Shown piece by piece: positions 1 to 64,000 of a stretch of DNA of 64,000 bases. The notes below the pieces were generated by a model that made no database searches, had not been told where the DNA came from, and saw nothing but the letters and a program-made list of their open reading frames with translations. Each line of letters begins with the position of its first letter. Position 1 is the first letter of the stretch. Source of the DNA: a virus. Where the stretch lies: the IMG/VR virus record IMGVR_UViG_3300042559_001588, positions 42,919 to 106,918 of that record; one strand, 5' to 3'. The position numbers and the translations under genes were made by a program.

Positions 1-2
1 AG

Positions 3-2264
3 TATCGGCAAGGCGAACTAGACGCAGACGAGTTCGCAGTGCGCCTGTGCAAGACACTGGGCTACAACAAGGCCGAAGTATTCAAATTCATTGCCAAGAA
101 CGAAGCAGAATTGCAACTGTTGGATGTTCTGACACAGTCACCTACCAGCAGTCACCCCAGCCAAAAGACACGAATTGAACGAGCCAGGATGAATGGGTTT
201 CAGTTGAGCCGGGGCGGCATCGAACAGATGAATGTGTTGAAGCAACACCTGGCCGAAGATGACACTGAACACCGTGATATAGTCAACCGCCTGAGTCGTG
301 AACTGAAACTGTATGAAGATCAGGACCTGTTTGAAATCAACATGAGTCCCACAAATCTAAAGAAACTGGCAGCACAAACAGGCGCCATGGCTGGCATGGA
401 ATTTGAGATGATTGTGCCCGGTGCTGATGGCGGCGACGATGCTGCGGATATGGAACCCGACTACGACGCCGACGAAAATGTCATGAGCATCGAAGATGCA
501 GCGCAGTTCTTTTTTGACGGTGACTTCAACGGTCGAAGAGACATTCAACGCCTGCGTGACAGCATGAGCGAAGATTATCAGACATGGCTAGGCGATGCAT
601 GGATGGAGTATTTTGAAACCTACAAAAACACCATTGTGTTTAGATACGGCAAAGAAAATTGGTCAGAGGCAGACATTGCTGAAATATTGGGCCTGGACGA
701 AGCCGCAGCAGAAGCGTTGGAAAATCGTGGAGCAAGCCCTGAAGATTACATGGACGCTGCCGAAAAAGTCATTGAAGACGGTTTGGATCCCTGGCTGAAT
801 GATGCGCAGGAAGATGCACAAGAAGACTATTACAATGATGATCATGAAGAGGATTGGCTGAGAAGTGAAGGCATTCGCTCAATGAGCGATGTTTCGAGTC
901 AGTACGATATTTCCTGGCCCTATTGGAGCACTCCTGGCAGCGAAGGCGCCAGCATTGAAGAAGTTGCTGATGAATTCCGTGAGGCCATTGGTCGCAAGGT
1001 AAACTGGTCTGCCAACTATCATGGTGGCCGCCGCGAACCCGATGCTTATGTGGTTGAGCCTGACGGCAGCCTGGAACCAGATGACAGCAACGATTCTGGA
1101 CTGGAGTTTGTGAGCCCGCCCTTGCCTGTTGACGACATGATTAGTGATCTAAACAAGGTCCGGGCCTGGGCCAAACAACGAGGCTGCTACACCAATGATT
1201 CAACCGGCCTGCACATCAATGTGAGTGTGCCGGGCTTTGACAACGACAAACTGGACTATGTTAAACTAGCTCTGCTGCTGGGTGACCAGTATGTGCTGGA
1301 TCAATTTGGACGCACCGGCAACACCTATGCCAAAAGCGCCATGGGCATGATCAAAGAGCGAATCGCTCAGCGTCCCGAAGATGCTGCTGCCATGTTGCAA
1401 AAAATGAAAACAGGCCTGGGCGAACTGGCCACCAAAGTTATACACAGCGGCACGACCAGCAAGTATACCAGTATCAATACCAAGACTGGATACATTGAGT
1501 TTCGCAGTCCCGGCGGCGATTGGCTAAATGAAAACTTTGACAAGATTGAAACCACGCTGTTGAGATTTGTAGTGGCATTAGATGCTGCCATGGATCCGGC
1601 AAAGTATCGCGACGAATACCTGAAGAAGCTGTACACTGTACTCAAGCCTAAAGACCAAAATGATACCTTGAGTTATTTTGCTAAATTTGCTGCTGGTGAA
1701 TTGCCCAAGGCTGCACTAAAGAGTTTTATCAAACAAGCACAACTGGAACGCAACAAGGTCAAAGATACCTATGCTGAACTCACGCCCGGACAAAGCAACT
1801 ACAAGATCTATCAAATCTCTGATGGTAGAACAGTGGGCACATTCTATGCTGCTGATCAAGCACAGGCCAATGCTGAATTCACTGACTGGTTGATGAGTCC
1901 CGAAGCTGGCGGCAGAGATGACTTTAGATACGCACCAATTGACACACCAATTCAAGGTCCTGTGGCCACAACACCTGTGCCCGGCGTCATTGACATTGAG
2001 CCAGATGTAGAACAGAACTTTGTTCCTGGTAGCACCCTGGATCTGCAACGCCAACGTCAACAAGCAGCACAGCAATCTGCCGCTAGTGGAACATTTAGAG
2101 GCACATGGGCAATCAAAGACAGCCAAGGCAATACACTACACACCTTCAGCGGCATTGGCAATTCACAAGCAGATGCCAACAGAGTTGCAGCAGGATGGCT
2201 GGCTCGTGCAGGATACCAAGATGGTATCGAAGTTGCGGTTGTGCCAGTCATGGAGCCGTCGTGA
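3..2264 (+). CDS. Amidoligase-like (ATP-grasp/GCS-type COOH-NH2 ligase) protein, 5' end missing
   Basis: The reading frame is open to the left edge, so the start lies outside the window; the GTG at 39 is probably internal. Seen: an acidic N-terminal third, GMEFEMIVPG about 120 residues after position 39, TGLHINVSV near residue 390 and YIEFRSPGGDW near 485. These are the hallmark positions of the phage/bacterial amidoligase_2 family, which joins amines to carboxylates to modify peptides or cell-wall pieces. The C-terminal third (Gln/Ala-rich, with a final globular piece) is unassigned. It ends in a GTGA overlap with a GNAT gene, a pairing also known for amidoligases. Substrate unknown. Confidence 0.65.
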   Translation, partial: YRQGELDADEFAVRLCKTLGYNKAEVFKFIAKNEAELQLLDVLTQSPTSSHPSQKTRIERARMNGFQLSRGGIEQMNVLKQHLAEDDTEHRDIVNRLSRELKLYEDQDLFEINMSPTNLKKLAAQTGAMAGMEFEMIVPGADGGDDAADMEPDYDADENVMSIEDAAQFFFDGDFNGRRDIQRLRDSMSEDYQTWLGDAWMEYFETYKNTIVFRYGKENWSEADIAEILGLDEAAAEALENRGASPEDYMDAAEKVIEDGLDPWLNDAQEDAQEDYYNDDHEEDWLRSEGIRSMSDVSSQYDISWPYWSTPGSEGASIEEVADEFREAIGRKVNWSANYHGGRREPDAYVVEPDGSLEPDDSNDSGLEFVSPPLPVDDMISDLNKVRAWAKQRGCYTNDSTGLHINVSVPGFDNDKLDYVKLALLLGDQYVLDQFGRTGNTYAKSAMGMIKERIAQRPEDAAAMLQKMKTGLGELATKVIHSGTTSKYTSINTKTGYIEFRSPGGDWLNENFDKIETTLLRFVVALDAAMDPAKYRDEYLKKLYTVLKPKDQNDTLSYFAKFAAGELPKAALKSFIKQAQLERNKVKDTYAELTPGQSNYKIYQISDGRTVGTFYAADQAQANAEFTDWLMSPEAGGRDDFRYAPIDTPIQGPVATTPVPGVIDIEPDVEQNFVPGSTLDLQRQRQQAAQQSAASGTFRGTWAIKDSQGNTLHTFSGIGNSQADANRVAAGWLARAGYQDGIEVAVVPVMEPS

Positions 2265-3148
2265 GAGCACTAGAATTTTTACACGAAGACGAACCAGCAA
2301 GAATCAAGATTGGTGGTGCTGAAGCAGCAGCCCGGGCACGAACCTGGATTGAAAAGGTGTATGCCCGTTATCCGCAAACCATGCAGAACAATCATGTGAT
2401 GACCTGGGGCTCGGGAGATGACCAACAGTTTGCAATGTTTGAATTAACTCCTAGCTTCAGCCGGCGTGGCGCAGTTGAAGTCAAATGGTTTCAAGCGTAT
2501 CCGCTACGGTCTGGGGTGGGCAGTCGTGCTATGAAAGAACTGCAAGCCATGGCCCGAGAAGATGGAATCAGCCTTACATTATTCCCCTGGGACAAAGGAC
2601 AAGTAAGCCAAAGTAAACTGACCAAATTCTACCGAGGACAAGGCTTTTCTCCAACTGTCAAAGGTGGCAAAGCAATGCAATGGAGCCCCGAGCTGGCGGA
2701 AGAACTCAGAGTTGATGTACCCAACGAAGAATGGCTTGACGATGCTATTGCGTATGCCAAGCAAAAAAGTCCCGACCGCAACGGGTTGCCCTACATGGGC
2801 AAGACCACTGCTACTGTTAGACCTGAACCAATGGTATCCATGGATATACTCAAGCGACTACCGGGCATGCGAAACGAACAGCAAAATGTACGACAAGCGG
2901 ATCTAGCAGCCATTATGAAAATAATGAAAGACACTGGCAAATTGCCACTGCATAGTTTTACTAATGAAGAATACAAGCCTTTTATCAATGTGGCCTACGA
3001 TGGCAGTGCTTGGGTCAACGAAGGTAATCATCGTATCATGGCTGCTGCTGCCCTGGGTTGGAAAGAACTGCCTGTGCAAATCAGTTACTTTGATGGCGGC
3101 GAACGAGTTGAATCTGGACCCATGTACCCAGGAAAGATTGGACTATGA
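2261..3148 (+). CDS. GNAT acetyltransferase fused to ParB-like C-terminal domain
   Basis: GTG start at 2261 overlaps the upstream stop (GTGA). The N-terminus MRALEFLHEDE matches the acidic leader seen on many neighbours. Residues about 30-140 show a GNAT fold: YPLRSGVGSRAMKELQ is the acetyl-CoA pyrophosphate loop (RxGxGS) and LTKFYRGQGF the usual strand near the C-end. Residues about 210-290 carry VNEGNHRIMAAAALGW, a ParB/sulfiredoxin-like GxHR motif. Inferred: a protein acetyltransferase that may be packaged in the head. The fusion order is unusual. Target unknown. Confidence 0.65.
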   Translation: MRALEFLHEDEPARIKIGGAEAAARARTWIEKVYARYPQTMQNNHVMTWGSGDDQQFAMFELTPSFSRRGAVEVKWFQAYPLRSGVGSRAMKELQAMAREDGISLTLFPWDKGQVSQSKLTKFYRGQGFSPTVKGGKAMQWSPELAEELRVDVPNEEWLDDAIAYAKQKSPDRNGLPYMGKTTATVRPEPMVSMDILKRLPGMRNEQQNVRQADLAAIMKIMKDTGKLPLHSFTNEEYKPFINVAYDGSAWVNEGNHRIMAAAALGWKELPVQISYFDGGERVESGPMYPGKIGL

Positions 3149-3603
3149 GAGCCAGTGAACTTTTAAACGAAGTAGTTGATCTTGACACAGCATTTCCACT
3201 AAAGTGGGATCAGCAGTTTGCAGCTCAAGGTGAAATTCATGCGTCGGCCACAGATGCTGACGGCAGAGAAATTGGCATATCGTTTACTCCTGCAGGCAAT
3301 GGTGAAGTAACTGATGTAGCATTTACTCGCGGCGGAACACATGAAATGACTGGGCGTGGTGATGCAGGACGAGTAATGGCCACTGTGATCAACGCTATCA
3401 ACACCTATGCAAAAAAATATAAACCACCGTATCTAGCGTTCAGTGCCAAGTCTGGTGGCGGCAGATCCAGTGCATACACCGCAATGATTCGGCGCCATGC
3501 ACAGGGATATGAACTAGTGCCCACCGATAAATACCCAGCGGCCTTGAACAACTATCTTGAGTTCATTGGCAGCGATCAACCATTTGTGCTGGCAAGAACA
3601 TGA
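3145..3603 (+). CDS. Putative internal head protein with capsid-targeting-like leader, 152 aa
   Basis: Starts in an ATGA overlap with the previous gene. N-terminus MRASELLNE|VVD fits the T4 prohead-protease pattern (hydrophobic-x-Glu). The body has an alternating beta-rich stretch, then AINTYAKKYKPPYLAFSAKSGGG and IRRHAQGYELVP, which vaguely recalls the end of a GNAT domain but lacks the RxGxG loop. Function unknown. Its place in the leader-bearing cluster suggests a virion-internal role. Confidence 0.6.
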   Translation: MRASELLNEVVDLDTAFPLKWDQQFAAQGEIHASATDADGREIGISFTPAGNGEVTDVAFTRGGTHEMTGRGDAGRVMATVINAINTYAKKYKPPYLAFSAKSGGGRSSAYTAMIRRHAQGYELVPTDKYPAALNNYLEFIGSDQPFVLART

Positions 3604-4385
3604 AAACAAAAGAATTTACCACAGAAGGCTGGAGCCAAAAATACAAAAAAAGTATCAATTGCAGTCATCCCAAGGGCTTTAGTCAGCGGGCCCATTGCGC
3701 TGGAAAGAAGAAGCAAAACGAAAGCGCAGAAATGGAAATGGTGTGTGAAATGTGTGGCCTGTGTGAAACACACGGCGATCATTCACAGGACAACTTGGAT
3801 GAAGCATGCTGGGACACACACAAACAAGTTGGTATGAAGAAAAAAAGCAACAAAATGGTTCCCAACTGTGTGCCTAAAAACGAAGAAAAGGAGACCGCAA
3901 TGACAGAAAATCAAGATGAATTGGCAAGAATACTGGAACTCAGCACAGGAGTAAGTGCAACAGATCGCGTGGAACTAAACGAAGAGTTTGATCTAATAGA
4001 GTCTATCATTGACAGTCTTGCAGATCGCAATGGGGTAGATGCAGAGACAATATGGGAAGACCTCGACTCACTGACAGATGATGAGTTGTATGTGTTTGCA
4101 GTGACTACGCCAATCATGGAAGATTGGCAAAAGGCCAACAAAAAGGATCGTACTGCCGGCATGAGTCAGAAAGCTGTCAACGCTTATCGCAGAGAAAATC
4201 CCGGGTCCAAACTAAAGACTGCTGTAACTACCAAGCCCAGCAAATTAAAGAAAGGTTCGAAGGCGTCGAAACGTCGTAAGAGCTATTGCAGCCGCAGCCG
4301 TGGTCAAATGAAAATGCACAGCATCAGCTGTGCTAAAACTCCGGACAAGGCCATATGCAAAGCACGCCGTAGATGGAACTGCTGA
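3600..4385 (+). CDS. Cys-rich basic phage protein with T4-type leader MKTKEFTTE
   Basis: 261 residues, coupled to the gene upstream (ATGA). The first nine residues closely resemble the T4 internal-protein leader MKTYQEFIAE. Residues 10-35 hold the phage motif KGFSQRAHCAGKKK; around 45-60 is a CEMCGLC cluster that could bind zinc. The middle is acidic, and the C-terminus (about 215-261) is very basic with SYCSRSRGQMK and ARRRWNC. Similar basic Cys tails occur in uncharacterised phage proteins. Inferred: a DNA-condensing or injected internal protein. Confidence 0.6.
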   Translation: MKTKEFTTEGWSQKYKKSINCSHPKGFSQRAHCAGKKKQNESAEMEMVCEMCGLCETHGDHSQDNLDEACWDTHKQVGMKKKSNKMVPNCVPKNEEKETAMTENQDELARILELSTGVSATDRVELNEEFDLIESIIDSLADRNGVDAETIWEDLDSLTDDELYVFAVTTPIMEDWQKANKKDRTAGMSQKAVNAYRRENPGSKLKTAVTTKPSKLKKGSKASKRRKSYCSRSRGQMKMHSISCAKTPDKAICKARRRWNC

Positions 4386-4386
4386 C

Positions 4387-4674
4387 ATGAGACTGTATGA
4401 ATTTGCATTCGGTTCCGGCGTGGACGTCAATGAAAATCTTCGCGACTGGTTCAAAGATAAATGGGTACGCTTTGGTCCCGATGGTAAGATACGCGGCGAC
4501 TGTGCTAGAGGGTCAGAATCTGAAGGCAAGCCCAAGTGTTTGCCACAGTCCAAAGCACATGCACTGGGCAAGAAAGGTCGTGCAAGTGCAGCAGCCAGAA
4601 AACGCAGACAAGATCCCGACGCCAATCGTTCAGGCCCAGCAATAAATGTCAGTACAAAAGGAAAGAAAAAATGA
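4387..4674 (+). CDS. Small basic phage protein (DUF6321-like), 95 aa
   Basis: ATG at 4387 follows the upstream stop by one base. Begins MRLYEFAFGSG, a variant of the leader family. The core WFKDKWVRFGPDGKIRGDC followed by KCLPQSKAHAL and ending in Lys/Arg-rich sequence is a widespread small phage domain of unknown role. I recall it as DUF6321/DUF5872-like but cannot check this. Basic and Cys-containing, like its upstream neighbour, so probably part of the same internal-protein set. Confidence 0.6.
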   Translation: MRLYEFAFGSGVDVNENLRDWFKDKWVRFGPDGKIRGDCARGSESEGKPKCLPQSKAHALGKKGRASAAARKRRQDPDANRSGPAINVSTKGKKK

Positions 4675-6209
4675 ACATAAATGATATCATTACAGAATCA
4701 CAACAAAAATGTCCGCACTGTGGTGGACCTGTGGTGGAATATTCAGAACTAGGCGAGGGCAAAAAAGATGCCTGCTACTACAAGGTCAAGGCATCGGCCA
4801 AAGTATGGCCCAGTGCCTATGCATCCGGTCGATTAGTTCAGTGTCGCAAAAAAGGTGCTGCCAACTATGGCAACAAGTCAGAAGGTGTGGCGGAAGGCTT
4901 ATTAAACGAATTCGCACCAGGTGGAGCTGAAGGTGCTGGACCATATGCATATGGTATAGCTCTAAAAGAAATGGCAAAATTGTATGCTGAAGGTGAGTTT
5001 GATTTAGTTGACGTCAGCGGCATGGACACAACAAGTCAAAACCAAAGTGATGCCGAAGAAATAAACAGCGTAGCAGATGCTTTTATCAATCGTGGAATGG
5101 AAGCTGGTAGAGAAGCATACCGCATGGTTGACACCATGGTGCAAGAGGACATGGATGAATACCTTGACGGCCAAGGATTCAATGTTGATGCTGATATCCA
5201 TGTTGCATACAAAAATGACGTTGACCGTTATAATGCTTCTCCAGAGGGTCAGGCAGGAATCGCTGCGCATGAGGCTCGACGAGAAGCCTGGCGGCGGTCA
5301 AAGCCGGCCAACCAAGTGATAATACAAGCAATTGATCCCAAAGGCAATTTGCCCATTGACAACACTCGCGTAGTGTTTGATGCTAGAGAGTTTAACCTTG
5401 AGCCTGGCTTTCTTAAATACTCAATTGAACAAGATATTAAAAAGATCAAAAAGACAGCACCCGGTAGCTTGATTCAAATCACCTTGGGCGGCAAACCAAC
5501 TGATATTCAGGGTATTCTTGACCAATATAAACAGCTCAGCAAGGGGCCACACGATGTGGCGGAAAACTTTGCTGATGGGCGAAATCCCCAAGACAAGGGC
5601 GATGCCAAGCGTCACGGTATCAACACCAAGGCCAGTGTAAGCAGTCTACGCAAAACTGCCAAGCAAGGTGGACGCAAGGGACAACTGGCACACTGGCTGG
5701 CCAACATGAAATCAGGCCGAGCCAAAAACGAAGGTGTGACAGAAAACACCGAGCCAGAAATGTTGTTCTACGCCAAATTGCCAGAGGGCACAAAAGTATA
5801 TGCACGAGTAAAAGATGAACAGCAGTTGGCCAATCTACAACAACAGTATCGCGGCGCTGAAATCAAGACTTTTGATTTTCAGCGTCCTGATGTGCAGAAA
5901 TGGCTGGAGGCCCGCAGAATCAATCTACGCAAATTTACACCGGGTATGGTACAAACCATGTATGATGTGATGGAAGCAGCACACACCACCAATTTTAACG
6001 ACGACGACTGGTATGAAATCAATCCTGACACCAAGACCATTGTGAGTCAGCGCGGGCCGCAGGCATATCACATGCCGTTTGGACAGCGACAGATCACCCT
6101 GCCCAATGGCAACATAGTTGTCAGAGGCATGCGAGCCAAAGGCATGGGTCTGGACACCGGACTTGGCAAACCGCAACAGAAAGAAGACGGTACCTGGGGC
6201 GCACTGTAA
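4671..6209 (+). CDS. Modular phage protein with leader and internal protease-like sites, 512 aa
   Basis: ATG at 4671 overlaps the previous stop (ATGA); a longer upstream reading frame exists but would run through the previous gene. N-terminus MNINDIITE|S. A CPHCGG knuckle lies near residue 15 with a partner Cys later. Internal motifs GVAEGLLNEFAPGG (about residue 72), HDVAENFADG (about 295), KNEGVTENTEPEM (about 355) look like repeated cleavage sites between segments. LNEFAPG recurs in the 1466-aa protein downstream. Segment functions unknown; KRHGINTKASVSSLRK and WLANMKSGR are basic. Confidence 0.6.
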   Translation: MNINDIITESQQKCPHCGGPVVEYSELGEGKKDACYYKVKASAKVWPSAYASGRLVQCRKKGAANYGNKSEGVAEGLLNEFAPGGAEGAGPYAYGIALKEMAKLYAEGEFDLVDVSGMDTTSQNQSDAEEINSVADAFINRGMEAGREAYRMVDTMVQEDMDEYLDGQGFNVDADIHVAYKNDVDRYNASPEGQAGIAAHEARREAWRRSKPANQVIIQAIDPKGNLPIDNTRVVFDAREFNLEPGFLKYSIEQDIKKIKKTAPGSLIQITLGGKPTDIQGILDQYKQLSKGPHDVAENFADGRNPQDKGDAKRHGINTKASVSSLRKTAKQGGRKGQLAHWLANMKSGRAKNEGVTENTEPEMLFYAKLPEGTKVYARVKDEQQLANLQQQYRGAEIKTFDFQRPDVQKWLEARRINLRKFTPGMVQTMYDVMEAAHTTNFNDDDWYEINPDTKTIVSQRGPQAYHMPFGQRQITLPNGNIVVRGMRAKGMGLDTGLGKPQQKEDGTWGAL

Positions 6210-6245
6210 CACCCACAGCCGCAGCAGATTCTCATAAGTAACAGT

Positions 6246-6434
6246 ATGAAAGCCAAAGAAATCATCAGCGGAGCAAAACTATGGACTGCAAAGATCCGTA
6301 TTGAAAACCCACGCTATGTTTCTTTGGTTGATGTAACAACCTGGGCTCCCAACGCAGCAACAGCCCGTAATATCTTTAAATCCCAATATAATATTCAAGA
6401 TTGGCACATCGGGTCAATCAAACAAGTTCAGTAA
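6246..6434 (+). CDS. Small phage protein, 62 aa, leader-like start MKAKEIISG
   Basis: Begins MKAKEIISGAKLW and continues with TWAPNAATARNIFKSQY, typical of small phage proteins in which a hydrophobic strand pair is followed by a helix carrying 'NAATAR'. It sits between the modular protein and a beta-rich protein, 36 bases after the former. No function recognised. Confidence 0.55.
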   Translation: MKAKEIISGAKLWTAKIRIENPRYVSLVDVTTWAPNAATARNIFKSQYNIQDWHIGSIKQVQ

Positions 6435-6452
6435 ACTGCTACTAAATACAGC

Positions 6453-6734
6453 ATGAAACAGTTTGTTCGTGTATTGTGTGATGTCAGTTGTGACTGGACA
6501 GGTACGCCGCCGGTGTACCGTGTGTATGTGGACGACGAATTGTTTGCTGAACGCACCTGGATCTGGCGTGATCAATATCTGGAAGAAGCGTTGCAAATTG
6601 AAGCTGAGCCCGGTGAATACACCATCACATATCAACTGGACAACACAGACACAGCAGTCATCCATGCTGACAACATGCGTGTGGATTATGGCACAGGCAA
6701 AATTAAAAACAATATATTAAGGATCAGCCGATGA
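6453..6734 (+). CDS. Conserved phage beta-sandwich-like protein, 93 aa
   Basis: Short all-beta protein: VYRVYVDDELFAERTWIW then EEALQIEAEPGEYTITYQL. The alternating hydrophobic pattern and the PGEYTI turn suggest a small beta sandwich such as those decorating capsids or tails. A CTAAATA box (6442-6448) lies just before the ATG and resembles a late-promoter core. Ends in an ATGA overlap with the next gene. Role inferred as structural, weakly. Confidence 0.5.
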   Translation: MKQFVRVLCDVSCDWTGTPPVYRVYVDDELFAERTWIWRDQYLEEALQIEAEPGEYTITYQLDNTDTAVIHADNMRVDYGTGKIKNNILRISR

Positions 6735-6928
6735 GAGCAGCTGAATTCGTCAAAGAAGACGCCTCCGGAGGCAGCACCAGTGCTGGCTCCATTGCCCCTG
6801 TGGCCATGCCGCTAGGTGGAACGATCACAAGAACTGGTGGCAGTTTCTTTTCTGGTAAATACACAACGGATCCAACACCCAATACTCCGAGCTATATGAA
6901 AAAAGGAAAGAAACGCCGTGCTAACTGA
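6731..6928 (+). CDS. Small Gly/Ser-rich protein with leader MRAAEFVKE, 65 aa
   Basis: MRAAEFVKE|DASGG again fits the leader-plus-Glu cleavage pattern. The remainder is Gly/Ser/Thr/Pro-rich (GGSTSAGSIAPVAMPLGG) with a basic tail KKGKKRRAN, so it is likely unstructured and DNA- or wall-binding. It overlaps the start of the Dps-like gene by 11 bases. Probably a virion-internal peptide. Confidence 0.55.
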   Translation: MRAAEFVKEDASGGSTSAGSIAPVAMPLGGTITRTGGSFFSGKYTTDPTPNTPSYMKKGKKRRAN

Positions 6929-7358
6929 ACAACTAAAAACCTTGCTTGCAAGCCAATTTGCTTACTATTTAAAAGCTCAATACTTTCACTGGAATGTGGA
7001 AGGATCAGACTTTGCACAACTACACAAATTCTTTCAAAAAATCTACGAAGATGCCTACAGCGCCGTGGATCCCATAGCCGAATACATTCGCAGTCTAGAT
7101 GAATACGTCCCGGGCAGTCTTGCTCGTTATGCTGAATTATCAATCATACAAGATCAAACAAAAGTGCCACGGGCCAAACTGATGATACAAGAACTGCTGG
7201 CCGACAGTGAACCAATGATTGCTCTGTTAAACAGTTGCTTTGCTGAGGCAGAAGCTGAAAACAAACAGGACATTGCCAACTTCATGGCTGAACGATTGAG
7301 TCAGCAGAACAAATATGCCTGGCAATTGCGCAGTTTCTTAAAGGACGCTAGGGAGTAA
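6918..7358 (+). CDS. dps: Dps-like ferritin (DNA-protection during starvation family)
   Basis: GTG start at 6918 inside the previous gene. 146 residues, near the usual Dps length. LASQFAYYLKAQYFHWNVEG...LHKFFQKIYEDAY contains the His/Trp and Asp/Glu positions of the Dps ferroxidase site; four helices are predictable. Dps proteins bind iron and peroxide and coat DNA. Its place inside the internal-protein cluster is unusual: it could protect packaged DNA or be delivered with it. It lacks the acidic leader of its neighbours. Confidence 0.8.
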   Translation: MLTEQLKTLLASQFAYYLKAQYFHWNVEGSDFAQLHKFFQKIYEDAYSAVDPIAEYIRSLDEYVPGSLARYAELSIIQDQTKVPRAKLMIQELLADSEPMIALLNSCFAEAEAENKQDIANFMAERLSQQNKYAWQLRSFLKDARE

Positions 7359-7359
7359 C

Positions 7360-8058
7360 ATGGACGAAATCTACACTATAATGCAACGCCTGGCCTTGAT
7401 TGAAGGCAGCATTACTCCTGCCAGTGTCAAAACTGGGCTGAATGCTCAACAAAAGTCGGTGCCGCAGATGCCGGCCCTGTACAAAATGCCCAGCCAGGGT
7501 CCTGTGTTGGGCGGCAACCCCAATAAAAAAGTTCCAGGCAGCAGCTACATGGTCGGCTCAGGTGAAGGTGTAGACAATCCAGAAGATGTGTTGGAAGAAG
7601 AGGTCACCATCGAAGACCGGTTAGACAAAGTTAAAAAATCTTTTGCCGAGTATCTTGACAGTGTTGCTGAGGAAAAACACGACACGGACTTGAAAGAAAA
7701 AGTCAAGAATGACAGTGACATCAAAGAAAAAAATACCAAAGACTCCAGCATCATAGCCAAACAGATTGTTGCTGTTGCAGAAAATCCAACAGAAGAAGAT
7801 CCTGTTGTTCAGATGCCCACTGCCCCGGTTCAAGAACCCATCTACACAGAATCAGCACCGGTCAAGACACTGGCCTTGGAAGACGGTCGTGTGTGCGAAA
7901 TACACGGCGACGAGCGTCGTGGATTTGAAATACGACACAACGGCCGTTCAATGAAGAGCCGTTTTAAAAATTTAGACCAAGCACACATGGCATTGGAAAT
8001 GTATCTGGGGCGTGACAAAGCAACAGACGAGTCAGCAGATTATATAGAGGAAGCATAA
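7360..8058 (+). CDS. Acidic/charged phage protein, possible internal or scaffold component
   Basis: 232 residues. N-terminal MDEIYTIMQRLALIEG, then a Pro/Gly linker, then an acidic-basic coiled-coil-like stretch (residues about 80-135, repeated KEK/DSDIKEK), and a C-terminal small domain ALEDGRVCEIHGDERRGFEIRHNGR. Starts one base after the Dps-like gene and ends in an ATGA overlap with the large protein. The charged helical middle is scaffold-like but there is no proof. Confidence 0.5.
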   Translation: MDEIYTIMQRLALIEGSITPASVKTGLNAQQKSVPQMPALYKMPSQGPVLGGNPNKKVPGSSYMVGSGEGVDNPEDVLEEEVTIEDRLDKVKKSFAEYLDSVAEEKHDTDLKEKVKNDSDIKEKNTKDSSIIAKQIVAVAENPTEEDPVVQMPTAPVQEPIYTESAPVKTLALEDGRVCEIHGDERRGFEIRHNGRSMKSRFKNLDQAHMALEMYLGRDKATDESADYIEEA

Positions 8059-11000
8059 TGATTTTAAATGAGCTGTATAAATTAAACGAGTTGAGTCCAG
8101 ACACCTTGGCCAGTTACAAAAAAGCTGCTGGTGCCGATGCCACTGCTGCTGATGCGGCCGGTGATTATGCTCGTGGCAACAAGAGATTCAAGGGCATTGT
8201 CAAAGCAACCAAGAAACAGTTTGCCAACGATACCAAAGGTGTGACAGAAAACCGTGAGTACAGTTCAGTGACCAATGCTATCACTCGCAGAATCATAACA
8301 CAACATCCCGAAGTGTTGGCCAAATACGGCCCCGATGTGGTTGGAATGGCCATTGACGAAATTGCAGACTTCGTAGGCGATGTTGACGAAATTGGGTCAA
8401 GCGATGTTTCGGGCTGGACCAGTCAACTCATTCGTAGTCTGGCTAGATTTCCTCCGCTAAGAGAGCAAGGTGTGGCGGAAAAGTTAGGCGATAATAGACC
8501 CAAACTAGGCAGCGGTCGCGATCGTGGCAAGAGTGTTCGCAAATGGCGCCAGGACCGTGGCCTGGACGAGTCGGGCATGGCGGGAGGTCATAATAATTCT
8601 AAAACAATAATTACTGAGCCAAACAAACGCATACGAATTGACGAATCCTTGCTGTTGCAAGATCCTGTTTATCGCAGTTTCAAGCAAGTGGGACGCTATC
8701 TTGCCGAACGCCGCATGAGCGAAAAAGAAATTCTACAGGTGTTTGCCGACGCAGAAGCAGGAATGACCAACACAGCAACTGGCACTAATCGTACCATGCT
8801 GGGACGCGGCAAAGACAAGGCCACAGATCTTGCAGCCAGTATCAGAGATTCGGTCAACACGGTGTTGAGCGGTGTACAGAATTCTGTGCCTGTGTCAGCA
8901 GTTGACACTGCTTATGATCAGGCCACTGATGCCCTGGCTGGCCTGGCCGGCGGACAAAAAGGTGCAGTAATGCAGGCGATCAAAAAGTATCGCATGCTGG
9001 TAAAGAAATATCCCAAGTCTGCTGGATTTGCCAAAGCAGCATTGGTGGCCATTACAGGCCTGGCCACAGGTGGTGCAAGTCTTCCAGTCATTGCTGGCCT
9101 AACCTATGCCCTGGACGCAGCAATCAAAGGCGAAAAACTAAGCAGTGTGTTTGGCAAAGGTGCAGGTGCAGCAGCATTGGCCTGGGCAGGTCAATCTATT
9201 GCTGGTATGTTTGGGGCAGACCCAGCAGCTGGTGCGGCGGCCGCTGGTACCGATCCAGCTGCCGCGGCGTCTACATTTGTACCTGGTCCTGACTTGCCTA
9301 CATACACTGTGCAAGCCGGCGACACACTGAGTCAGATTGCTCAAGCAAACGGTGTATCGGTACAAGAACTAGTTGGGCTAAATCCACAATTGGCAGCAGA
9401 CGCTGGCGCAGTAGGTGGCCAGAATCTCAATCCTGATGTGATATTTCCTGGACAAGAAATCACCTTGCCGCCTGCATCAGGAGCCGACGTTTATGCCGGC
9501 GGCGTGGGTACCAATGCCAACACCATGGCCGACATTGCCAAAGGCAATGTGCCTGACAGTTCTATCACACAAACTGGAAGCCTGGAACGCCTAGGAGGGG
9601 TTGACGCTGCTGATGTGAGTCAAGCTGCTGCTGATCCAGGAAAATATTCTGCTCCTATTGATTACAGTCAATCAGGACCAACCAGCACTGACTCACTGGG
9701 ACAAAAATTAGAATACGGCATTCCTGTCAACGACAAGGGTAGTTTTATTCCACCAAACGCTGGTTTGCCCGCTGACGAACTGGCCAGACAAACAGCCGCA
9801 TATGATGCCTGGAAGGCAGACTTTACCAAACGTTTTCCAAGTGCTGAACTACAGCCAGACGGATCTATGAAAGCTACCAAACCAGGCCTAGCGCCCATGT
9901 ATCCATCAAACTACACACCCGGCAGCGGCGGCAGCGGTTCAATAAGACCAAAAGGATTCACAGAATCTGTCAAGTTAATAAGATTGCCGGTCAGTCAGTT
10001 GATTGACAAAAAAACAACCATCTTGAATTGGAAATTGAACGAAAGCATAGGACGCAAGAGCAAAACTGTGAACTTAACCACTGCTGGCGCCTACACAGTG
10101 TTTGAAAACGTTGACCGATACCGTAAAGCCATCATGGAACTCAAGGGTGTGCCTGGAAGCACACGCCCGGCATTGTATCGTCCCGACATGGCGGGTGCTC
10201 CAGTTGCACCTGCAGCCAAAAAACCCGGCCTGCTGAGCCGTGGGCTCAGCAAAGTAGGTGGTGCACTGAGCACATTTGGTCGTCAATTTACTACCAACGT
10301 GACCAAAGAAAAACTCAAGATGAACTGGCATCAAAAGGGAAAACCCAGTGATTCAGATCAATTGGCTGCTTGGTTGGTCACACAAGGCGTGCCACAAGAA
10401 GTGGTAACTTCAGTTTACAGTAAAATGGGTCTACCAGTTGCTGCTGCTACAGTAACAGCTACACCAACAGCACCAACAGTAGCTACGCCAACAGCACCGA
10501 CAACTGCTACACCAACAGCACCGACAACTGCTACACCAACAACAGCTACCGCCACTACAACCAAGCCAACAGCACCCGCAGCAGCAGCTGGCAAATTTCC
10601 AGGTGAGGATCCACAAGGTGCTGGCTATGTTGGTCGTAGAGAAGTTGCTCGTCGTCAAGCTGCGCGAGCTGCAGGTGCTGCTAAACCTGCACCTGCCAAG
10701 ACTCCTAATTTCAGTGGCCCTACTGGATATTCCAGTGTGAATACCACAGTCAAACAACCAGCAAAACAACCAGCTGTGGCGGAAGGTGCCATGCCAGCGG
10801 CAGTGATTCGAATCAAAGAAAAAATTCGTCAAATGTCCGACGCCGAAAAGAAAGAATACTTCCAAGGCAAGACACGAGAGCAATTGCAACAACTGGCTCG
10901 ACGACATGGCTACGGCGAAAATAGCAATGTGTACGCCAAGTATGCTGCACAAGGCCTGAATGAATTTGCTCCCGGTTCAGGTGGTGGCGACGACGACATC

Positions 11001-12458
11001 GGCGATGATCCTTACAAGTATCCCACGCCAGAGTCATATCGTCGCAGTGCGGATTACTTTGGTCAATTTGAAGCAGATCATTTTGATCGTGAAGACTTTG
11101 ATGATGCCACTGGCGTGTTCAAAGGCTACTGGGGTGATAAACAGATCGCCTATTTCAAATTTAATAAGCCAACTCAAACTGGCGGCGACGACCCGGGTCG
11201 GGGCTGGTACTATGAACCCCAGTCAGACAGCAGTGACAACACCGGTACTGGACCTGCAGTTGATCGGTCTGATGAACGCAAGCAACAAGAGTTAGGCATG
11301 ATCCGTGCGTTTTTAAAATCTGGCAATCGACCAAATCCAGACAGTCAAATTGGTCGATTGATGAAAAAACATGGCATAGAGGAAGATCTAAGCCGCAGAG
11401 GATTCTTACAAGGCTTAGGTGCAGCAGCCGCTGGTGCTGTTGGCGTTGGCGCTGCTGGTTCTGCTCAAGCACGATCAACCGATGCGTCACGAAAAGAAGA
11501 TGCTGAGGCCTTGGCATTACTGGCCAAAGGTATGACTCCTGAACAAGTTGCTAAAAAATTAGGAGTTCCTGGACCAAATCACGGGCAGACCCATCATATG
11601 GGTGGTCGGTGGGCTTCAATCAATCGGGCTGCGGCGCAGCTTCAACGACAACGAGGCGCTGAGATAAAAGAAGGTGTGTCAGAGTCAGCAGGCGACGAGT
11701 TAGAATCCATGTTGAAGTCTGCTGGACTCCCGATCAGGGCCATACATGAGGCTGCTCCTCGCTCCAACCAGATCTGGACAGGAAATAAGCCAGCAGCTAC
11801 ATTGCCAACAACAACAGCAGCGGCGGCAGCTCCCAAAAAACCTGGATTGCTAACACCAAATAAATCTAAAGAAGCTGCTTACGCAGCAGCAAATAAAGCT
11901 AAAGCAGCAGCACCTGCGCCAGCAGCAGCAGTACCTGTAGCTGCACCTGTAGCTGCGCCAGCAGCATCTGTGGCTGCAAAAGAACCAACACCTGATTCAC
12001 CAACTGCTAGATATAGCGGCAAGACTGGTGAGTTAACTGCTTACGGCGCAGAATTAGCAGCGAAAGAAAAAGCTGATATACAAGCTGCCCAAGCAGCAGC
12101 AGCAGCAAATAAAGCTAAAGCAGCACCAGCTGCACCTGTAGCTGCGCCAGCAGCACCAACAACGACTGGCATGTTTCAGCCGCGAACAACTTCACCAGCA
12201 ACTAATCCAGCAGGTAAGAAAGTAGATATTGTGCAAGCAGCAAACACTGCCATGGCCGCAGGTGGAAATCCAGAAGCCGCAGCAATAGCTGCAATGAAGG
12301 CTAAAAATCCTAAATTAGCTGCAATGATGGCACAGGCAGGATTAGATGATCAAGGTAATGATATTGCAGCAGCACCTGTGGCGGAAGATTCTCTTGCTGG
12401 CATGAAAAGATTAGCGGGCATTGCGTCTGTTAGCCCATACAACAAACTTGTTAACTGA
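8058..12458 (+). CDS. 1466-aa modular phage protein with LysM domain, Tat-like segment and repeated cleavage-like sites
   Basis: Starts MILNELYKLNE|LSP. Along its length: KGVTENREYS (about 61), QGVAEKLGDN (about 137), two hydrophobic helices (about 325-400), a LysM domain (TYTVQAGDTLSQIAQANGVS, about 413-472), a Thr/Pro/Ala repeat (about 795-840), AVAEGAMP (about 907), LNEFAPGSGGGDDD (about 970), a twin-Arg segment SRRGFLQGLGAAAAG with Ala-rich h-region ending SAQA (about 1111-1138), GVSESAGDE (about 1205), long Ala-rich linkers and final PVAEDSLAGMKRLAG (about 1441). LysM binds peptidoglycan. The recurring V-A/T/S-E sites suggest processing into several pieces. Low-complexity parts make finer calls unsafe. 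Confidence 0.6.
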   Translation: MILNELYKLNELSPDTLASYKKAAGADATAADAAGDYARGNKRFKGIVKATKKQFANDTKGVTENREYSSVTNAITRRIITQHPEVLAKYGPDVVGMAIDEIADFVGDVDEIGSSDVSGWTSQLIRSLARFPPLREQGVAEKLGDNRPKLGSGRDRGKSVRKWRQDRGLDESGMAGGHNNSKTIITEPNKRIRIDESLLLQDPVYRSFKQVGRYLAERRMSEKEILQVFADAEAGMTNTATGTNRTMLGRGKDKATDLAASIRDSVNTVLSGVQNSVPVSAVDTAYDQATDALAGLAGGQKGAVMQAIKKYRMLVKKYPKSAGFAKAALVAITGLATGGASLPVIAGLTYALDAAIKGEKLSSVFGKGAGAAALAWAGQSIAGMFGADPAAGAAAAGTDPAAAASTFVPGPDLPTYTVQAGDTLSQIAQANGVSVQELVGLNPQLAADAGAVGGQNLNPDVIFPGQEITLPPASGADVYAGGVGTNANTMADIAKGNVPDSSITQTGSLERLGGVDAADVSQAAADPGKYSAPIDYSQSGPTSTDSLGQKLEYGIPVNDKGSFIPPNAGLPADELARQTAAYDAWKADFTKRFPSAELQPDGSMKATKPGLAPMYPSNYTPGSGGSGSIRPKGFTESVKLIRLPVSQLIDKKTTILNWKLNESIGRKSKTVNLTTAGAYTVFENVDRYRKAIMELKGVPGSTRPALYRPDMAGAPVAPAAKKPGLLSRGLSKVGGALSTFGRQFTTNVTKEKLKMNWHQKGKPSDSDQLAAWLVTQGVPQEVVTSVYSKMGLPVAAATVTATPTAPTVATPTAPTTATPTAPTTATPTTATATTTKPTAPAAAAGKFPGEDPQGAGYVGRREVARRQAARAAGAAKPAPAKTPNFSGPTGYSSVNTTVKQPAKQPAVAEGAMPAAVIRIKEKIRQMSDAEKKEYFQGKTREQLQQLARRHGYGENSNVYAKYAAQGLNEFAPGSGGGDDDIGDDPYKYPTPESYRRSADYFGQFEADHFDREDFDDATGVFKGYWGDKQIAYFKFNKPTQTGGDDPGRGWYYEPQSDSSDNTGTGPAVDRSDERKQQELGMIRAFLKSGNRPNPDSQIGRLMKKHGIEEDLSRRGFLQGLGAAAAGAVGVGAAGSAQARSTDASRKEDAEALALLAKGMTPEQVAKKLGVPGPNHGQTHHMGGRWASINRAAAQLQRQRGAEIKEGVSESAGDELESMLKSAGLPIRAIHEAAPRSNQIWTGNKPAATLPTTTAAAAAPKKPGLLTPNKSKEAAYAAANKAKAAAPAPAAAVPVAAPVAAPAASVAAKEPTPDSPTARYSGKTGELTAYGAELAAKEKADIQAAQAAAAANKAKAAPAAPVAAPAAPTTTGMFQPRTTSPATNPAGKKVDIVQAANTAMAAGGNPEAAAIAAMKAKNPKLAAMMAQAGLDDQGNDIAAAPVAEDSLAGMKRLAGIASVSPYNKLVN

Positions 12459-12462
12459 TTCC

Positions 12463-12822
12463 ATGAGAGCTAGTGAATTTGCAATTGTGAAAGAAGGTGC
12501 AGTGGAGGATCTTGAAAAAGATCTCGACGATCCTAAGGGTTACAGCGCAATTGACCACATGATGCAGACCATTGCCAGAGACCACGGCATCACCGGCAAA
12601 CAATTGCACGATGCGTTTGTGGCCAAGCATGGCGTGATACCTGACCGGTGGACACGAGATCAACTGCGCGAATTGACTTTTCTTGGATCAGAATGCACCC
12701 GAGACTGTTCGGGACACAGAGCCGGATATGACTGGAGCAAACGCAAAGGACTAAAGCTGGGCAATAGTCCATGGAGTCCCAGTTTCAACAAAGGCGCTGC
12801 ACTAGCAGTGGCAGGAAAATAA
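12463..12822 (+). CDS. Phage protein with leader MRASEF, 119 aa
   Basis: ATG at 12463, five bases after the large gene. MRASEFAIVKE|GAVED repeats the leader pattern. The body ITGKQLHDAFVAKHGVIPDRWTRDQLREL with a Cys pair (SECTRDCSGHRAGYDWSKRKG) and Trp/Pro-rich C-terminus forms a compact domain I do not recognise by function. Last gene of the leader-bearing cluster. Confidence 0.6.
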   Translation: MRASEFAIVKEGAVEDLEKDLDDPKGYSAIDHMMQTIARDHGITGKQLHDAFVAKHGVIPDRWTRDQLRELTFLGSECTRDCSGHRAGYDWSKRKGLKLGNSPWSPSFNKGAALAVAGK

Positions 12823-12934
12823 CAGAACACACTACCTTAGGACCTTTGCGTTATATAAGTGTGCGCCGGCTGCTGGCGCAGTGAACCGAATTCGCTACTC
12901 GGCTTACTGGAAGTGAGCTTATTACCAAAATGAG
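12823..12934 (+). ncRNA. Structured intergenic segment upstream of the dsbA-like promoter
   Basis: About 110 bases without an ORF. Three hairpins are visible: GCGCC/GGCGC, CCGA/TCGG and GCTTACT/AGTGAGC. No U-run follows any of them. It could be the 3' end of the cluster transcript. Confidence 0.35.
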
Positions 12935-12962
12935 TTGACATCAACAAAATCCATGTTATAAT
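12935..12962 (+). promoter_or_regulatory. Sigma-70 promoter for the dsbA-like gene
   Basis: TTGACA (12935-12940), 16-base spacer, TATAAT (12957-12962). The ATG lies 23 bases downstream with GGAG before it. Confidence 0.75.
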
Positions 12963-12984
12963 AACTTTTTAATCGGAGTATTCT

Positions 12985-13248
12985 ATGACACAACAAAAGA
13001 CATTCAACGGCGACCAAAAGATCAAACTGACAGCAATCATCAATGAGGGCATGCAAGTGACTCAGGAGATTGAAACACTCACCGGCGGTCTCAACGACAC
13101 CATCAAGGCCATTGCAGAAGAACTTGAGATCAAACCCGGTGTGTTGAAAAAGGCCATCAAATTGGCACACAAAGCTGAATTTGGCAAGGCCAAACAGGAT
13201 CACGAATTGCTGGAAACAATTCTTGAGACTGTGGGCAAGACATTATAA
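12985..13248 (+). CDS. dsbA: DsbA-like double-stranded DNA-binding protein (T4 late transcription)
   Basis: 87 residues, nearly the length of T4 DsbA (89). Helical throughout: KIKLTAIINEGMQVTQEIETLTGGLNDTIKAIAEELEIKPGVLKKAIKLAHK, with an ELEI-K-GVL helix-turn-helix-like centre. T4 DsbA binds DNA near late promoters and aids gp55/gp33/gp45-dependent transcription. The polymerase and sliding clamp lie just downstream. Assignment by size, pattern and context, not by an exact motif. Confidence 0.55.
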   Translation: MTQQKTFNGDQKIKLTAIINEGMQVTQEIETLTGGLNDTIKAIAEELEIKPGVLKKAIKLAHKAEFGKAKQDHELLETILETVGKTL

Positions 13249-13323
13249 GTACTGTTTTAAACAGCGAGTCGCTCACGATACGAGCATGAATCACGGCCCA
13301 CCGGCCATAAACGGAGAAAATGA

Positions 13324-15981
13324 TTGAGTTATGTAGACGCACTGTTTGATCGTGAGCACGATCGCATCCATGTTGTAGAACGCCAAGGCGGCAAGAGAGT
13401 CTACAAAGAATATCCAGCCAACTACATCTTCTACTATGATGATGCCCGTGGCAAGTTCCGCAGCATCTACGACACACCTGTGTCAAGATTCAGCACACGC
13501 AACAACAAAGAATTTCGCAAAGAAGTTCGCATGCACGGCGGCAAGCAGTTGTATGAAAGCGATATCAATCCCATCTTTAGATGCTTTGAAGAAAACTACA
13601 AAGATGCTGTTGCCCCAGAACTGCAAACGGCCTTTTTTGACATTGAAGTAGACTTTGACAAAGAGCGCGGGTTTTCTCCCACTCACGATCCGTTCAATGC
13701 CATCACTGCCATTTCTGTTTATTTGAACTGGCTGGATCAGTTGGTCACATTGGCTGTGCCGCCCAAAAGTATCAGCATGGCTACTGCACAAGAACTGGTT
13801 GCTGAATTTGACAACACATTCTTGTTTGACAACGAAGCAGACATGCTGAAAATGTTTCTGGACCTGATTGACGATGCCGATGTACTCAGCGGTTGGAATT
13901 CAGAGGGCTACGACATTCCCTACACAGTGAATCGTATCACTCGCATACTCAGCAAAGACGACACACGCAAGTTCTGTCTGTGGGGGCAGTTTCCCAAACC
14001 AAGGCAATTTGAACGCTTTGGTGCTGAACAACAAACATACGATCTGATCGGTCGTGTGCATATGGACTATATGCAGTTGTATCGCAAATACACATATGAA
14101 GAACGACACAGCTACAGCCTGGATGCCATTGCCGAACACGAGTTAGGCGAGCGCAAGACACAGTTTGAAGGCACACTGGATCAACTGTACAATCAACACT
14201 TCCGAACATTCATTGCCTACAACAGACAAGATACTGCACTGTTGGACAAGCTGGACAAGAAACTACAGTTTTTGGATCTGGCCAACACACTGGCACATGC
14301 CAACACTGTGTTGCTACAGACCACAATGGGTGCAGTTGCTGTGACTGACCAGGCCATTATCAACGAAGCACACGAGCGTGGCATGGTTGTGCCCAATCGC
14401 AAGCAACAGCTCACTGACGACAACACTCAGGCCGCAGGTGCCTATGTGGCATATCCCAAGAAGGGCATGAGTGAATGGATTGGTTCGGTTGACATCAACA
14501 GCCTGTATCCATCGGCAATTCGTGCCATGAACATGGGTCCAGAAACTGTGATAGGTCAACTGCGACCCATCATGACTGATCGTTACATCAAAGACAAAAT
14601 GAACGGTGGCGCAAGTTTTGCAGCAGCGTGGGAGGGCCTGTTCGGCAGTTTGGAATACACTGCGGTGATGGAACAACAACGCGGCACTGAACTCACAGTG
14701 GATTGGCAAGATGGCGAGACCAATGTGTATTCAGCGGCTGAGATGTGGTCCATTGTGTTTGATTCAAATCGTCCATGGATCTTGACTGCCAACGGAACCA
14801 TTATCACTTACGAAAAGAAAGGTATCATTCCCGGTCTGCTGGAACGATGGTATAGTGAACGCAAAGAAATGCAGGCCAAGAAAAAAGATGCCAAAGACAA
14901 AAAAGAAGAAGCATTCTGGGACAAGCGGCAACTGGTCAAGAAGATCAACTTGAACAGCTTGTACGGAGCCCTGCTGAATCCCGGTTGCAGATTCTTTGAC
15001 CATCGCATTGGTCAGAGTACCACACTGACAGGCCGTGCCATTGCCCGACACATGGATGCTTACATCAATGAATGTATCACTGGCAAGTATGATCATACCG
15101 GCGATGCTGTGATATACGGCGACACTGATTCATGTTACTTCAGTGCTTGGCCGGCAATCAAGACCGAAGTAGAGCAAGGTCGCATGGAGTGGAGCAAGGA
15201 AACTTGTATTGCTTTGTATGACTCAATTGCAGATCAAGTAAACGATTCATTCCCGGGTTTTATGGAGCAGGCATTCCATTGTCCGCGAGACATGGGCGGG
15301 TTGATCAAAGCCGGCCGCGAGCTGGTGGCAGATCGTGGCCTGTTCATCACAAAGAAACGCTATGCTGTAAACATCATTGACCTTGAAGGCAAGCGATTGG
15401 ACGTCAATGGTGCGCTGGGCAAGACAAAAGTCATGGGGCTTGACCTCAAGCGCAGTGATACACCCAAAGTGATTCAAGACTTCTTGTTGGAGATTTTGAA
15501 TCTTGCGTTGAGTGGAGCACAAAAAGAAAGCATCATTGAACGCATCCGTGAATTCAAATACGAGTTCATGGATCGACCCGGCTGGGAAAAAGGATCGCCC
15601 AAGCGTGTCAACAACTTGACCAAATATGCAGCAGAAGAAACACGCCAAGGCAAAGCCAACATGCCTGGCCATGTCAGAGCTGCAATGAACTGGAACAATC
15701 TGAGACGCATGAACAGTGACAACTATTCAATGCAGATTGTGGATGGTATGAAAACAATTGTGTGCAAACTCAAGAGCAATGCACTGGGTTGGACCAGCAT
15801 TGGCTATCCCACAGACGAACAACGCTTGCCGGAGTGGTTCAAGGAACTGCCGTTTGATGACGGATTGATGGAGGCCACTGTGGTGGATCAGAAGATTGAC
15901 AACCTGTTGGGTGTAATGGAGTGGGACTTGCCCAGTGCAACCAACACAGAAAACACATTCCAAAATTTATTTGAATGGTAA
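13324..15981 (+). CDS. 43: DNA polymerase, family B (T4 gp43-like)
   Basis: 885 residues, full length. Start is TTG at 13324, set by GGAGA seven bases upstream; a nearby ATG is out of frame. Exonuclease motifs: FFDIEVDFD (about 105), LSGWNSEGYDIPY (about 190), YNRQDTALLDK (about 300). Polymerase motif A VDINSLYPSAI (about 390), motif B KINLNSLYGALLNPG (about 540), motif C YGDTDS (about 598). All catalytic Asp residues are present. Replicative polymerase with proofreading. The TTG start may limit its level. Confidence 0.95.
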   Translation: MSYVDALFDREHDRIHVVERQGGKRVYKEYPANYIFYYDDARGKFRSIYDTPVSRFSTRNNKEFRKEVRMHGGKQLYESDINPIFRCFEENYKDAVAPELQTAFFDIEVDFDKERGFSPTHDPFNAITAISVYLNWLDQLVTLAVPPKSISMATAQELVAEFDNTFLFDNEADMLKMFLDLIDDADVLSGWNSEGYDIPYTVNRITRILSKDDTRKFCLWGQFPKPRQFERFGAEQQTYDLIGRVHMDYMQLYRKYTYEERHSYSLDAIAEHELGERKTQFEGTLDQLYNQHFRTFIAYNRQDTALLDKLDKKLQFLDLANTLAHANTVLLQTTMGAVAVTDQAIINEAHERGMVVPNRKQQLTDDNTQAAGAYVAYPKKGMSEWIGSVDINSLYPSAIRAMNMGPETVIGQLRPIMTDRYIKDKMNGGASFAAAWEGLFGSLEYTAVMEQQRGTELTVDWQDGETNVYSAAEMWSIVFDSNRPWILTANGTIITYEKKGIIPGLLERWYSERKEMQAKKKDAKDKKEEAFWDKRQLVKKINLNSLYGALLNPGCRFFDHRIGQSTTLTGRAIARHMDAYINECITGKYDHTGDAVIYGDTDSCYFSAWPAIKTEVEQGRMEWSKETCIALYDSIADQVNDSFPGFMEQAFHCPRDMGGLIKAGRELVADRGLFITKKRYAVNIIDLEGKRLDVNGALGKTKVMGLDLKRSDTPKVIQDFLLEILNLALSGAQKESIIERIREFKYEFMDRPGWEKGSPKRVNNLTKYAAEETRQGKANMPGHVRAAMNWNNLRRMNSDNYSMQIVDGMKTIVCKLKSNALGWTSIGYPTDEQRLPEWFKELPFDDGLMEATVVDQKIDNLLGVMEWDLPSATNTENTFQNLFEW

Positions 15982-15985
15982 AGAT

Positions 15986-16969
15986 ATGAAACTAAGCGAA
16001 CTCATTGCCTACCGCAATCAACTGCTGGAATATGATGTGGCAGATATACAGTATCATGCTCGACATAAATTGGCCGATGTTGTGCATACTGTGAAAAACA
16101 GTGTGATACAGCCGCGATCTTTCACGCAGTCGATAGAAGAAGATTTAAATAATCTAGTTGACATCTTTAATCAATTTGGATTGACACTGGACGAGTTGGT
16201 AAAAGAACTGGATTCCTTAATTGAAACTGTTGAAAAGACCTACTATAAAGATAGCACAGCACAGTACAACGAAGAGTCTACTAGATACGGTCATTTGTCC
16301 GACAGCACCAACGCCCAAGTCAACCAACAAATCATTGACCGTAGTCTAGCAATAAGTCCAGAAACTCAACAGATGCTGTTGGACAGAATAAAATCTTTTG
16401 TAGACTGGAAGTATGCTGGATTGATCATTAGACCGGGAAAAGAAACTTTCATTGATGATTTGGTAGCACTGGATCCATTGTATCTTGTTGACTACAGTCA
16501 TGCATTGTTGGCACCAGCTCGGAGTAAATTCAATGCTGAGTATCAAAATAGATTAAGAACATACGAAGAATCTCCGGTCACAACTGATGTGCTGGCTGCA
16601 ATACCAGACAATCAACTGGGACTGTGTCTGGCATTTAATTTCTTTGAATTCACACCGATTGAAGTGGTAGAAAACTATTTGGAAATTATATTTAAAAAAC
16701 TAAGACCTGGCGGCACACTGGCCATGACATTCAATGATTGCGATCGTGCTCATTGTGTGGCATTGGTTGAAAAAAACTTCTGTTTTTATACACCAGGAAG
16801 GCGTGTCAAAGCCGCAGCCAAGCGACTCAAATATCAACAGCAGTTTATGTGGACCGACAAGCTGAATCTCACCTGGCTGGAATTGCGTAAACCTGGAACA
16901 CTCACTAGTCTAAAAGGCGGACAAACATTGGCAAAAATATTACCCAAACCACTTGCAAAATCTAAATAA
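15986..16969 (+). CDS. Methyltransferase-fold phage protein
   Basis: 327 residues; ATG at 15986 just after the polymerase stop, in a leader resembling RBS-AT. N-terminal half is helical (coiled coil near 55-90, ELDSLIETVEK). The C-terminal half has a Rossmann-like layout: LYLVDYSHALL, LGLCLAFNFFEFTPIEVVENYLEIIFKKLRPGGTLAMTFNDCD, with the LRPGG turn of class I SAM methyltransferases. The glycine-rich SAM loop is weak, so activity is unsure. Usually placed next to T4-like replication genes in environmental phages. Confidence 0.5.
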   Translation: MKLSELIAYRNQLLEYDVADIQYHARHKLADVVHTVKNSVIQPRSFTQSIEEDLNNLVDIFNQFGLTLDELVKELDSLIETVEKTYYKDSTAQYNEESTRYGHLSDSTNAQVNQQIIDRSLAISPETQQMLLDRIKSFVDWKYAGLIIRPGKETFIDDLVALDPLYLVDYSHALLAPARSKFNAEYQNRLRTYEESPVTTDVLAAIPDNQLGLCLAFNFFEFTPIEVVENYLEIIFKKLRPGGTLAMTFNDCDRAHCVALVEKNFCFYTPGRRVKAAAKRLKYQQQFMWTDKLNLTWLELRKPGTLTSLKGGQTLAKILPKPLAKSK

Positions 16970-16981
16970 ACCATATACAAT
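16953..16981 (+). promoter_or_regulatory. Putative sigma-70 promoter for the sliding clamp
   Basis: TTGCAA, 17-base spacer, TACAAT, overlapping the end of the upstream gene; TAGGAG precedes the clamp ATG at 17003. Confidence 0.5.
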
Positions 16982-17002
16982 ACACTATAGGAGAAATAAA
17001 AC

Positions 17003-17725
17003 ATGAAAGATCATTTACTAGACCTGGTTCAACACACACTCGATTTGGGTGTAATTGACTTGGTTAAAATCACAGGCGACGACAAAGAAACAGTTATTGC
17101 TGCGGTGGCAGAAGACCGTTCGGTAGTAGTGGAAGGCAAGTTTGCTGGACCAGTGGCAGATTTTGTTGGTACCTTTGGCATGCCAAATTTAAACAAGTTA
17201 AAAATCTTGTTGAATCTTCAGGAATACCGCGAGAACGCCAAACTCAGTATCACACGCAAGACCACAGGCGAACCAGATGGTATTGCATTTGAAAACGCTG
17301 CTGGCGACTTTAAAAACAGCTATCGCTTTATGGCCAGTGGCATGGTGAACGACCAGCTCAAGAACTATAAATTTAAAACACCAACTTGGCACATTGAGTT
17401 TGAACCAACTGTGGCCAGTATCCTGCGTTTGAAAATGCAAGCACAGGCCAACGCCGAAGAAACCAACTTTCAAGCAAAAACCGATGGTACCGACTTGATG
17501 TTCTTCTTTGGCGATCACAGCACTCACGCTGGAAACTTTGTGTTTCAACCAAACATCACAGGACAGCTCAAACGAGCATGGTCGTGGCCTATTGTGACAT
17601 TCATCAGCATTATGAATCTTGCTGGCGACAAGATTGTCCGGATCAGTGATGACGGTGCAGCAATGATCACTGTGGATTCAGGACTTGCTGTTTATAACTA
17701 CATTCTTCCAGCACAGAGCAAGTGA
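17003..17725 (+). CDS. 45: Sliding clamp (T4 gp45-like DNA polymerase processivity factor)
   Basis: 240 residues versus 228 in T4. Pattern of two clamp domains; the C-terminal GAAMITVDSGLAVYNYILPAQ and NITGQLKRAWSWPIVTF are typical of phage gp45 homologues. It tethers the polymerase to DNA and in T4 also activates late transcription, consistent with a DsbA-like gene nearby. Good Shine-Dalgarno and a GTGA overlap with the following DpdA-like gene. Confidence 0.8.
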   Translation: MKDHLLDLVQHTLDLGVIDLVKITGDDKETVIAAVAEDRSVVVEGKFAGPVADFVGTFGMPNLNKLKILLNLQEYRENAKLSITRKTTGEPDGIAFENAAGDFKNSYRFMASGMVNDQLKNYKFKTPTWHIEFEPTVASILRLKMQAQANAEETNFQAKTDGTDLMFFFGDHSTHAGNFVFQPNITGQLKRAWSWPIVTFISIMNLAGDKIVRISDDGAAMITVDSGLAVYNYILPAQSK

Positions 17726-19284
17726 TGGAACAAGACAATCTAACAGCCAAGCAAAAAGATTACGCCATATTTTTGCCGGCTATTAGTGGATTCTACGCCA
17801 CCTTTGTAGGCAAGCAGCGTGATCCAGTAAATGGTCCCTATGTGGAGCCAGGTCGTATGCCCGCAGGTATTCCTGATATGGAACAACTGAACTGGCTCAA
17901 CAGCCAGCAAGCATTGTTTCCATATCGGTGGAGTCTGTATTCAGGTGGACACGCCAACTTAGATCTTACCAAACCAGACTGGTCAGAGGATATGGTTCGT
18001 AATCGTGAGCCTGGCACACTCGTGTTAGGCGACTCGGGTGGATTCCAGATTGCCAAAGGTCTGTGGGAAGGCGATTGGAAAGCCAACTCGGGCTGTGCCA
18101 AAGCACAAAAGAAGCGCGAATCTATTCTCAAATGGCTAGACGGTGTTGCCACATACGGCATGACTCTGGATATCCCTACCTGGGTTATTCATGACAAGAA
18201 TGCCAGCGACAAGTGCGGTATCAAAACACTGCAAGAAGCAGTTGACGCTACCAAATACAACAACGAATACTTTATGAAACATCGTAAAGGTGTTAAAAAT
18301 GGTGGCATGAAAGTGTTGAATGTTCTGCAGGGTGCCAGTCATGCCGACGCTGATCGCTGGTACGACCTAATGAAAGACTACTGCGATCCTGTCAAGTATC
18401 CAGACACTCACTTCAACGGCTGGAGCATGGGCGGACAGAACATGTGTGATGTGCATTTGGTGCTCAAGCGTTTGGTAGCATTGCGACATGACAATTTGTT
18501 GCAACCAGGTATTCACGATTGGATGCACTTTTTGGGTACCAGCAAGTTGGAATGGGCCGTGCTGCTGACTGTGATTCAGCGAGCAGTTAGAAAGTATGTG
18601 AATCCAGAATTTACCATTTCTTTTGATTGTGCCAGTCCATTCCTGGCCACTGCCAATGGTCAAGTGTATCACGAGATTGTGCTGCCACACAATGGCAAGT
18701 GGAGTTACAGAATGAATCCCATTGCGGATGACAAAAAGTACAGCACAGACACACGCCCGTATGGACAAGCAGTGGTGGCAGATGGCCTGGTTGATAAATT
18801 CGACGAAAGTCCCATCAGCCAACATCTGCAGATGAAAGATATTTGTTATTACAAACCCGGTGACCTAAATAAGATTGGCAAAGAAGGCAAAACAAGTTGG
18901 GACAGTTTCAGCTATGCTTTGTTGATGGGTCATAATGTGTGGTTACATTTGGAATCAGTGCAACGGGCCAACAGAGAATTTGATGCTGGATCAAGACCCA
19001 AAATGATGTGGGACACCAATGGCGATTACACCAAGTTTGAAGACATTGTGGAAGCAATCTTTGCTACACCAGATCGAGCAGAAGCAGAAGCCATCATTGA
19101 ACAGTACGATCGTTATTGGATGGACATAGTCGGCACTCGCGGATTCAAAGGCAAGAAGGCCAAAAACGCTCGTTCACAATTCAACGCATTGTTCGAAACA
19201 GTTGACGACGAGGTCGATGATAATGTACAATCACAACAAGCAATAGACGATCGAATTGCAATTCAAGAAGATTTAGGTTTATGA
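17722..19284 (+). CDS. dpdA: DpdA-like tRNA-guanine transglycosylase homologue (7-deazaguanine DNA modification)
   Basis: 520 residues; start GTG 17722 or ATG 17725, overlapping the clamp stop. VLGDSGGFQIAKG (about 97) is the Tgt-family Asp general-base motif, YGMTLDIPTWV follows, HFLGTSKLEW and ISFDCASPFLATANGQ (about 298) match the Tgt region with the nucleophilic Asp. Longer than bacterial Tgt and lacking its Cys3His zinc site as far as I can see, as in DpdA. DpdA swaps guanine in DNA for a 7-deazaguanine, shielding phage DNA from restriction. FolE, QueD and QueE lie elsewhere in the window. Confidence 0.8.
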   Translation: MMEQDNLTAKQKDYAIFLPAISGFYATFVGKQRDPVNGPYVEPGRMPAGIPDMEQLNWLNSQQALFPYRWSLYSGGHANLDLTKPDWSEDMVRNREPGTLVLGDSGGFQIAKGLWEGDWKANSGCAKAQKKRESILKWLDGVATYGMTLDIPTWVIHDKNASDKCGIKTLQEAVDATKYNNEYFMKHRKGVKNGGMKVLNVLQGASHADADRWYDLMKDYCDPVKYPDTHFNGWSMGGQNMCDVHLVLKRLVALRHDNLLQPGIHDWMHFLGTSKLEWAVLLTVIQRAVRKYVNPEFTISFDCASPFLATANGQVYHEIVLPHNGKWSYRMNPIADDKKYSTDTRPYGQAVVADGLVDKFDESPISQHLQMKDICYYKPGDLNKIGKEGKTSWDSFSYALLMGHNVWLHLESVQRANREFDAGSRPKMMWDTNGDYTKFEDIVEAIFATPDRAEAEAIIEQYDRYWMDIVGTRGFKGKKAKNARSQFNALFETVDDEVDDNVQSQQAIDDRIAIQEDLGL

Positions 19285-19790
19285 TTAGAAAAGATCACGA
19301 CGATTCGGTAAAGTTCTTTACTGGAACAGAAGTAGAACACACTCCTGCATTGGGAAAGAAAACTCTGTTTGTGGTGGGTGTGCAGTCAGTGGATGACATT
19401 GCTGCACACCTAACAGGCTGCGAACACATCTACTTTGGCGCCAACCAGAGTTTTCCCAACTATGACATCAATGCTCGTGGTTGGCTAGACTGGGAGAACA
19501 TGATTGGACCATTCCTAGACCGAGGTTATCTATGCACCCTAGACATAGATGTCAAATCCGTGGAAGGCTTGTTAGAAAGCGGATTCACCGAACATCACAA
19601 CTTCATTCCCATGATATCGGTCAAGCTGCCTTACATACGCCAGCTGGGCTACAACGCCACACTCAAACTGGACGACAAAGACTTTGCTGCTACCAATCCT
19701 GGAGTGTGGTGTCACAGTGTACACAAATTACAAAGTCGCACAGCATTCACTGACTGGGATCAGTACAACAAAGACGAGGTAGTAAAATGA
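19281..19790 (+). CDS. Conserved phage protein, possible DpdA partner, 169 aa
   Basis: ATGA overlap with dpdA and with the next gene, so translationally coupled. Contains a mixed alpha/beta core: KTLFVVGVQSVDDIAAHL, HIYFGANQSFPNY, YLCTLDIDVKSVEGLLESG and FIPMISVKLPYIRQLGYNATLKLDD. C-terminus GVWCHSVHKL. Not recognised; close coupling suggests a role with DpdA or the clamp. Confidence 0.55.
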   Translation: MIRKDHDDSVKFFTGTEVEHTPALGKKTLFVVGVQSVDDIAAHLTGCEHIYFGANQSFPNYDINARGWLDWENMIGPFLDRGYLCTLDIDVKSVEGLLESGFTEHHNFIPMISVKLPYIRQLGYNATLKLDDKDFAATNPGVWCHSVHKLQSRTAFTDWDQYNKDEVVK

Positions 19791-20077
19791 TTAGATGGTT
19801 ATGGTCAAGAATGATGAAATGGGGTTGGGATTTCAACCACAATCTACAAGAAAACGATGTAGTCTATGCCCTAGGAAGCAGAGATGATGATAGTATTGAA
19901 TTGTCAGACCCATTAACCTTTAGAATACAAACAGTGTTGGGCGGCACCTTGATAGAAACCAGTTATTATCATAGGAAATCAGAGGATCGTCGCTCTAAAT
20001 TATATATTGTCACACCAGAAGAAAACTTGTCTGAAAGTGTGGGTAAAATTGTAACCATGGAACTACTACAAAAATGA
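19787..20077 (+). CDS. Hypothetical phage protein, 96 aa
   Basis: Overlaps both neighbours by four bases. Trp-rich amphipathic start MIRWLWSRMMKWGWDF, then a beta-rich body (VVYALGSRDDDSIEL, FRIQTVLGG). No family recognised. Confidence 0.5.
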   Translation: MIRWLWSRMMKWGWDFNHNLQENDVVYALGSRDDDSIELSDPLTFRIQTVLGGTLIETSYYHRKSEDRRSKLYIVTPEENLSESVGKIVTMELLQK

Positions 20078-20547
20078 TACAAGCACAACGAGAAGCAATA
20101 GATCGCATCGTGGAAAAGGCCGAACGCAAAGTCTGGGTCACATTCCAAAAAGAAGGCATACATAAATACCCTGCGGCGCTGACAGATCCAGCGTTGGCCA
20201 CAGGAGATGAATATGATGTATCGTTTTTGGGCCATCCTCATCGCCACATCTTTCATTTCAGGGTGTGGATCGATGTGTTCCATAATGACCGGGACATCGA
20301 GTTCATCCAATTCAAACGCTGGCTCGAAAACCTGTTCCGGCCTAAACATACCGACAATAACAATAATACGGATTCCGTTCTAAGCCTTGACTACAAAAGT
20401 TGCGAGATGATCGCAGATGACATATATATACAGATTGCACAGCGATATCCGGACAGAGCTGTGTGGATTGAAGTATCCGAAGACAATGAAAACGGCTGCT
20501 TGATCAAGTATGAACTTTCTCGTCCTAACCTCTCTTTAAAAATTTAA
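20074..20547 (+). CDS. Tunnelling-fold (PTPS/QueD-like) paralogue, 157 aa
   Basis: HIFHFRVWIDVFHNDRDIEFIQFKRWLENLF followed by LDYKSCEMIADDIYIQIAQRYPDRAVWIEVSED resembles the order in pterin synthases: His-rich strand, long helix, 'S/PxE' helix and an Exx-ending strand. The canonical QueD zinc His triad is incomplete (HPHRHIFHF). Coupled to the DpdA operon. Inferred to share the fold; may act on a related substrate or have lost activity. Confidence 0.4.
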   Translation: MIQAQREAIDRIVEKAERKVWVTFQKEGIHKYPAALTDPALATGDEYDVSFLGHPHRHIFHFRVWIDVFHNDRDIEFIQFKRWLENLFRPKHTDNNNNTDSVLSLDYKSCEMIADDIYIQIAQRYPDRAVWIEVSEDNENGCLIKYELSRPNLSLKI

Positions 20548-20586
20548 AAATTTTTAAATCTCATCAACCTTTAAAAAAGAAACATC

Positions 20587-20808
20587 ATGGCCAAACAACT
20601 CGTACAAGCCAACCCCAAGTCTACAGCAGCACTGGAAGAACTAGGAACCTTTCTGGAATTTTGTTGCGATTTTGGATATCGTTACAATGAAGCAGACCTG
20701 TATAACTTCAAAAGTTATGCCTGGCAGCAATACAACAAGTTCACGCAGGGTAAAAACGCTCGTGACATGTGGGCCGAAGATGCTCGTAGGTTAAACAGAA
20801 ATATTTAA
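20587..20808 (+). CDS. Small helical phage protein, 73 aa
   Basis: Predicted two-helix protein (ALEELGTFLEFCCDFGYRYNEADLYNF, AWQQYNKF) with KNARDMWAED. No function recognised. Confidence 0.5.
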   Translation: MAKQLVQANPKSTAALEELGTFLEFCCDFGYRYNEADLYNFKSYAWQQYNKFTQGKNARDMWAEDARRLNRNI

Positions 20809-20811
20809 ATC

Positions 20812-21678
20812 TTGGTTACAATATTTTTTGTTCCAGGAATGTTTGGATCAACTGTTGAATTTGTGCTAAGGTCGTATACAGACAAATTCAACAAGGTCAA
20901 TGGAGAAGTGTTGTCGGATGGATCTATGCATTCATTTGAAAAAGCGTTTCACCCAACTGATATGGAATCAATAACTCCAAAATCTGTGGTAGATATATCC
21001 ACCCCAATATATCCATTTAAAAAACAACATTTTCCTGAAATACTACAAGCGTTTTTGAACAATAAGCTCATACACAACACAATAATACTACATGCTGATT
21101 CCTTACGAGCAGCCGAACTTAATATTTTATTTCAATATCACAAAATAGCGTTTGGTGAAAAACTAAACCTCGGCCTTGATATTTTTTGTTACAATAATAC
21201 TCATGACATTGTAAACTGGAATCAAAATTATACTCACTGGGACCAAATGCAGTCATGGGAGTTGCGAGAATGGTTTAGTTTGTTTTATGTTCCATGGGTG
21301 CAGGAATGGATTGAGTCACAACATCAAGCGCCCGATACATATTTAAAAGTGTGCAATACTGATATACTGTATGATACTAAGAATACTTTCAAACGCATTT
21401 TTAAATTTCTTAATTTAACACCGACCGGCGATCTTGATTTGTTTATTGCTGATTGGACAAAAAAACAGCAATACATTGTAGACGAGTTTGACTTGTTAGA
21501 TCGTATAGTTGATTGCTCTATTAATAATCAACCACTGGAGTGGCAACCCATTAACCTCATAGCAGAAGCTATTGTGCAACAGAGACTACGAGCAGTTGGT
21601 TACGAAATACGGTGTGATGGACTAGATACGTTTCCAACAGATTCCAGAACACTTTACAACTTATTGGAGAAATGCTAA
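20812..21678 (+). CDS. Sulfotransferase-like protein
   Basis: Start is TTG at 20812 (VTIFFVPGMFGSTVEFVLRSY); an ATG at 20839 would cut the PAPS-loop-like strand. FVPGMFGSTVEF fits the 5'-phosphosulfate loop of sulfotransferases, and TYLKVCNTDILYDTKNTFKRIFKFLNLTP fits the 3' region where a helix follows the conserved acidic residue. 288 residues. Base composition is more AT-rich than its neighbours, hinting at a separate origin. Likely decorates a glycan or lipid. Confidence 0.5.
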   Translation: MVTIFFVPGMFGSTVEFVLRSYTDKFNKVNGEVLSDGSMHSFEKAFHPTDMESITPKSVVDISTPIYPFKKQHFPEILQAFLNNKLIHNTIILHADSLRAAELNILFQYHKIAFGEKLNLGLDIFCYNNTHDIVNWNQNYTHWDQMQSWELREWFSLFYVPWVQEWIESQHQAPDTYLKVCNTDILYDTKNTFKRIFKFLNLTPTGDLDLFIADWTKKQQYIVDEFDLLDRIVDCSINNQPLEWQPINLIAEAIVQQRLRAVGYEIRCDGLDTFPTDSRTLYNLLEKC

Positions 21679-21679
21679 C

Positions 21680-22081
21680 ATGGGTGCAAGCAGAGAAAAA
21701 GATTTGGCAGACTTTGACCTTGAGCGTTTTGTTGACATGTTCGACGAAGCTATGACCAGTCAAGATCCGCGTGTGATGGATGCGCTGCGCGGTCTCATGA
21801 TGATAGTGCTACTGACTCGTCCTGAAATCAAAACAGAACACAGTCGCAACCATGGACCTCTGAGAAGATTGTTCGAAGACATGAATCATCTAAATAGACG
21901 TATGCATGACATGGAAGACAAAGTCAATAACATGGGTCGATCTAGTGATTCGGCTGAAAAATATGCATACACCCATTATCCTGACAAAAAGTATGCCATG
22001 ACTGCTACACAGGCAATGGCCGCGCAAATTGATCGAGATGTATTGAACCGAGTACAAGGACTAAATGAACGAGAAGATTAA
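21680..22081 (+). CDS. Hypothetical helical phage protein, 133 aa
   Basis: Starts just after the previous gene. All-helical with a coiled-coil-like centre (LRRLFEDMNHLNRRMHDMEDKVNNM). Overlaps the next gene by 17 bases. Function unknown. Confidence 0.5.
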   Translation: MGASREKDLADFDLERFVDMFDEAMTSQDPRVMDALRGLMMIVLLTRPEIKTEHSRNHGPLRRLFEDMNHLNRRMHDMEDKVNNMGRSSDSAEKYAYTHYPDKKYAMTATQAMAAQIDRDVLNRVQGLNERED

Positions 22082-22352
22082 ACAATTTGCCGAACAGGCT
22101 AAAAAATATGCTCTTGATGCTATGATTAAAATCACAGACCGAGAACAAGCATTGAAAGTGTATTCGGAATCTTATGATACAAAGTTCGCCGAGTTGATTG
22201 TGACGGAATGCTTGCGGCAGGTTGAAGAACAATACAAACCTGTGTTGGAAGATGAAGTCATGATGAAGGACACGCATTGGGGTGGATATGTCCAATGCGG
22301 TGTTGATAGTTATGTGGCCATTAGAGAACATTTTTTTGGAGTTGAAGAATGA
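22065..22352 (+). CDS. KFAELIV/GVEE family small protein, 95 aa
   Basis: MNEKIKQFAEQAKKYA ... TKFAELIVTECLRQVEEQ ... AIREHFFGVEE. The same start (MNE+I..LAEQA), middle (KFAELIV) and end (HFGVEE) occur in two proteins near 63.5-63.9 kb. The DNA for GVEE also supplies a GGAG ribosome site and an ATGA overlap for the next gene. Common in phages; function unknown. Confidence 0.6.
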   Translation: MNEKIKQFAEQAKKYALDAMIKITDREQALKVYSESYDTKFAELIVTECLRQVEEQYKPVLEDEVMMKDTHWGGYVQCGVDSYVAIREHFFGVEE

Positions 22353-23551
22353 GAAAACTATTTTATTGTGGTTTGGAGTCGTATGAAGCAAGGTACACTC
22401 TACAACTGACTGAATGGAACCGTCGTGTGTTCGATCGTAGAGGGTTGGATGTAGTTTATGTTCCAGGCAGCACCATTGACAACACACAAAGTATCAGCGT
22501 GGGACAGGTGTTGGATGCACACGGCCGCAGTTACTTTGGCATGAGCCAAATGATGAATCTTGTGCAAATGATGCGCCGAGGAGAAGTCACAAGTGAAGAT
22601 GTGATCTACTTTGAAGACATGTTTCAGCCCGGTATCGAGAGCTTGCCTTATATTCTTGATCAAGTGGATGCGGATCAGCGTCCTAGGATCTATGTTCGCT
22701 GTCTTGCTCAGGCCATTGATCCTGATGATTTTGTTCATGTATGGGGCATGGAAAAGTGGATGGGCCTGTATGAAAAAATGGTCAATGAGTTTGTGACAGG
22801 TGTGCTTGCTACCAACGAAGAAATGGTTGCTCACATGCGTATTGCAGGCTGGACTGCTCCTATCTACAACATCTCAGGCTTGGCGTTCGGCAAGGCAGAA
22901 GTACTGGAACGCATCGGCGGTGCGGAAAAAGTCCGACCATTTGAAGAACGCCCTCGTCGAGTGGGTTTTGCAGCTAGGTTTGATCAAGAAAAACAACCGG
23001 GCTTCTTCATGGATCTGATTGAGATGTACGGTGAACTCACCACGGAGCCTTGTGAGTTTGCCATCTACTCCGGCGGTGCATTGCGCAGCAACAATCCTGA
23101 ATTTGTGACCCGTGCTAGAGCCATGGAAGCAGCCGGCAAGTTAAAAATCTATGACAACATAAGCAAGAATGAATATTATGATCATCTCAATGACACTCGT
23201 GTATTGTTCAATTGTGCTTTACAGGACTGGGTTAGCAACACCGTCTCGGAAGCTGACACTCTTGGAGCTAATGTGCTCTATCCTGCTTATCGTAGCTTTC
23301 CTGAAACTTTTGCAAACGATCCTAATCGACTTTATGTTCCCTGGAGCATAGATGATGCTTATCACAAGATGCAAAACTTGCTGCGTGAACCACATCACAA
23401 CATGGGCTTGATCAGCGACTGGAACAACGGCACAGTTGATCGTGTGGTTGATATCATTGAAGGCCGCGGCGAACAATGGAATCGTGCAGGCAATCGATAT
23501 CGTGATCATGTGGCACAAGACAAATATCATGTGAGAAAGATCGAATCATGA
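22349..23551 (+). CDS. GT-B-type glycosyltransferase
   Basis: 400 residues. C-terminal half GFAARFDQEKQPGFFMDLIEMY ... FAIYSGGALRSNNPEF ... YDHLNDTRVLFNCALQDWVSNTVSEADTLGANVLYPAYRSFPE matches the nucleotide-sugar half of GT4-like enzymes, with the acidic E-x-D position. Overlaps GalE-like gene by four bases. Probably glycosylates DNA, a capsid protein or the host surface. Confidence 0.7.
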   Translation: MRKLFYCGLESYEARYTLQLTEWNRRVFDRRGLDVVYVPGSTIDNTQSISVGQVLDAHGRSYFGMSQMMNLVQMMRRGEVTSEDVIYFEDMFQPGIESLPYILDQVDADQRPRIYVRCLAQAIDPDDFVHVWGMEKWMGLYEKMVNEFVTGVLATNEEMVAHMRIAGWTAPIYNISGLAFGKAEVLERIGGAEKVRPFEERPRRVGFAARFDQEKQPGFFMDLIEMYGELTTEPCEFAIYSGGALRSNNPEFVTRARAMEAAGKLKIYDNISKNEYYDHLNDTRVLFNCALQDWVSNTVSEADTLGANVLYPAYRSFPETFANDPNRLYVPWSIDDAYHKMQNLLREPHHNMGLISDWNNGTVDRVVDIIEGRGEQWNRAGNRYRDHVAQDKYHVRKIES

Positions 23552-24507
23552 GCACTGTTGTAGTAACAGGTGCTGCTGGTTACATTGGTGGCGAAATTGC
23601 CCTGTTGTTGAAAGATGCAGGGCACACTGTGGTTGGTATTGATCGCAGACCCTTGTCAAGTCATCTCAAAGACGTTATGGACTTTGTACAAGCAGACTTT
23701 GACAGCGACGACTCTTATCGCAAGTTGATTTCTGTACGGCCCGCAGCCATTGTACACTGTGCAGGCACCAGCTTGGTTGGCCCTAGCATTCTGCGTCCCA
23801 GTGATTACTACAACAACAATGTGGTCAAGACTCTCAACCTGCTGAACATTGTTATGGCTGCAATGCCGCAAACCAGATTTATCTTTAGCAGCAGTGCAGC
23901 AGTGTACGGTGACCCTGTTATGACTCCGTGTGATGAAGTTGATCCAAAGGAACCCATAAGTCCCTATGGTCAAAGCAAACTGATGGTGGAACAGATCCTG
24001 GAAAGTTATCACCGTGCATATGGTCTAGACTATGTGGCATTTCGCTATTTCAATGCGTGTGGCGCAGACAGCCAAGGCCGGCACGGTCAAGAGCCCGGGG
24101 CAACACACATCATTGCTCGAGTGCTGGAAAGCATTCGGGACCGTACAGAATTTGTGCTCAACGGCATTGATTACCCCACTCCCGACGGAACCTGTGTACG
24201 AGACTATGTGCATGTGGAAGATATTGCCCGAGCACACGTCATGGCGCTGGATTCAAAAGTCACAGCAGGCGTATACAATCTTGGATCCAACAACGGAACC
24301 AGCAACAGAGAAATCATTGATACAGCACAACAGGTCACTGGCAGTGCTGCGGTCGTTCAACTTAGTCAGGCACGACCAGGCGATCCACCCGTACTTACTG
24401 CCAGTGCTGCCAAGTTTGGAATGGCTGTGGACGGCGCATGGCAAAAACATACTTTGCATGACATGATTTCGCATGCATGGACCTGGTACAATCGATCCCA
24501 TGTTTGA
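23548..24507 (+). CDS. galE: UDP-glucose 4-epimerase-like SDR protein
   Basis: VVTGAAGYIGGEIALLLKDAGH is the NAD-binding GxxGxxG; IFSSSAAVYGDP supplies the Ser and YGQSKLMVEQ the catalytic YxxxK; YVAFRYFNACGAD and PTPDGTCVRDYVHVEDIARAH are classic GalE signatures. 319 residues, about 20 shorter than E. coli GalE. Interconverts UDP-glucose and UDP-galactose, supplying the adjacent glycosyltransferase. Confidence 0.88.
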   Translation: MSTVVVTGAAGYIGGEIALLLKDAGHTVVGIDRRPLSSHLKDVMDFVQADFDSDDSYRKLISVRPAAIVHCAGTSLVGPSILRPSDYYNNNVVKTLNLLNIVMAAMPQTRFIFSSSAAVYGDPVMTPCDEVDPKEPISPYGQSKLMVEQILESYHRAYGLDYVAFRYFNACGADSQGRHGQEPGATHIIARVLESIRDRTEFVLNGIDYPTPDGTCVRDYVHVEDIARAHVMALDSKVTAGVYNLGSNNGTSNREIIDTAQQVTGSAAVVQLSQARPGDPPVLTASAAKFGMAVDGAWQKHTLHDMISHAWTWYNRSHV

Positions 24508-25087
24508 TAAGATTCTAAAATTTGAACATGCGCTGGCAGAGTTCACCGGCGCACCTTATGTGATCATGACCGATTGCTGCACACATGCCATCGAACTTTG
24601 TCTACGCTATGACCGGATACGAAGCTGTAGTTTTACAGCATTTACCTATCTGAGTGTGGCCATGACCATGCACAAACTGGGCATCAAGTACGGCCTGGAA
24701 AACGAAGTCTGGACCGGTGAGTATCACATTCATGACACTCGAATCTGGGACAGTGCTAGACGACTGGAAAAGAACATGTATCGACCTGGTGCCATGCAGT
24801 GCTTGAGTTTTGGACACGGTAAACCCCTGCATATTGGTCGTGGTGGTGCCATCTTGTTGGATGATCCAGCAGCATACGAGATCATGATTCGTCAACGCTA
24901 TGATGGACGCGACCTAAATACATCACCCTGGCAAGCACAACACACATTTCAAGTTGGATATCACTACAAGCCCACGCCCGAAGAAGCTGTTCAAGGTCTG
25001 GCCATGTTGGAAGGAATCAAGGACCAAGGCTGTGTGCCTGTGCATGTCGCTTACCCAGACCTAAGAACTATTACCATAGTAGATTGA
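24500..25087 (+). CDS. Truncated DegT/DnrJ-type PLP aminotransferase-like protein
   Basis: ATG at 24500 (or 24473) overlaps galE. FEHALAEFTGAPYVIMTDCCTHAIELCLRY and SFGHGKPLHIGRGGAILLDD match the large PLP domain of sugar aminotransferases, including the region of the Schiff-base Lys. Only about 195 residues against about 370, so the C-terminal small domain is missing. Either a reduced phage form or a remnant. Pairs with galE and the glycosyltransferase. Confidence 0.6.
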   Translation: MFDKILKFEHALAEFTGAPYVIMTDCCTHAIELCLRYDRIRSCSFTAFTYLSVAMTMHKLGIKYGLENEVWTGEYHIHDTRIWDSARRLEKNMYRPGAMQCLSFGHGKPLHIGRGGAILLDDPAAYEIMIRQRYDGRDLNTSPWQAQHTFQVGYHYKPTPEEAVQGLAMLEGIKDQGCVPVHVAYPDLRTITIVD

Positions 25088-25112
25088 CTTTGCAGTCTAA
25101 ATACTATACAAT
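25084..25112 (+). promoter_or_regulatory. Sigma-70 promoter for folE
   Basis: TTGACT (25084-25089), 17 bases, TACAAT (25107-25112), directly overlapping the end of the aminotransferase-like gene; GGAG lies before the ATG at 25153. Confidence 0.75.
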
Positions 25113-25152
25113 CAACAAAAGCAATCCACTGCGTCAACATCGGAGAAAAAGT

Positions 25153-25851
25153 ATGGACACAAGTAAAAATTTAGCACAGGTGCTTCGCGAACGAATGCAA
25201 GCCGACAACAAGCGTTTCTGGGCTGGTGATAACATCAGCGAGTATGTTAAAGATGAGTTTGACAAGAACTATCTTATTGAAGAGGCAACTGTAGCGTTTG
25301 AGGGTGTACTCGATGCACTGTTAATTGATCGTGAGAATGATCCTAATAGCAAAGGTACAGCACGCCGCCTTGCTAAAATGTACTTCAATGAAATTATGGC
25401 AGGTAGATATGAACCAGCACCAGATGCAACCGCTTTCCCAAATGATTCGGCAGACCGTTACGAAGGTATGTTGGTGGTTAGAAGTGAGCTTCGTAGTATG
25501 TGTAGTCATCATCATCAGCCTGTGTCCGGTGTGGCTTATATCGGAATCATTGCTGCTCAAAAACTTATTGGTCTTAGCAAGTACACTCGCATTGCTCAGT
25601 GGTGTGCCCGTCGCGGTACATTACAGGAAGAACTCTGCAATGACATTGCACGAGAAATCTCCAAAGCAACTGAAAGCGACAATGTAGCAGTGTATCTTGA
25701 AGCGGAACATGGCTGCTGCACCAATAGAGGAATAATGGCGCACAGTAGTCTGACACAGACCACAGTGCTCAAAGGTGCATTCAAGGACGACAAAGGAACA
25801 AAGAAGGAATTCTTTGACAATATCTTGCTTCAGTCAAGAAACGGTAATTAA
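25153..25851 (+). CDS. folE: GTP cyclohydrolase I
   Basis: ATG at 25153 chosen because GGAG sits ten bases before it; the frame is open upstream to 25084. Signatures: MCSHHHQPVSGVAYIGI (zinc Cys/His and catalytic His), KLIGLSKYTRIAQWCARR, LQEELCNDIAREI, YLEAEHGCCTNRGIM (second zinc Cys). 232 residues. Makes 7,8-dihydroneopterin triphosphate, first step toward preQ0; fits with QueD, QueE and DpdA. Confidence 0.92.
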   Translation: MDTSKNLAQVLRERMQADNKRFWAGDNISEYVKDEFDKNYLIEEATVAFEGVLDALLIDRENDPNSKGTARRLAKMYFNEIMAGRYEPAPDATAFPNDSADRYEGMLVVRSELRSMCSHHHQPVSGVAYIGIIAAQKLIGLSKYTRIAQWCARRGTLQEELCNDIAREISKATESDNVAVYLEAEHGCCTNRGIMAHSSLTQTTVLKGAFKDDKGTKKEFFDNILLQSRNGN

Positions 25852-25867
25852 ATTAAAGGAAAATAAT

Positions 25868-26395
25868 ATGACACAAACTGTACCCAATGTAAAATTTGCA
25901 TTTCGCGAAGGCGACGAAGCTCCCGAAGATGGCGGTTGCCCGATCGGCGGAGAATTTGTTTTTAAAACAAGCACGGATTTGTTTGCCAACAAACAAGTGA
26001 TTGTCTTTAGTCTGCCCGGAGCATTTACTCCCACTTGCAGCACATACCAACTGCCGGGCTTTGAACAAAAGTTTGAAGAATTTCGAGCCAAAGGCATTGA
26101 TGAGATTTATTGCATCAGTGTCAACGATGCCTTTGTAATGAACGAATGGGCTCGATCGCTGGGTATTAAAAATATCAAAGTCGTCCCAGACGGCGCCGGT
26201 ACTTTTACCGACGGAATGGGCATGACAGTTGACATGAGTGAGATTGGATTTGGCCTGCGCAGTCGTCGTTATGCGGCAGTGATCAACAACTGCAAAGTAG
26301 AAAAAATGTTTGTGGAACCCGACTCCAGTGCCGCAGATCCAGATCCTTACGGTGTTTCTAGCCCCGAGAGTGTGATGAAGTACATCGACCAATGA
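25868..26395 (+). CDS. Peroxiredoxin (Prx5/AhpC-TSA type)
   Basis: ATG at 25868 after [27 protein letters not shown] holds the Pro-Gly-x-Phe-Thr-Pro-x-Cys peroxidatic site of the Prx5 group; the catalytic Arg is expected in the SRRYAAVI strand. 175 residues. Reduces peroxides; a host-type auxiliary gene. ATGA overlap with the ferredoxin suggests joint expression. Confidence 0.88.
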
Positions 26396-26718
26396 CCTAT
26401 GTTGTAACCGAAGAATGTATTCTTTGCAAACACACTGACTGTGTTGCGGTGTGTCCGGTAGATTGTTTTGTGGAAGGTCCAAACTTTCTAGCAATCGACC
26501 CGGATGGATGTATCGACTGTGCAGTGTGTGTGCCCGAGTGTCCAGTCAATGCTATCTATGCCGAGGATGATGTTCCGGCACACTTACAAGCATTTGTGGA
26601 TATCAATGCAGAATTGGCAAAAAAATGGTCGCCTATAACCAAACGAAAAGATCCACTGCCAGACCATGAAAAATGGACAAATGTTCCCAATAAATTAGAA
26701 CATTTGGATCGCAGTTGA
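26392..26718 (+). CDS. fdxA: FdxA-type 7Fe/8Fe ferredoxin
   Basis: [25 protein letters not shown] and [16 protein letters not shown] give the two cluster motifs of FdxA-type ferredoxins (3Fe-4S plus 4Fe-4S). 108 residues, normal for the family, with the C-terminal [15 protein letters not shown] typical of proteobacterial FdxA. Electron carrier; coupled to the peroxiredoxin. Confidence 0.9.
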
Positions 26719-26743
26719 CTATAAAATATTCTTTTGTTATAAT
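26715..26743 (+). promoter_or_regulatory. Sigma-70 promoter for the S8 protease
   Basis: TTGACT, 17 bases, TATAAT; TAGGAGG lies before the ATG at 26776. Confidence 0.75.
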
Positions 26744-26775
26744 GAATACTTAACCAACCATATAGGAGGTCCGCA

Positions 26776-28989
26776 ATGACCAAAGTATTGAAATTTTTTG
26801 CAATTGCCGTGATGGCAATGACCATGGGGCTGGCAGTAGCAGCTGATGTAGTTCGCTATGCGTATATCACTGCCATGGTAAAACAACCCAATGGCACGGT
26901 GATTAACCAACAATGGAAATACACCTACATCAACAACAAGCTTCGAGCCAAGGACCTAATCAGTGCCACAACAGTTGGCGCCGTGGCATCTGTTGCGCGG
27001 CCTGTAACCCCAACTGTGACTCCAGCGGTGACTCCAGCGGTGATCCCAACTGTGCCCAGGCTAGTGTTTGATGCCAATTTCAACGCGGCCACCTACTACA
27101 ACAACCCCAACATGGGCACGCCTACAGCAGTGCCCAGTTTTGACCCCAGCTGGTATTTGACCAGTGAGGCTGGCAAAACAATCTCAGCCACGGGTGCCAA
27201 CTATGCCTATGCTCGTGGCTGGACTGGCAAGGGCTCGACCATTATGGTGATGGACACTGGCATTGCTGTGGCTGGCAGTGAGTTTGCTGGAAAAATCAAA
27301 TACAGCGTGGACTACACACAGACCAGCATATTGGACACAGTGGGTCACGGCAGCCAGGTGGCAGCCATTGCGGCCGCTGCTCGTGACGGCAAAGGCATGC
27401 ATGGTGTGGCCTACGATGCCAATCTGGCCATTGCCAAGATTGGCACGGGTAATAGCGTCAGCATGGCATCAGCTCGTCAAGCACTGGTGTGGGCACAGCA
27501 GTACACAGACATTGTGGTGGCTAACTTGAGTTCCAATGTGAACTATGCCGCTGACTACACCAGATCTGTTTACAGGTTGGCTGACGGTACTTTTTACAGC
27601 AACCATGTCAACTACGGTGGCACCAACTACTACAACTTGGAACGACCAACTGATTGGTCTGCGGTGTTGGGCAAGCAAATGGTGCTGGTTGTGGCCGCAG
27701 GCAATCAAGGCCTAGGCTATGTGCAGTCGCCTGCGGTGTTTGCGTCTGCTGTGGGCCGAGACGGCCGACTAGTGATGAATGGGCAGATGATTATTGCAGG
27801 TGGCTGGAACACCACCACCAACTCAGTGGAGGGCAACGGTGCAGGACACATTTGCAAAGTGTCAGTGAATCAGGTGTGTCAAGACAGTTATCGCACCAAA
27901 GACTTCTTCTTGATGGCGCCCAGTGTGGCCATTGAAACTGTGGGTGCAGACGGTGCATATCGAACCAGCAGCGGCACCAGTTTTGCTGCACCTGCCATAT
28001 CTGGTGCAGTGGCTGTGGTTCATCAGTTGTGGCCCTACATGAAGGGTGATCAGCTGGCTCAGCTGCTGTTTAAAACTGCCAATAAAAACATAAAAAACTA
28101 CAACGCAGATCAAATGGGCCATGGGCTGTTGGATCTCAACAGGGCCACACAGCCAGTGGGGTCGCTGGGCGTTTCAGTCACAGGTCGAACAGGCACAGCG
28201 CGGCCACTCAGCGGCGGTTTGGCCATTGCTGGTGTGATGGATGCATCAGTGTCCAGCATGCTGTCGGCTGTGTCGGCTGTTGACAGCTTTGAACGAGACT
28301 TCACAGTGAACCTGTCATCTGCTGCTGGCAGCACTGTGCAGCCTGTGGAACACATGCAGCAGACTGCGGGACAAAGTTGGAGCAGTAAATTTGCAGGTCC
28401 TTCAGTCACAGCCCGAGGTGTGACCATCAGTGGCACGGGTGCCAACATCAGTGTGGGAGTCAGCAGCCAAGCATTTGATCTTCATCGGCAAGCCTTGCAG
28501 TATCAAGCCACAGTCACACAAGTGGCACACAATCCTTGGGTCAACTTCTCTGGCATGTGGGGACAAAGTGCAGGCTCCACCACTGCTGAATTCAGCATGT
28601 TGTACAGCCCAGACGCTTCGGGTGCATGGGCACAGGCAGGTGTTATGAACACTGCGGGCCAATACCAGTACGCCATGGTCAATCGCGTGTCTGACATTCG
28701 CAGTGCCTATGCTGTAGCAGGGTGGAGGAACAACAGTGTGAACTTGTATGCTGGCTTCAAGCCTACTGTGACCAGTGGCTCAGTCAACTTGACAGTTCCC
28801 ACCAGTGTTGATGCTGATGGAGTCATGCACTACAGCAACGCAACCAATCAGATCCGTAACCAACGCACTGGTTTTGTTGGCGCCAGTGTTGACTATGCAC
28901 CTGTGCGCAATCACAGCCTAAATTTATCAACAACATATGGCCAAGATGGCACAGGCCAAATTGGTTTGAAATACAAGATTGCTTTATAA
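26776..28989 (+). CDS. Secreted S8 (subtilisin-like) serine protease with autotransporter-like C-terminus
   Basis: 737 residues. Signal peptide about 1-22 (KVLKFFAIAVMAMTMGLAVAAD). A Val/Thr/Pro repeat linker (about 75-95). Catalytic Asp in IMVMDTGIAV (about 160), His in VGHGSQVAAIAAAA (about 195), Asn region VANLSSN, Ser in SSGTSFAAPAISGAVA (about 400). The C-terminal 250 residues are Ser/Thr/Gly-rich alternating strands ending ...IGLKYKIAL, like an outer-membrane anchor or barrel. Own promoter. Host-derived by type; may remodel the infected cell surface. Confidence 0.8.
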   Translation: MTKVLKFFAIAVMAMTMGLAVAADVVRYAYITAMVKQPNGTVINQQWKYTYINNKLRAKDLISATTVGAVASVARPVTPTVTPAVTPAVIPTVPRLVFDANFNAATYYNNPNMGTPTAVPSFDPSWYLTSEAGKTISATGANYAYARGWTGKGSTIMVMDTGIAVAGSEFAGKIKYSVDYTQTSILDTVGHGSQVAAIAAAARDGKGMHGVAYDANLAIAKIGTGNSVSMASARQALVWAQQYTDIVVANLSSNVNYAADYTRSVYRLADGTFYSNHVNYGGTNYYNLERPTDWSAVLGKQMVLVVAAGNQGLGYVQSPAVFASAVGRDGRLVMNGQMIIAGGWNTTTNSVEGNGAGHICKVSVNQVCQDSYRTKDFFLMAPSVAIETVGADGAYRTSSGTSFAAPAISGAVAVVHQLWPYMKGDQLAQLLFKTANKNIKNYNADQMGHGLLDLNRATQPVGSLGVSVTGRTGTARPLSGGLAIAGVMDASVSSMLSAVSAVDSFERDFTVNLSSAAGSTVQPVEHMQQTAGQSWSSKFAGPSVTARGVTISGTGANISVGVSSQAFDLHRQALQYQATVTQVAHNPWVNFSGMWGQSAGSTTAEFSMLYSPDASGAWAQAGVMNTAGQYQYAMVNRVSDIRSAYAVAGWRNNSVNLYAGFKPTVTSGSVNLTVPTSVDADGVMHYSNATNQIRNQRTGFVGASVDYAPVRNHSLNLSTTYGQDGTGQIGLKYKIAL

Positions 28990-29381
28990 TGAAACATAGA
29001 ACTCACATATTTTCGGAAAATATTCCAAGTTCAATTGAGGATAGTTCTGCTCCATGGACAAGTTTGGTAAGAGAAGACTTCCATGTGGCAGTGTACGAGG
29101 ACCGTTATCCGTGTACGCCAGGCCACCTGTTGTTTGTGCCCAAGCACAATACTATGTCAGTGGTACTGGATGCATTCAACGATGCAATTATACATGGACA
29201 GACCATGATTGAGAATGGTCAATGTGACGGATTCAATATTGGTATGAATTACGGCAGTGCCGCAGGACAGACAGTCGAGTGGCCACATGTTCATTTGATT
29301 CCCAGACGGCACGGAGATGTTGAGGACCCAGTGGGAGGTGTACGCAATACCATTCCTGGCAAGGGCAACTACCATAAATAA
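28989..29381 (+). CDS. HIT-family (histidine triad) nucleotide hydrolase
   Basis: CTPGHLLFVPKHNTMSV and WPHVHLIPRRHGD are the two HIT landmarks; the triad reads WPHVHLIP, so the first His is replaced by Trp-Pro while the central catalytic pair remains. 130 residues. ATGA overlap with the protease gene. Acts on nucleotide-phosphate conjugates in the family. Confidence 0.8.
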   Translation: MKHRTHIFSENIPSSIEDSSAPWTSLVREDFHVAVYEDRYPCTPGHLLFVPKHNTMSVVLDAFNDAIIHGQTMIENGQCDGFNIGMNYGSAAGQTVEWPHVHLIPRRHGDVEDPVGGVRNTIPGKGNYHK

Positions 29382-29410
29382 AAACATAGCGGTCTTGGTG
29401 TCACTCCCGC

Positions 29411-29439
29411 TTTACAAACTCTGCCACCTATGCTATAAT
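29411..29439 (+). promoter_or_regulatory. Promoter for queD
   Basis: TTTACA, 17 bases, TATAAT, then AGGAGA before the ATG at 29457. A CATAAATA box (29373-29380) lies further upstream. Confidence 0.65.
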
Positions 29440-29456
29440 CACATAGGAGAAAAATA

Positions 29457-30008
29457 ATGGCAAACTCATCAGTGGACTTAATCCGTCATTTAGAAGAAAA
29501 CTTACAAAACACTAGACCAGTGAACTATAGGTACACCAGCACCAAAGAGTATCACGACTCTTTTCCCTGCGCCTATCGACAATGGCGTGCTGACAGTCAC
29601 TGTAATCTAATACACGGCTACAGCTTCAACATGAAGTTTTACTTTGGTACCAATGATCTGGATGCTCGCAACTGGGCTGCTGATTATGGAGGTCTCAAAG
29701 AACTCAAAGGTATATTGGAAAGTCAATTTGATCACACTTTATTGGTGGCCGAGGACGATCCTGAACTGGCGTTTTACAAAGAAATGGAACGCCGCAAGTT
29801 GGCCAAACTGACTATTCTGCCCAAACTAGGCTGCGAAGGTCTGGCTGACCAGCTGTACAAATATGTCAATGGTGTTTACATTCCAGACATGTGGGGTCAG
29901 GCAGAATCCAAACGCTTGTGGTGCTATCGTGTGGAAGTGCGTGAAACACAAGCCAACATGGCGTTCCGTGAAGGACATCGTGAGTGGAATGAAGATTTAT
30001 TTGAATAA
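29457..30008 (+). CDS. queD: QueD-like 6-carboxy-tetrahydropterin synthase
   Basis: 183 residues. WRADSHCNLIHGYSFNMKFYF holds the zinc His ligands, WAADYGGLKELKGILESQFDHTLLV the DxxxLK and DH motifs, LGCEGLADQLYKYVN replaces the PTxEN helix, and VEVRETQANMAF the terminal Glu strand. Somewhat longer than E. coli QueD (121) due to inserts. Second step to preQ0. Confidence 0.82.
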   Translation: MANSSVDLIRHLEENLQNTRPVNYRYTSTKEYHDSFPCAYRQWRADSHCNLIHGYSFNMKFYFGTNDLDARNWAADYGGLKELKGILESQFDHTLLVAEDDPELAFYKEMERRKLAKLTILPKLGCEGLADQLYKYVNGVYIPDMWGQAESKRLWCYRVEVRETQANMAFREGHREWNEDLFE

Positions 30009-30016
30009 GAAACAAC

Positions 30017-30838
30017 ATGAGCGAATACCGTATATCACTGCTGTTGCCCACTAGAGGCCGCAAAGAAGCACTAAGGCGCAGTATTCTCAGCGCAGTTGAT
30101 ACAGCAGATGACGTTGATTCGTTTCAAGTGTTGATAGGATTTGATGATGACGACACAGCAACAGTTGACTATTTTACAACGGAACTGCAACCAGAATTGG
30201 AACAACTTGGTGTAAACTACCAAGCGCATGTGTTTGCCCCAATGGGATATATTCGTCTAAACGAATATGTAAATGGGCTGGCACGACATGCCGATGCCGA
30301 TTGGTTGGTTTTCTGGAATGATGATGCTGTTATGGAAACCCAGGGCTGGGACACTGTGATAGCTGCGCATACCGGTGAGTTCAAAGTGCTGGCATTTCAC
30401 ACACACAATGATCATCCCTACAGTATTTTTCCCATTGTTCCACGGAAGTGGGTTGACATGTTTGGATATCTAAGTCCACATCAAATCAGTGACGCATGGA
30501 TCAGCCAACAGGCCTATGTACTTGATATATGGAAGCGTATTGAAGTAAATGTAACGCACGACAGATTTGATTTGACCGGCAACAACAACGACGAAATTTT
30601 TGAAAAGCGGCCCATGTTGGAAGGTAATCCAACTGACCCTAGAGACTTTCATCACAAGTTCTGGCATGATAGACGAGTGGCAGATTTGATCAAAATGGTT
30701 GGATACATGAAATCACAAGGTCTAGACTGCACGTTTGCCGAAGCAGTGTTTGCCGGCAAACAAAATCCGTGGGAAAAATTAAAAGCCAATGATACGAACA
30801 ACCAAATGGCTCAATGGAAACCTGTATGGGCGAAATAG
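30017..30838 (+). CDS. GT-A family 2-like glycosyltransferase
   Basis: ISLLLPTRGRKEALRRSILSAVDTADD is the nucleotide-sugar start of GT2, VLIGFDDDDTATV and WLVFWNDDAVM the acidic DxD region. 273 residues with a helical end. Probably adds sugars to DNA, virion or envelope; next to two methyltransferases. Confidence 0.7.
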   Translation: MSEYRISLLLPTRGRKEALRRSILSAVDTADDVDSFQVLIGFDDDDTATVDYFTTELQPELEQLGVNYQAHVFAPMGYIRLNEYVNGLARHADADWLVFWNDDAVMETQGWDTVIAAHTGEFKVLAFHTHNDHPYSIFPIVPRKWVDMFGYLSPHQISDAWISQQAYVLDIWKRIEVNVTHDRFDLTGNNNDEIFEKRPMLEGNPTDPRDFHHKFWHDRRVADLIKMVGYMKSQGLDCTFAEAVFAGKQNPWEKLKANDTNNQMAQWKPVWAK

Positions 30839-30840
30839 TC

Positions 30841-31620
30841 ATGACATCAACACTGGAACAACGCATCAAACAATACTGGAACAATCAGCCTTGCAACATT
30901 CGACACAGCGGAAATGAAATTGGCAGTTTAGATTTCTTTAAAGAAGTATCGGCTCGTAGATTCCAAGTGGAGCCACATATTCCGGAGTTTGCCGGCTTTC
31001 ATCTCTGGCAGGGCAAACAGGTTTTGGAAATTGGCCCAGGTATTGGATCTGATGCTGCGGAGTTTGCTCGTCACGGTGCTGACTATTACGGCATAGACTA
31101 CAGTGAAGAAAGTGTCAAACTTGCTCGTAAACGATTCGAAGTTGAAGAACTCGACGGCAATTTCCACTGTGGTGACGCCAGCGACCGAGACATGTACATT
31201 GGCTTGCCGCAGTTTGATTTGATCTACAGTTACGGTGTTATACATCATTTTCCTGCCATTGATAAAATTATCAACAATGTGCATCAAGCTCTCAAGCCCG
31301 GTGGCGAATTCCGTTTTATGGTGTATGCCCGTGACAGTTGGAAACAGGCCATGATCAATAAAGGTCTAGATCAATACGAAGCACAGGCCGGGTGTCCCTA
31401 TGCCAAAAGCTATACCAAAGATGATATTGCAGTGCTGTTGGGATCGCAATTTCACATTGAGCGGTTGCGGCAGGATCATTGTTTCATGTATAATGTACAA
31501 GCATACAAGCAAGGCCGATATGAACTGGAGCCGTGGTTTGAAGCCATGCCTGCTGCAATGAGAGAAGCTGTCAGAGAGTATCTAGGCTGGCACCTGTTGG
31601 TCAAAGCACGAAAGATTTAA
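30841..31620 (+). CDS. Class I SAM-dependent methyltransferase
   Basis: ATG at 30841 chosen because it follows the previous stop closely. VLEIGPGIGSDAAEFARHGADYYGIDYSEESVKLARKRF is a textbook SAM site, then FDLIYSYGVIHHFP and ALKPGGEFRFMVY. 259 residues. Small-molecule or glycan methylation likely. Confidence 0.8.
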   Translation: MTSTLEQRIKQYWNNQPCNIRHSGNEIGSLDFFKEVSARRFQVEPHIPEFAGFHLWQGKQVLEIGPGIGSDAAEFARHGADYYGIDYSEESVKLARKRFEVEELDGNFHCGDASDRDMYIGLPQFDLIYSYGVIHHFPAIDKIINNVHQALKPGGEFRFMVYARDSWKQAMINKGLDQYEAQAGCPYAKSYTKDDIAVLLGSQFHIERLRQDHCFMYNVQAYKQGRYELEPWFEAMPAAMREAVREYLGWHLLVKARKI

Positions 31621-31623
31621 TAA

Positions 31624-32034
31624 ATGAAATTGCCAAAAAACTTATCCGTAGATTCAGACTGGTCAACAATCGATCTGTCGTCGGCAGAGTACACATTAGA
31701 CAGTAACATGACAACGCCCTACACAATCAATACTTCTACAATCAATACTTCTCCATGGAAAAATGTTTCTGGTACAAGCAGTACCGGTACAGTGAGCATC
31801 AGCGAAAATGGTATTGAAATGCAACCCGGTGCTGATATTGTGATTGGCGGCCAGAGTTTGACAAAAACACTGGCTGCCATAAACGAACGATTGGCCATTT
31901 TACAACCAAACACCCAACTAGAATCAGAGTGGAAAGAATTGAAAGAGCTGGGCGAACGCTACCGCGAAATGGAGCAAGACCTGCTGGAAAAAGCCCGAGT
32001 CTGGGGTATACTCAAAGCACCAAGCAAGCGATAG
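31624..32034 (+). CDS. Conserved phage protein, possible virion component, 136 aa
   Basis: Low-complexity Ser/Thr N-terminus, then ISENGIEMQPGADIVIGGQSLTKTLAAINERLAIL and a helical EWKELKELGERYREMEQDLLEKARVW. T4-like environmental phages encode similar proteins with DIxIGxxSLxxTL; function unknown. Confidence 0.5.
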   Translation: MKLPKNLSVDSDWSTIDLSSAEYTLDSNMTTPYTINTSTINTSPWKNVSGTSSTGTVSISENGIEMQPGADIVIGGQSLTKTLAAINERLAILQPNTQLESEWKELKELGERYREMEQDLLEKARVWGILKAPSKR

Positions 32035-32047
32035 ATGTAACACACCA

Positions 32048-32551
32048 ATGACCGAAGAAAAAAAATCTAATATTGCCAAAGGTAGAAATAGCTTTGATGC
32101 AGATATAGATGGTGCCATTGTTCCGTTCTTCAATCGAAATGTCACGCCGTATGGCACTGAAGCAGGTGGTGCTAAATTTGAACTGGTTCCTGTTACCAAA
32201 CAAAAAGACATAATGATCAATCATGCTAGGATGTATGCCCAGCAAGAACATGATAGAATTATGCAGTTGGTTGCTGTGTTGGAAAAGCAAGCGCAGGATA
32301 TCAAACGCCGATTGGATGTAACAGATGCAGTGCATGCAGCAGAGTATCAATTTCAAGTGGTGATAGGCAACTGTTACTGGCTAGCCTGGGACCGCCGCAA
32401 AGAAAAAATGCTGCTGGTTCATCATGGACCCAATGACTGGAGTAGTGGGCCGCCCGATAATTATGTGTATCAGTCACAGGTAAAATACATGGGTGACCAT
32501 ACATGGATGGAAATAACTGAAGGAACAGGCAATGGGAACATATTACCGTAA
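32048..32551 (+). CDS. DUF2452-like protein, 167 aa
   Basis: PYGTEAGGAKFELVPVT, a QQEHDRIMQLVAVLEKQAQDIKRRLDVTDAVHAAEYQF helix and CYWLAWDRRKEKMLLVHHGPNDWS match a family I remember as DUF2452, found in aquatic bacteria and phages. No known activity. Overlaps the next gene by 20 bases. Confidence 0.6.
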   Translation: MTEEKKSNIAKGRNSFDADIDGAIVPFFNRNVTPYGTEAGGAKFELVPVTKQKDIMINHARMYAQQEHDRIMQLVAVLEKQAQDIKRRLDVTDAVHAAEYQFQVVIGNCYWLAWDRRKEKMLLVHHGPNDWSSGPPDNYVYQSQVKYMGDHTWMEITEGTGNGNILP

Positions 32552-33152
32552 CATAACAAAATTCATTGACACAATTGACAACGGCCATTGGATCGAAATT
32601 GGAGTGGACCGTGGCGAAGGCAGTACCCGATTCTTTGCGGATCTGTGCCAAGCTCGTGGGGTGGATTTTTACGGTGTAGATATGGATGCTGAACAAATTA
32701 AACGGGCAACCAGCAATTTAATGGTTGACGGAACACTGCCAGATCATGTAAAATTAGCACAGGCCAAGGGCGAAGAATTTTTACAACAGTTGGACCCAGC
32801 AGTTAAAATATCATTGGCATACCTGGACAACTTTGATTGGGATTACTGGTTGGGTGGCGCAGAAGAAGGGTTTGTAGCCGGTGTCAAACAGAAGTATAGA
32901 GATTTAATGAACATTGAGATGACCAACCTAAATAGTCAGCAAACACACCTGTTGCAGGCAATCTTGTTGATGAACAGGATGACTGACAACAGCATTATCA
33001 TATGTGATGACACTTGGTATCATCCGCAAGAAGGTGTTTTCATTGGCAAGTGCTCTGCTGCTATTCCTTTTCTAATGCTGCAAGGATATAGACATTTGCA
33101 CAATGATGGATACAGGCAAAACAGCGGCGCAATTTTTGGAAGATTTAAGTAA
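32532..33152 (+). CDS. Methyltransferase-like (class I, Methyltransf_24 type) protein
   Basis: GHWIEIGVDRGEGSTRFFADLCQARGVDFYGVDMDAEQIKRA is a SAM-site-like start; LDNFDWDYW and NSIIICDDTWYHPQ follow. 206 residues. Such proteins often modify sugars or peptides in glycan clusters. Confidence 0.65.
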   Translation: MGTYYRNITKFIDTIDNGHWIEIGVDRGEGSTRFFADLCQARGVDFYGVDMDAEQIKRATSNLMVDGTLPDHVKLAQAKGEEFLQQLDPAVKISLAYLDNFDWDYWLGGAEEGFVAGVKQKYRDLMNIEMTNLNSQQTHLLQAILLMNRMTDNSIIICDDTWYHPQEGVFIGKCSAAIPFLMLQGYRHLHNDGYRQNSGAIFGRFK

Positions 33153-33160
33153 AGGATAAT

Positions 33161-34036
33161 ATGTTCGGAACAAACGAAATCATTGGCAAGAAGTACTTTA
33201 AAGACGCACAAGAAAACACCTTGATGGTGACCAGTATGTTCTTTACCTTACAAGGTGAAGGACCCTATGCTGGCTTGCCAGCACTGTTTATTCGACTGGC
33301 CAAATGCAACTTGGATTGCAGTTTCTGTGACACATTCTTTGATGACGGTGATGTGTTCACCTATGCAGAACTGGAACAAAAGGCACATGAAACTATTCGC
33401 GACTTTTGGGTCAGCAAAGGCAAACCAGTGCCTGAGTGGGCAGTGCGGGATCGCAACGACTATCCCGGAGTTGTTCTGGTAATGACTGGCGGCGAACCCT
33501 TGCTGCAAGACAACATCTCGGGATGGATGAAACGACAGTTGTTGCACTACAAAGCAGTGCAGGTTGAAAGCAACGGCATACCTGACACAGATGTGCCTAC
33601 TGGTGTCACACTGGTGTGTTCGCCCAAATGCATTGAGAAGAATGGCAAGGCTGTCAAGTATCTTGCACCCAGTAAAACTATTTTAGACCGTGCAGACTGT
33701 TTGAAGTTTGTTGTAACTGCCGATGCGGAATCACCTTACAACACAGTTCCAGACTGGGCATTTGAATGGAAACAGCGCAACCCCAACAAGGAAGTTTACT
33801 GTAGCCCAATGAACGTCTACAACAGTTTTCCACAGAAGATCAAATTGTTGCGAGCAGAGAAAGGCCAAATAACCATGGCTGAACGCAGCACTGTGGATGA
33901 AGTGATTAGTTTTTGGGAACCAGGGCTGTTGAACTTGGCTGACAACCAACGCAATCATGAATATGTGGGGCAGTTTTGTATAGAGAATGGGTTCAAGTTG
34001 AACTTGCAGCAGCATCTATACACAAGTTTGGCATAA
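33161..34036 (+). CDS. queE: QueE 7-carboxy-7-deazaguanine synthase
   Basis: FFTLQGEGPYAGLPALFIRLAKCNLDCSFCDT: the QGEGxxxG opening and CxxxCxxC cluster of QueE. VLVMTGGEPLLQ and LVCSPKCIE follow, the latter lining the substrate pocket. 291 residues, longer than typical (about 210-230). Radical SAM enzyme making CDG from carboxy-tetrahydropterin. QueC is not seen in the window. Confidence 0.9.
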   Translation: MFGTNEIIGKKYFKDAQENTLMVTSMFFTLQGEGPYAGLPALFIRLAKCNLDCSFCDTFFDDGDVFTYAELEQKAHETIRDFWVSKGKPVPEWAVRDRNDYPGVVLVMTGGEPLLQDNISGWMKRQLLHYKAVQVESNGIPDTDVPTGVTLVCSPKCIEKNGKAVKYLAPSKTILDRADCLKFVVTADAESPYNTVPDWAFEWKQRNPNKEVYCSPMNVYNSFPQKIKLLRAEKGQITMAERSTVDEVISFWEPGLLNLADNQRNHEYVGQFCIENGFKLNLQQHLYTSLA

Positions 34037-34050
34037 CAAAGGAAAACACA

Positions 34051-34440
34051 ATGGGATTTTTTGATAGATTTAAAAAGAAGCCAGCGCCAGAAACTCCGAA
34101 ACCCCGGACGGAGAAACCTAAAGCACCAGTCAAAACTGAAAAAGAAATTGCTACAGAAAAAGGACAACCTTGGGTTGCTATCTTGAGCATGGACATTGAT
34201 CCTGACAACTTGCATCAGGGTGCATTTGAACTGGACTGGAATGACAAGTTTGTGGCCAATCTGGTGCGAGCAGGCTATCAAGGTCGGCCCGATGACAAAG
34301 ATTCCGACATAGTGGATCGCTGGTTTCAAAATGTTTGCAGGCATGTGGTCATGGAAACCTGGGAACAGGAAATGGCCAACAATCCTAGTCGTGTGGTTAA
34401 ACAACGAGACATCGGCGACGGCAGAACAGAAGTGTCTTGA
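34051..34440 (+). CDS. Conserved phage protein, 129 aa
   Basis: ATG at 34051 after AAAGGAAA. A basic Pro/Lys tail (KKKPAPETPKPRTEKPK) precedes AILSMDIDPDNLHQGAFELDWNDKFVANLVRAGYQG, a sequence common in T4-like environmental phages. Function unknown. Overlaps the SGNH-like gene. Confidence 0.6.
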   Translation: MGFFDRFKKKPAPETPKPRTEKPKAPVKTEKEIATEKGQPWVAILSMDIDPDNLHQGAFELDWNDKFVANLVRAGYQGRPDDKDSDIVDRWFQNVCRHVVMETWEQEMANNPSRVVKQRDIGDGRTEVS

Positions 34441-35063
34441 TGATCTTGTTCAACGGTGACAGCCATACAGCTGGATCTAATACAACTGTTGCAGATAGAT
34501 TTAGTAATTTGGTATCTGCTGCATTTGATGCTGATACTGTTAATCTAGCAAAAATCGGAGCCAGCAACGCTCGAATTTTAAGAACCACACAGGAATACAT
34601 TGCCAATAACACAGTGGATTTAATCGTGGTTGGATGGTCTACCTGGGAACGCGAAGAATGGAAATATCAAGATAGTTATTACAGTGTTAACTCGTCCGGG
34701 CATGACGCATTGCCACCAGCACTGTTAGACCGGTACAAAACATGGGTAATAGATCAAACACCAGACAGTTTAATTGCTAAATCGCAAAAGTGGCACGAAG
34801 ATATTTACAAATTTCATTTGGAATTAGAACAAAAAAATATAAAGCATTTGTTTTTTAATTGCATGTATGATTTTTTTCGTCCATTGAATGTTTACAACTG
34901 GAACAATCAATATATAGGGCCATATGACAATGACAGCAGCTATTACTGGTATTTAAAAAATCAAGGTATCAACGCCGACCAATGGTATCATTATTGCGCC
35001 GACGGTCATGCCCAATGGGCAAGGTTGTTAGTTAATTATATTAAAGAATACAAATTACTATGA
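34440..35063 (+). CDS. SGNH-like protein, paralogue 1
   Basis: ILFNGDSHTAGSNTT is block I (GDSH), IGASNARILRTT block with Asn, GWSTWEREEW a family-specific motif and CADGHAQWARLL the terminal DxxH. 208 residues. Closest in sequence to the next gene. SGNH enzymes remove or transfer acyl groups on glycans. Confidence 0.65.
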   Translation: MILFNGDSHTAGSNTTVADRFSNLVSAAFDADTVNLAKIGASNARILRTTQEYIANNTVDLIVVGWSTWEREEWKYQDSYYSVNSSGHDALPPALLDRYKTWVIDQTPDSLIAKSQKWHEDIYKFHLELEQKNIKHLFFNCMYDFFRPLNVYNWNNQYIGPYDNDSSYYWYLKNQGINADQWYHYCADGHAQWARLLVNYIKEYKLL

Positions 35064-35761
35064 TATTGTATGTAAACGGCGACAGCCATACCGCAGCAGC
35101 AGAAGCAGTCAATCCACATGCATTTGCCATGGACGATGGACCATTGTTTTACATGGGGCGGGCACCACATCCAGAAAATTTAGCAGTGAGCTGGGGCACA
35201 CGCTTGAGCAAAGCATTAAGAGCCAGTTTCCACTGCGGTGCCGAGAGTGCCAGCAGCAACACCAGAATACTCAGAACAACCAGAGATTGGCTGACCAAAA
35301 TACGAAACTTTGACGAAGTGTTGATGGTGATTCAATGGAGTACCTGGGAACGCGAAGAATGGTTGATTGACGGTGTGTACTATCAAATTGGTGCCAGCGG
35401 ACAGGACGATGTGCCCGAAGAACATACACAACGCTACAAGGAATTTGTAGTTGGTGTTGATTGGAAAGAAAAAACCAAACAAGCACATAATGAAATTTGG
35501 CAACTGCATACCGATCTGGAGGGCCTGGGTGTAAATCACATCTTCTTCAATGGCAACAACGATTTTAGTGCAATTACAGACCGAAAAGACTGGGGCACCA
35601 GTTATATTGACCCATATGATCCTGCAGGCACTTACAGTGCTCGAATACAAGCACAAGGTATCCAAACAGTTACGCCCAAATCGTGGCATTTTGGCAGCGA
35701 TGGCCATAGCTTTTGGAATCGTTTTATGTTACAATATATCAATGCCAACAACAAAGTTTAA
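35060..35761 (+). CDS. SGNH-like protein, paralogue 2
   Basis: LYVNGDSHTAAAEA, SSNTRILRTTRDW, IQWSTWEREEW and GSDGHSFWNRFM repeat the motifs of the gene upstream, with which it overlaps (ATGA). 233 residues. Tandem duplication followed by divergence is likely. Confidence 0.65.
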   Translation: MILYVNGDSHTAAAEAVNPHAFAMDDGPLFYMGRAPHPENLAVSWGTRLSKALRASFHCGAESASSNTRILRTTRDWLTKIRNFDEVLMVIQWSTWEREEWLIDGVYYQIGASGQDDVPEEHTQRYKEFVVGVDWKEKTKQAHNEIWQLHTDLEGLGVNHIFFNGNNDFSAITDRKDWGTSYIDPYDPAGTYSARIQAQGIQTVTPKSWHFGSDGHSFWNRFMLQYINANNKV

Positions 35762-35770
35762 AGAGTTATC

Positions 35771-36778
35771 ATGCGTTATGTGTTAATTGATACAGCCAAC
35801 ATGTTCTTTCGTGCCAGGCACACAGCTTTTCGCGCCAGTGATCCTTGGGAAAAAGTCGGAGTAGCACTGCATACCACCTTGATGAGTGCCAACAAAGTGG
35901 TCAAACGCTTTGAAGCAGATCATGTGGTATTTGCACTGGAAGGTCGCAGCTGGCGCAAAGATCACTACAAACCTTACAAGGCCAATCGTGCTGTGGCTCG
36001 CGCAGCACTGACCGAGGCCGAAGCCGAAGAAGATGCCATGTTCTGGGAAGCATTTGATAACCTGACTAAATACTTGTCAGAGCGAACCAACTGTAGTGTG
36101 ATTAGATGCCCCACTGCCGAAGGCGATGACATCATTGCTCGCTGGATCAATCTACATCCCCAAGACGAACACATTGTGATCAGCAGCGACACAGATTTTG
36201 TGCAGTTGGTGGCCCAAAATGTAAAACAATACAATGGTATCACAGACGAACTTATCACAGTTGACGGTATCTTTGATGCCAAAGGCCGACCTGTAGTTGA
36301 CAAGAAAACAAAAGAACCCAAGAAGATTCCAGACCCTGCGTGGTTGTTGTTTGAAAAGTGCATGCGTGGCGACACCAGCGACAATGTGTTTTCGGCATAT
36401 CCAGGAGTGCGCACCAAAGGTACCAAGAACAAGGTGGGCCTAGAAGAAGCATTTGCTGATCGTACAAACAAAGGCTATTCGTGGAACAATCTCATGTTGC
36501 AGCGTTGGACTGACCACAACGGCGAAGAACATCGTGTGCTGGACGACTACGAGCGCAATAGACAGTTAATCGATCTTACACATCAGCCGCAGGCCATCAA
36601 AGACACTGTGGATCTTGCCATCATTGACCAGGTGTCGCACAAAGATATTGGTCAAGTTGGTGTGAGATTCATGCAGTTCTGTGGCAAATACGATTTGGTC
36701 CGATGCAGCGAAGGTGCCGACAGTTTTGGTCGTTGGTTGAACGAGACATATAAAGGAGTACTAAATGTTAGTGGCTAA
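35771..36778 (+). CDS. rnh: 5'-3' exonuclease / T4 RNase H-like flap nuclease
   Basis: VLIDTANMFFRARHTAF, ALEGRSWRKDHYKPYKANR, AEGDDIIARWI, VISSDTDFVQL and KCMRGDTSDNVFSAYPGV give the acidic metal sites of the FEN/T4 RNase H family. 335 residues (T4: 305). Removes RNA primers in lagging-strand synthesis. Confidence 0.85.
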   Translation: MRYVLIDTANMFFRARHTAFRASDPWEKVGVALHTTLMSANKVVKRFEADHVVFALEGRSWRKDHYKPYKANRAVARAALTEAEAEEDAMFWEAFDNLTKYLSERTNCSVIRCPTAEGDDIIARWINLHPQDEHIVISSDTDFVQLVAQNVKQYNGITDELITVDGIFDAKGRPVVDKKTKEPKKIPDPAWLLFEKCMRGDTSDNVFSAYPGVRTKGTKNKVGLEEAFADRTNKGYSWNNLMLQRWTDHNGEEHRVLDDYERNRQLIDLTHQPQAIKDTVDLAIIDQVSHKDIGQVGVRFMQFCGKYDLVRCSEGADSFGRWLNETYKGVLNVSG

Positions 36779-37199
36779 AGTAATAGCAGATAAACAATAT
36801 TGGATTTTGCAAGACGACAATCAAAAGGTCGGCAACATCGAAGCATGGAACGGCGGCTATCAGGTTCGCATACATGATCAAGTAAAACAGTTTAAAACAA
36901 TTAAACTTGCGGCTCGTGAATCAAACATTGTGTTTGAAAAAGGCGCGGTGCCAACCAAACCAGACACCAGCCAGGTACATGGCTTTCCTGTGTCAGGCAG
37001 ATGTTATAATCCTGTATGGGATGTGGCACATCGCTTGCCGTTGTATACCAAGACTCGCAAAAGCAAAAGTTGGTTTGCTGCCGGATGGTATTCTATCAAG
37101 CGTGGGCGTAAATGGAAGTTGGTACAGGATCCCAAGTTGATTGCACTACAACGCTATCCGTATCAAGGCCCATTCCACAGCAAAGAAGAAGTAAAATGA
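36765..37199 (+). CDS. Conserved phage protein, 144 aa
   Basis: Overlaps the nuclease gene by 14 bases. Two beta-rich halves: YWILQDDNQKVGNIEAWNGGYQVRI and PVWDVAHRLPLYTKTRKSKSWFAAGWYSIKRG. The latter segment is frequent in T4-like environmental phages. Function unknown. Confidence 0.55.
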   Translation: MLVAKVIADKQYWILQDDNQKVGNIEAWNGGYQVRIHDQVKQFKTIKLAARESNIVFEKGAVPTKPDTSQVHGFPVSGRCYNPVWDVAHRLPLYTKTRKSKSWFAAGWYSIKRGRKWKLVQDPKLIALQRYPYQGPFHSKEEVK

Positions 37200-37561
37200 A
37201 TCCGTTTAGAGACCAAGAAAAGTTCATGCGAGCATGCGATCAGAAAACTGATGCGTATGCAATTTCTCAGTACAACATGTATCTGAATCTGATAGACGAA
37301 GAACATGCTGAACTCAAACAAGCAGTTGCCGACGACGACATGACCGAACAGTTGGATGCCTTGATTGATATTTTAGTTGTGACAATTGGTGCTATTCACA
37401 GTGCTGGCTTTGATGGTGAAGGTGCTTGGAAAGAAGTCATGAGTACAAACTTTGCTAAGATTGATCGTGAAACTGGCAAGGTGCGCAAGCGTGAAGATGG
37501 CAAGGTACTCAAGCCCACCGGTTGGACTCCGCCAGATCTCAAAACATATCTTAAAAAATGA
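37196..37561 (+). CDS. MazG-like nucleotide pyrophosphohydrolase
   Basis: ATG at 37196 in an ATGA overlap; the frame runs further upstream inside the previous gene. EEHAELKQAVADDDMTEQLDALIDILVVTIGAI is the MazG EExxE...D metal site; STNFAKIDRETGKVRKREDGKVLKPTGW is the usual phage tail. 121 residues. Hydrolyses dNTP or alarmone pyrophosphates. Confidence 0.82.
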   Translation: MNPFRDQEKFMRACDQKTDAYAISQYNMYLNLIDEEHAELKQAVADDDMTEQLDALIDILVVTIGAIHSAGFDGEGAWKEVMSTNFAKIDRETGKVRKREDGKVLKPTGWTPPDLKTYLKK

Positions 37562-37767
37562 GTATCCATATTCAAAAATTCATTGAGCGTGTACAGGGTT
37601 TTGAAGCCAGAGCCGCAAAAGACTTTACCATGTCAATGAAAGATGCCAAAGATCTACACGCCGATATCACACGACTACTGTTGACTGTGAATCAACTGCG
37701 CGAAATGACTGTTGCTGCCCAACAAAACGACAAAATTTCCATTGAAGTTGGGGGCGGCTCATTCTAA
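37558..37767 (+). CDS. Small helical phage protein, 69 aa
   Basis: ATGA overlap with the MazG-like gene. RVQGFEARAAKDFTMSMKDAKDLHADITRLLLTVNQL forms two helices; similar small proteins with this SxxDAKxLHxDITRLLL pattern are common in environmental myoviruses. Function unknown. Confidence 0.6.
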   Translation: MSIHIQKFIERVQGFEARAAKDFTMSMKDAKDLHADITRLLLTVNQLREMTVAAQQNDKISIEVGGGSF

Positions 37768-37808
37768 TAACTCCCTATATTTGTCATAAATAAAAATGTA
37801 GGAGTTTA

Positions 37809-38108
37809 ATGATGTCAAGACCCAAACCCAAAGTTCTTTTAGAACTCACAAACAAAGCCACTTACAAGACAGAACAGGTGTTGTCTTCGTCCGGCGTGTG
37901 GGCGGTATTCTATGATGACACTCCGATCAATCTCAAGACCAGCAACATGCTGGTGCAGACTCCTGGACCCAAATACAAGAAAGTTTCTTTCTCCAATCCC
38001 GGACATGCTCACAATCTTTCAAAGAAGTTAAACGCACAATTCAAGACTGACAAGTTCACTGTGGTGTTGTTGAAGCAGGGCGATACTGTTCAGCCCAGTG
38101 GTGCGTGA
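37809..38108 (+). CDS. Hypothetical phage protein, 99 aa
   Basis: Start ATG 37809 or 37812. Beta-rich: VLSSSGVWAVFYDDTPINLKTSNML. A CATAAATA box lies at 37785-37792, 17 bases before the ATG, with TAGGAG between; it could be a late promoter with a very short leader. Confidence 0.55.
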   Translation: MMSRPKPKVLLELTNKATYKTEQVLSSSGVWAVFYDDTPINLKTSNMLVQTPGPKYKKVSFSNPGHAHNLSKKLNAQFKTDKFTVVLLKQGDTVQPSGA

Positions 38109-38457
38109 CAAACTAAAATTGACTCAAGCATTGGTAGCAGAGCTGCCAGTAGAGTTCAACGAGTCTGTGGAATCTGCATCAAGATCCTGGTGGTCAAACA
38201 TTCGCAAGACCGGCGGCATGAGATTGACTGACCACGGTTACTATGTGTTTAGTCGTGTGTTGGATCTGGCACATTACGGAATAGATATCAAGCCAACAGC
38301 CAGTCGCATTGTGTTGGCGTTAGATCGCAAACTACAAACTCCTTACTATATAGAAATTGAAAAACGCATACCTGTGAGAGTATACATGTTTGGCAGCCGC
38401 GAAGCAGTGACAGCACAGTTGTATGGTGATTTGGAAAAGTTCTTAAAGAATTATTAA
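38098..38457 (+). CDS. Conserved phage protein, 119 aa
   Basis: GTG start at 38098 or 38101 inside the previous gene. SASRSWWSNIRKTGGMRLTDHGYYVF is a winged-helix-like segment found in T4-like environmental phages; LQTPYYIEIEKRIPVRVYMFGSREA follows. Possibly DNA-binding; unproved. Confidence 0.55.
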   Translation: MVRDKLKLTQALVAELPVEFNESVESASRSWWSNIRKTGGMRLTDHGYYVFSRVLDLAHYGIDIKPTASRIVLALDRKLQTPYYIEIEKRIPVRVYMFGSREAVTAQLYGDLEKFLKNY

Positions 38458-38458
38458 C

Positions 38459-39259
38459 ATGATTGATACAATCACAATTGTATTTCAAGACGAATTAGAA
38501 ACATTAAAAACTCAAGCGCGGAGTTTAGCAGTTTACGGTAAAGACTTGGGTACTATATTTGTAGTGATAAATCAAGACACAGATCTAGTGCCCGAAATTG
38601 ATCGATCCTGGTGGGGTCGTTTTCATGATCATGTTCAAATAATTTCAAGAAATACATTTGGAGATGCATGGGTTCAAAACGGTTGGGTAAGTCAGCAGGC
38701 ATTAAAATTGTTGACCAGCACTTTTAGCAGCAATGATTGGAGCATAATACTTGATGCTAAAACTTTTTTTGTTAACCCTATGCCTGAGGTGGAATCTAGG
38801 CCGGCTGTAGGCCAGCTGGAGATTTATCCGGTATTTGTGCCCAGTCAAGAGATAGTCAACCGGTTGTTTGGAATTGATCTTGTAAAACAACTAGGGCCCG
38901 GTGGTGTTCCTTTCGTAATCAACAATGGTCAAGCTCGGGAAATGATCAAGTGGATAGAGTCCCACACTCAACAGACATTTGCCAGCTGGTTCCAAAGTCA
39001 AGGCATGCTGACAGAATTTATTTTGTATTCAGGATGGATACAGTATCAGTACGGTGATTTTAATTCGTTGTACAATGTTTCAAAATCCAATCTGCAGCCG
39101 TGTAATCTTTGTCACAGCGAAGTGGCCAGTTTTGATCGTATATTTAAAACAATGGCCAGTGCTACCACAGTTAGTGTACATCGCAGAGCATGGACCGAAT
39201 TGACTCCCGTGCAACAAACACAATATACCAATTTCTTAGCCAGCAGGGGCATTCTATGA
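38459..39259 (+). CDS. Putative glycosyltransferase-like protein (DUF6492-like)
   Basis: DTITIVFQDELETLKTQARSL, TIFVVINQDTD, WSIILDAKTFFV (acidic D-x-K at a DxD position) and a C-terminal helix pattern resemble a GT-A-like family I recall as DUF6492. 266 residues, rather AT-rich. Lies in the PIG-L/SGNH glycan cluster. Confidence 0.5.
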   Translation: MIDTITIVFQDELETLKTQARSLAVYGKDLGTIFVVINQDTDLVPEIDRSWWGRFHDHVQIISRNTFGDAWVQNGWVSQQALKLLTSTFSSNDWSIILDAKTFFVNPMPEVESRPAVGQLEIYPVFVPSQEIVNRLFGIDLVKQLGPGGVPFVINNGQAREMIKWIESHTQQTFASWFQSQGMLTEFILYSGWIQYQYGDFNSLYNVSKSNLQPCNLCHSEVASFDRIFKTMASATTVSVHRRAWTELTPVQQTQYTNFLASRGIL

Positions 39260-39762
39260 AAGCAGTATGTGTGGTTGCGCATCCTGACGACTGTGTGATC
39301 TTTGCTTATAGTTTTATACACAATCATCCAGAATATCATTGGACTATATGTTATGTTACCTATACTGCTACAGACCCACGAGGACAAGAGTTTGTAAATT
39401 TTTGGAACAGGCGCAATTGCGAAACTAAATTTTTAGGATATGTAGACGATTGGCATGATATAGAAAATAAACACATCAGCTTTGATGAAGGTTCGGCCCG
39501 TGCTGATATACAATCAACTATAGCAGATTATGATTTGGTATTGACTCACAATGCCCAGGGCGAGTACGGACACATTCACCATGTGTTTGTAAATCAAGCT
39601 GTTGGCCCTCATCCCAACCTTGTGACTTTTGCAGGACCTGGGCAAGGCACAGTTAAATATACTATAGAACCGGGTGTGTATTCTCTAAACGAGTTTCCAT
39701 TGCATCGAGACATAGTTGCTGATTTTCACCCCACCATACATGTAAACGAGTATAATTTATGA
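39256..39762 (+). CDS. PIG-L/LmbE-type N-acetylglucosamine deacetylase-like
   Basis: ATG at 39256 overlaps the upstream stop. CVVAHPDDCVIFAYS gives the AHPDD zinc motif and THNAQGEYGHIHH the second zinc motif. 168 residues, shorter than most (about 230). Zinc deacetylase of amino-sugars; fits glycan modification. Overlaps SGNH-like 3 by four bases. Confidence 0.8.
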   Translation: MKAVCVVAHPDDCVIFAYSFIHNHPEYHWTICYVTYTATDPRGQEFVNFWNRRNCETKFLGYVDDWHDIENKHISFDEGSARADIQSTIADYDLVLTHNAQGEYGHIHHVFVNQAVGPHPNLVTFAGPGQGTVKYTIEPGVYSLNEFPLHRDIVADFHPTIHVNEYNL

Positions 39763-40577
39763 AAAAGAAATTAATGGTAGCAGGTTGCAGTTTCAGTGCG
39801 CCAACAAAAAGCAACGACGGTACCAGCTGGAGTGAGGTACTGGCAGCTAGACTGGGCTGGGACTTGGTCAATCTGGCCAGACAGGGCTGTAGCAACGGCG
39901 GCATCAGAATCCAAATGGAAGAGATTCGCAAACAACAGCCGGACTTTGCCATTGTCACTCCCACATTCTGGGATCGCATGGAGATTCCAGCAAACTCAGC
40001 ACCGTACGACTGGACGCAACCGCCCAGCCGTGGCGAAGGCCCACCACTGGAAAAGCATCTACAAGATCGTACACGCGGCAATGGTTACCGGCGAGAAGAC
40101 GGCCTGAAAAATGTCAACTATGGCAAAGAACCCAGCAATATGATTTGCGAAACCATCTTTACCCTGGCAGAAAATTTTGATCATCCTTACAGAATGGCTC
40201 GCATCAGCCGAGATGCACAACGCGGCGTACAGGCCTGGATTGACAGCATCTACGACAATGCTTGGAAAAAACAACAGGACGAATGGATCATACACGAAGG
40301 TATTTTACAAATGTATCACGATGGATTAAAGTTTCTAGTACAGCCTGTGTTGCTGTGGCCATTTGACCATGCCAATGAGCACCAATGGCGCAATGCATTT
40401 AATAAAGTGATCCCTGATCATTACATCATGCTAGACCAAGCAGAAAGTGTACTTGCTGCTTATAGCCGCTACCCGTTTGTGGGCGAAGATCCTGGATATC
40501 ACACCAGCCCTGCAGGACAGGCAGCCATAGCAGACAATTGGTATCGACGTATTACTCAAGACCATGGCATCAGTTGA
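39759..40577 (+). CDS. SGNH-like protein, paralogue 3
   Basis: VAGCSFSAPTKSNDGTSWSEVLAARLGWDLVNLARQGCSNGGIRI: GCSFS replaces GDSH, and the CSNGG block matches the others. Ends DPGYHTSPAGQAAIADNW. 272 residues. Part of a four-copy family. Confidence 0.6.
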   Translation: MKKKLMVAGCSFSAPTKSNDGTSWSEVLAARLGWDLVNLARQGCSNGGIRIQMEEIRKQQPDFAIVTPTFWDRMEIPANSAPYDWTQPPSRGEGPPLEKHLQDRTRGNGYRREDGLKNVNYGKEPSNMICETIFTLAENFDHPYRMARISRDAQRGVQAWIDSIYDNAWKKQQDEWIIHEGILQMYHDGLKFLVQPVLLWPFDHANEHQWRNAFNKVIPDHYIMLDQAESVLAAYSRYPFVGEDPGYHTSPAGQAAIADNWYRRITQDHGIS

Positions 40578-41283
40578 TCACTTGGTTGTGAATGGTTGCA
40601 GTTATATGGAAGCATATGCTGCTGGCAATGGCCATGTGGATTTGGCCGAGCGCCTAGGCATGAACACTTCGGAAAGTTTGGCCATTGGCGGCAGCGCCAA
40701 CACTCGTATTATTCGCACCACACTCAAACACAGTTACCAGACAACACAGCCGACCTTTTATGTACTGGGAATGACTTTCTTAAGCCGACTGGAAATACCG
40801 ATCCTGGAAAATCAGTCTGAGTTTGAAGGACGTTGGACCAATCCGCAGAATCAACAGTTTGCCAAACACTGGCAGTACGGCTGGGGTGCGGCAGAAACAG
40901 ATCAATTTGTAGACATCAAATTAAAAAGTGAAATCTACAGCATACTGGATCGCACTGAGGATCTGATGTATAAAATTGTTTCCATGATTGCTGACTTGAA
41001 GCAGCGTGGACACCGTGTGCTGGTGTATCAACAGGCCGACGATGTGTATCAGCATTGCATTCATGACCCTAGGCTTGACCTGTTCAGGAAAACTACTAAC
41101 ATCTTGGGCGGCTATGCCTGGCTGGCCGTTGAATGGCAACACATGCAAGGTGTTCCGGCTATGAACTACGGCAATACCCCCATACACCTGGTGCCCGACA
41201 CAATGAGACATCGTGAGTCCGGGCACCACCAGGTGTTGAACAGCTTTTTAATTGATTATATCAAGCAACAGCAGTTGGTGTAA
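40564..41283 (+). CDS. SGNH-like protein, paralogue 4
   Basis: LVVNGCSYMEAYAAGNGHVDLAERLG and IGGSANTRIIRTT repeat the family blocks; C-terminus SGHHQVLNSFLIDYIKQ. 239 residues. Overlaps the previous gene by 14 bases and converges on the minus-strand radical SAM gene, overlapping its 3' end. Confidence 0.6.
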   Translation: MASVDHLVVNGCSYMEAYAAGNGHVDLAERLGMNTSESLAIGGSANTRIIRTTLKHSYQTTQPTFYVLGMTFLSRLEIPILENQSEFEGRWTNPQNQQFAKHWQYGWGAAETDQFVDIKLKSEIYSILDRTEDLMYKIVSMIADLKQRGHRVLVYQQADDVYQHCIHDPRLDLFRKTTNILGGYAWLAVEWQHMQGVPAMNYGNTPIHLVPDTMRHRESGHHQVLNSFLIDYIKQQQLV

Positions 41284-42283
41284 CCACGGTTCGGCCACCG
41301 CAACTGTTGACACATCCATACAGTCTGCCGGCGGCAATGCTGTCCTTTTTCCAGGTTTCTTCCACTGCATTGAACCACTCAATACAGTGTTCAAGGCTGT
41401 GCTCTAGTGCATTGTTTTCTTTGATCAAGGGCAACAACTGTTGATTGCCGGGATGATTCATTGTGGTCGGATAGAACCCCAGGAAGCAACAGGGATACAC
41501 TGTTGCGTCAGCAGCAATATAAATTTCTTTTAGTCGGTTGTGCTGACAAGTGATATTCAAGGGCTGACAATCTTTATCAATTTTTACAGTGGCAGGATCA
41601 AACCATGTGAGATGACTTTGCAACAAAGGTTTGATGTCGGGTGTGCCTGAATCATACGGTTGGCCGATGTGATGAGTAAATTCACCTGTACGAGTAAATG
41701 CTGGGCCACGGTTGCGTCCTTCGTCAATGTTTTCAAATCTGGCAAATCCCAACTCTTTGGATAATTTTTTGCAGTCTGTTTGCTGATGACGATTATGGTC
41801 AAATGGAACAAATCTCCAGATGGCATGGCCGCCAGCACGAATAAATGCCGTGGCGTTTTCAATGACTCGATTCCAATCTGTATCCAAGCGGTATAGACTG
41901 TGTGTGTCGGCTAACCCATCCAGTGCAAATCCAATGCGAACGCCGGGTCGTGCCAACGCAGCCCACCAGTCAGGTGTACGCATACTGCCATTGGTGTTGA
42001 TATAAACTGGTACTGCTAGATCTGCCAAGTAGTGTACAATTTCTTGAGCATCGCGAGCCAATCCAAAATCCCCGAGATTTCCATTGAAACTTACACCAGA
42101 TGTTAGTTGCTGTAAGAAACTCACAGGAAGTATTTGTTTAATGTTGTCCAGGGTTAATTCAGTAACTGGATATCCAGAATTAAACTCCAGACCACGATAG
42201 TTCCGCATACACATGGGACAACGAGCATTGCAACGGGTAGTTAATTCAATTTGTACTTGACGAATGTCAGAAAGTCTCAGCAT
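41261..42283 (-). CDS. Radical SAM protein with C-terminal Cys cluster (SPASM-like)
   Basis: QIELTTRCNARCPMCMRNY has the CxxxCxxC 4Fe-4S site. Later cysteines (ITCQHN, VYPCCFLGF, LYGCVNSCGG) form a SPASM/twitch-like auxiliary site. 340 residues. Often modifies peptides or sugars. One of only four minus-strand genes; at the boundary between glycan genes and the RNA island. Confidence 0.8.
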   Translation of the reverse strand: MLRLSDIRQVQIELTTRCNARCPMCMRNYRGLEFNSGYPVTELTLDNIKQILPVSFLQQLTSGVSFNGNLGDFGLARDAQEIVHYLADLAVPVYINTNGSMRTPDWWAALARPGVRIGFALDGLADTHSLYRLDTDWNRVIENATAFIRAGGHAIWRFVPFDHNRHQQTDCKKLSKELGFARFENIDEGRNRGPAFTRTGEFTHHIGQPYDSGTPDIKPLLQSHLTWFDPATVKIDKDCQPLNITCQHNRLKEIYIAADATVYPCCFLGFYPTTMNHPGNQQLLPLIKENNALEHSLEHCIEWFNAVEETWKKDSIAAGRLYGCVNSCGGRTVVTPTAVA

Positions 42284-42310
42284 AAAATATTTATGGATTA
42301 TAATTGTTGT

Positions 42311-42338
42311 TTGATATAAAAGATAAATAAATCATAAT
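42311..42338 (+). promoter_or_regulatory. Possible promoter for the ncRNA at 42345
   Basis: TTGATA, 16 bases, CATAAT. Weaker than others in the window. Confidence 0.4.
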
Positions 42339-42344
42339 GAATAC

Positions 42345-42508
42345 CATTCACTCACTCTTGTCCTCTTTGTGTATCTCGAACACAGGGCTATCTGCGTCTT
42401 TGAGACTAGAACAGTTCCGGATCCCGAATGGTTGGCACAGTTAAAATAATTTAACAACCCAAACTTCAAGGACCCTGGAACTAAAAACTCCGGGGTTTTT
42501 CATTATGC
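42345..42508 (+). ncRNA. Small non-coding RNA candidate ending in the CAAGGACCCTGG terminator module
   Basis: No ORF; begins after a plausible promoter and ends in a hairpin-plus-U terminator. The last about 50 bases (AACTTCAAGGACCCTGGA then a loop and TTTTT) are almost the same as the end of the segment at 49362-49548, while the 5' parts differ. Confidence 0.45.
42473..42500 (+). terminator. Intrinsic terminator
   Basis: CCCTGGA/TCCGGGG stem with A-rich loop followed by TTTTT. Confidence 0.7.
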
Positions 42509-42525
42509 ACTACAAGGAGAACTGT

Positions 42526-42573
42526 ATGACCGCAGAAGAATATTGGAAATGGTTACATGACAATGTACAATAA
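42526..42573 (+). CDS. Very short ORF (15 aa) with strong ribosome site
   Basis: AAGGAG is placed eight bases before an ATG opening MTAEEYWKWLHDNVQ. Could be a leader peptide or a small real protein. The promoter of the tRNA operon starts right after it. Confidence 0.3.
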   Translation: MTAEEYWKWLHDNVQ

Positions 42574-42578
42574 AGCAG

Positions 42579-42607
42579 TTGACACAGATTGCTGACTGTG
42601 CTACAAT
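42579..42607 (+). promoter_or_regulatory. Sigma-70 promoter of the first tRNA operon
   Basis: TTGACA, 17 bases, TACAAT; followed within about 10 bases by the conserved leader hairpin. Confidence 0.75.
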
Positions 42608-42616
42608 AGACAATTG

Positions 42617-42639
42617 GCAACAAACGATCGAGTAGTTGC
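42617..42639 (+). promoter_or_regulatory. 5' leader hairpin with 13-base loop AAACGATCGAGTA (copy 1)
   Basis: GCAAC/GTTGC stem with a loop identical to the one at 46440-46460; both lie at the predicted 5' end of a tRNA transcript. Confidence 0.55.
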
Positions 42640-42685
42640 TGTACAGTTCATTAATATAAAATTTAGATAAGTTAATACAAGCAAT

Positions 42686-42775
42686 GGAAGCGTGGCAGAG
42701 TCCGGTTTATTGCAGCAGTCTTGAAAACTGCCGGCTCGAAAGGGTCCGTGAGTTCGAATCTCACCGCTTCCACCA
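42686..42775 (+). tRNA. tRNA-Ser(TGA)
   Basis: Class II cloverleaf with long variable arm; acceptor GGAAGCG/CGCTTCC, anticodon loop CTTGAAA, T-loop TTCGAAT, encoded CCA. Confidence 0.93.
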
Positions 42776-42784
42776 ATGCAATTT

Positions 42785-42859
42785 GCGGCCATAGTATAAC
42801 GGATAATACAGCGGTCTTCTACACCGTGAATGTGGGTTCGATTCCTGCTGGCCGCGCCA
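42785..42859 (+). tRNA. tRNA-Arg(TCT)
   Basis: Acceptor GCGGCCA/TGGCCGC, anticodon loop CTTCTAC, encoded CCA. Confidence 0.92.
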
Positions 42860-42864
42860 AACAT

Positions 42865-42950
42865 GCCCCCATAGACAAATTGGTAAAGTCACTCTCCTCA
42901 AAAGGGAGTATTTTAAAAAAATCTGAGTTCGAATCTCAGTGGGGGCACCA
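42865..42950 (+). tRNA. tRNA-Leu(CAA)
   Basis: Class II; acceptor GCCCCCA/TGGGGGC, loop CTCAAAA, A-rich variable arm, encoded CCA. Confidence 0.9.
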
Positions 42951-42954
42951 ATGG

Positions 42955-42983
42955 TTGACAAAGATCAACAAACAAGTTATAAT
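42955..42983 (+). promoter_or_regulatory. Sigma-70 promoter for tRNA-Leu(TAA)
   Basis: TTGACA, 17 bases, TATAAT; the tRNA begins nine bases after the -10 box. Confidence 0.8.
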
Positions 42984-42991
42984 AGAACAAT

Positions 42992-43078
42992 GCTCTGATG
43001 GTGAAATAGGTAGACACAAGAGACTTAAAATCTCTCGCTCGCAAGGGTGTGCCGGTTCGATTCCGGCTCGGAGCACCA
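42992..43078 (+). tRNA. tRNA-Leu(TAA)
   Basis: Class II; acceptor GCTCTGA/TCGGAGC, loop CTTAAAA, encoded CCA. Confidence 0.93.
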
Positions 43079-43121
43079 TTTAAATAAGTCAGTTAATCAA
43101 GTTAAATTAAAGAAAGCAATC

Positions 43122-43295
43122 ATGACCCCAACAAAAACTTTTAAGTTCAGCAAGCGCAACAAAACATTGATGACCTTGCTGCCATTCAAAGATCAAACCA
43201 TACGCAATGCGTTCAAGCGCATGATGGTTGATGCACAGCTATGCAGCGGTGTTGTTGTCAAAAGCAGCAAGGATCGTGGCACAGATAGCAAGTAA
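43122..43295 (+). CDS. Small basic phage protein, 57 aa
   Basis: ATG at 43122 (the longer frame would begin inside the tRNA). TKTFKFSKRNKTLMTLLPFKDQTIRNAFKRMMVDAQL is helical and basic. Lies between two tRNAs. Function unknown. Confidence 0.5.
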   Translation: MTPTKTFKFSKRNKTLMTLLPFKDQTIRNAFKRMMVDAQLCSGVVVKSSKDRGTDSK

Positions 43296-43303
43296 AGATA
43301 TAT

Positions 43304-43380
43304 GCCCTGGTGGTGAAATTGGTAGACACAGCGGTCTTAGAAGCCGTAAGCTGAGAGTTCGAGTCTCTCCTAGGGCACCA
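43304..43380 (+). tRNA. tRNA-Leu(TAG)
   Basis: Acceptor GCCCTGG/CTAGGGC, loop CTTAGAA, encoded CCA; its variable arm is short for a Leu tRNA. Confidence 0.85.
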
Positions 43381-43402
43381 AGTATATAAAAGCAATCACA
43401 CT

Positions 43403-43876
43403 ATGCCAAAATGTTATCAACTGATCGGAGTGCCTGCATCGGGCAAAACCACTTGGTACCGTAACCAAGAGTGGTTGGGTGAAGATAAAAAAGATCACAA
43501 GTATGTGTCCACAGATCAGCATGTGGAAGGATATGCCAATGATCAAGGCAAAACCTACAGTGAAGTGTTTGAGGAATACATGCCCACTGCTGTCAAACAG
43601 ATGCTGATAAATGTTAACATGGCTGCGGCATATCAGTTAGATATTGTTTGGGATCAGACCAGCACCACAGTTAAAAGCCGTCGAAAGAAGTTTGTTGAGT
43701 TGCCCAACTATGAGCACATTGCTGTGGTATTTCGGACACCCGATGCACCGGAACATGCTCGCAGATTAAACAGTCGTCCGGGCAAGCACATTCCTGATGA
43801 AATAGTACAAGATATGATCATCAAATTTGAAATGCCTACCGAAGAAGAAGGGTTTGTTGAAATCTGGCATGTGTAA
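43403..43876 (+). CDS. P-loop kinase (polynucleotide kinase-like)
   Basis: YQLIGVPASGKTTWYRNQEW is the Walker A start; IVWDQTSTTVKSRRKKF is like the DxTxxxxxxR of T4 Pnk-type kinases; FRTPDAPEHARRLNSRPGKHIPDEIV the lid. 157 residues: kinase domain only, no phosphatase. Among tRNA genes, a role in RNA repair is plausible but inferred. Confidence 0.75.
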   Translation: MPKCYQLIGVPASGKTTWYRNQEWLGEDKKDHKYVSTDQHVEGYANDQGKTYSEVFEEYMPTAVKQMLINVNMAAAYQLDIVWDQTSTTVKSRRKKFVELPNYEHIAVVFRTPDAPEHARRLNSRPGKHIPDEIVQDMIIKFEMPTEEEGFVEIWHV

Positions 43877-43883
43877 TACTGGG

Positions 43884-44369
43884 TTAGGCTCTGGATAGCA
43901 TTACCAGGCTGAGAAAAAATGCCGGAATTGCAATGGCCACAAAACAAGAAAACACAAGAAATGTTTGTAATATGTCTTCTTGTGCTTTGCGATTGGCTGC
44001 TGCCATTTTTCTTTCAACTTCTGCTCGTTCTTTGTACATACGCACTCGCTCGGACTGCATTTGATCCCAGACATCTTTGTTGCCGGACCAGATCAGCATT
44101 TCTTTAAGTTCTTTTTCAGCGTCCCGCAGTGCTTTGCTGTGCATGGCAGTTTGCAAAGATCTTGAAGCAATTTCTCCATTGCTCAGCAAAGAAGTAGAAT
44201 TCATCAGCTTGACATTGGCCACATAAACTTTGTCGCAATTTTGAAAAAATGAACTAAACTGTCCGTATAAGCTGTTGATGTCTTTGCCCATGGCAATGGC
44301 TTTTTTAATGCCGCCAATTGCTTGCTGTGCCGCAGTGAATGCCAGGCCAATTGTCACAGGGTCAATCAT
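43884..44369 (-). CDS. Membrane-anchored phage protein, 161 aa
   Basis: MIDPVTIGLAFTAAQQAIGGIKKAIAMGKDIN, a charged helical middle (MQSERVRMYKERAEVERKM) and a C-terminal transmembrane helix (about 138-157, FLVFSCFVAIAIPAFFLSLV). Similar MIDP-starting proteins occur in T4-like environmental phages. Four-base overlap with the next minus-strand gene. Function unknown. Confidence 0.6.
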   Translation of the reverse strand: MIDPVTIGLAFTAAQQAIGGIKKAIAMGKDINSLYGQFSSFFQNCDKVYVANVKLMNSTSLLSNGEIASRSLQTAMHSKALRDAEKELKEMLIWSGNKDVWDQMQSERVRMYKERAEVERKMAAANRKAQEDILQTFLVFSCFVAIAIPAFFLSLVMLSRA

Positions 44370-44560
44370 GATCGTAGAATATAAGGTTTAAATTGCTTTT
44401 CCCAGCGTCGACACCAAACTTCTCTATTGGGAGCTTGGCCCGACCAACTCCACAGTGTACACACCCATTGTTCATTCTTGTCTAATTTTTCCGTTGGTGG
44501 TGCCACAGCATTTAATGCTGTAGAGCCTGCCAACAACACAAACAACAAAGAATATTTCAT
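44366..44560 (-). CDS. Small secreted/periplasmic protein, 64 aa
   Basis: Signal peptide MKYSLLFVLLAGSTALNAVA, then a Trp/Cys-rich mature part (WVCTLWSWSGQAPNREVWCRRWEKQF). Two cysteines could pair. Forms a minus-strand operon with the membrane protein; perhaps lysis or envelope related. Confidence 0.55.
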   Translation of the reverse strand: MKYSLLFVLLAGSTALNAVAPPTEKLDKNEQWVCTLWSWSGQAPNREVWCRRWEKQFKPYILRS

Positions 44561-44606
44561 TTACTATATTTAACTATAGTACGATATAATTACAACAGCC
44601 GTTTGA

Positions 44607-44635
44607 TTGACTGCAAAGCCACAATCTGCTATAAT
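44607..44635 (+). promoter_or_regulatory. Sigma-70 promoter for the phosphoesterase
   Basis: TTGACT, 17 bases, TATAAT; GGAGGG before the ATG at 44667. Confidence 0.78.
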
Positions 44636-44666
44636 ATAGGTTACAACGCAAGAAAAGGAGGGCAAG

Positions 44667-45269
44667 ATGCCTAGTGTATTTTTAGTCAGCGACACGCACT
44701 TTGGACACATGGGTGTATGCCGCTTTACCCGCAACGATGGTGTCACCAAATTACGCCCGTGGGATAGTGCTGAGGAAATGGACGAAGCCATGGTCACGGC
44801 CTGGAACAAACGAGTTAAACCCACGGACAAGGTATATCACTTGGGTGATGTGGTTATAAACCGCAAAGCATTAAAGACTCTGGCCAGATTGAACGGCGAC
44901 AAGGTGTTAATCCGTGGCAACCATGATATCTTCCGTGATGAAGAGTATCGTGAATACTTTCGTGAATTACGGGCGTACCATGTGATGAACGGCATGATCC
45001 TTAGCCACATTCCTGTACACAGTGACAGCTTGGGGCGTTTTGGCGTCAACATACACGGACATACTCACGCAAATCGTGTACGCAAAGCCCGTGGAGTTGA
45101 TGCTAGAACTGGTGAAATCTTGTACAGCGACGAGATTGATCCACGCTATCATTGTGTATGCGTGGAACAGACTGACTTTGCACCGATACTGTTTGAAGAT
45201 GTGATCAAACGCATCGAAGCAGAAGGTGGGTCAGTGGGTTTTCGTAACGGCAATGGTCCTACAATGTAG
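44667..45269 (+). CDS. Calcineurin-like metallophosphoesterase
   Basis: VFLVSDTHFGH (DxH), VYHLGDVV (GD), LIRGNHD (GNHD), LSHIP and NIHGHTH (GHxH) are all present. 200 residues. Family hydrolyses phosphoesters; substrate unknown. Own promoter, among tRNA genes. Confidence 0.88.
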   Translation: MPSVFLVSDTHFGHMGVCRFTRNDGVTKLRPWDSAEEMDEAMVTAWNKRVKPTDKVYHLGDVVINRKALKTLARLNGDKVLIRGNHDIFRDEEYREYFRELRAYHVMNGMILSHIPVHSDSLGRFGVNIHGHTHANRVRKARGVDARTGEILYSDEIDPRYHCVCVEQTDFAPILFEDVIKRIEAEGGSVGFRNGNGPTM

Positions 45270-45284
45270 GCCTGGAATTTTAAA

Positions 45285-45362
45285 GTAGCGGTGGCAGAGA
45301 GGCCCAATGCAAGGGATTGCAAATCCCTAAAACCGTGAGTTCGAATCTCACCCGCTACTCCA
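45285..45362 (+). tRNA. tRNA-Cys(GCA)
   Basis: Acceptor GTAGCGG/CCGCTAC, anticodon arm AGGGATTGCAAATCCCT, discriminator T, encoded CCA. Confidence 0.92.
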
Positions 45363-45480
45363 GTTAATTCACAGTTGAATTTTAAAGAGTAAATAGAGTA
45401 GTCAGAGTGCAGGCTCTTTTTAAATCCTGCCTTTGTGTGGTACCGAGCAATGCTCCTGCTTGTATAAGCATCGGTACACT
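45363..45480 (+). ncRNA. Structured spacer between tRNA-Cys and tRNA-Gly
   Basis: No ORF. Hairpins GCAGG/CCTGC around 45409-45430 and GTG(G)TACCGA/TCGGTACAC at about 45437-45479. Not a tRNA by any fold I can draw. Confidence 0.35.
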
Positions 45481-45483
45481 ATT

Positions 45484-45557
45484 GCGGGATTCGTAAAATG
45501 GTATTACCTTAGATTTCCAATCTAAAGTCGGGGGTTCGATTCCCCCATCCCGCTCCA
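45484..45557 (+). tRNA. tRNA-Gly(TCC)
   Basis: Acceptor GCGGGAT/ATCCCGC, anticodon arm TTAGATTTCCAATCTAA, encoded CCA. Confidence 0.93.
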
Positions 45558-45586
45558 GTTTTTATGTTGATCGATTTGAGAAAATT

Positions 45587-46087
45587 ATGCAAACCATTAA
45601 TCTTGTAAAAGTAAAACAATTCATAGAAGCACAAGGCCCAATGACTCGCATCTATTTGGGTTGCGACAGCGAACGAATCCGAATCAACAACGAATGGTGG
45701 GCCGATTACACACTGGCCATTGTGGTGCATATCAACGGCAACAGCGGATGCAAGATATTTGGCGAAGTGTGCCGCGAGCGTGACTATGATCAAAAAACTG
45801 CACGGCCCAGCATGCGACTGATGAACGAAGTGTACAAAGTTTCTGACATGTATCATCGGCTGGGCGAAGTGCTGAACGGCCGAGAAGTGGAAGTACACTT
45901 GGACATCAATCCAGACGAACGCCACGGATCCAGCTGTGTGATTGCACAGGCCATTGGCTATATAAAAGGAACCTGCAACATAACACCATTGGTCAAACCC
46001 GAAGCGTTTGCTGCCAGTTATGCTGCGGATCGCTTCAAAGGATTGGCCACTGCACGACATCGTGTTCGAGTCAATGAACGAGTTTAG
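45587..46087 (+). CDS. RNase H-like (DUF458/YkuK-type) protein, 166 aa
   Basis: RIYLGCDSERIRINNEWWADYTLAIVVH opens with an Asp as in RNase H folds; VEVHLDINPDERHGSSCVIAQAIGYIKG and VKPEAFAASYAADRF match the YkuK/DUF458 family. Nuclease activity inferred from fold. Its TAG stop shares a base with the following tRNA. Confidence 0.7.
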   Translation: MQTINLVKVKQFIEAQGPMTRIYLGCDSERIRINNEWWADYTLAIVVHINGNSGCKIFGEVCRERDYDQKTARPSMRLMNEVYKVSDMYHRLGEVLNGREVEVHLDINPDERHGSSCVIAQAIGYIKGTCNITPLVKPEAFAASYAADRFKGLATARHRVRVNERV

Positions 46088-46174
46088 GAAGTGTGGCTGA
46101 GTGGCCTAAGGCAGCTGATTACTAATCAGTCATATCGCAAGGTATCGTGGGTTCGAATCCTACCACTTCCGCCA
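46087..46174 (+). tRNA. tRNA-Ser with unusual anticodon ACT
   Basis: Class II cloverleaf: acceptor GGAAGTG/CACTTCC, long variable arm, encoded CCA. The anticodon arm is GCTGA-TTACTAA-TCAGT, giving ACT rather than the usual GCT. A normal Ser(GCT) exists at 51133. Confidence 0.85.
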
Positions 46175-46180
46175 ATGTTA

Positions 46181-46207
46181 AAAAGGCTACTTTGATAGCC
46201 TTTTTTC
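46181..46207 (+). terminator. Intrinsic terminator
   Basis: AAAAAGGCTA/TAGCCTTTTTT hairpin with U-run. Confidence 0.85.
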
Positions 46208-46236
46208 TTGACTTTTAAACAAAAGGCATATATAAT
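46208..46236 (+). promoter_or_regulatory. Sigma-70 promoter for a small RNA
   Basis: TTGACT, 17 bases, TATAAT, immediately after the terminator. Confidence 0.75.
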
Positions 46237-46242
46237 ACACTA

Positions 46243-46388
46243 TGATTACGCAAATCACATTCACTGCTAACAACACGCCGGCCATCTATGAGATAGCCTA
46301 TGAGCGTGATTGTCCCAGGGGTCTTTGCCATTGTAGTTAACAAAAGTACTACATTCACAAAGACCCGCTAACTAGGCGGGTTTTTTTA
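46243..46388 (+). ncRNA. Small structured RNA with own promoter and terminator
   Basis: About 145 bases. GGGTCTTTG pairs with CAAAGACCC around an inner TGTAGT/ACTACA stem; the terminator follows. A 32-codon ORF starts at 46242 at the predicted transcript start, without a ribosome site, so an RNA role seems likelier. Confidence 0.45.
46364..46387 (+). terminator. Intrinsic terminator
   Basis: CCCGC/GCGGG hairpin followed by seven T. Confidence 0.85.
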
Positions 46389-46397
46389 TGGCGCTGG

Positions 46398-46426
46398 TAG
46401 ACACAAAATCGCATCAGTGCTATAAT
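46398..46426 (+). promoter_or_regulatory. Promoter of the main tRNA/RNA operon
   Basis: TAGACA, 17 bases, TATAAT. Confidence 0.65.
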
Positions 46427-46439
46427 ACACACATAACAG

Positions 46440-46460
46440 CAGCAAACGATCGAGTAGCTG
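46440..46460 (+). promoter_or_regulatory. 5' leader hairpin with loop AAACGATCGAGTA (copy 2)
   Basis: CAGC/GCTG stem; loop identical to copy 1 at 42617. Located at the predicted transcript start. Confidence 0.55.
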
Positions 46461-46492
46461 AAGAGAATTCTTTAAAAATTTACTAATATTTT

Positions 46493-46512
46493 TTCTTGCT
46501 ACGGCAAGAAAT
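46493..46512 (+). other. Perfect 8-bp hairpin before RNA island unit 1
   Basis: TTTCTTGC-TACG-GCAAGAAA; preceded by a T-rich run. Could stabilise or end a leader transcript. Confidence 0.4.
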
Positions 46513-46644
46513 TATATTGAAACACATTTTCAATCTGAATTGACAGATACAAACAACCAAGGGGAGCCGCTGGACTTGAGCCAGGTTCATCCTGAATTGA
46601 CAGGAACAAGGTTGTAAGGGGAGCCGAGTGCGTTTCAATATAAT
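46511..46644 (+). ncRNA. Stem-closed RNA unit 1, with internal tandem repeat
   Basis: Ends pair over 15 of 16 positions (ATTATATTGAAACACA with TGCGTTTCAATATAAT). Inside are two copies of CTGAATTGACAG-xx-ACAA...AGGGGAGCCG. Seven bases later a tRNA-Glu starts. Confidence 0.55.
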
Positions 46645-46650
46645 AAATTT

Positions 46651-46725
46651 GGAGCATTCGTCTATCGGTTAGGACAGTGGGTTTTCAGTCCACTAAGAGC
46701 GGTTCGACTCCGCTATGCTCTACCA
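46651..46725 (+). tRNA. tRNA-Glu(TTC)
   Basis: Acceptor GGAGCAT/ATGCTCT (G1-T72), anticodon arm GTGGG-TTTTCAG-TCCAC, encoded CCA. Confidence 0.88.
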
Positions 46726-46732
46726 TGTTTTT

Positions 46733-46819
46733 GGATGTGTAGGAAAATTGGTAACCCCAGGAGACTGTAAATCTTCCGTCGTAATGGCATTGTTGGTTCA
46801 AGTCCAACCTCATCCACCA
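46733..46819 (+). tRNA. tRNA-Tyr(GTA)
   Basis: Class II; loop CTGTAAA, T-arm TTGG-TTCAAGT-CCAA, encoded CCA. One mismatch (T6-T67) in the acceptor stem. Confidence 0.85.
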
Positions 46820-47053
46820 AATATTTCTCGTCAGAGCCCTAATGCAAATCCTGTGGGCGATGAATTAACAAGGCTGCATAGATGCTTGCAGTATATTGTC
46901 GGTGAAGTTCCGACCGGGAAACGAAATCAAGTGGAAAGCAAGAGCCACAAAGTAAACACCGCCGGGTCAGAAAATGTGTCCGGGACGTATGGGTCGCGCA
47001 GCCTATACAAACAACGGTGGGGTAAGAGTCCTCATAACATTTTCACAAATTTA
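46820..47053 (+). ncRNA. Ornate RNA spacer between tRNA-Tyr and tRNA-Asp
   Basis: 234 bases without a convincing ORF. Several hairpins: GCCC/GGGC, CTGCA/TGCAG, GTCGG/CCGAC, GTGG/CCAC, CACCG/CGGTG enclosing CCGG/CCGG. Too structured to be plain spacer. Confidence 0.45.
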
Positions 47054-47128
47054 GGTGCGTTCATATAACGGTCATTATCCTGGATTGTCTATCCAGAGAC
47101 GGGAGTTCGACTCTCCCACGCATCGCCA
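47054..47128 (+). tRNA. tRNA-Asp(GTC)
   Basis: Acceptor GGTGCGT/ACGCATC, anticodon arm CTGGA-TTGTCTA-TCCAG, encoded CCA. Confidence 0.92.
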
Positions 47129-47135
47129 AGTTAAC

Positions 47136-47213
47136 AGGCCCTTAGCTCATGTTGGTTAGAGCAGCAGACTCATAATCTGTTGGTGCTGTGTTCGACTCAC
47201 AGAGGGCCTACCA
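47136..47213 (+). tRNA. tRNA-Met(CAT), elongator type
   Basis: Acceptor AGGCCCT/AGGGCCT, anticodon arm GCAGA-CTCATAA-TCTGT, encoded CCA. Could in principle be an Ile tRNA with modified CAT. Confidence 0.88.
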
Positions 47214-47395
47214 AGTTTTGGTTAGTTGGAAATGAAAGTAACCCAAAGGGAGCGCTCTGAACAGGCGCTGCTTAGTACGCCTTACAAAAGTAATTGTCCT
47301 GACTGTTCGACCCAAGAGGTGTTTACCCGTAGATTAAGTTCCTACGCTCTCGCTCAAGGGATGTCGCTGTGTCGCAACAGCACTAACCACCAAGT
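47214..47395 (+). ncRNA. Stem-closed RNA unit between tRNA-Met and a tRNA-like element
   Basis: GGTTAGT (47220) pairs with ACTAACC (47382). Interior holds GCGC-rich and GTTCGACCCAA segments. Followed at 47397-47449 by another hairpin (TAAGAG/CTCTTA with inner TTGTA/TACAA). Confidence 0.4.
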
Positions 47396-47457
47396 TTAAG
47401 AGTTCGTCTAGAAACCGGTAAATTGTAGTTTGGTCTACAAGCTCTTAATTAGTTTAT

Positions 47458-47550
47458 GGTGTCATAGGATGTAACGGGGTGCGGTTTGCCTCAACCTTGA
47501 ATGATCATCAAGGTTTTCTTGCGTGGGTTCGAATCCCACATGATGCCCCA
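47458..47550 (+). tRNA. tRNA-like element with His-type end and no clear anticodon
   Basis: Clear T-arm GTGGG-TTCGAAT-CCCAC and acceptor GTGTCAT/ATGATGC with G(-1) facing C73, then CCA, as in tRNA-His. Between them the D region is too long and the only strong hairpin is an 8-bp stem AACCTTGA/TCAAGGTT with loop ATGATCA. Degenerate or altered tRNA. Confidence 0.45.
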
Positions 47551-47621
47551 AATTTGCAGTTTTTGTCTGGAGTAATATTCCTGGACACGGATAAAAACAG
47601 AAATGTTCTGCGCCAAGTTAT

Positions 47622-47691
47622 GCCCTGGACTGTGTTGCGAGTCAGATTTGAAGCTGAACGTAGACAGGTTTAATTCCTGTTAGGGGCGCCA
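47622..47691 (+). tRNA. Degenerate tRNA-like element
   Basis: Acceptor GCCCTGG/TAGGGGC with a mismatch, T-arm ACAGG-TTTAATT-CCTGT, D-arm ACT/AGT and an 8-base anticodon-like loop ATTTGAAG; CCA encoded. Amino acid cannot be assigned. Preceded (47556-47612) by a long hairpin GCAGTTTTTGTC.../...AAAAACAG..CTGC. Confidence 0.4.
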
Positions 47692-47694
47692 AGT

Positions 47695-47918
47695 TTTGTT
47701 AGAGTGTTAGCAAGAGAAAGTCACGCTGTCTAGGTTTCTTCGAAGGACCAAAACAGTAGAAGGTTGCGGGTTCGATGCCCGGCTGATCGCTTGAGTGGGA
47801 TCGGCATACATGACGGCGTATCAACTGGACCGGTATCCCAAGTAACTTACCGACTCCCGCTCGAGCTTGTTAATTCGGGTGAATGGCAGCAATAACGTGG
47901 TGCTGCTACTCTAACAAA
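47695..47918 (+). ncRNA. Stem-closed RNA unit 2 (ornate, 224 bases)
   Basis: Ends form a perfect 11-bp helix TTTGTTAGAGT/ACTCTAACAAA. Inside: a T-arm-like hairpin CGGG-TTCGATG-CCCG, a long stem TTG..GGGAT/ATCCCAA and CCCG/CGGG. Lies three bases after one tRNA-like element and nine before another. Confidence 0.55.
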
Positions 47919-47926
47919 TTCAATAT

Positions 47927-48016
47927 GCCAGCGAGACTTGGAGTCCGAGGGGTCTTATATGCCCTTTCCGCCAGATTAGCGGCTTTGAGAGAGTTCGATT
48001 CTCTCCGCTGGTACCA
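47927..48016 (+). tRNA. Class II tRNA with anticodon TAT (identity unclear)
   Basis: Acceptor GCCAGCG/CGCTGGT (G1-T72), T-arm GAGAG-TTCGATT-CTCTC, encoded CCA. Best anticodon arm GGGGT-CTTATAT-GCCCT reads TAT (Ile AUA), but a variable arm CCGC/GCGG is present, as in Leu/Ser/Tyr tRNAs. The D-arm is short. Confidence 0.55.
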
Positions 48017-48024
48017 GATCGTGT

Positions 48025-48052
48025 TGGATAAACTTTTTATCAGTTTATCCAA
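48025..48052 (+). terminator. Strong hairpin, possible terminator
   Basis: GGATAAACT/AGTTTATCC 9-bp stem with T-rich loop; no U-run, but a new promoter follows at once. Confidence 0.45.
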
Positions 48053-48058
48053 AACAAT

Positions 48059-48087
48059 TTGACAAGCAAAGATGTTTGTCATACAAT
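48059..48087 (+). promoter_or_regulatory. Sigma-70 promoter
   Basis: TTGACA, 17 bases, TACAAT, in front of RNA unit 3. Confidence 0.75.
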
Positions 48088-48100
48088 AGATACTTACTTG

Positions 48101-48206
48101 ATATTGTTGAGCACATTAGCCTGACTGAAACGGGCATCGAGTACGTGGGGCGTGAAAGAAGGTTCGATTCCTTCATACTCAATTTCAGTGGTGTGTTCAA
48201 CAATAT
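48101..48206 (+). ncRNA. Stem-closed RNA unit 3 with T-arm-like hairpin
   Basis: 15-bp closing helix ATATTGTTGAGCACA/TGTGTTCAACAATAT. Inside, CTGAAA/TTTCAG, then GAGTA/TACTC around GAAGG-TTCGATT-CCTTC, so the core looks like a mini acceptor-plus-T-arm. Confidence 0.6.
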
Positions 48207-48227
48207 AAAGTTTGGTAAAATTAGGTG

Positions 48228-48256
48228 TTGACAAGTTCAACAGTTGATGTTACAAT
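48228..48256 (+). promoter_or_regulatory. Sigma-70 promoter of the large ornate RNA
   Basis: TTGACA, 17 bases, TACAAT. Confidence 0.75.
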
Positions 48257-48262
48257 AAGATT

Positions 48263-49150
48263 CCGGGGCAGTTTAATGTCCTACTAGGCAGCTTGCTGTC
48301 TAGTGAAGAATAACTGTGGTGACACAGCCAAAGGAGGTATGCCTACATAACTCCGCCAGCAACGGTTCGTTTAGACAAGCCTGCTCAGACTCGCGAGAGT
48401 CCCTTCACTGATAAGACCGGTGGAGGTAACAATGACGCTGGATGTTGTGGAAAGAACGTCGGCTTACCGGCCCGCAAGGGTAACCGGAGCAGATGGAAAG
48501 TAACAGGTGGTGCTGACTTCACAACAAAACCAGTCCAGTTAATTGGCATGAGAAAGGGTAGTGTATCGGTCCGAGGGGTTGCACCCAAGGGCTTGTATGC
48601 AGTTTGAGTGGTCAGTGGAGGCTGTCGAAAGGCGGGGTCAACACAGATCGCAAAAGACGTCTGAGTAGTTCGCAAGACAAAAGGAACGTGGTGTGTTGTA
48701 TTGTGTAGAGCAAAACTTTATGCAGCAACTGAGTCAGCACATCGCAGTAGGTTCGTTATAGCTCAATTGGTAGAGCAACTCCCTGTTAAGGAGTAGGCAG
48801 ACGGTTCAAATCCATCTAACTATTAAAAAGCAAAGACTGACTCGGTCGTATGTGAAAAGCATCTAATACTTGGCTCGCAAGAGAATCAAGTCAGACGTAA
48901 CTCGCAAGGTGAAATCTGTTTATGCAGGAAGTTTCGTAACTGTTTAGCGACAGTGAATGGCTCTAAAGGTCAACGGGATAGAAAGCGTAGAATAGCATAT
49001 GGCGACAAGACTACTGCCTGTCTTTAAAAACGGCGATGCTGGCAACAGACCAGGAAACCTGCAAGGGTCTTGGTGGAAGTCGGAAGAAAGCGGTCTCGCA
49101 AGGATCGTAATAATGTCCGAGGTGTTGTTGGGTAAGCATGTATTCTCAGT
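48263..49150 (+). ncRNA. Large ornate non-coding RNA (about 0.9 kb) with embedded tRNA-like domain
   Basis: No credible ORF. Many compact hairpins with GNRA-type loops: CTGTG-GTGA-CACAG, GACTC-GCGA-GAGTC, CCC-GCAA-GGG, CTC-GCAA-GAG, ACTC-GCAA-GGT; plus a 10-bp hairpin ACTAGGCAGC/GCTGTCTAGT near the start. A stem ACTGAGTCAG/CTGACTCGGT (about 48726/48829) lifts out a tRNA-Asn-like domain. Own promoter. Resembles GOLLD/ROOL-type large phage RNAs in size, style and tRNA setting; 3' end is estimated. Confidence 0.6.
48754..48826 (+). tRNA. tRNA-Asn(GTT)-like domain inside the large RNA
   Basis: Good D-arm (GCTC/GAGC) and anticodon arm ACTCC-CTGTTAA-GGAGT; T-arm GACGG-TTCAAAT-CCATC with one mismatch. 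Acceptor poorly paired, no CCA. A normal tRNA-Asn is at 51234, so this is probably a structural domain rather than a working tRNA. Confidence 0.5.
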
Positions 49151-49156
49151 GCTCCA

Positions 49157-49219
49157 CTATTCTAAAACACATTAAGCTGATGCGGGCTGCAATGCCGCAG
49201 ATAGTGTGTTTCAGAATAG
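49157..49219 (+). ncRNA. Stem-closed RNA unit 4 (minimal, 63 bases)
   Basis: CTATTCTAAAACACA pairs with TGTGTTTCAGAATAG (14 of 15); inside only one hairpin TGCGG/CCGCA. Smallest member of the family; sits 13 bases before the initiator tRNA. Confidence 0.6.
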
Positions 49220-49232
49220 ATAAATAAACTAC

Positions 49233-49308
49233 CGCGGGAAGGGTCCGGTCACCGGCAGGGTCTCATAAGCCTTCGCAATCCTTGGTTCAAATCCAAGTCC
49301 CGCTACCA
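49233..49308 (+). tRNA. Initiator tRNA-fMet(CAT)
   Basis: C1 faces T72 unpaired (CGCGGGA/TCCCGCT), loop CTCATAA, T-loop TTCAAAT and CCA: the mismatch at 1-72 and T-loop are initiator features. The anticodon stem keeps two of the three G-C pairs usual in initiators. Confidence 0.8.
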
Positions 49309-49326
49309 ATAACAAATCATCGGTGG

Positions 49327-49355
49327 TTGACACAGAATGATAAATAACATACAAT
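49327..49355 (+). promoter_or_regulatory. Sigma-70 promoter
   Basis: TTGACA, 17 bases, TACAAT, ahead of the ncRNA at 49362. Confidence 0.75.
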
Positions 49356-49361
49356 AGGATT

Positions 49362-49548
49362 TATGATGAACACTAATATTTTTAGCCCCATGCATCGCGT
49401 AACGACCCAGGCTCAGCCGTGGTCACGCGGTTTTGGCCGTGTCAAGAATATTACAGCGAATCACAGGGTCCGAGAAGAAAGCAGTTGCGCATAACAGCAG
49501 TAACCGACAAACTTCAAGGACCCTGGATTAAAAACCCAGGGTTTTTTT
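49362..49548 (+). ncRNA. Non-coding RNA candidate sharing its 3' module with 42345-42508
   Basis: Promoter upstream, terminator at the end, no good ORF. GACCCAGG.. and CGTGGTCACG-type hairpins inside. The last 45 bases repeat the ACAAACTTCAAGGACCCTGG module. Confidence 0.5.
49521..49548 (+). terminator. Intrinsic terminator
   Basis: CCCTGG(G)/CCCAGGG hairpin with seven T. Confidence 0.85.
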
Positions 49549-49564
49549 ATTTTAGCAAGGAACA

Positions 49565-49735
49565 ATGACAGATAAAAAGATTAAGCAAGCAGAGTGGACG
49601 GCAACGCATACACTGACTAAAGAACAGTTCAAGCAATTGATCCGTAAAAAGGTCGAACGTGCCGCACAGCATCACCGAGCAGCAAAACAGCGAGAGACTG
49701 CCCAAGGGCCGTCGCAGATCGCAAAGTGTGAATAA
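49565..49735 (+). CDS. Small basic helical protein, 56 aa
   Basis: ATG at 49565 with AAGGA upstream. TLTKEQFKQLIRKKVERAAQHHRAAKQRE is a charged helix. Possibly an RNA- or DNA-binding peptide. Placed among RNA genes. Not recognised. Confidence 0.5.
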   Translation: MTDKKIKQAEWTATHTLTKEQFKQLIRKKVERAAQHHRAAKQRETAQGPSQIAKCE

Positions 49736-49840
49736 GAGCAGCAATGCCCAGGAAACGAGGTCCTGACAACGCACTTAAAACAAGTTGTAAACGGGCGGCC
49801 TGTGGGATGAAACTCCTTTTGTGGAGCGAAAAATCACAGC

Positions 49841-49908
49841 GTATTAAAGCACACTTCCGACAGCAGGCGGAGGTGACAAGGTCCATTCGGGTGAGTGTGC
49901 TTTAATAC
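49841..49908 (+). ncRNA. Stem-closed RNA unit 5
   Basis: Perfect 15-bp helix GTATTAAAGCACACT/AGTGTGCTTTAATAC closing a 38-base interior. The 105 bases before it are non-coding and hold shorter hairpins (ACTCC/GGAGC type). Confidence 0.6.
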
Positions 49909-49949
49909 ACACATTGGCAACAGTGTGTTAGAAAATACGGGCAATCAGA

Positions 49950-50660
49950 TCAGGTCTTTTTGCCCACATCAATCAACAGAAGTCTTCTGGTCCAATATCC
50001 TGTATTTGCTGATGCATGCATGGTGTCTCGGGCATTCCAAGTGAACACGTCTCCGGCTGACCATGTTATGTTACACATGTCAAATTGAAACATTTGTCCC
50101 GGTTGCTGATCTTCTAAAAAAATTAGAAATCTATCATGTGATGGATCCGACACAAGTTGTTTTTCGTCAGCATGATAGTCATTGTGCCGAACTCGGTCCA
50201 GATGCAAAGGAAATATTTGACCAGGTTTTTGTATGTTTAATTTTGCTCGACTGACGGCCAGGTGAGCCGGATCTAGCCCAATGGCATTCAAAAATTCAGA
50301 GACAACAAATTTTAGAATTGGGTCTTGTAATTTTACTTCCATGTGAGAATTTTTTGTTAGTAATTCGTCAAACTCGGAATCGTACACCCATTGTCTCAGT
50401 GTCTCCGGTGGTATGTTGTCTACATTGAATGTTTTTGGATTTTCGGCCATCAGTTCAAAATATTTACTGTTGACCGAAAACGCCTGGAAGGCATCATCAT
50501 TGTTGTATGTAATTTTTGACAGTGCCTTTAGACTTTTTGCCATTGAGTTTTTGACATTGCATATCGGCAACACTGAAGTCAATGGTTGATATTCCGGGTG
50601 TCTTTGATGAACAAGTTGGTGTAAGAAAAAGTTTTTCATGTCACCAGTACTTATTGGCAA
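49950..50660 (-). CDS. 2-oxoglutarate/Fe(II) oxygenase-like (cupin fold) protein
   Basis: 236 residues; the start could also be Met-7 (50642), MKNFFLHQ. FPLHLDRVRHNDYHAD supplies a possible HxD and WSAGDVFTWNARDTMHASANTGYWTRRLLLID the distal His and Arg of the double-stranded beta helix. Similar to Asp/Asn-hydroxylase-like phage proteins. Only minus-strand gene within the RNA island. Confidence 0.55.
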   Translation of the reverse strand: MPISTGDMKNFFLHQLVHQRHPEYQPLTSVLPICNVKNSMAKSLKALSKITYNNDDAFQAFSVNSKYFELMAENPKTFNVDNIPPETLRQWVYDSEFDELLTKNSHMEVKLQDPILKFVVSEFLNAIGLDPAHLAVSRAKLNIQKPGQIFPLHLDRVRHNDYHADEKQLVSDPSHDRFLIFLEDQQPGQMFQFDMCNITWSAGDVFTWNARDTMHASANTGYWTRRLLLIDVGKKT

Positions 50661-50681
50661 TTTGTATTGAATTTTTAAAAT

Positions 50682-50757
50682 GTATCGCTAGCTCAACTGG
50701 CAGAGTTCTGGTCTCCAAAACCAGCGGTTCGGGGTTCGAATCCCTGGCGGTACGCCA
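50682..50757 (+). tRNA. tRNA-Trp(CCA)
   Basis: Acceptor GTATCGC/GCGGTAC, anticodon arm CTGGT-CTCCAAA-ACCAG, encoded CCA. Confidence 0.93.
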
Positions 50758-50762
50758 AACAT

Positions 50763-50839
50763 CGGTCCTTAACTCAATCGAATAGAGTGCCAGTCTTCGA
50801 AACTGGAAGTTGGGAGTTTGAATCTCTCAGGGCCGGCCA
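50763..50839 (+). tRNA. tRNA-Arg(TCG)
   Basis: Acceptor CGGTCCT/AGGGCCG, arm CCAGT-CTTCGAA-ACTGG, T-loop TTTGAAT, encoded CCA. Confidence 0.9.
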
Positions 50840-50845
50840 AAAAAC

Positions 50846-50921
50846 GGGGGATTAGCTCATTTGGGAGAGCGGCTGCTTTGCAAGCAGTAGGTAATCAGTT
50901 CGATCCTGATATCCTCCACCA
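50846..50921 (+). tRNA. tRNA-Ala(TGC)
   Basis: Acceptor GGGGGAT/ATCCTCC with G3-T70, the Ala identity pair; loop TTTGCAA; encoded CCA. Confidence 0.93.
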
Positions 50922-50928
50922 AATTTAT

Positions 50929-51002
50929 TGGGGGTTAGTGTAGCGGCAACACTACAGACTTTGACTCTGTCATCACTGGTTCGATCCCAGTACCCTCTGC
51001 CA
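50929..51002 (+). tRNA. tRNA-Gln(TTG)
   Basis: Loop CTTTGAC, acceptor TGGGGGT/ACCCTCT with an open 1-72 pair as is common for Gln, encoded CCA. Confidence 0.88.
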
Positions 51003-51009
51003 AAATAAT

Positions 51010-51086
51010 GCCTCCATAGCTCAGTTGGTTAGAGCATTCGCTTGATAAGCGAAAGGTCCGTGATTCGAGTTCACGTGGCGGCACCA
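51010..51086 (+). tRNA. tRNA-Ile(GAT)
   Basis: Arm TTCGC-TTGATAA-GCGAA; acceptor GCCTCCA/TGGCGGC with one mismatch; encoded CCA. Confidence 0.9.
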
Positions 51087-51094
51087 AATATATG

Positions 51095-51123
51095 TTGACA
51101 CTGTTGGTCAACTGCTATATAAT
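51095..51123 (+). promoter_or_regulatory. Sigma-70 promoter for tRNA-Ser(GCT) onward
   Basis: TTGACA, 17 bases, TATAAT. Confidence 0.8.
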
Positions 51124-51132
51124 AGAGATAAC

Positions 51133-51224
51133 GGAGAGTTGGCCGAGTGGTCGAAGGCAGCAGGTTGCTAACCTGTCGGGTCAAGTAATTGGCTCCAAGA
51201 GTTCGAATCTCTTATTCTCCACCA
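51133..51224 (+). tRNA. tRNA-Ser(GCT)
   Basis: Class II; arm CAGGT-TGCTAACCTG with anticodon GCT, acceptor GGAGAGT/ATTCTCC, encoded CCA. Confidence 0.92.
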
Positions 51225-51233
51225 ATGGTTTAT

Positions 51234-51309
51234 TCCTCAGTAGCACAGCGGTAGTTGCGCTTCACTGTTAATGAAGATGTCGTACGTTCGATCCGTACCT
51301 GAGGAGCCA
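51234..51309 (+). tRNA. tRNA-Asn(GTT)
   Basis: Acceptor TCCTCAG/CTGAGGA, arm CTTCA-CTGTTAA-TGAAG, encoded CCA. Confidence 0.92.
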
Positions 51310-51316
51310 ATTTTTA

Positions 51317-51390
51317 GCCCTACTAGTACAATGGCAGTACACTGGTTTTGTAATCCTGTGATGGCAGTTCGATTCTGTCGTGGGGCACCA
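51317..51390 (+). tRNA. tRNA-Thr(TGT)
   Basis: Acceptor GCCCTAC/GTGGGGC, D-stem GTAC/GTAC, loop TTTGTAA. The anticodon stem CTGGT/TCCTG has two T-T mismatches, odd for the only Thr tRNA present. Encoded CCA. Confidence 0.82.
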
Positions 51391-51398
51391 TCTTTTTA

Positions 51399-51469
51399 TC
51401 CCGGTTGTAGTGTAATGGTAACACAGGTCCGTATACAACCAATGAAGGTTCGATTCCTTCCTCCGGGGC
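51399..51469 (+). tRNA. Degenerate tRNA-like element without CCA
   Basis: Acceptor TCCCGGT/TCCGGGG, D-arm GTGT/ACAC, T-arm GAAGG-TTCGATT-CCTTC. About four bases are missing in the anticodon region (GGT-CCGTATACA-ACC), so no identity can be given. Probably a decaying tRNA. Confidence 0.5.
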
Positions 51470-51477
51470 TACTCAAT

Positions 51478-51555
51478 GCGTCTTTAGCTCAGCTGGATCA
51501 GAGCACTGGTTTACGAAGCCGGGGGCCGGGAGTTCGAGTCTCTCAGGACGCACCA
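51478..51555 (+). tRNA. tRNA-Arg(ACG)
   Basis: Acceptor GCGTCTT/AGGACGC, loop TTACGAA; encoded CCA. Expected to carry inosine at position 34. Confidence 0.9.
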
Positions 51556-51562
51556 AAAACAG

Positions 51563-51591
51563 TTGACAACATTCTGCAATTGTTGTATAAT
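51563..51591 (+). promoter_or_regulatory. Sigma-70 promoter before tRNA-Lys
   Basis: TTGACA, 17 bases, TATAAT. Confidence 0.75.
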
Positions 51592-51629
51592 CAAAACTTA
51601 AACGAAAGACTATATGAAGCGAACAGCTA

Positions 51630-51690
51630 AAATGTAGTGTCAACCCAGATCCCATGTCGGTCTGGATTGGCACTCGAAAGACAATTCACG
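51630..51690 (+). ncRNA. Hairpin leader upstream of tRNA-Lys
   Basis: GTGTCAACCCAGA and TCTGGATTGGCAC pair at 12 of 13 positions. Lies between the promoter and tRNA-Lys. Confidence 0.4.
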
Positions 51691-51699
51691 ACTGAGTAT

Positions 51700-51775
51700 G
51701 GGATCATAGTGAAATGGTTATCACAGCAGACTTTTAATCTGCCAATTCCCGGTTCGAGTCCGGGTGGTCCTACCA
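51700..51775 (+). tRNA. tRNA-Lys(TTT)
   Basis: Arm GCAGA-CTTTTAA-TCTGC, acceptor GGGATCA/TGGTCCT, encoded CCA, which also begins the closing helix of RNA unit 6. Confidence 0.9.
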
Positions 51776-51873
51776 TATAAAAACACATTAGAAAACATAG
51801 GCAGACCTATGGGGTCCTGAGCAGAAACTCAGGAGCGTAGTTTATTGTAAAACAATAGTGTGTTTCTATATGG
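51773..51873 (+). ncRNA. Stem-closed RNA unit 6
   Basis: CCATATAAAAACACATTA pairs with TAGTGTGTTTCTATATGG over 17 of 18 positions. Inside: hairpins CATAGG/CCTATG and TCCTGAG/CTCAGGA. The 5' strand includes the CCA of tRNA-Lys. Confidence 0.65.
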
Positions 51874-51924
51874 TAAAACTATTTGAGTTCAATGGTCACA
51901 CGCCCTTGCTTGAATTAGAAGTTG

Positions 51925-52050
51925 CCATAGTTGAATACATTCATCATTGGTTGACCCGACAGTCTGCTTGGTTAGCAGGGCGGACGCAACGAAGTAGCTT
52001 AACTAGCACGATGAAAAAGCCCTTTACGCCGAGAGTGTATTCAACTATGG
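51925..52050 (+). ncRNA. Stem-closed RNA unit 7
   Basis: Perfect 15-bp helix CCATAGTTGAATACA/TGTATTCAACTATGG. Interior about 95 bases with CTGC/GCAG-type hairpins. The next 109 bases hold ACTAG/CTAGT and GTCGC/GCGAC hairpins. Confidence 0.6.
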
Positions 52051-52159
52051 TCAGTATTGGTAGATCCCGGACCAACTAGGTTGCTAGTCACAACACATAG
52101 GGGATGGGCAATCGCCAAGAAGTCGCAAGAGCAGGCTTGACCGCCAGAGGGTAGCGACG

Positions 52160-52272
52160 CCATATAAGAACACATTCAACGGTTAGTGGATACCTAGCAA
52201 CTGGACGCAGGTGCTATCCCAAAGAGCAGGCATGCCGCCGTAAAGCTAGGAAACGAATGTGTTCTTATATGG
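52160..52272 (+). ncRNA. Stem-closed RNA unit 8
   Basis: Perfect 18-bp helix CCATATAAGAACACATTC/GAATGTGTTCTTATATGG. The arm sequence nearly equals those of units 6 and 9; the interior is unrelated. Confidence 0.68.
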
Positions 52273-52278
52273 TCAGAT

Positions 52279-52403
52279 CATATAAAAACACACTAGCATA
52301 GAGTGACGAGCCCGTTTAGCGGCGGGTGTTATGGGTTGCTCGAATGCCATCCTCGGGCGAGGAGCTAGCAAGGCGGTTCGACTCCGTAGTGTGTTTCTAT
52401 ATG
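52279..52403 (+). ncRNA. Stem-closed RNA unit 9, ending on the first base of tRNA-His
   Basis: CATATAAAAACACACTA pairs with TAGTGTGTTTCTATATG (16 of 17). A T-arm-like GGCGG-TTCGACT-CCG lies near the 3' end. The 3' arm ends at 52403, the G(-1) of tRNA-His. Confidence 0.65.
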
Positions 52404-52479
52404 GTGTAGTTAGTGTCAGCGGTCAGCACTACGGATTGTGATTCCGTCAGCATGGATTCGAATTCCATACTATACCCCA
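52403..52479 (+). tRNA. tRNA-His(GTG)
   Basis: G(-1) faces C73, acceptor GTGTAGT/ACTATAC, arm ACGGA-TTGTGAT-TCCGT, CCA encoded. Confidence 0.9.
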
Positions 52480-52489
52480 CAGCAGTTCT

Positions 52490-52564
52490 GGAAGTATAGC
52501 ACAGCGGTAGTGCAGCAGCTTCATACGCTGCGGGTCAGTAGTTCGAATCTACTTACTTCCACCA
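52490..52564 (+). tRNA. tRNA-Met/Ile2(CAT)
   Basis: Acceptor GGAAGTA/TACTTCC, arm GCAGC-TTCATAC-GCTGC, CCA encoded. With a Met and an fMet elsewhere, this may be the lysidine-type Ile(CAT). Confidence 0.85.
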
Positions 52565-52565
52565 C

Positions 52566-52641
52566 ACCAAGATAGCTCAGTTGGTAGAGCAGCGGATTGA
52601 AAATTCGTGTGTGGGCGGTTCGATCCCGTCTCTTGGTACCA
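52566..52641 (+). tRNA. tRNA-Phe(GAA)
   Basis: Acceptor ACCAAGA/TCTTGGT, arm GCGGA-TTGAAAA-TTCGT, CCA encoded. Confidence 0.9.
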
Positions 52642-52651
52642 GTTAACATAT

Positions 52652-52727
52652 GCGGCTGTAGCTCAGTTGGTAGAGTACTTGCTTGCCAAGCAAGACGTCA
52701 CCGGTTCGAACCCGGTTAGCCGCTCCA
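52652..52727 (+). tRNA. tRNA-Gly(GCC)
   Basis: Acceptor GCGGCTG/TAGCCGC, arm CTTGC-TTGCCAA-GCAAG, CCA encoded. Confidence 0.93.
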
Positions 52728-52733
52728 TTTTTT

Positions 52734-52808
52734 GCATCCTTAGCTCAGGGGTAGAGCGTCTCCCTTACAAGGAGAGGGTCCGCGGTTCGAAACCGTGAGG
52801 ATGTACCA
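52734..52808 (+). tRNA. tRNA-Val(TAC)
   Basis: Acceptor GCATCCT/AGGATGT, arm TCTCC-CTTACAA-GGAGA, CCA encoded. Confidence 0.93.
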
Positions 52809-52823
52809 ATTTTAAAGGTGTGT

Positions 52824-52973
52824 ATGAAACTATTTGAAGCAACAGTAAGAGTAAACGGTCGAGAGTTCTTGGACAGGGTTGGTGCCAACGATGCACAAGA
52901 AGCTCGTTTGTTACTGCAACAACGGCATGGACCCAGGGCAGTGCCTTACTTGCCAAAAATGATTCCCAGTTAA
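52824..52973 (+). CDS. Small phage protein MKLFEATVRVNGREF, 49 aa
   Basis: Compact strand-helix-strand: KLFEATVRVNGREFLDRVGANDAQEARLLLQQRHG. Similar 50-60-residue proteins are frequent in environmental phages. It lies between tRNA-Val and tRNA-Pro. Confidence 0.55.
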   Translation: MKLFEATVRVNGREFLDRVGANDAQEARLLLQQRHGPRAVPYLPKMIPS

Positions 52974-52975
52974 TT

Positions 52976-53049
52976 CTCAGTATGGTGAAATGGTATCACT
53001 CTTGGTTTGGGACCAAGGAGCGTAGGTTCGATTCCTGCTACTGAGACCA
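52976..53049 (+). tRNA. tRNA-Pro(TGG)
   Basis: Acceptor CTCAGTA/TACTGAG, arm CTTGG-TTTGGGA-CCAAG, CCA encoded. Confidence 0.93.
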
Positions 53050-53074
53050 AATATAAAATAAATAAAAGTTAAGA

Positions 53075-53398
53075 CTGTATGAAGTAGACAGAAAAGGATT
53101 CAAGACGTGGGTTCGACTCCCACCATCTCCACCTAAGTGTATGAGGTATATTTAGGTGGGGATGACCAGGCTATCGATTGGGTCACAAGTAAAGAAATGG
53201 ACAGTCCGGCAATGTAGAAGCCGTTAGGGTCGGAGTATTTCGGCCGTAGACACAAAAACCGTAAATGCAAACGCAAATACAGGTGAAGTAACTGTTTCAG
53301 GTAAGAACGTCAAGTTCTCTGCTCGTACAGCACAACGCCACTCCTTAGCAGTCTAAACACTGCTTTGAGCAACTATGCTTAGAAACAGAAAATAGTAA
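53075..53398 (+). ncRNA. ssrA: Circularly permuted (two-piece) tmRNA
   Basis: The 3' acceptor piece comes first: T-arm GTGGG-TTCGACT-CCCAC (53107-53123), then CATCTCC-A-CC (53124-53133). A 24-base spacer follows, then the 5' piece GGGGATG (53158). GGGGATG/CATCTCC form a 7-bp acceptor with G3-T70, the alanine identity pair; the spacer extends it (ACCTAA/TTAGGT). A tag frame opens with GCA AAC at 53267 and stops TAA at 53354 in a CAGT/ACTG hairpin. Final A of CCA is not encoded. Permuted ssrA is known from beta- and alphaproteobacteria and cyanobacteria; rescues stalled ribosomes. The 5' end is estimated. Confidence 0.85.
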
Positions 53399-53400
53399 AT

Positions 53401-53424
53401 AGGACCTTCGGGTCCTATTTTTTT
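53401..53424 (+). terminator. Intrinsic terminator of the tmRNA
   Basis: AGGACC-TTCG-GGTCCT with seven T. Confidence 0.9.
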
Positions 53425-53452
53425 GACTTATTTGTAATGCGGCATATATAAT
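53423..53452 (+). promoter_or_regulatory. Sigma-70 promoter for the Ala/Lys-rich protein
   Basis: TTGACT, 18 bases, TATAAT, directly at the tmRNA terminator. Confidence 0.65.
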
Positions 53453-53514
53453 GTTGTACAACAATCCGTTGTACTGTTAGATATATATATTTTTTTAAAC
53501 AAAAGGACAATTTC

Positions 53515-53757
53515 ATGAAACAACTTATCGCTATTATCGCTGCCGTGGCTGCTGCCACTGCATTTGCCCAGGCTCCTGCTGCTAAACCAGCTGCACCTTC
53601 TAATATTACACCTGCTGCTGCACCTGCGGCTGCACCTGCTGCTGCTGCGCCAGCTGCCAAGAAAGAAGAAGCCAAGCCAGCTGCTAAACCAGCTGCCAAG
53701 AAAGAAGAAGCCAAGCCAGCTGCTAAAAAAGAAGAAGCTAAACCAGCTGCCAAGTAA
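53515..53757 (+). CDS. Secreted Ala/Lys/Pro-rich repeat protein, 80 aa
   Basis: Signal peptide MKQLIAIIAAVAAATAFAQA, then low-complexity PAAAPAAAPAAAA and three AKKEEAKPAAK-type repeats. Looks like a periplasmic, acid-shock-like or wall-binding peptide. AAAGGA ribosome site; own promoter and terminator. DNA repeats in it may vary in number between strains. Confidence 0.65.
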   Translation: MKQLIAIIAAVAAATAFAQAPAAKPAAPSNITPAAAPAAAPAAAAPAAKKEEAKPAAKPAAKKEEAKPAAKKEEAKPAAK

Positions 53758-53775
53758 AACTGTTGCAGTTCGCTA

Positions 53776-53801
53776 AACCCGCCCCGGGCGGGTTTTCTTT
53801 T
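53776..53801 (+). terminator. Intrinsic terminator
   Basis: AACCCGCC/GGGCGGGTT hairpin followed by a T-rich run. Confidence 0.85.
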
Positions 53802-53928
53802 GGGTGTCTGCCGGTCAATTTAGCCAGAAAACCAGTGTAAACTGCTTGTTTTCTAAGTTGTTGCAGTGACCACCAATAAATACTTGAGTGGCAATTCTGC
53901 CCGTTCATACTTACAAAGGAAATACACA

Positions 53929-54768
53929 ATGAAAAAAGCATTAGTCGCAGTGGCAATTTTGGCTGCATTAGGTACAGCTCACGCCCAGTTCAAAATTGGC
54001 GGAAAACTTGCATACGACATCAAGCGGGCCGACAACTCATCGACCACCATGTCCCCAATGGACACCAGCAACATCAACTTCACTGCTACGGAATCCATCG
54101 GCAATGGCATCACTGTCAAGGCCTATGCAGAAATTCAACCTGGTGGAAACGGCACTGCCACCGAAGGCAACGACCTGTATATTGATGTTGCAACTCGTGT
54201 TGGTTCAGTCAAGGTCGGTCAAGTTGAATCCGCCAATGGTATCATTGGTCTAGGCCTAGGCGATGCACCAGTTATGGGCCAAGACGGAGTCGTATTGGGC
54301 GCCAAATCCAATGTGCAATCCGTCAGCTATACAACACCCACAGTGTCGGGAATTGCATTCAAAGTCAGCAACACTCGAGCCATCAACAACACCGGCACAA
54401 ACAAAAACTCATTTGGTGCAACTTACACAGTTGGCCCAATCAGCAGTGCTGTTGACTACAACCAAACTACCGAGCGTGTTCGTGCCAGCGCCAAAGCCAC
54501 TGTAAAAGGCATCACAGTTGGTGCGGGTGTCAGCCGCAATGAACTCAATGTTGCCGACTCCTATGTGGTAGGTGCTTCCTACACCATGGGTGCTGTGACT
54601 GTGGGTGCTGCATATTCCGACGGCAATGGCACTGCCAAAGAAGTTGGTGCTGAGTATGCATTGAGCAAGAGAACTTCGGTTCAATTGGCAGTGGCACAAG
54701 TTAACAGCAATACAACTGCTGCCAACAACACTGACACATATCGTGTTCGTGTATCACACTCGTTCTAA
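53929..54768 (+). CDS. Gram-negative (Burkholderiales-type) porin
   Basis: ATG at 53929 with AAAGGAA; an upstream in-frame start is unlikely. Signal peptide MKKALVAVAILAALGTAHA, then QFKIGGKLAYDIKR; alternating beta strands (VKAYAEIQPGG, VGSVKVGQVES, SVSYTTPTVSGIAFKVS) and final aromatic YRVRVSHSF, the outer-membrane insertion signal. 279 residues, shorter than typical porins (330-380). An AATAAATA box lies at 53875-53882. Could replace a host receptor or alter permeability during infection. Confidence 0.85.
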   Translation: MKKALVAVAILAALGTAHAQFKIGGKLAYDIKRADNSSTTMSPMDTSNINFTATESIGNGITVKAYAEIQPGGNGTATEGNDLYIDVATRVGSVKVGQVESANGIIGLGLGDAPVMGQDGVVLGAKSNVQSVSYTTPTVSGIAFKVSNTRAINNTGTNKNSFGATYTVGPISSAVDYNQTTERVRASAKATVKGITVGAGVSRNELNVADSYVVGASYTMGAVTVGAAYSDGNGTAKEVGAEYALSKRTSVQLAVAQVNSNTTAANNTDTYRVRVSHSF

Positions 54769-54786
54769 TCCAACACGATTGGACAC

Positions 54787-54814
54787 AAAGGCTACTTCGG
54801 TAGCCTTTTTTTTT
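54787..54814 (+). terminator. Intrinsic terminator after the porin
   Basis: AAAGGCTAC-TTCG-GTAGCCTTT with T-run. Confidence 0.92.
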
Positions 54815-54834
54815 GGCCGTTTGTGTGCAGTCGA

Positions 54835-54842
54835 TATAAATA
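54835..54842 (+). promoter_or_regulatory. T4-type late promoter box TATAAATA
   Basis: Exact match to the T4 late-promoter core, between the porin terminator and the PP-loop gene. A sigma-70 promoter follows downstream. Confidence 0.45.
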
Positions 54843-54890
54843 ACATCAGCAACGCCAACAATCTGTTGACGTCGGATCACCAATTGACGC

Positions 54891-54920
54891 TTGACATAGC
54901 AATGTCTTTACTGTTATAAT
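54891..54920 (+). promoter_or_regulatory. Sigma-70 promoter for the PP-loop/Tct operon
   Basis: TTGACA, 18 bases, TATAAT. Confidence 0.7.
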
Positions 54921-54988
54921 ATAACAGAACGCCTACCGTAAGTAGAGTTCTTCTACAAGCAATCTCCCTGAATACAGTAAAACTGCCA

Positions 54989-56125
54989 ATGGTTTATTAC
55001 AACATCAATGGAATAAGATTTGACAATCCGTTCACGGCGTTCCTGCACGGGTCCATACACGATCCACATACATTTCCAAAATTTGATTTTTACGACCATG
55101 AGTTTTCTGCCATTGATTGGACCATAGAACCAGCAGAAAGTTTTCAAACACTGTGTGACCGACGAGCACATCAACTGAGAAACAGATACGACAAACTCAT
55201 ACTGGCGTTCAGCGGCGGCACTGACTCGGTCACTATATACAACACTTTTTTACGCAACAACATACACATAGACGAGATCTATATTTGTTACGCACGATCC
55301 GGCGTCGACAATTTGATGCCAGAAAAAGCAGTGACCTGGCTGTTGGAAAATCATCCAGACAAGACTACAAAAATCAATATAAAATCAATTCATACTCACG
55401 ACGATATTCTTGGATATGAACAACAACTGTCGTCGGAAGATTACATGGTAAACGATGGAAAAAATCTCAGACATCAGTTGATCAAATACTGCCGGCCTGT
55501 GCTGCATCAATACAATTTTGATCAATCCTACCACAGTTATAACTATTGCACCATTGTGGGGTTTGAAAAACCGCATTTGATTCAGCGCAAAGACGGCTAT
55601 TACTTTGGATTTTTAGACCGCGTATTTTCTGGGTCATTGAACCGCAGCGACCTAGAGTTCTTTTTTATATCTCCTGACCTGCCAGCCTTGCATGCCAAAC
55701 AGTGTCACATGATGTTGAACTATTGTTTACGAACCAACACCACCTTGGCAGAATTAGAAAAACCAGAAAATTACTATTTAAAATGTGCAGTGCAAGGCCG
55801 AGACCCAGATGTGATACCGGGGATCAGTCAAATGGAAAAACAGATCAATGCCGAGCACGACAGTATAGTAAAATCAATTGATTTTTCAAAAGAAATCTCT
55901 GATCTGGTATTGCACCAATTATCAAAAAATTCCACAAGTCTGCCATTGCTGTCGGGACTACAGCGTCAATCTTCGGCTGTGAAAAAATACATCGATGGCT
56001 GGCATATTTTGCAAACGGACCAGACTCTAAAATCTTACATGGTGCGGATGGGGCTGTTGTCTTCAGATCGACAATCAGTGCAGTCATATCATGCAGTCAG
56101 TTCGCGGGAGTACAAAATTAGATGA
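54989..56125 (+). CDS. PP-loop (adenine nucleotide alpha hydrolase) ATPase-like protein
   Basis: KLILAFSGGTDSVTIYNTFLRN (about 70) is the SGGxDS pyrophosphate loop of asparagine-synthase/QueC/TilS-type enzymes. 378 residues. The QueC zinc cysteine cluster is absent, so it is not QueC; the C-terminal region is unassigned. ATGA overlap with TctA suggests a shared transcript. Reaction unknown; amidation or thiolation is typical of the class. Confidence 0.6.
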   Translation: MVYYNINGIRFDNPFTAFLHGSIHDPHTFPKFDFYDHEFSAIDWTIEPAESFQTLCDRRAHQLRNRYDKLILAFSGGTDSVTIYNTFLRNNIHIDEIYICYARSGVDNLMPEKAVTWLLENHPDKTTKINIKSIHTHDDILGYEQQLSSEDYMVNDGKNLRHQLIKYCRPVLHQYNFDQSYHSYNYCTIVGFEKPHLIQRKDGYYFGFLDRVFSGSLNRSDLEFFFISPDLPALHAKQCHMMLNYCLRTNTTLAELEKPENYYLKCAVQGRDPDVIPGISQMEKQINAEHDSIVKSIDFSKEISDLVLHQLSKNSTSLPLLSGLQRQSSAVKKYIDGWHILQTDQTLKSYMVRMGLLSSDRQSVQSYHAVSSREYKIR

Positions 56126-57447
56126 TAGAGTTACTGTATCTATTACCAATCATACTGCTTGGCATAGCCAGCGGCATTGTGATCGGCGTATTTCCCGGAG
56201 TAGGACCTGCATCAGGAATAATGATCTTGTATCCTGTTTTGCTCGGGTTGCCGGTGGTGGATTTGTTTGTATTTTATTCAGTGATGATGTCTTCAGTGCA
56301 GTACTACAGCAGCATACCATCTATTGTGTATGGCATAGCCGGAGAAATCACCAGTGTGCCAGCGGTGCAGTATGGCCATGATGAATTCAGGCAAGGGCGT
56401 GGTGCAGAACTACTAAGCGCCACGGCCACATCCAGTCTGATAGCATCGGTTGTGGGTGTTGTGATTTTTTATGCAGCCACACAGTACATTGATTTTATGA
56501 AGTACTTTATCAACAACACTCCAAGATTGATATTGTTAACTGTGCTTGTTGTGTTGATCAGTGTGGCCAGCAAACAAAAGATCCTGGCACTGACATTTGC
56601 AATTATAGGACTGACGATTGGACACATTGGGTACGATGTTTTGAGGCGCGAACATTTTTTATCCGCAGCAGATTTTCTGCCCAGTGGCATTCCGTTTGTA
56701 CCGGTGTTCATTGGATTTCTAATGTTGCCAGAGTTATTTCATCATGCAAGGCATACCTTATCCGGTGTTGACATCAATTCGAATGAGTTTGGTATTCGTA
56801 CTCGGCTAGCAAATTTATTAAAATTTCCACCGGTGCTGTCATCCCTGCGTGGATCCGTGATAGGTGCTGTGATGGGCCTGGTGCCTATGATAGGAACATC
56901 TGTGTCGTCAATGGTTGCAGCAGTGGTGGAAAAAAAGATCAACAACAACAATCAACGAATAGTGGTTTCTGCAGAGGCTGCCAACAATTCAGCTGCCATC
57001 ACTGTGTTGATACCATTGATATTTCTAGCATTGCCTATTATTCCATCCGAAGCAGTGATCATGGCCTTGGCCGAACGCAGCGGATTTGGAATCAACAACA
57101 GTTTCAATTTGATAGCATCACTGGCTGGACCATTGATTGTGATACTGTTACTGGTCAATGTGGTCAATTGGTTGGTTGCCGGAATGTTTTATCAAAGTAT
57201 GATTTCCCTCTACATTCGGTTGAACAAGATAATTTATCCCATCCTGATTGCAGTAAGCGTGGCAGTGTGTGTTTCAGAAGGAATGGCCAACCACCAACTG
57301 GGTCTGTATCTGTTGTTGACTGCCATGTCGGTATGTGTTGGGGTTTTTGTCAAAGAGTTTTCTGTTCGCGTCGCACTGATATTTGGCATGCTTTTGTCAA
57401 CGTCAGTATCATCGGAAATTTTCCGATTTGTATTATTCAACTTTTAA
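56122..57447 (+). CDS. tctA: TctA-family tripartite tricarboxylate transporter permease
   Basis: 441 residues, about ten hydrophobic segments. IVIGVFPGVGPASGIMILYPVLLGLP matches the TctA N-terminal signature (GxxPGxG), with a second related GLVPMIGTSVSSMV repeat. Slightly shorter than bacterial TctA (about 500). Inner membrane; imports tri- or dicarboxylates with TctC. No TctB follows. Confidence 0.82.
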   Translation: MIELLYLLPIILLGIASGIVIGVFPGVGPASGIMILYPVLLGLPVVDLFVFYSVMMSSVQYYSSIPSIVYGIAGEITSVPAVQYGHDEFRQGRGAELLSATATSSLIASVVGVVIFYAATQYIDFMKYFINNTPRLILLTVLVVLISVASKQKILALTFAIIGLTIGHIGYDVLRREHFLSAADFLPSGIPFVPVFIGFLMLPELFHHARHTLSGVDINSNEFGIRTRLANLLKFPPVLSSLRGSVIGAVMGLVPMIGTSVSSMVAAVVEKKINNNNQRIVVSAEAANNSAAITVLIPLIFLALPIIPSEAVIMALAERSGFGINNSFNLIASLAGPLIVILLLVNVVNWLVAGMFYQSMISLYIRLNKIIYPILIAVSVAVCVSEGMANHQLGLYLLLTAMSVCVGVFVKEFSVRVALIFGMLLSTSVSSEIFRFVLFNF

Positions 57448-57456
57448 GGAGAAATT

Positions 57457-58278
57457 ATGAGTAAATTTTCTAAGTTTTTCACAGCAATTGCATTTGCTGT
57501 TGCATCTGCTGCCGCAGTGGCCGACACCTATCATTTCAATTACTATTATCCACCCGGTGGCGGCACTGAAGTATGGTCAATGCCGGTGATCGAAGGTCTT
57601 CGGAACAAGGGCCACACAGTCAAACAAGAATTTTTCAAGTCATGCCATGATGCATTGATCCGGGCAAAAACTCAAGAAAATTCATTTGTTGTCATGAGTG
57701 GCGGAGATATGCAGGATGCAGCAGGTCTTTGCCCAGCACAAAAAGATTATCCCGCATTTAAATTTGTCACTAATCTGGCCAGCACAACACACTATCTGTG
57801 TACTTCGCCTGCAAAAACAAACATTGCCCTGACAGATCTTACTGGCACACAAAATTATAAAGTGGCCATAACGTCTGGACCTGTTACCCTGCCACCGTGG
57901 ACCAATCTTGTGGCTAATAGTTCCCCAAAACTGAATATTCGTACTATTCCATATGAAGCCAATGCTGCTGCAAGAGCTGCTGTGATTGCAGGAACTGATG
58001 TTGATATGATCTTCATTGCCAATGGTGTTGAAGCTGTGGTCAGTGCCGGCGGTAAATGTATTGCAGCATCCACAGCAAAGAATCATTATGGTTTGCCATT
58101 CCTGGGACAGTTTGCCCCGAGCAAGTACACCAATCACTATGTGACTATAGATCTGTGGGGCATGAGCACAGTGTCCAAGGACACAGTGTCCGCATTGACT
58201 GAAATTTTAAAATCAACTGCTTTCAAAGAATTCCTGGCCAAAAGACCATCAACAGTGCATCTGGGTCTGGGACAATAA
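57457..58278 (+). CDS. tctC: TctC-like periplasmic substrate-binding protein
   Basis: Signal peptide about 1-22 (SKFSKFFTAIAFAVASAAAVA), then FNYYYPPGGGTEVWSMPVIEGLRNKGH, the carboxylate-binding loop region of Bug/TctC proteins. 273 residues, a little short (usual about 320). GGAGAA before the ATG. Together with TctA it could feed carboxylates to the infected cell. Confidence 0.72.
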   Translation: MSKFSKFFTAIAFAVASAAAVADTYHFNYYYPPGGGTEVWSMPVIEGLRNKGHTVKQEFFKSCHDALIRAKTQENSFVVMSGGDMQDAAGLCPAQKDYPAFKFVTNLASTTHYLCTSPAKTNIALTDLTGTQNYKVAITSGPVTLPPWTNLVANSSPKLNIRTIPYEANAAARAAVIAGTDVDMIFIANGVEAVVSAGGKCIAASTAKNHYGLPFLGQFAPSKYTNHYVTIDLWGMSTVSKDTVSALTEILKSTAFKEFLAKRPSTVHLGLGQ

Positions 58279-58295
58279 TTCTGTATCACAAAATA

Positions 58296-58322
58296 AATAG
58301 GCTCGTTGCAGCCTATTTTTTA
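58296..58322 (+). terminator. Intrinsic terminator
   Basis: AATAGGCT/AGCCTATT hairpin with T-run. Confidence 0.8.
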
Positions 58323-58336
58323 TAAGGAAAACTTCT

Positions 58337-58948
58337 ATGATTGAACAATTAATTTATTATCCTGCCTTGCCTGCAATACCCGACGGATTGCTGGACACCG
58401 CAGATGCGTACAATCGTGACGAATTACTGGGCAGAGCGTTTGATCGTTCTGCTAGTAAAGATGGCGTGTCTATACCAAACACAACTTATTGGCGGCATCC
58501 TGTTAGTGAAAAAATCTGTGACTGGGTTAAAGAAAATATTGGTTCGGATTATACAGATCTTGGTATTAGCTTTCATGGAAAACCGGGCGGCGTTGCACTG
58601 CCACACACTGATAAAAGTCGCAACTGGACATTGATGTGGTTACTAGACGAGGGCGGTCAGGCCGTCGACACTGTATACTGGCAAGAAGGAAATCATCCGG
58701 TGATCAGAAACACCCACCCTTCGGGCCCTGATTCATATGATATGAAATGGGCCGCTCCTACTTCATATGACAATCTTAAAGAAGTTGGCCGAGCACGATT
58801 GAAACGCGGCCGTTGGCACTTGCTATGTGCCCAGGCTCTACACTCTGTTGAAGGGTTTACAACAGGTCCACGAAAATCATTGCAAATTGGATTTTGGGAC
58901 AAATCAGAATCAATCAAACGGTTCAAATCAATATCAACTACCATGTAA
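58337..58948 (+). CDS. 2OG-oxygenase-like (double-stranded beta helix) protein, 203 aa
   Basis: GKPGGVALPHTDKSRNWTLMWLLDEGG gives an HxD-type pair and ALHSVEGFTTGPRKSLQIGFW the distal His and Arg. The pattern fits small phage Fe(II) oxygenases; substrate unknown. Starts after TAAGGA, 15 bases past the terminator. Confidence 0.5.
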   Translation: MIEQLIYYPALPAIPDGLLDTADAYNRDELLGRAFDRSASKDGVSIPNTTYWRHPVSEKICDWVKENIGSDYTDLGISFHGKPGGVALPHTDKSRNWTLMWLLDEGGQAVDTVYWQEGNHPVIRNTHPSGPDSYDMKWAAPTSYDNLKEVGRARLKRGRWHLLCAQALHSVEGFTTGPRKSLQIGFWDKSESIKRFKSISTTM

Positions 58949-58973
58949 TACACTAGTACTACTTTTTGAGCGG

Positions 58974-59002
58974 TTGACTGATATTTGCTCTTTTGCTACA
59001 AT
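58974..59002 (+). promoter_or_regulatory. Sigma-70 promoter
   Basis: TTGACT, 17 bases, TACAAT; continues ATACACAT like two later promoters. Confidence 0.78.
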
Positions 59003-59032
59003 ATACACATACCGCAACAAAAGGAGTCATTG

Positions 59033-59347
59033 ATGTCATCAGCATTACCCGGCAACGGGCAAGAACAATACAACAAGGAATTGCTGTGCAAGGACTGCAA
59101 GCATGTACGAGTAGATTGGCTGGCACGTCTGATCAAAGCGTCCAGACAGTTCAGTTGCACTCTGCCTGAAAGTTGGATACCACCCGATTACGATCCAGTG
59201 ATCGGGTTGACCAAAGAAGGATACTTCCAAAGTGCCATAACAATGAGGAGTCCTTGGAATAAAACATGTGGCGCGGCTGCAACAAAATGGTTGCCACGCA
59301 AAAAAAAGCACTTGTTTTTAATGTTGCGAAAAGTTCACACCAATTGA
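59033..59347 (+). CDS. Small Cys-containing phage protein, 104 aa
   Basis: ATG at 59033 with AAGGAG. LLCKDCKHVRVDWLARL and later FSCTLPE and KTCGAAATKW: four cysteines that could bind zinc. Basic end. Function unknown. Confidence 0.6.
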   Translation: MSSALPGNGQEQYNKELLCKDCKHVRVDWLARLIKASRQFSCTLPESWIPPDYDPVIGLTKEGYFQSAITMRSPWNKTCGAAATKWLPRKKKHLFLMLRKVHTN

Positions 59348-59372
59348 CAGCAAACACATTTCTTGTTATAAT
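59344..59372 (+). promoter_or_regulatory. Sigma-70 promoter for the MoxR ATPase
   Basis: TTGACA, 17 bases, TATAAT. Confidence 0.82.
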
Positions 59373-59401
59373 AAACGCATTAACCACTTAAAAGGATTTT
59401 C

Positions 59402-60487
59402 ATGTCAGATTCACGCACTGTTACTTCGACCCAAGCTCGTAAAAGTTTGCTACGAGCATTCCGAGCCAAACGTCCCTTGTTCTTGTGGGGTCCTCCAGGC
59501 ATTGGCAAAAGCGAATTGGTAGAAGGCATCACTGAAGAACTGGGCGGACTCATGATCGATCTGCGCCTGGGCCAGATGGAGCCCACTGACATTCGTGGTA
59601 TTCCGTTCTACAACAAAGAACTGGGCAAGATGGATTGGGCTCCACCAATTGAACTGCCCGATGAAGAAATGGCCCGGGACTACCCCATTGTGGTGTTGTT
59701 CTTGGACGAACTGAACAGTGCCGCACCCAGTGTTCAAGCCGCGGCCTATCAACTTATTCTGAATCGACGCATTGGCAAGTATCGCCTGCCTAAAAATGTG
59801 GTCTTGGTGGCCGCAGGCAATAGGGAAAGCGACAAAGGTGTCACTTATCGTATGCCCACACCGTTGGCAAATCGTTTCATTCACCAGGAAATGAAAGTGG
59901 ACTTTGCATCGTACCAGACCTGGGCAGTGCAAAACAACATCCACAAGGATGTGGTGGGTTATTTGAGCTTTGCCAAACAGGACCTGTATGACTTTGACTC
60001 CAAGTCCAGCTCACGAGCTTTTGCTACACCGCGTACCTGGACTTTTGTAAGCGAGCTGTTGAGCGAAGATGACGGCGATGCCGACACATTGACCAACCTG
60101 ATTGCAGGCACTGTGGGCGAAGGTCTTGCTGTGAAGTTCATGGCACACCGCAAGATCAGTGCTAGACTGCCCAATCCAGAAGATATCTTGAGCGGCAAAG
60201 TCACCACACTGGATGTCAAAGAAGTCAGTGCCATGTACAGCCTGGTGATCTCCATGTGCTACGAACTCAAGGATGCAGTGGCTCGTAAGATTCCGGACAA
60301 AGAATTCCATGCCATGTCCGACAACTTCCTGGGCTACATGATGAAGAACTTTGAAACAGAGTTGACTGTGATGGGTGCTCGTATTGCCCTGACCACATAC
60401 AACCTGCCGTTCCAGCCCACCAAGCTGAAGAACTTTGACGAGTTCCATCAGCGTTTTGGCAAGTACATCCTGCAGGCTTCGGCCTAA
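59402..60487 (+). CDS. MoxR-type AAA+ ATPase
   Basis: LFLWGPPGIGKSELVEGI (Walker A), VVLFLDELNSAAPSVQAAAYQLI (Walker B and helix), VLVAAGNRESDKG (sensor 1), TPLANRFIHQEM (arginine finger). 361 residues. MoxR ATPases act as chaperones with VWA-domain partners; such a partner lies at 61797. Own promoter and terminator. Confidence 0.88.
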   Translation: MSDSRTVTSTQARKSLLRAFRAKRPLFLWGPPGIGKSELVEGITEELGGLMIDLRLGQMEPTDIRGIPFYNKELGKMDWAPPIELPDEEMARDYPIVVLFLDELNSAAPSVQAAAYQLILNRRIGKYRLPKNVVLVAAGNRESDKGVTYRMPTPLANRFIHQEMKVDFASYQTWAVQNNIHKDVVGYLSFAKQDLYDFDSKSSSRAFATPRTWTFVSELLSEDDGDADTLTNLIAGTVGEGLAVKFMAHRKISARLPNPEDILSGKVTTLDVKEVSAMYSLVISMCYELKDAVARKIPDKEFHAMSDNFLGYMMKNFETELTVMGARIALTTYNLPFQPTKLKNFDEFHQRFGKYILQASA

Positions 60488-60496
60488 TTTGGCAGT

Positions 60497-60525
60497 GGGG
60501 GCAGTGGCAACACTGCCCCCTTTTT
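60497..60525 (+). terminator. Intrinsic terminator
   Basis: GGGGCAGTG-GCAA-CACTGCCCC with five T. Confidence 0.92.
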
Positions 60526-60549
60526 GCTTATACAATACAAGGATTCCAA

Positions 60550-60876
60550 ATGAGATTAATGTTAGAAGATATCCATGGTAATTCAAAACCAGCAAAGCTA
60601 GGAGGATGGCTGTGGGGCAAAAGAATTACTATTTCGCCAAACTCATACGACGAAGGCAGAAAAAACTTCACCGAGTTGCATGACTTTTTTACCCAGTCTT
60701 TTGGACCTGGCATTGATATTCAAACACTTGAAACCCTGAATCCTCGCCCGTTATGTAACTGGATTTATCAAATTGAATCCAAATACGGAAATCATCGCTT
60801 TTTTGTAAAAGAGCGAAAAGACCTAGACTGGTTTTTACTAAAGTATAATGACAAGCTGAATAATTGGTCACGATGA
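60550..60876 (+). CDS. Small phage protein of a three-copy tandem family (1), 108 aa
   Basis: Ends RFFVKERKDLDWFLLKYND; the terminal strand pattern (charged, then W/F-F-x-L) recurs in the next two genes. Function unknown. ATGA overlap downstream. Confidence 0.5.
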   Translation: MRLMLEDIHGNSKPAKLGGWLWGKRITISPNSYDEGRKNFTELHDFFTQSFGPGIDIQTLETLNPRPLCNWIYQIESKYGNHRFFVKERKDLDWFLLKYNDKLNNWSR

Positions 60877-61196
60877 AATACATTGTAACTGATATGGACC
60901 GACGCCACAGCCACCATGCTAGTTTTAACTACATGTTGGAGTTTTCCAAATCTGTTTGGCACTGCACTGGCGTGCTGGATTTTGACCGTGCCAGGCGCTG
61001 GATGAATCGCACATACGGATGGAGTCAAGAGGTAGACACTCGCATTGCGATCAAGCGTAGTAATGCTGTGCTACAAGATGCAGATATAAACCTGCACTGG
61101 GCATATTCGACCGTGTACAAAGACTATCGCATCTACTTAAAAGGCAACGAAGAACTGGCGTTTTTTCAGCTGGCTCATGTGCAAAGTAACAGTTAA
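60873..61196 (+). CDS. Small phage protein of the tandem family (2), 107 aa
   Basis: ATG at 60873. VTDMDRRHSHHASFNYMLEF; helix FDRARRWMNRTYGW; ends YLKGNEELAFFQLAHVQ. Overlaps the next gene by 20 bases. Confidence 0.5.
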   Translation: MKYIVTDMDRRHSHHASFNYMLEFSKSVWHCTGVLDFDRARRWMNRTYGWSQEVDTRIAIKRSNAVLQDADINLHWAYSTVYKDYRIYLKGNEELAFFQLAHVQSNS

Positions 61197-61467
61197 AAAG
61201 AATCTAATCATCTTTCACACGCCCAGTGACTGGTCAGAAATCTACAGTAAGATTTTACAAGACTTTGGTATGGGCATGGCAGTAAGGACTCGACTGCTGC
61301 GCGAGCTGGGGTTTGTATATCGACATCATCAAGGACTAGTACCACACGAAGTCGACAGTCCTTATGAACCCAAAATGCACTATGAGAACCAGGTTCACTT
61401 GGACTTTTATAGTGAGGCTGCACAGAGTTGGTTCCAACTAAAGTACTTAAATTTAGGTAGTATTTGA
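61177..61467 (+). CDS. Small phage protein of the tandem family (3), 96 aa
   Basis: IYSKILQDFGMGMAVRTRLLRELGFVYRHH; ends YSEAAQSWFQLKYLNLG, like its neighbours. Function unknown. Confidence 0.5.
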   Translation: MCKVTVKKNLIIFHTPSDWSEIYSKILQDFGMGMAVRTRLLRELGFVYRHHQGLVPHEVDSPYEPKMHYENQVHLDFYSEAAQSWFQLKYLNLGSI

Positions 61468-61495
61468 GTATTACTTTTTGAGTTGCACTTTTTGG

Positions 61496-61524
61496 TTGAC
61501 CAAAAATGCCCGATTTGCTATAAT
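61496..61524 (+). promoter_or_regulatory. Sigma-70 promoter
   Basis: TTGACC, 17 bases, TATAAT. Confidence 0.78.
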
Positions 61525-61554
61525 ATACACATAGACAGCAACAAGGAGCCCCAG

Positions 61555-61736
61555 ATGACTTACACCGTTCAAGAACTTGCCCTGCAATACGCCGAAAAAC
61601 TGGTTGCTTATCACGAAGCACAGAAAAGCGATTGGTCGGACAAGGAGCGTCAAGTCCGTCGTACCGTGACGAAATGTACCTTGCACAAAACTCTCTGAAT
61701 GCTGCCTGCGAACGTGCAGCCGAACTGAGCTTGTAA
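61555..61736 (+). pseudogene. Small gene apparently interrupted by a frameshift
   Basis: AAGGAG then ATG at 61555: MTYTVQELALQYAEKLVAY...; this frame stops at 61698 with an unlikely end (TVTKCTLHKTL). In another frame, YRDEMYLAQNSLNAACERA continues to a TAA at 61734, helical and in keeping with the first part. A one-base error or real frameshift near 61650-61670 would join them. Confidence 0.5.
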
Positions 61737-61740
61737 GCGT

Positions 61741-61769
61741 TTGACCATTAATTCAATTTGTGCTATAAT
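61741..61769 (+). promoter_or_regulatory. Sigma-70 promoter for the VWA protein
   Basis: TTGACC, 17 bases, TATAAT. Confidence 0.78.
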
Positions 61770-61796
61770 ATACACATAACGCAACAAAGGAACACC

Positions 61797-63074
61797 ATGA
61801 GCAAAGCAGGTACCACAGCAGACAGCAAAGACAGCGACAAGTTCAAAGATCTTGTTGGCCCAACTGACCCTAAAATTGATCGTGAAGTTCGTGAGATTTT
61901 GATCACTGCACGGGTCGGACTGTTGCTGAAGGCCAGTTTCTTTGGCAACATGGCAACTCGCCTTACACTGGTCAACGCTGACAAGTGGTGCCCTACTGCC
62001 GCAACAGACGGTCGTAATTTCTATTACAACAGCCGTTTTATCAAAATGCTTCGACCCAAAGAAGTTGAATTCTTGTTTGGCCACGAAGTGTTGCATTGTG
62101 TATATGATCACTTCGGCCGTAGAGGCGACAGAGATCCACAGTTATGGAACATTGCTGACGACTACTGTGTCAACGGCGACTTGAAAAAACACAATGTTGG
62201 CGAGTTCATTACCAGTGTACCTTGCCTGTACGACAAAAAATACGAAGGCATGAGTGCCGAAGAAGTGTACGACATCCTGTACCAAAACGCAGACAAGATT
62301 GACATTGGTTCATTGCTGGACAAAATGATCGACCAGCACTTGGATGGTGAAGGCGATGGCGATGGCGACGGCAAAGATGGCAATGGTCGTCCCAAGCTCA
62401 GCGAAGAAGACCGTCGGCAAATCAAAGACGAAATCAAAGAAGCCATGTTGTCTGCTGTGGCAGCAGATGCTGATGGTGCTGGCAATTTGCCCGCAGGTGT
62501 ACAGCGTATTATTCGTGATCTCACTGAGCCGCAGATGAACTGGCGCGAACTGTTGCGTATGCAATTGGAGAGCACTATCAAAAGTGACTACACCTGGATG
62601 CGAGCAAGCCGTAAAGGCTGGCACATGGATGCAGTGATGCCGGGCATGAAACTGGATCCCATGATTGATATTGCACTGTTTATTGACGCTTCGGGTTCCA
62701 TGGGTGAGGACATGCTCAAAGACATCCTGAGCGAAACAGCCGGCATCATGGAATCGTTCCCTGCATATCGTATCCATGTTGCAAGTTTTGATACCGAAGT
62801 GTACAATCCACAGCAATACAATTCAGAAAATTTAGAAGACATCACTGAATACCAGATCAAGGGCGGTGGAGGCACAGACTTTGATTGTGTGTTTGACTAC
62901 CTGAAAGAGAACGACATTGAACCCAAGCGACTGGTGGTGTTCACAGACGGTTACCCTTACGGTAGCTGGGGTGATGAGAACTATGCAGACACTGTGTGGA
63001 TCTTGCATGGTACCACAACTATTGTGCCACCTTGGGGACAGCATGCCTACTATGATGAGGAGAAAAAGAAATGA
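61797..63074 (+). CDS. VWA-like protein with metallopeptidase-like N-terminal domain (DUF2201 type)
   Basis: 425 residues; ATG 61797 after AAAGGAA. FLFGHEVLHCVYDHFGRRG (about 100) holds an HExxH zinc motif; an acidic Gly/Asp linker (about 185-200); then a VWA-like domain with IALFIDASGSMGEDML (DxSxS, about 295), GGGGTDFDCV and LVVFTDGYPYG. Partner type for the MoxR ATPase 1.3 kb upstream. Confidence 0.82.
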   Translation: MSKAGTTADSKDSDKFKDLVGPTDPKIDREVREILITARVGLLLKASFFGNMATRLTLVNADKWCPTAATDGRNFYYNSRFIKMLRPKEVEFLFGHEVLHCVYDHFGRRGDRDPQLWNIADDYCVNGDLKKHNVGEFITSVPCLYDKKYEGMSAEEVYDILYQNADKIDIGSLLDKMIDQHLDGEGDGDGDGKDGNGRPKLSEEDRRQIKDEIKEAMLSAVAADADGAGNLPAGVQRIIRDLTEPQMNWRELLRMQLESTIKSDYTWMRASRKGWHMDAVMPGMKLDPMIDIALFIDASGSMGEDMLKDILSETAGIMESFPAYRIHVASFDTEVYNPQQYNSENLEDITEYQIKGGGGTDFDCVFDYLKENDIEPKRLVVFTDGYPYGSWGDENYADTVWILHGTTTIVPPWGQHAYYDEEKKK

Positions 63075-63499
63075 TTGTTAGACTAGAACAGGACGAAAAC
63101 GGCGATTTAGTTCTGCCACTCAGCGACGAACTGTTGCAGTCAGTTGGTTGGCGAATTGGTGACACTGTTGTGTGGAAGGACAACGAAGATGGTTCCTGGA
63201 CCATGAGCAAAAAACCCAAGACCAAAATTGTGCTGGTGGATACTTTGGTATCATACCGCATGAGGTATGCTGTGGAACTGGCAGAAGACTCGCCAGAATC
63301 ATGGGCCAGAGACACTGTGACCATGGAACAGGCTGTAGAGTTCAGCCAGGAGTGCCTGGGCGAGCAGATTGTGTCACACAGAGTGATTACTGAAGCTGAA
63401 TTTTTACAACAGTTTGACAAGGACAACGGTTATCTTGCAGGCTGGACAGCGGACAAAAAGTTTGATTCAGCACTGACTAGGCTGGAGATAGCAAAGTGA
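63071..63499 (+). CDS. AbrB/SpoVT-like N-terminal domain protein, 142 aa
   Basis: Residues 1-45, NGDLVLPLSDELLQSVGWRIGDTVVWKDNEDG, look like a swapped-hairpin AbrB fold. The remainder (VSYRMRYAVELAEDSPESWARDTVTMEQAVEFSQECLGEQIVS) is a phage domain also seen alone. DNA-binding or sensor role inferred. ATGA overlap with the VWA gene. Confidence 0.55.
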   Translation: MIVRLEQDENGDLVLPLSDELLQSVGWRIGDTVVWKDNEDGSWTMSKKPKTKIVLVDTLVSYRMRYAVELAEDSPESWARDTVTMEQAVEFSQECLGEQIVSHRVITEAEFLQQFDKDNGYLAGWTADKKFDSALTRLEIAK

Positions 63500-63672
63500 A
63501 CGAACGAATTTTAGAACTTGCCCGCGAAGCTGGACTGCTGGTCCACAATCCAACAGGCGTTCCGACTAAGCTAGAAAAGTTCGCCCAGTTGATTGTACGG
63601 GAATGTGCTGAGATTTGTCTAGAAGCAAATGACCATAAAAATATCTTACAACATTTCGGAGTTGAAGAATGA
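63496..63672 (+). CDS. KFAELIV/GVEE family small protein, 58 aa
   Basis: GTG start overlapping the previous stop. MNERILELAREAGLL...KLEKFAQLIVRECAEI...ILQHFGVEE. Related to 22065 and 63669. Its end codes GVEE and supplies GGAG and ATGA for the next gene. Confidence 0.6.
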   Translation: MNERILELAREAGLLVHNPTGVPTKLEKFAQLIVRECAEICLEANDHKNILQHFGVEE

Positions 63673-63884
63673 ACGAACGAATTCAAGAACTTGCTGAACA
63701 GGCCGGACTGTATGTGGATCTCGACGGTACGCCGTGGCCGCGAGCCATGTCAGCCGAAGAATCTGAAGCAGCCTATAAAAAGTTTGCCGAGTTGATTGTG
63801 CAGGATGTGTTAAATGAAGTGCTACAGGCAATGGATGATGGAATGGACGTCTACTACACAGTGGCAGATAAATTTCGGAGTTGA
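63669..63884 (+). CDS. KFAELIV family small protein, 71 aa
   Basis: MNERIQELAEQAGLYV...AAYKKFAELIVQDVL. The shared 3' DNA TTCGGAGTTGAAGAATG is present but in another frame, so the protein ends KFRS while the sequence still serves as ribosome site for the next gene. Confidence 0.6.
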   Translation: MNERIQELAEQAGLYVDLDGTPWPRAMSAEESEAAYKKFAELIVQDVLNEVLQAMDDGMDVYYTVADKFRS

Positions 63885-63887
63885 AGA

Positions 63888-64000
63888 ATGACACACCATG
63901 ATTGGTTATTACTAATGTGCCTGGCGATTGGATGGCTACAGGGTCTGTATATTGGATGGTTAGTGTGGCGTAGACCACAATTGAAATATCACGGAGTTGA
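63888..64000 (+). CDS. Small membrane protein, 3' end cut by window edge
   Basis: MTHHDWLLLMCLAIGWLQGLYIGWLVWRRP: one transmembrane helix. It runs off the right edge at ...CACGGAGTTGA, apparently the start of another GVEE end sequence. Confidence 0.5.
   Translation, partial: MTHHDWLLLMCLAIGWLQGLYIGWLVWRRPQLKYHGV

Follow-up and report, generated by a model that had tools for sequence, protein, structure and literature searches.

The window, a stretch of 64,000 nt of viral DNA (IMG/VR record IMGVR_UViG_3300042559_001588), carries tRNA genes, a GOLLD RNA and eight stem-closed units, hereafter called cassettes (Table 1). The array also encodes an RNase H-like protein (PF04308), a P-loop kinase-like protein and a metallophosphatase. 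Promoter-like boxes (TTGACA/TACAAT), judged by eye, lie immediately 5' of cassette 2. A window-wide scan for closing helices of such size found 13, eight of which were the seven units and the related element at 51925-52050 described in the first-pass annotation; their positions held, except that three frame ends were off by 1-2 bases. The tRNA contacts described there also stood, the CCA of tRNA-Lys (51773-51775) being columns 1-3 of its unit and G(-1) of tRNA-His being position 52403. The region 46200-52500 contained nine closing helices, eight of them with the core, whereas 200 dinucleotide shuffles of the same region gave a mean of 0.175 helices (maximum 2) and never produced the core, which rules out a chance origin. 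When set in an 18-column register, all eight frames left 0 or 1 out of 18 positions unpaired. In most cases, the plan of the frame was CCA, 7 nt and RCACAYT, paired with ARTGTGY, 7 nt and UGG, giving a helix of about 17-18 bp around an interior (cargo) of mostly 27-100 nt.

Table 1. Cassettes and adjoining RNA genes in the window (R1, alignment model described in the text).
Feature	Position	Strand	Interior	Remarks
Cassette 1	46512..46643	+	96 nt	between tRNA-Ser(act) and tRNA-Glu(ttc); 17/18 columns paired
Cassette 2	48101..48206	+	70 nt, with T-arm-like hairpin	18/18 columns paired; R1 23.2 bits
GOLLD RNA	48688..49152	+		adjoins cassette 3 upstream; 197.4 bits vs cut-off 150
Cassette 3	49157..49219	+	27 nt	begins 5 nt past last GOLLD model base
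Cassette 4	49839..49910	+	36 nt	
tRNA-Lys(ttt)	51700..51775	+		commonest upstream dock
Cassette 5	51773..51873	+	65 nt	columns 1-3 = CCA of tRNA-Lys(ttt); R1 55.8 bits
Cassette 6	51925..52050	+	90 nt	variant core ATACATT/AGTGTAT; 18/18 columns paired
Cassette 7	52160..52272	+	77 nt	R1 43.3 bits
Cassette 8	52278..52404	+	91 nt	column 79 = G(-1) of tRNA-His; R1 47.7 bits
tRNA-His(gtg)	52404..52479	+		adjoins cassette 8 downstream; start called by ARAGORN

When the region 46200-52500 was compared with Rfam 15, no family covered any unit even at E 10, the sole overlap in that scan being a chance-level minus-strand match that touches the start of the first unit. At gathering thresholds, the whole window gave only GOLLD, a permuted tmRNA and tRNAs, and in 13 relative loci (including L002, a copy of the window), eight of which had been chosen for holding a unit of the GOLLD-following type, tRNA, GOLLD, tmRNA and one group I intron were among the matches listed. 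A known Rfam family was therefore rejected as the identity of the units, and with it the "skipping-rope" motif, an initial lead.

The identical frame plan was found in at least 264 distinct units from at least 200 sources; the carriers are a group of large uncultured phages, with the units lying between tRNA genes. In this collection, which was made without the copies L001 and L002, rows were retained only if the nearest tRNA was on the same strand and no more than 1500 nt away, that tRNA also fixing the orientation, and the resulting 316 rows collapsed to the 264 units. Since at least 120 stretches had been retrieved by one 5' arm sequence, the tests of spacing and covariation rest on the loci fetched by protein. 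Model R1, aligned from 54 of 66 listed units and the window unit 49157-49219, scored cassette 1 at 29.0 bits on the plus strand as compared with 21.2 on the minus strand, and cassettes 3 and 4, themselves rows of the alignment, at 58.5 and 49.4 bits; cassette 6 was missed at E 1. R1 gave no match in the six cultured phages Phosso, MD18, Atu_ph07, Vibrio phage 2.275.O, CBB and PBECO4 under stricter filters that lose weak matches, and a strict two-arm pattern returned 0 stretches from the genome collection. Blast searches of the units against phage records found nothing convincing: seven records at E 2 or worse in one search, one record (25 bases, E 0.1) in a further one and none in another. Among the open-access papers that literature searches listed, none described such units in its title or the opening of its abstract.

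Because the core motif is nearly identical on both strands, the strand needed a separate proof. The wobble position of the frame was U.G, U-A or C-G in all 316 sense-oriented rows (U.G in 219) and never C.A, which shows that the frame functions as tRNA-strand RNA; an A.C mismatch was present in 164 of 315 rows. Both sides had changed in 12 of the 18 arm pairs. The arms were 95.2% paired in register, a value inflated for the R1 rows, since these came from a helix scan, as compared with 31-56% when slid. Among 43 units picked blind to the outer helix, 42 paired at eight or more of 10 positions, and their pairing sum was 395 against a mean of 351.7 and a maximum of 368 in 2000 shuffles. Divergent matches to the cargo sat in a paired frame in 91 of 94 cases, and in 20 of the 23 lacking the standard core; the partner-shuffle control for this set is weak, the arms being alike, with 63/94 still reaching 12 pairs as compared with 0.3/94 for random partners. 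The check for covariation was thus positive, and the earlier proposal that the structure is selected is borne out by the compensatory arm changes, the blind-picked units and the framing of divergent cargo. Taken together, these comparisons of sequence establish that the frame is maintained as tRNA-strand RNA, with its pairing held by compensatory change.

The frame also keeps a fixed distance from the tRNA. Of 1396 tRNA contexts, 44 had the core starting exactly 8 nt past the tRNA end, any other offset occurring at most twice; for tRNA-Lys(ttt) contexts from the protein-fetched loci and the window, the figure was 29 of 49. Of 159 units preceded by a tRNA at no more than 60 nt, 151 had the same offset, a count that includes loci fetched by the arm pattern. 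This fixed offset indicates that, in units abutting a tRNA, the CCA forms the base of the helix. Spacing on the 3' side was looser (9 or 10 nt in 72/132, and in 25 of 73 core matches of the protein-fetched set), and 107 of the 264 units were without a tRNA close upstream.

We found that cargo and dock vary separately. In pairs with similar flanks, the cargo was unrelated in 22 of 38; in 138 pairs with the same cargo, the outer arm differed in 43 and the cargo lay behind different tRNAs in 22. The same cargo occurred at 75-100% identity in different docks, and a column profile placed the change-over within the arms, the pairs behind these counts and the profile not being independent. For instance, a different cassette replaces cassette 1 in locus L003, with flanks 94-97% identical, and an interior resembling the cassette 1 cargo is held in other arms in L194. 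Near-identical copies of the cassette 4 cargo occur with different arms in L121 and L115, and the cargo family of cassette 7 recurs in L026, L095 and others. These alignments demonstrate, as far as sequence can, that cargo and dock have been exchanged, the switch falling within the arms. They agree with the first-pass suggestion of a scaffold for variable RNA cargo, in that unrelated cargo lies between matching flanks and one cargo lies in differing arms and behind different tRNAs. The suggestion of a mobile RNA element stood in part: the cargo moves between docks, but the flanks compared gave no sign of a self-moving element. In tests of cargo families, which covered clusters of at least three members at 55-93% identity and in which some alignments were poor, 13 of 20 had a z below -2 and 16 of 20 contained a compensated pair. 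The folding of single cargos barely exceeded that of shuffles (mean z -0.41; 9/144 below -2). In one cargo family, the loop varies but is always palindromic, and could be read as a kissing loop.

We favor, at a probability of roughly 0.55, the reading that the units are tRNA-docked processing hairpins that would be cut in an RNase III-like manner and release swappable small RNAs. In this reading, a group of large phages carries the units on its tRNA transcripts as RNA cassettes that can replace one another. The helix would be cut near its base by a nuclease specific for double strands, most probably RNase III of the host; this may free the upstream tRNA near its CCA, help, together with RNase P, to form the 5' end of the tRNA that follows, and set the cargo free as a small stem-closed RNA. 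The cargo may then work in trans, conceivably as a decoy for host defences or an inhibitor of them, and could be exchanged via recombination between the shared arms. As in RNase III processing stems, the helix flanks a mature RNA and is kept by pairing. The RNase III-type site proposed in the first pass fits the exact tRNA contact, but an RNase III domain was found in 0/3 and 0/8 phage records of relatives, some of which are fragments; a phage-coded enzyme was thus rejected as far as searched, and the enzyme would have to come from the host. For E. coli RNase III, 17-18 bp is a short helix. Against RNase III-like cutting, a 2-nt stagger cannot simultaneously leave an exact CCA and give the following tRNA its exact 5' end, and against a pure double-strand nuclease, the core letters are conserved more strongly than needed. 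The looser 3' spacing, the weak folding of single cargos and the units without a close upstream tRNA also count against this reading. More tentatively, tRNA transcripts might serve as a platform for exchangeable small RNAs, in which a standard frame on tRNA (perhaps also GOLLD) ends matures and stabilises any insert, recombination through the frame spreads the cargo, and the cargo is counter-defence RNA.

The strong conservation of the core, together with the recurring U.G wobble (219/316) and A.C mismatch (164/315), would also suit a frame that has no cut site and either binds a phage or host protein or holds tRNA and cassette as one chimeric RNA. The three proteins encoded in the array are in line with such a binding site. 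We think this explanation unlikely, as another paired sequence can stand in for the core (20/23), and as a paired CCA would make the tRNA useless, which would be odd for so many tRNA-Lys genes. The helix could instead be a mere processing spacer between tRNAs, its interior an idle loop turning over for lack of function, as the unrelated interiors in the same dock and the near-shuffle folding of single interiors would allow. The persistence of one cargo at 75-100% identity in different docks, the compensatory changes within cargo families and the loop that varies yet is always palindromic make this a poor prospect. Conserved ends, a variable middle and the same cargo at different places would also be expected if the arms were terminal inverted repeats of small mobile DNA elements. 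We regard this as highly improbable and rejected it as the main reading: the lack of strand preference in arm mismatches that it predicts was not observed, the fixed difference between left and right arms suiting RNA pairing on the tRNA strand (316/316), and compensatory arm changes and exact contact with tRNA ends also speak against it.

Among known systems, the tRNA cluster of phage T4 codes for stable RNAs of unknown role (species 1 and 2). The cassettes resemble these in being small RNAs cotranscribed, here by prediction, with phage tRNAs; we know of no common frame or exchangeable cargo in species 1 and 2. Integron attC sites flank exchangeable cargo with conserved imperfect inverted arms whose core is RYYYAAC/GTTRRRY. 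The cassettes share this arrangement, but selection acts on the RNA of one strand and the cargo seems to be non-coding; compared by eye, their core RCACAYT/ARTGTGY did not match the attC consensus. In the RNase III stems of pre-rRNA and T7 R1.1, as described in a review (PMC8708148), a long helix joins the RNA ends and marks the release from the precursor. The cassette helix likewise brings both ends together; it differs in recurring with unrelated cargo, in its fixed distance from the tRNA end and in its common core, and its cleavage is a prediction. GOLLD and ROOL are phage RNAs near tRNA islands that form homo-oligomers, according to a published report (PMC12286853). The cassettes too lie near tRNA genes, one GOLLD directly preceding cassette 3, but they are much smaller and fall outside every Rfam model. 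The conserved 3' domain of the GOLLD model was absent from the units in 46200-52500, where the single GOLLD match stops before cassette 3.

The cassettes look like a new modular RNA system, in which a constant helix carries cargo that is exchanged between one phage and another. What phage tRNA arrays are known to contain is tRNAs and a handful of giant RNAs whose role is unknown. A shared frame with more than 100 unrelated small RNAs inside would give access to a large reservoir of phage non-coding RNA still to be explored, would let such RNAs be recognised by sequence, and would provide a natural template for producing an RNA of choice from a tRNA transcript. It would also link a second type of payload in the same transcripts to the question of why large tRNA arrays are retained by phages.

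All eight closing helices described in the first-pass annotation were present as it had stated, each with at most one unpaired position over the 18 paired columns of the frame, in comparison with a mean of 0.175 helices, none with the core (RCACAYT on the 5' arm, ARTGTGY on the 3' arm), in shuffled sequence. They lie within a virus record of 106,918 bases, in an array (42.7-53.4 kb) that comprises a GOLLD RNA, a permuted tmRNA and, according to ARAGORN, 30 tRNA genes. The 340-kb contig behind L002, the copy of the window locus, carries this array too, and its anchor protein is identical. Among annotated phage records, the best matches of the DNA polymerase were Sinorhizobium phage Phosso (49.3%) and Agrobacterium phage Atu_ph07 (46.3%).

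Features observed in and beside the tRNA array of the window
Feature	Position	Observation
P-loop kinase-like, metallophosphatase and RNase H-like protein genes	43403-46087	Inside the array; may together serve RNA repair or processing
tRNA-like stretches	47457-47551, 47600-48016	Not called by ARAGORN; T-arm and CCA-like ends; one has an 8-bp anticodon-like stem (by eye)
GOLLD match	48688-49152	
tRNA-Asn	48751-48825	Within the GOLLD match
Linker, ~50 nt	51874-51924	Separates cassettes 5 and 6 and ends in CCA; resembles a stretch lying between two units of relative locus L150 (by eye)
Permuted tmRNA	53042-53447	Unusual tag peptide; similar tmRNAs in relatives, that of locus L015 also matching a betaproteobacterial tmRNA family (a hint of the host)
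Gram-negative porin-like and TctA transporter-like proteins	53866-57447	Next to the array; uncommon as phage cargo

Relatives were retrieved through the array-encoded RNase H-like protein (PF04308; 80 loci) and through one arm sequence (at least 120 stretches). Scanning the window together with 199 loci yielded 316 sense rows, corresponding to 264 distinct units. Units were present in 47 of 80 loci when the 79 protein-fetched loci, many of them incomplete, were taken together with the window. A whole-record search with a covariance model, made from an alignment of 55 units, found units in 9 of 15 records, among them the record that holds the window and a copy of that record, and, with stricter filters applied to these, in none of six cultured phages. 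All six places in the 340-kb record fell within 104.8-110.7 kb, which is its tRNA array.

In the 55-unit alignment, which includes window unit 49157-49219 and whose rows were picked by a helix scan, double changes occurred at 12 of the 18 pairs (120 cells, 32 further pair types), a level of covariation matched by none of 500 shuffles; pairing fell from 95% to 31-56% when the partner was slid. A selection made without the outer helix took every CCA-ending tRNA with a core at +8 (44 distinct) and then the next 3' core (43). At the ten outer positions, at least eight were paired in 42 of these 43 units, across 16 combinations of arm sequences, and 395 of 430 outer-arm pairs were formed, versus a mean of 351.7 and a maximum of 368 after partner shuffling. 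When units were searched by cargo (the interior) only, at least 12 of 14 frame pairs were formed in 91 of 94 divergent matches; with random partners the number was 0.3, and shuffling partners among the matches left it at 63. Even without the standard core, 20 of 23 such matches were paired (e.g., ACAGATT/AGTCTGT and GCTCTTT/AGAGAGC); the other three look like wrongly placed cargo ends. Taken together, these sequence comparisons indicate that the frame structure is under selection, as the first-pass annotation had proposed.

The frame often sits on a dock, the end of the flanking tRNA or perhaps GOLLD RNA. The window and the protein-fetched loci supplied 1396 distinct tRNA contexts. In 44 of them, the core started exactly 8 nt past the tRNA end, columns 1-3 being the tRNA CCA; no other offset occurred more than twice. 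These 44 followed tRNA-Lys(UUU) (29 of 49 contexts), tRNA-Thr(UGU) (6/52), tRNA-Glu (3/47), tRNA-Arg(ACG) (3/44), tRNA-Ser(UGA) (1/19), tRNA-Ser(GGA) (1/2) and tRNA-Ile(GAU) (1/47). Among all units, the spacing held in 151 of 159 with an upstream tRNA within 60 nt; 107 had no nearby upstream tRNA. The 3' side was looser, with the next tRNA 9 or 10 nt past the core in 72 of 132 units; in the protein-fetched set, this held for 25 of the 73 core matches that precede a tRNA. The 10-nt spacing was mainly that of tRNA-His, whose called start lies one base past G(-1). In the window, a unit follows the last GOLLD model base by 5 nt. Of eight relative loci chosen for having the GOLLD-following type of unit, three carried GOLLD, each match stopping a few nt upstream of the unit, and five had none at the gathering score. 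The tRNA-Asn inside the window's GOLLD match resembles the tRNAs that PMC12286853 reports in GOLLD linkers.

Interiors fell into 139 clusters, 94 of them singletons. For 38 unit pairs with both flanks similar, the cargo was unrelated in 22, the same in 14 and between these in two; among 138 same-cargo pairs, the outer arm differed in 43 and the preceding tRNA in 22. When the same cargo stood on unlike docks (93 pairs, 105 units), columns 18 and 63 were common in 89% and 95%, versus backgrounds of 29% and 38%, and columns 1-2 were at mere background. With the same dock and unlike cargo (17 pairs, 22 units), columns 1-5 were fully identical and columns 18 and 63 were at background (24% and 35%). 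The shift was gradual, column 7 giving 80% versus 47% in same-cargo pairs. Since inner columns go with the cargo and outer ones with the dock, this profile indicates that cargo and dock are separate, with the change-over within the arms. Between the window and relative locus L003, a cassette and ~110 preceding bases are replaced between flanks 94-97% identical.

The frame motif is nearly symmetric between strands. In the orientation of the nearest tRNA, column 16 was U·G in 219, U-A in 49, C-G in 48 and C·A in none of 316 rows; on the opposite strand, C·A occurred in 168 of 263. At a second position, A·C was found in 164 of 315 sense rows. In the window, the covariance model scored plus above minus for all six units matched on both strands and matched a seventh on plus alone, two of the seven being rows of its own alignment; it did not detect 51925-52050. 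The base pairs show that the frame acts as RNA of the tRNA strand.

Folding of single cargos gave stabilities hardly above those of shuffles (mean z -0.41; below -2 in 9 of 144). Among 20 aligned cargo families, RNAalifold z was below -2 in 13, and at least one compensated pair was present in 16. The T-arm-like GGTTCR occurred in 21 of 144 cargos, versus 3.3 in shuffles (maximum 9). One family (relative loci L059, L063, L066, L069, L074, L076, L211 and L212), with four of six units behind tRNA-Thr(UGU), had a loop in which a perfect 6-nt palindrome occupied the same position in all eight distinct sequences, six different palindromes being represented. As this emerged from a scan across every cluster, it should be discounted somewhat for the search. 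The 8-nt palindromic loops of this family gave mean duplex energies of -10 kcal/mol with themselves and -2 with one another. A palindrome that varies between phages yet is always kept is as expected of a self-pairing kissing loop, and points to pairing between two like molecules.

The base of the helix falls on mature tRNA ends, and the arms still pair where core letters differ, which meets the needs of a double-strand nuclease. An RNase III domain was found in none of eight related records, which makes the host's RNase III the simplest candidate for cleaving the frame helix. Its 2-nt stagger could not make both tRNA ends exact, so trimming or RNase P would have to assist. The main alternative to cleavage is a protein-binding role of the frame. 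From the diversity and turnover of the cargo, we would guess that it serves as decoys or inhibitors.

No Rfam family covered a unit, even at an E value of 10, and searches of open-access papers turned up no apparent description of such units. Every single part of the system has a known analogue; to present knowledge, a system in which a standard RNA frame docks on tRNA ends and carries exchangeable non-coding cargo is of a new kind.
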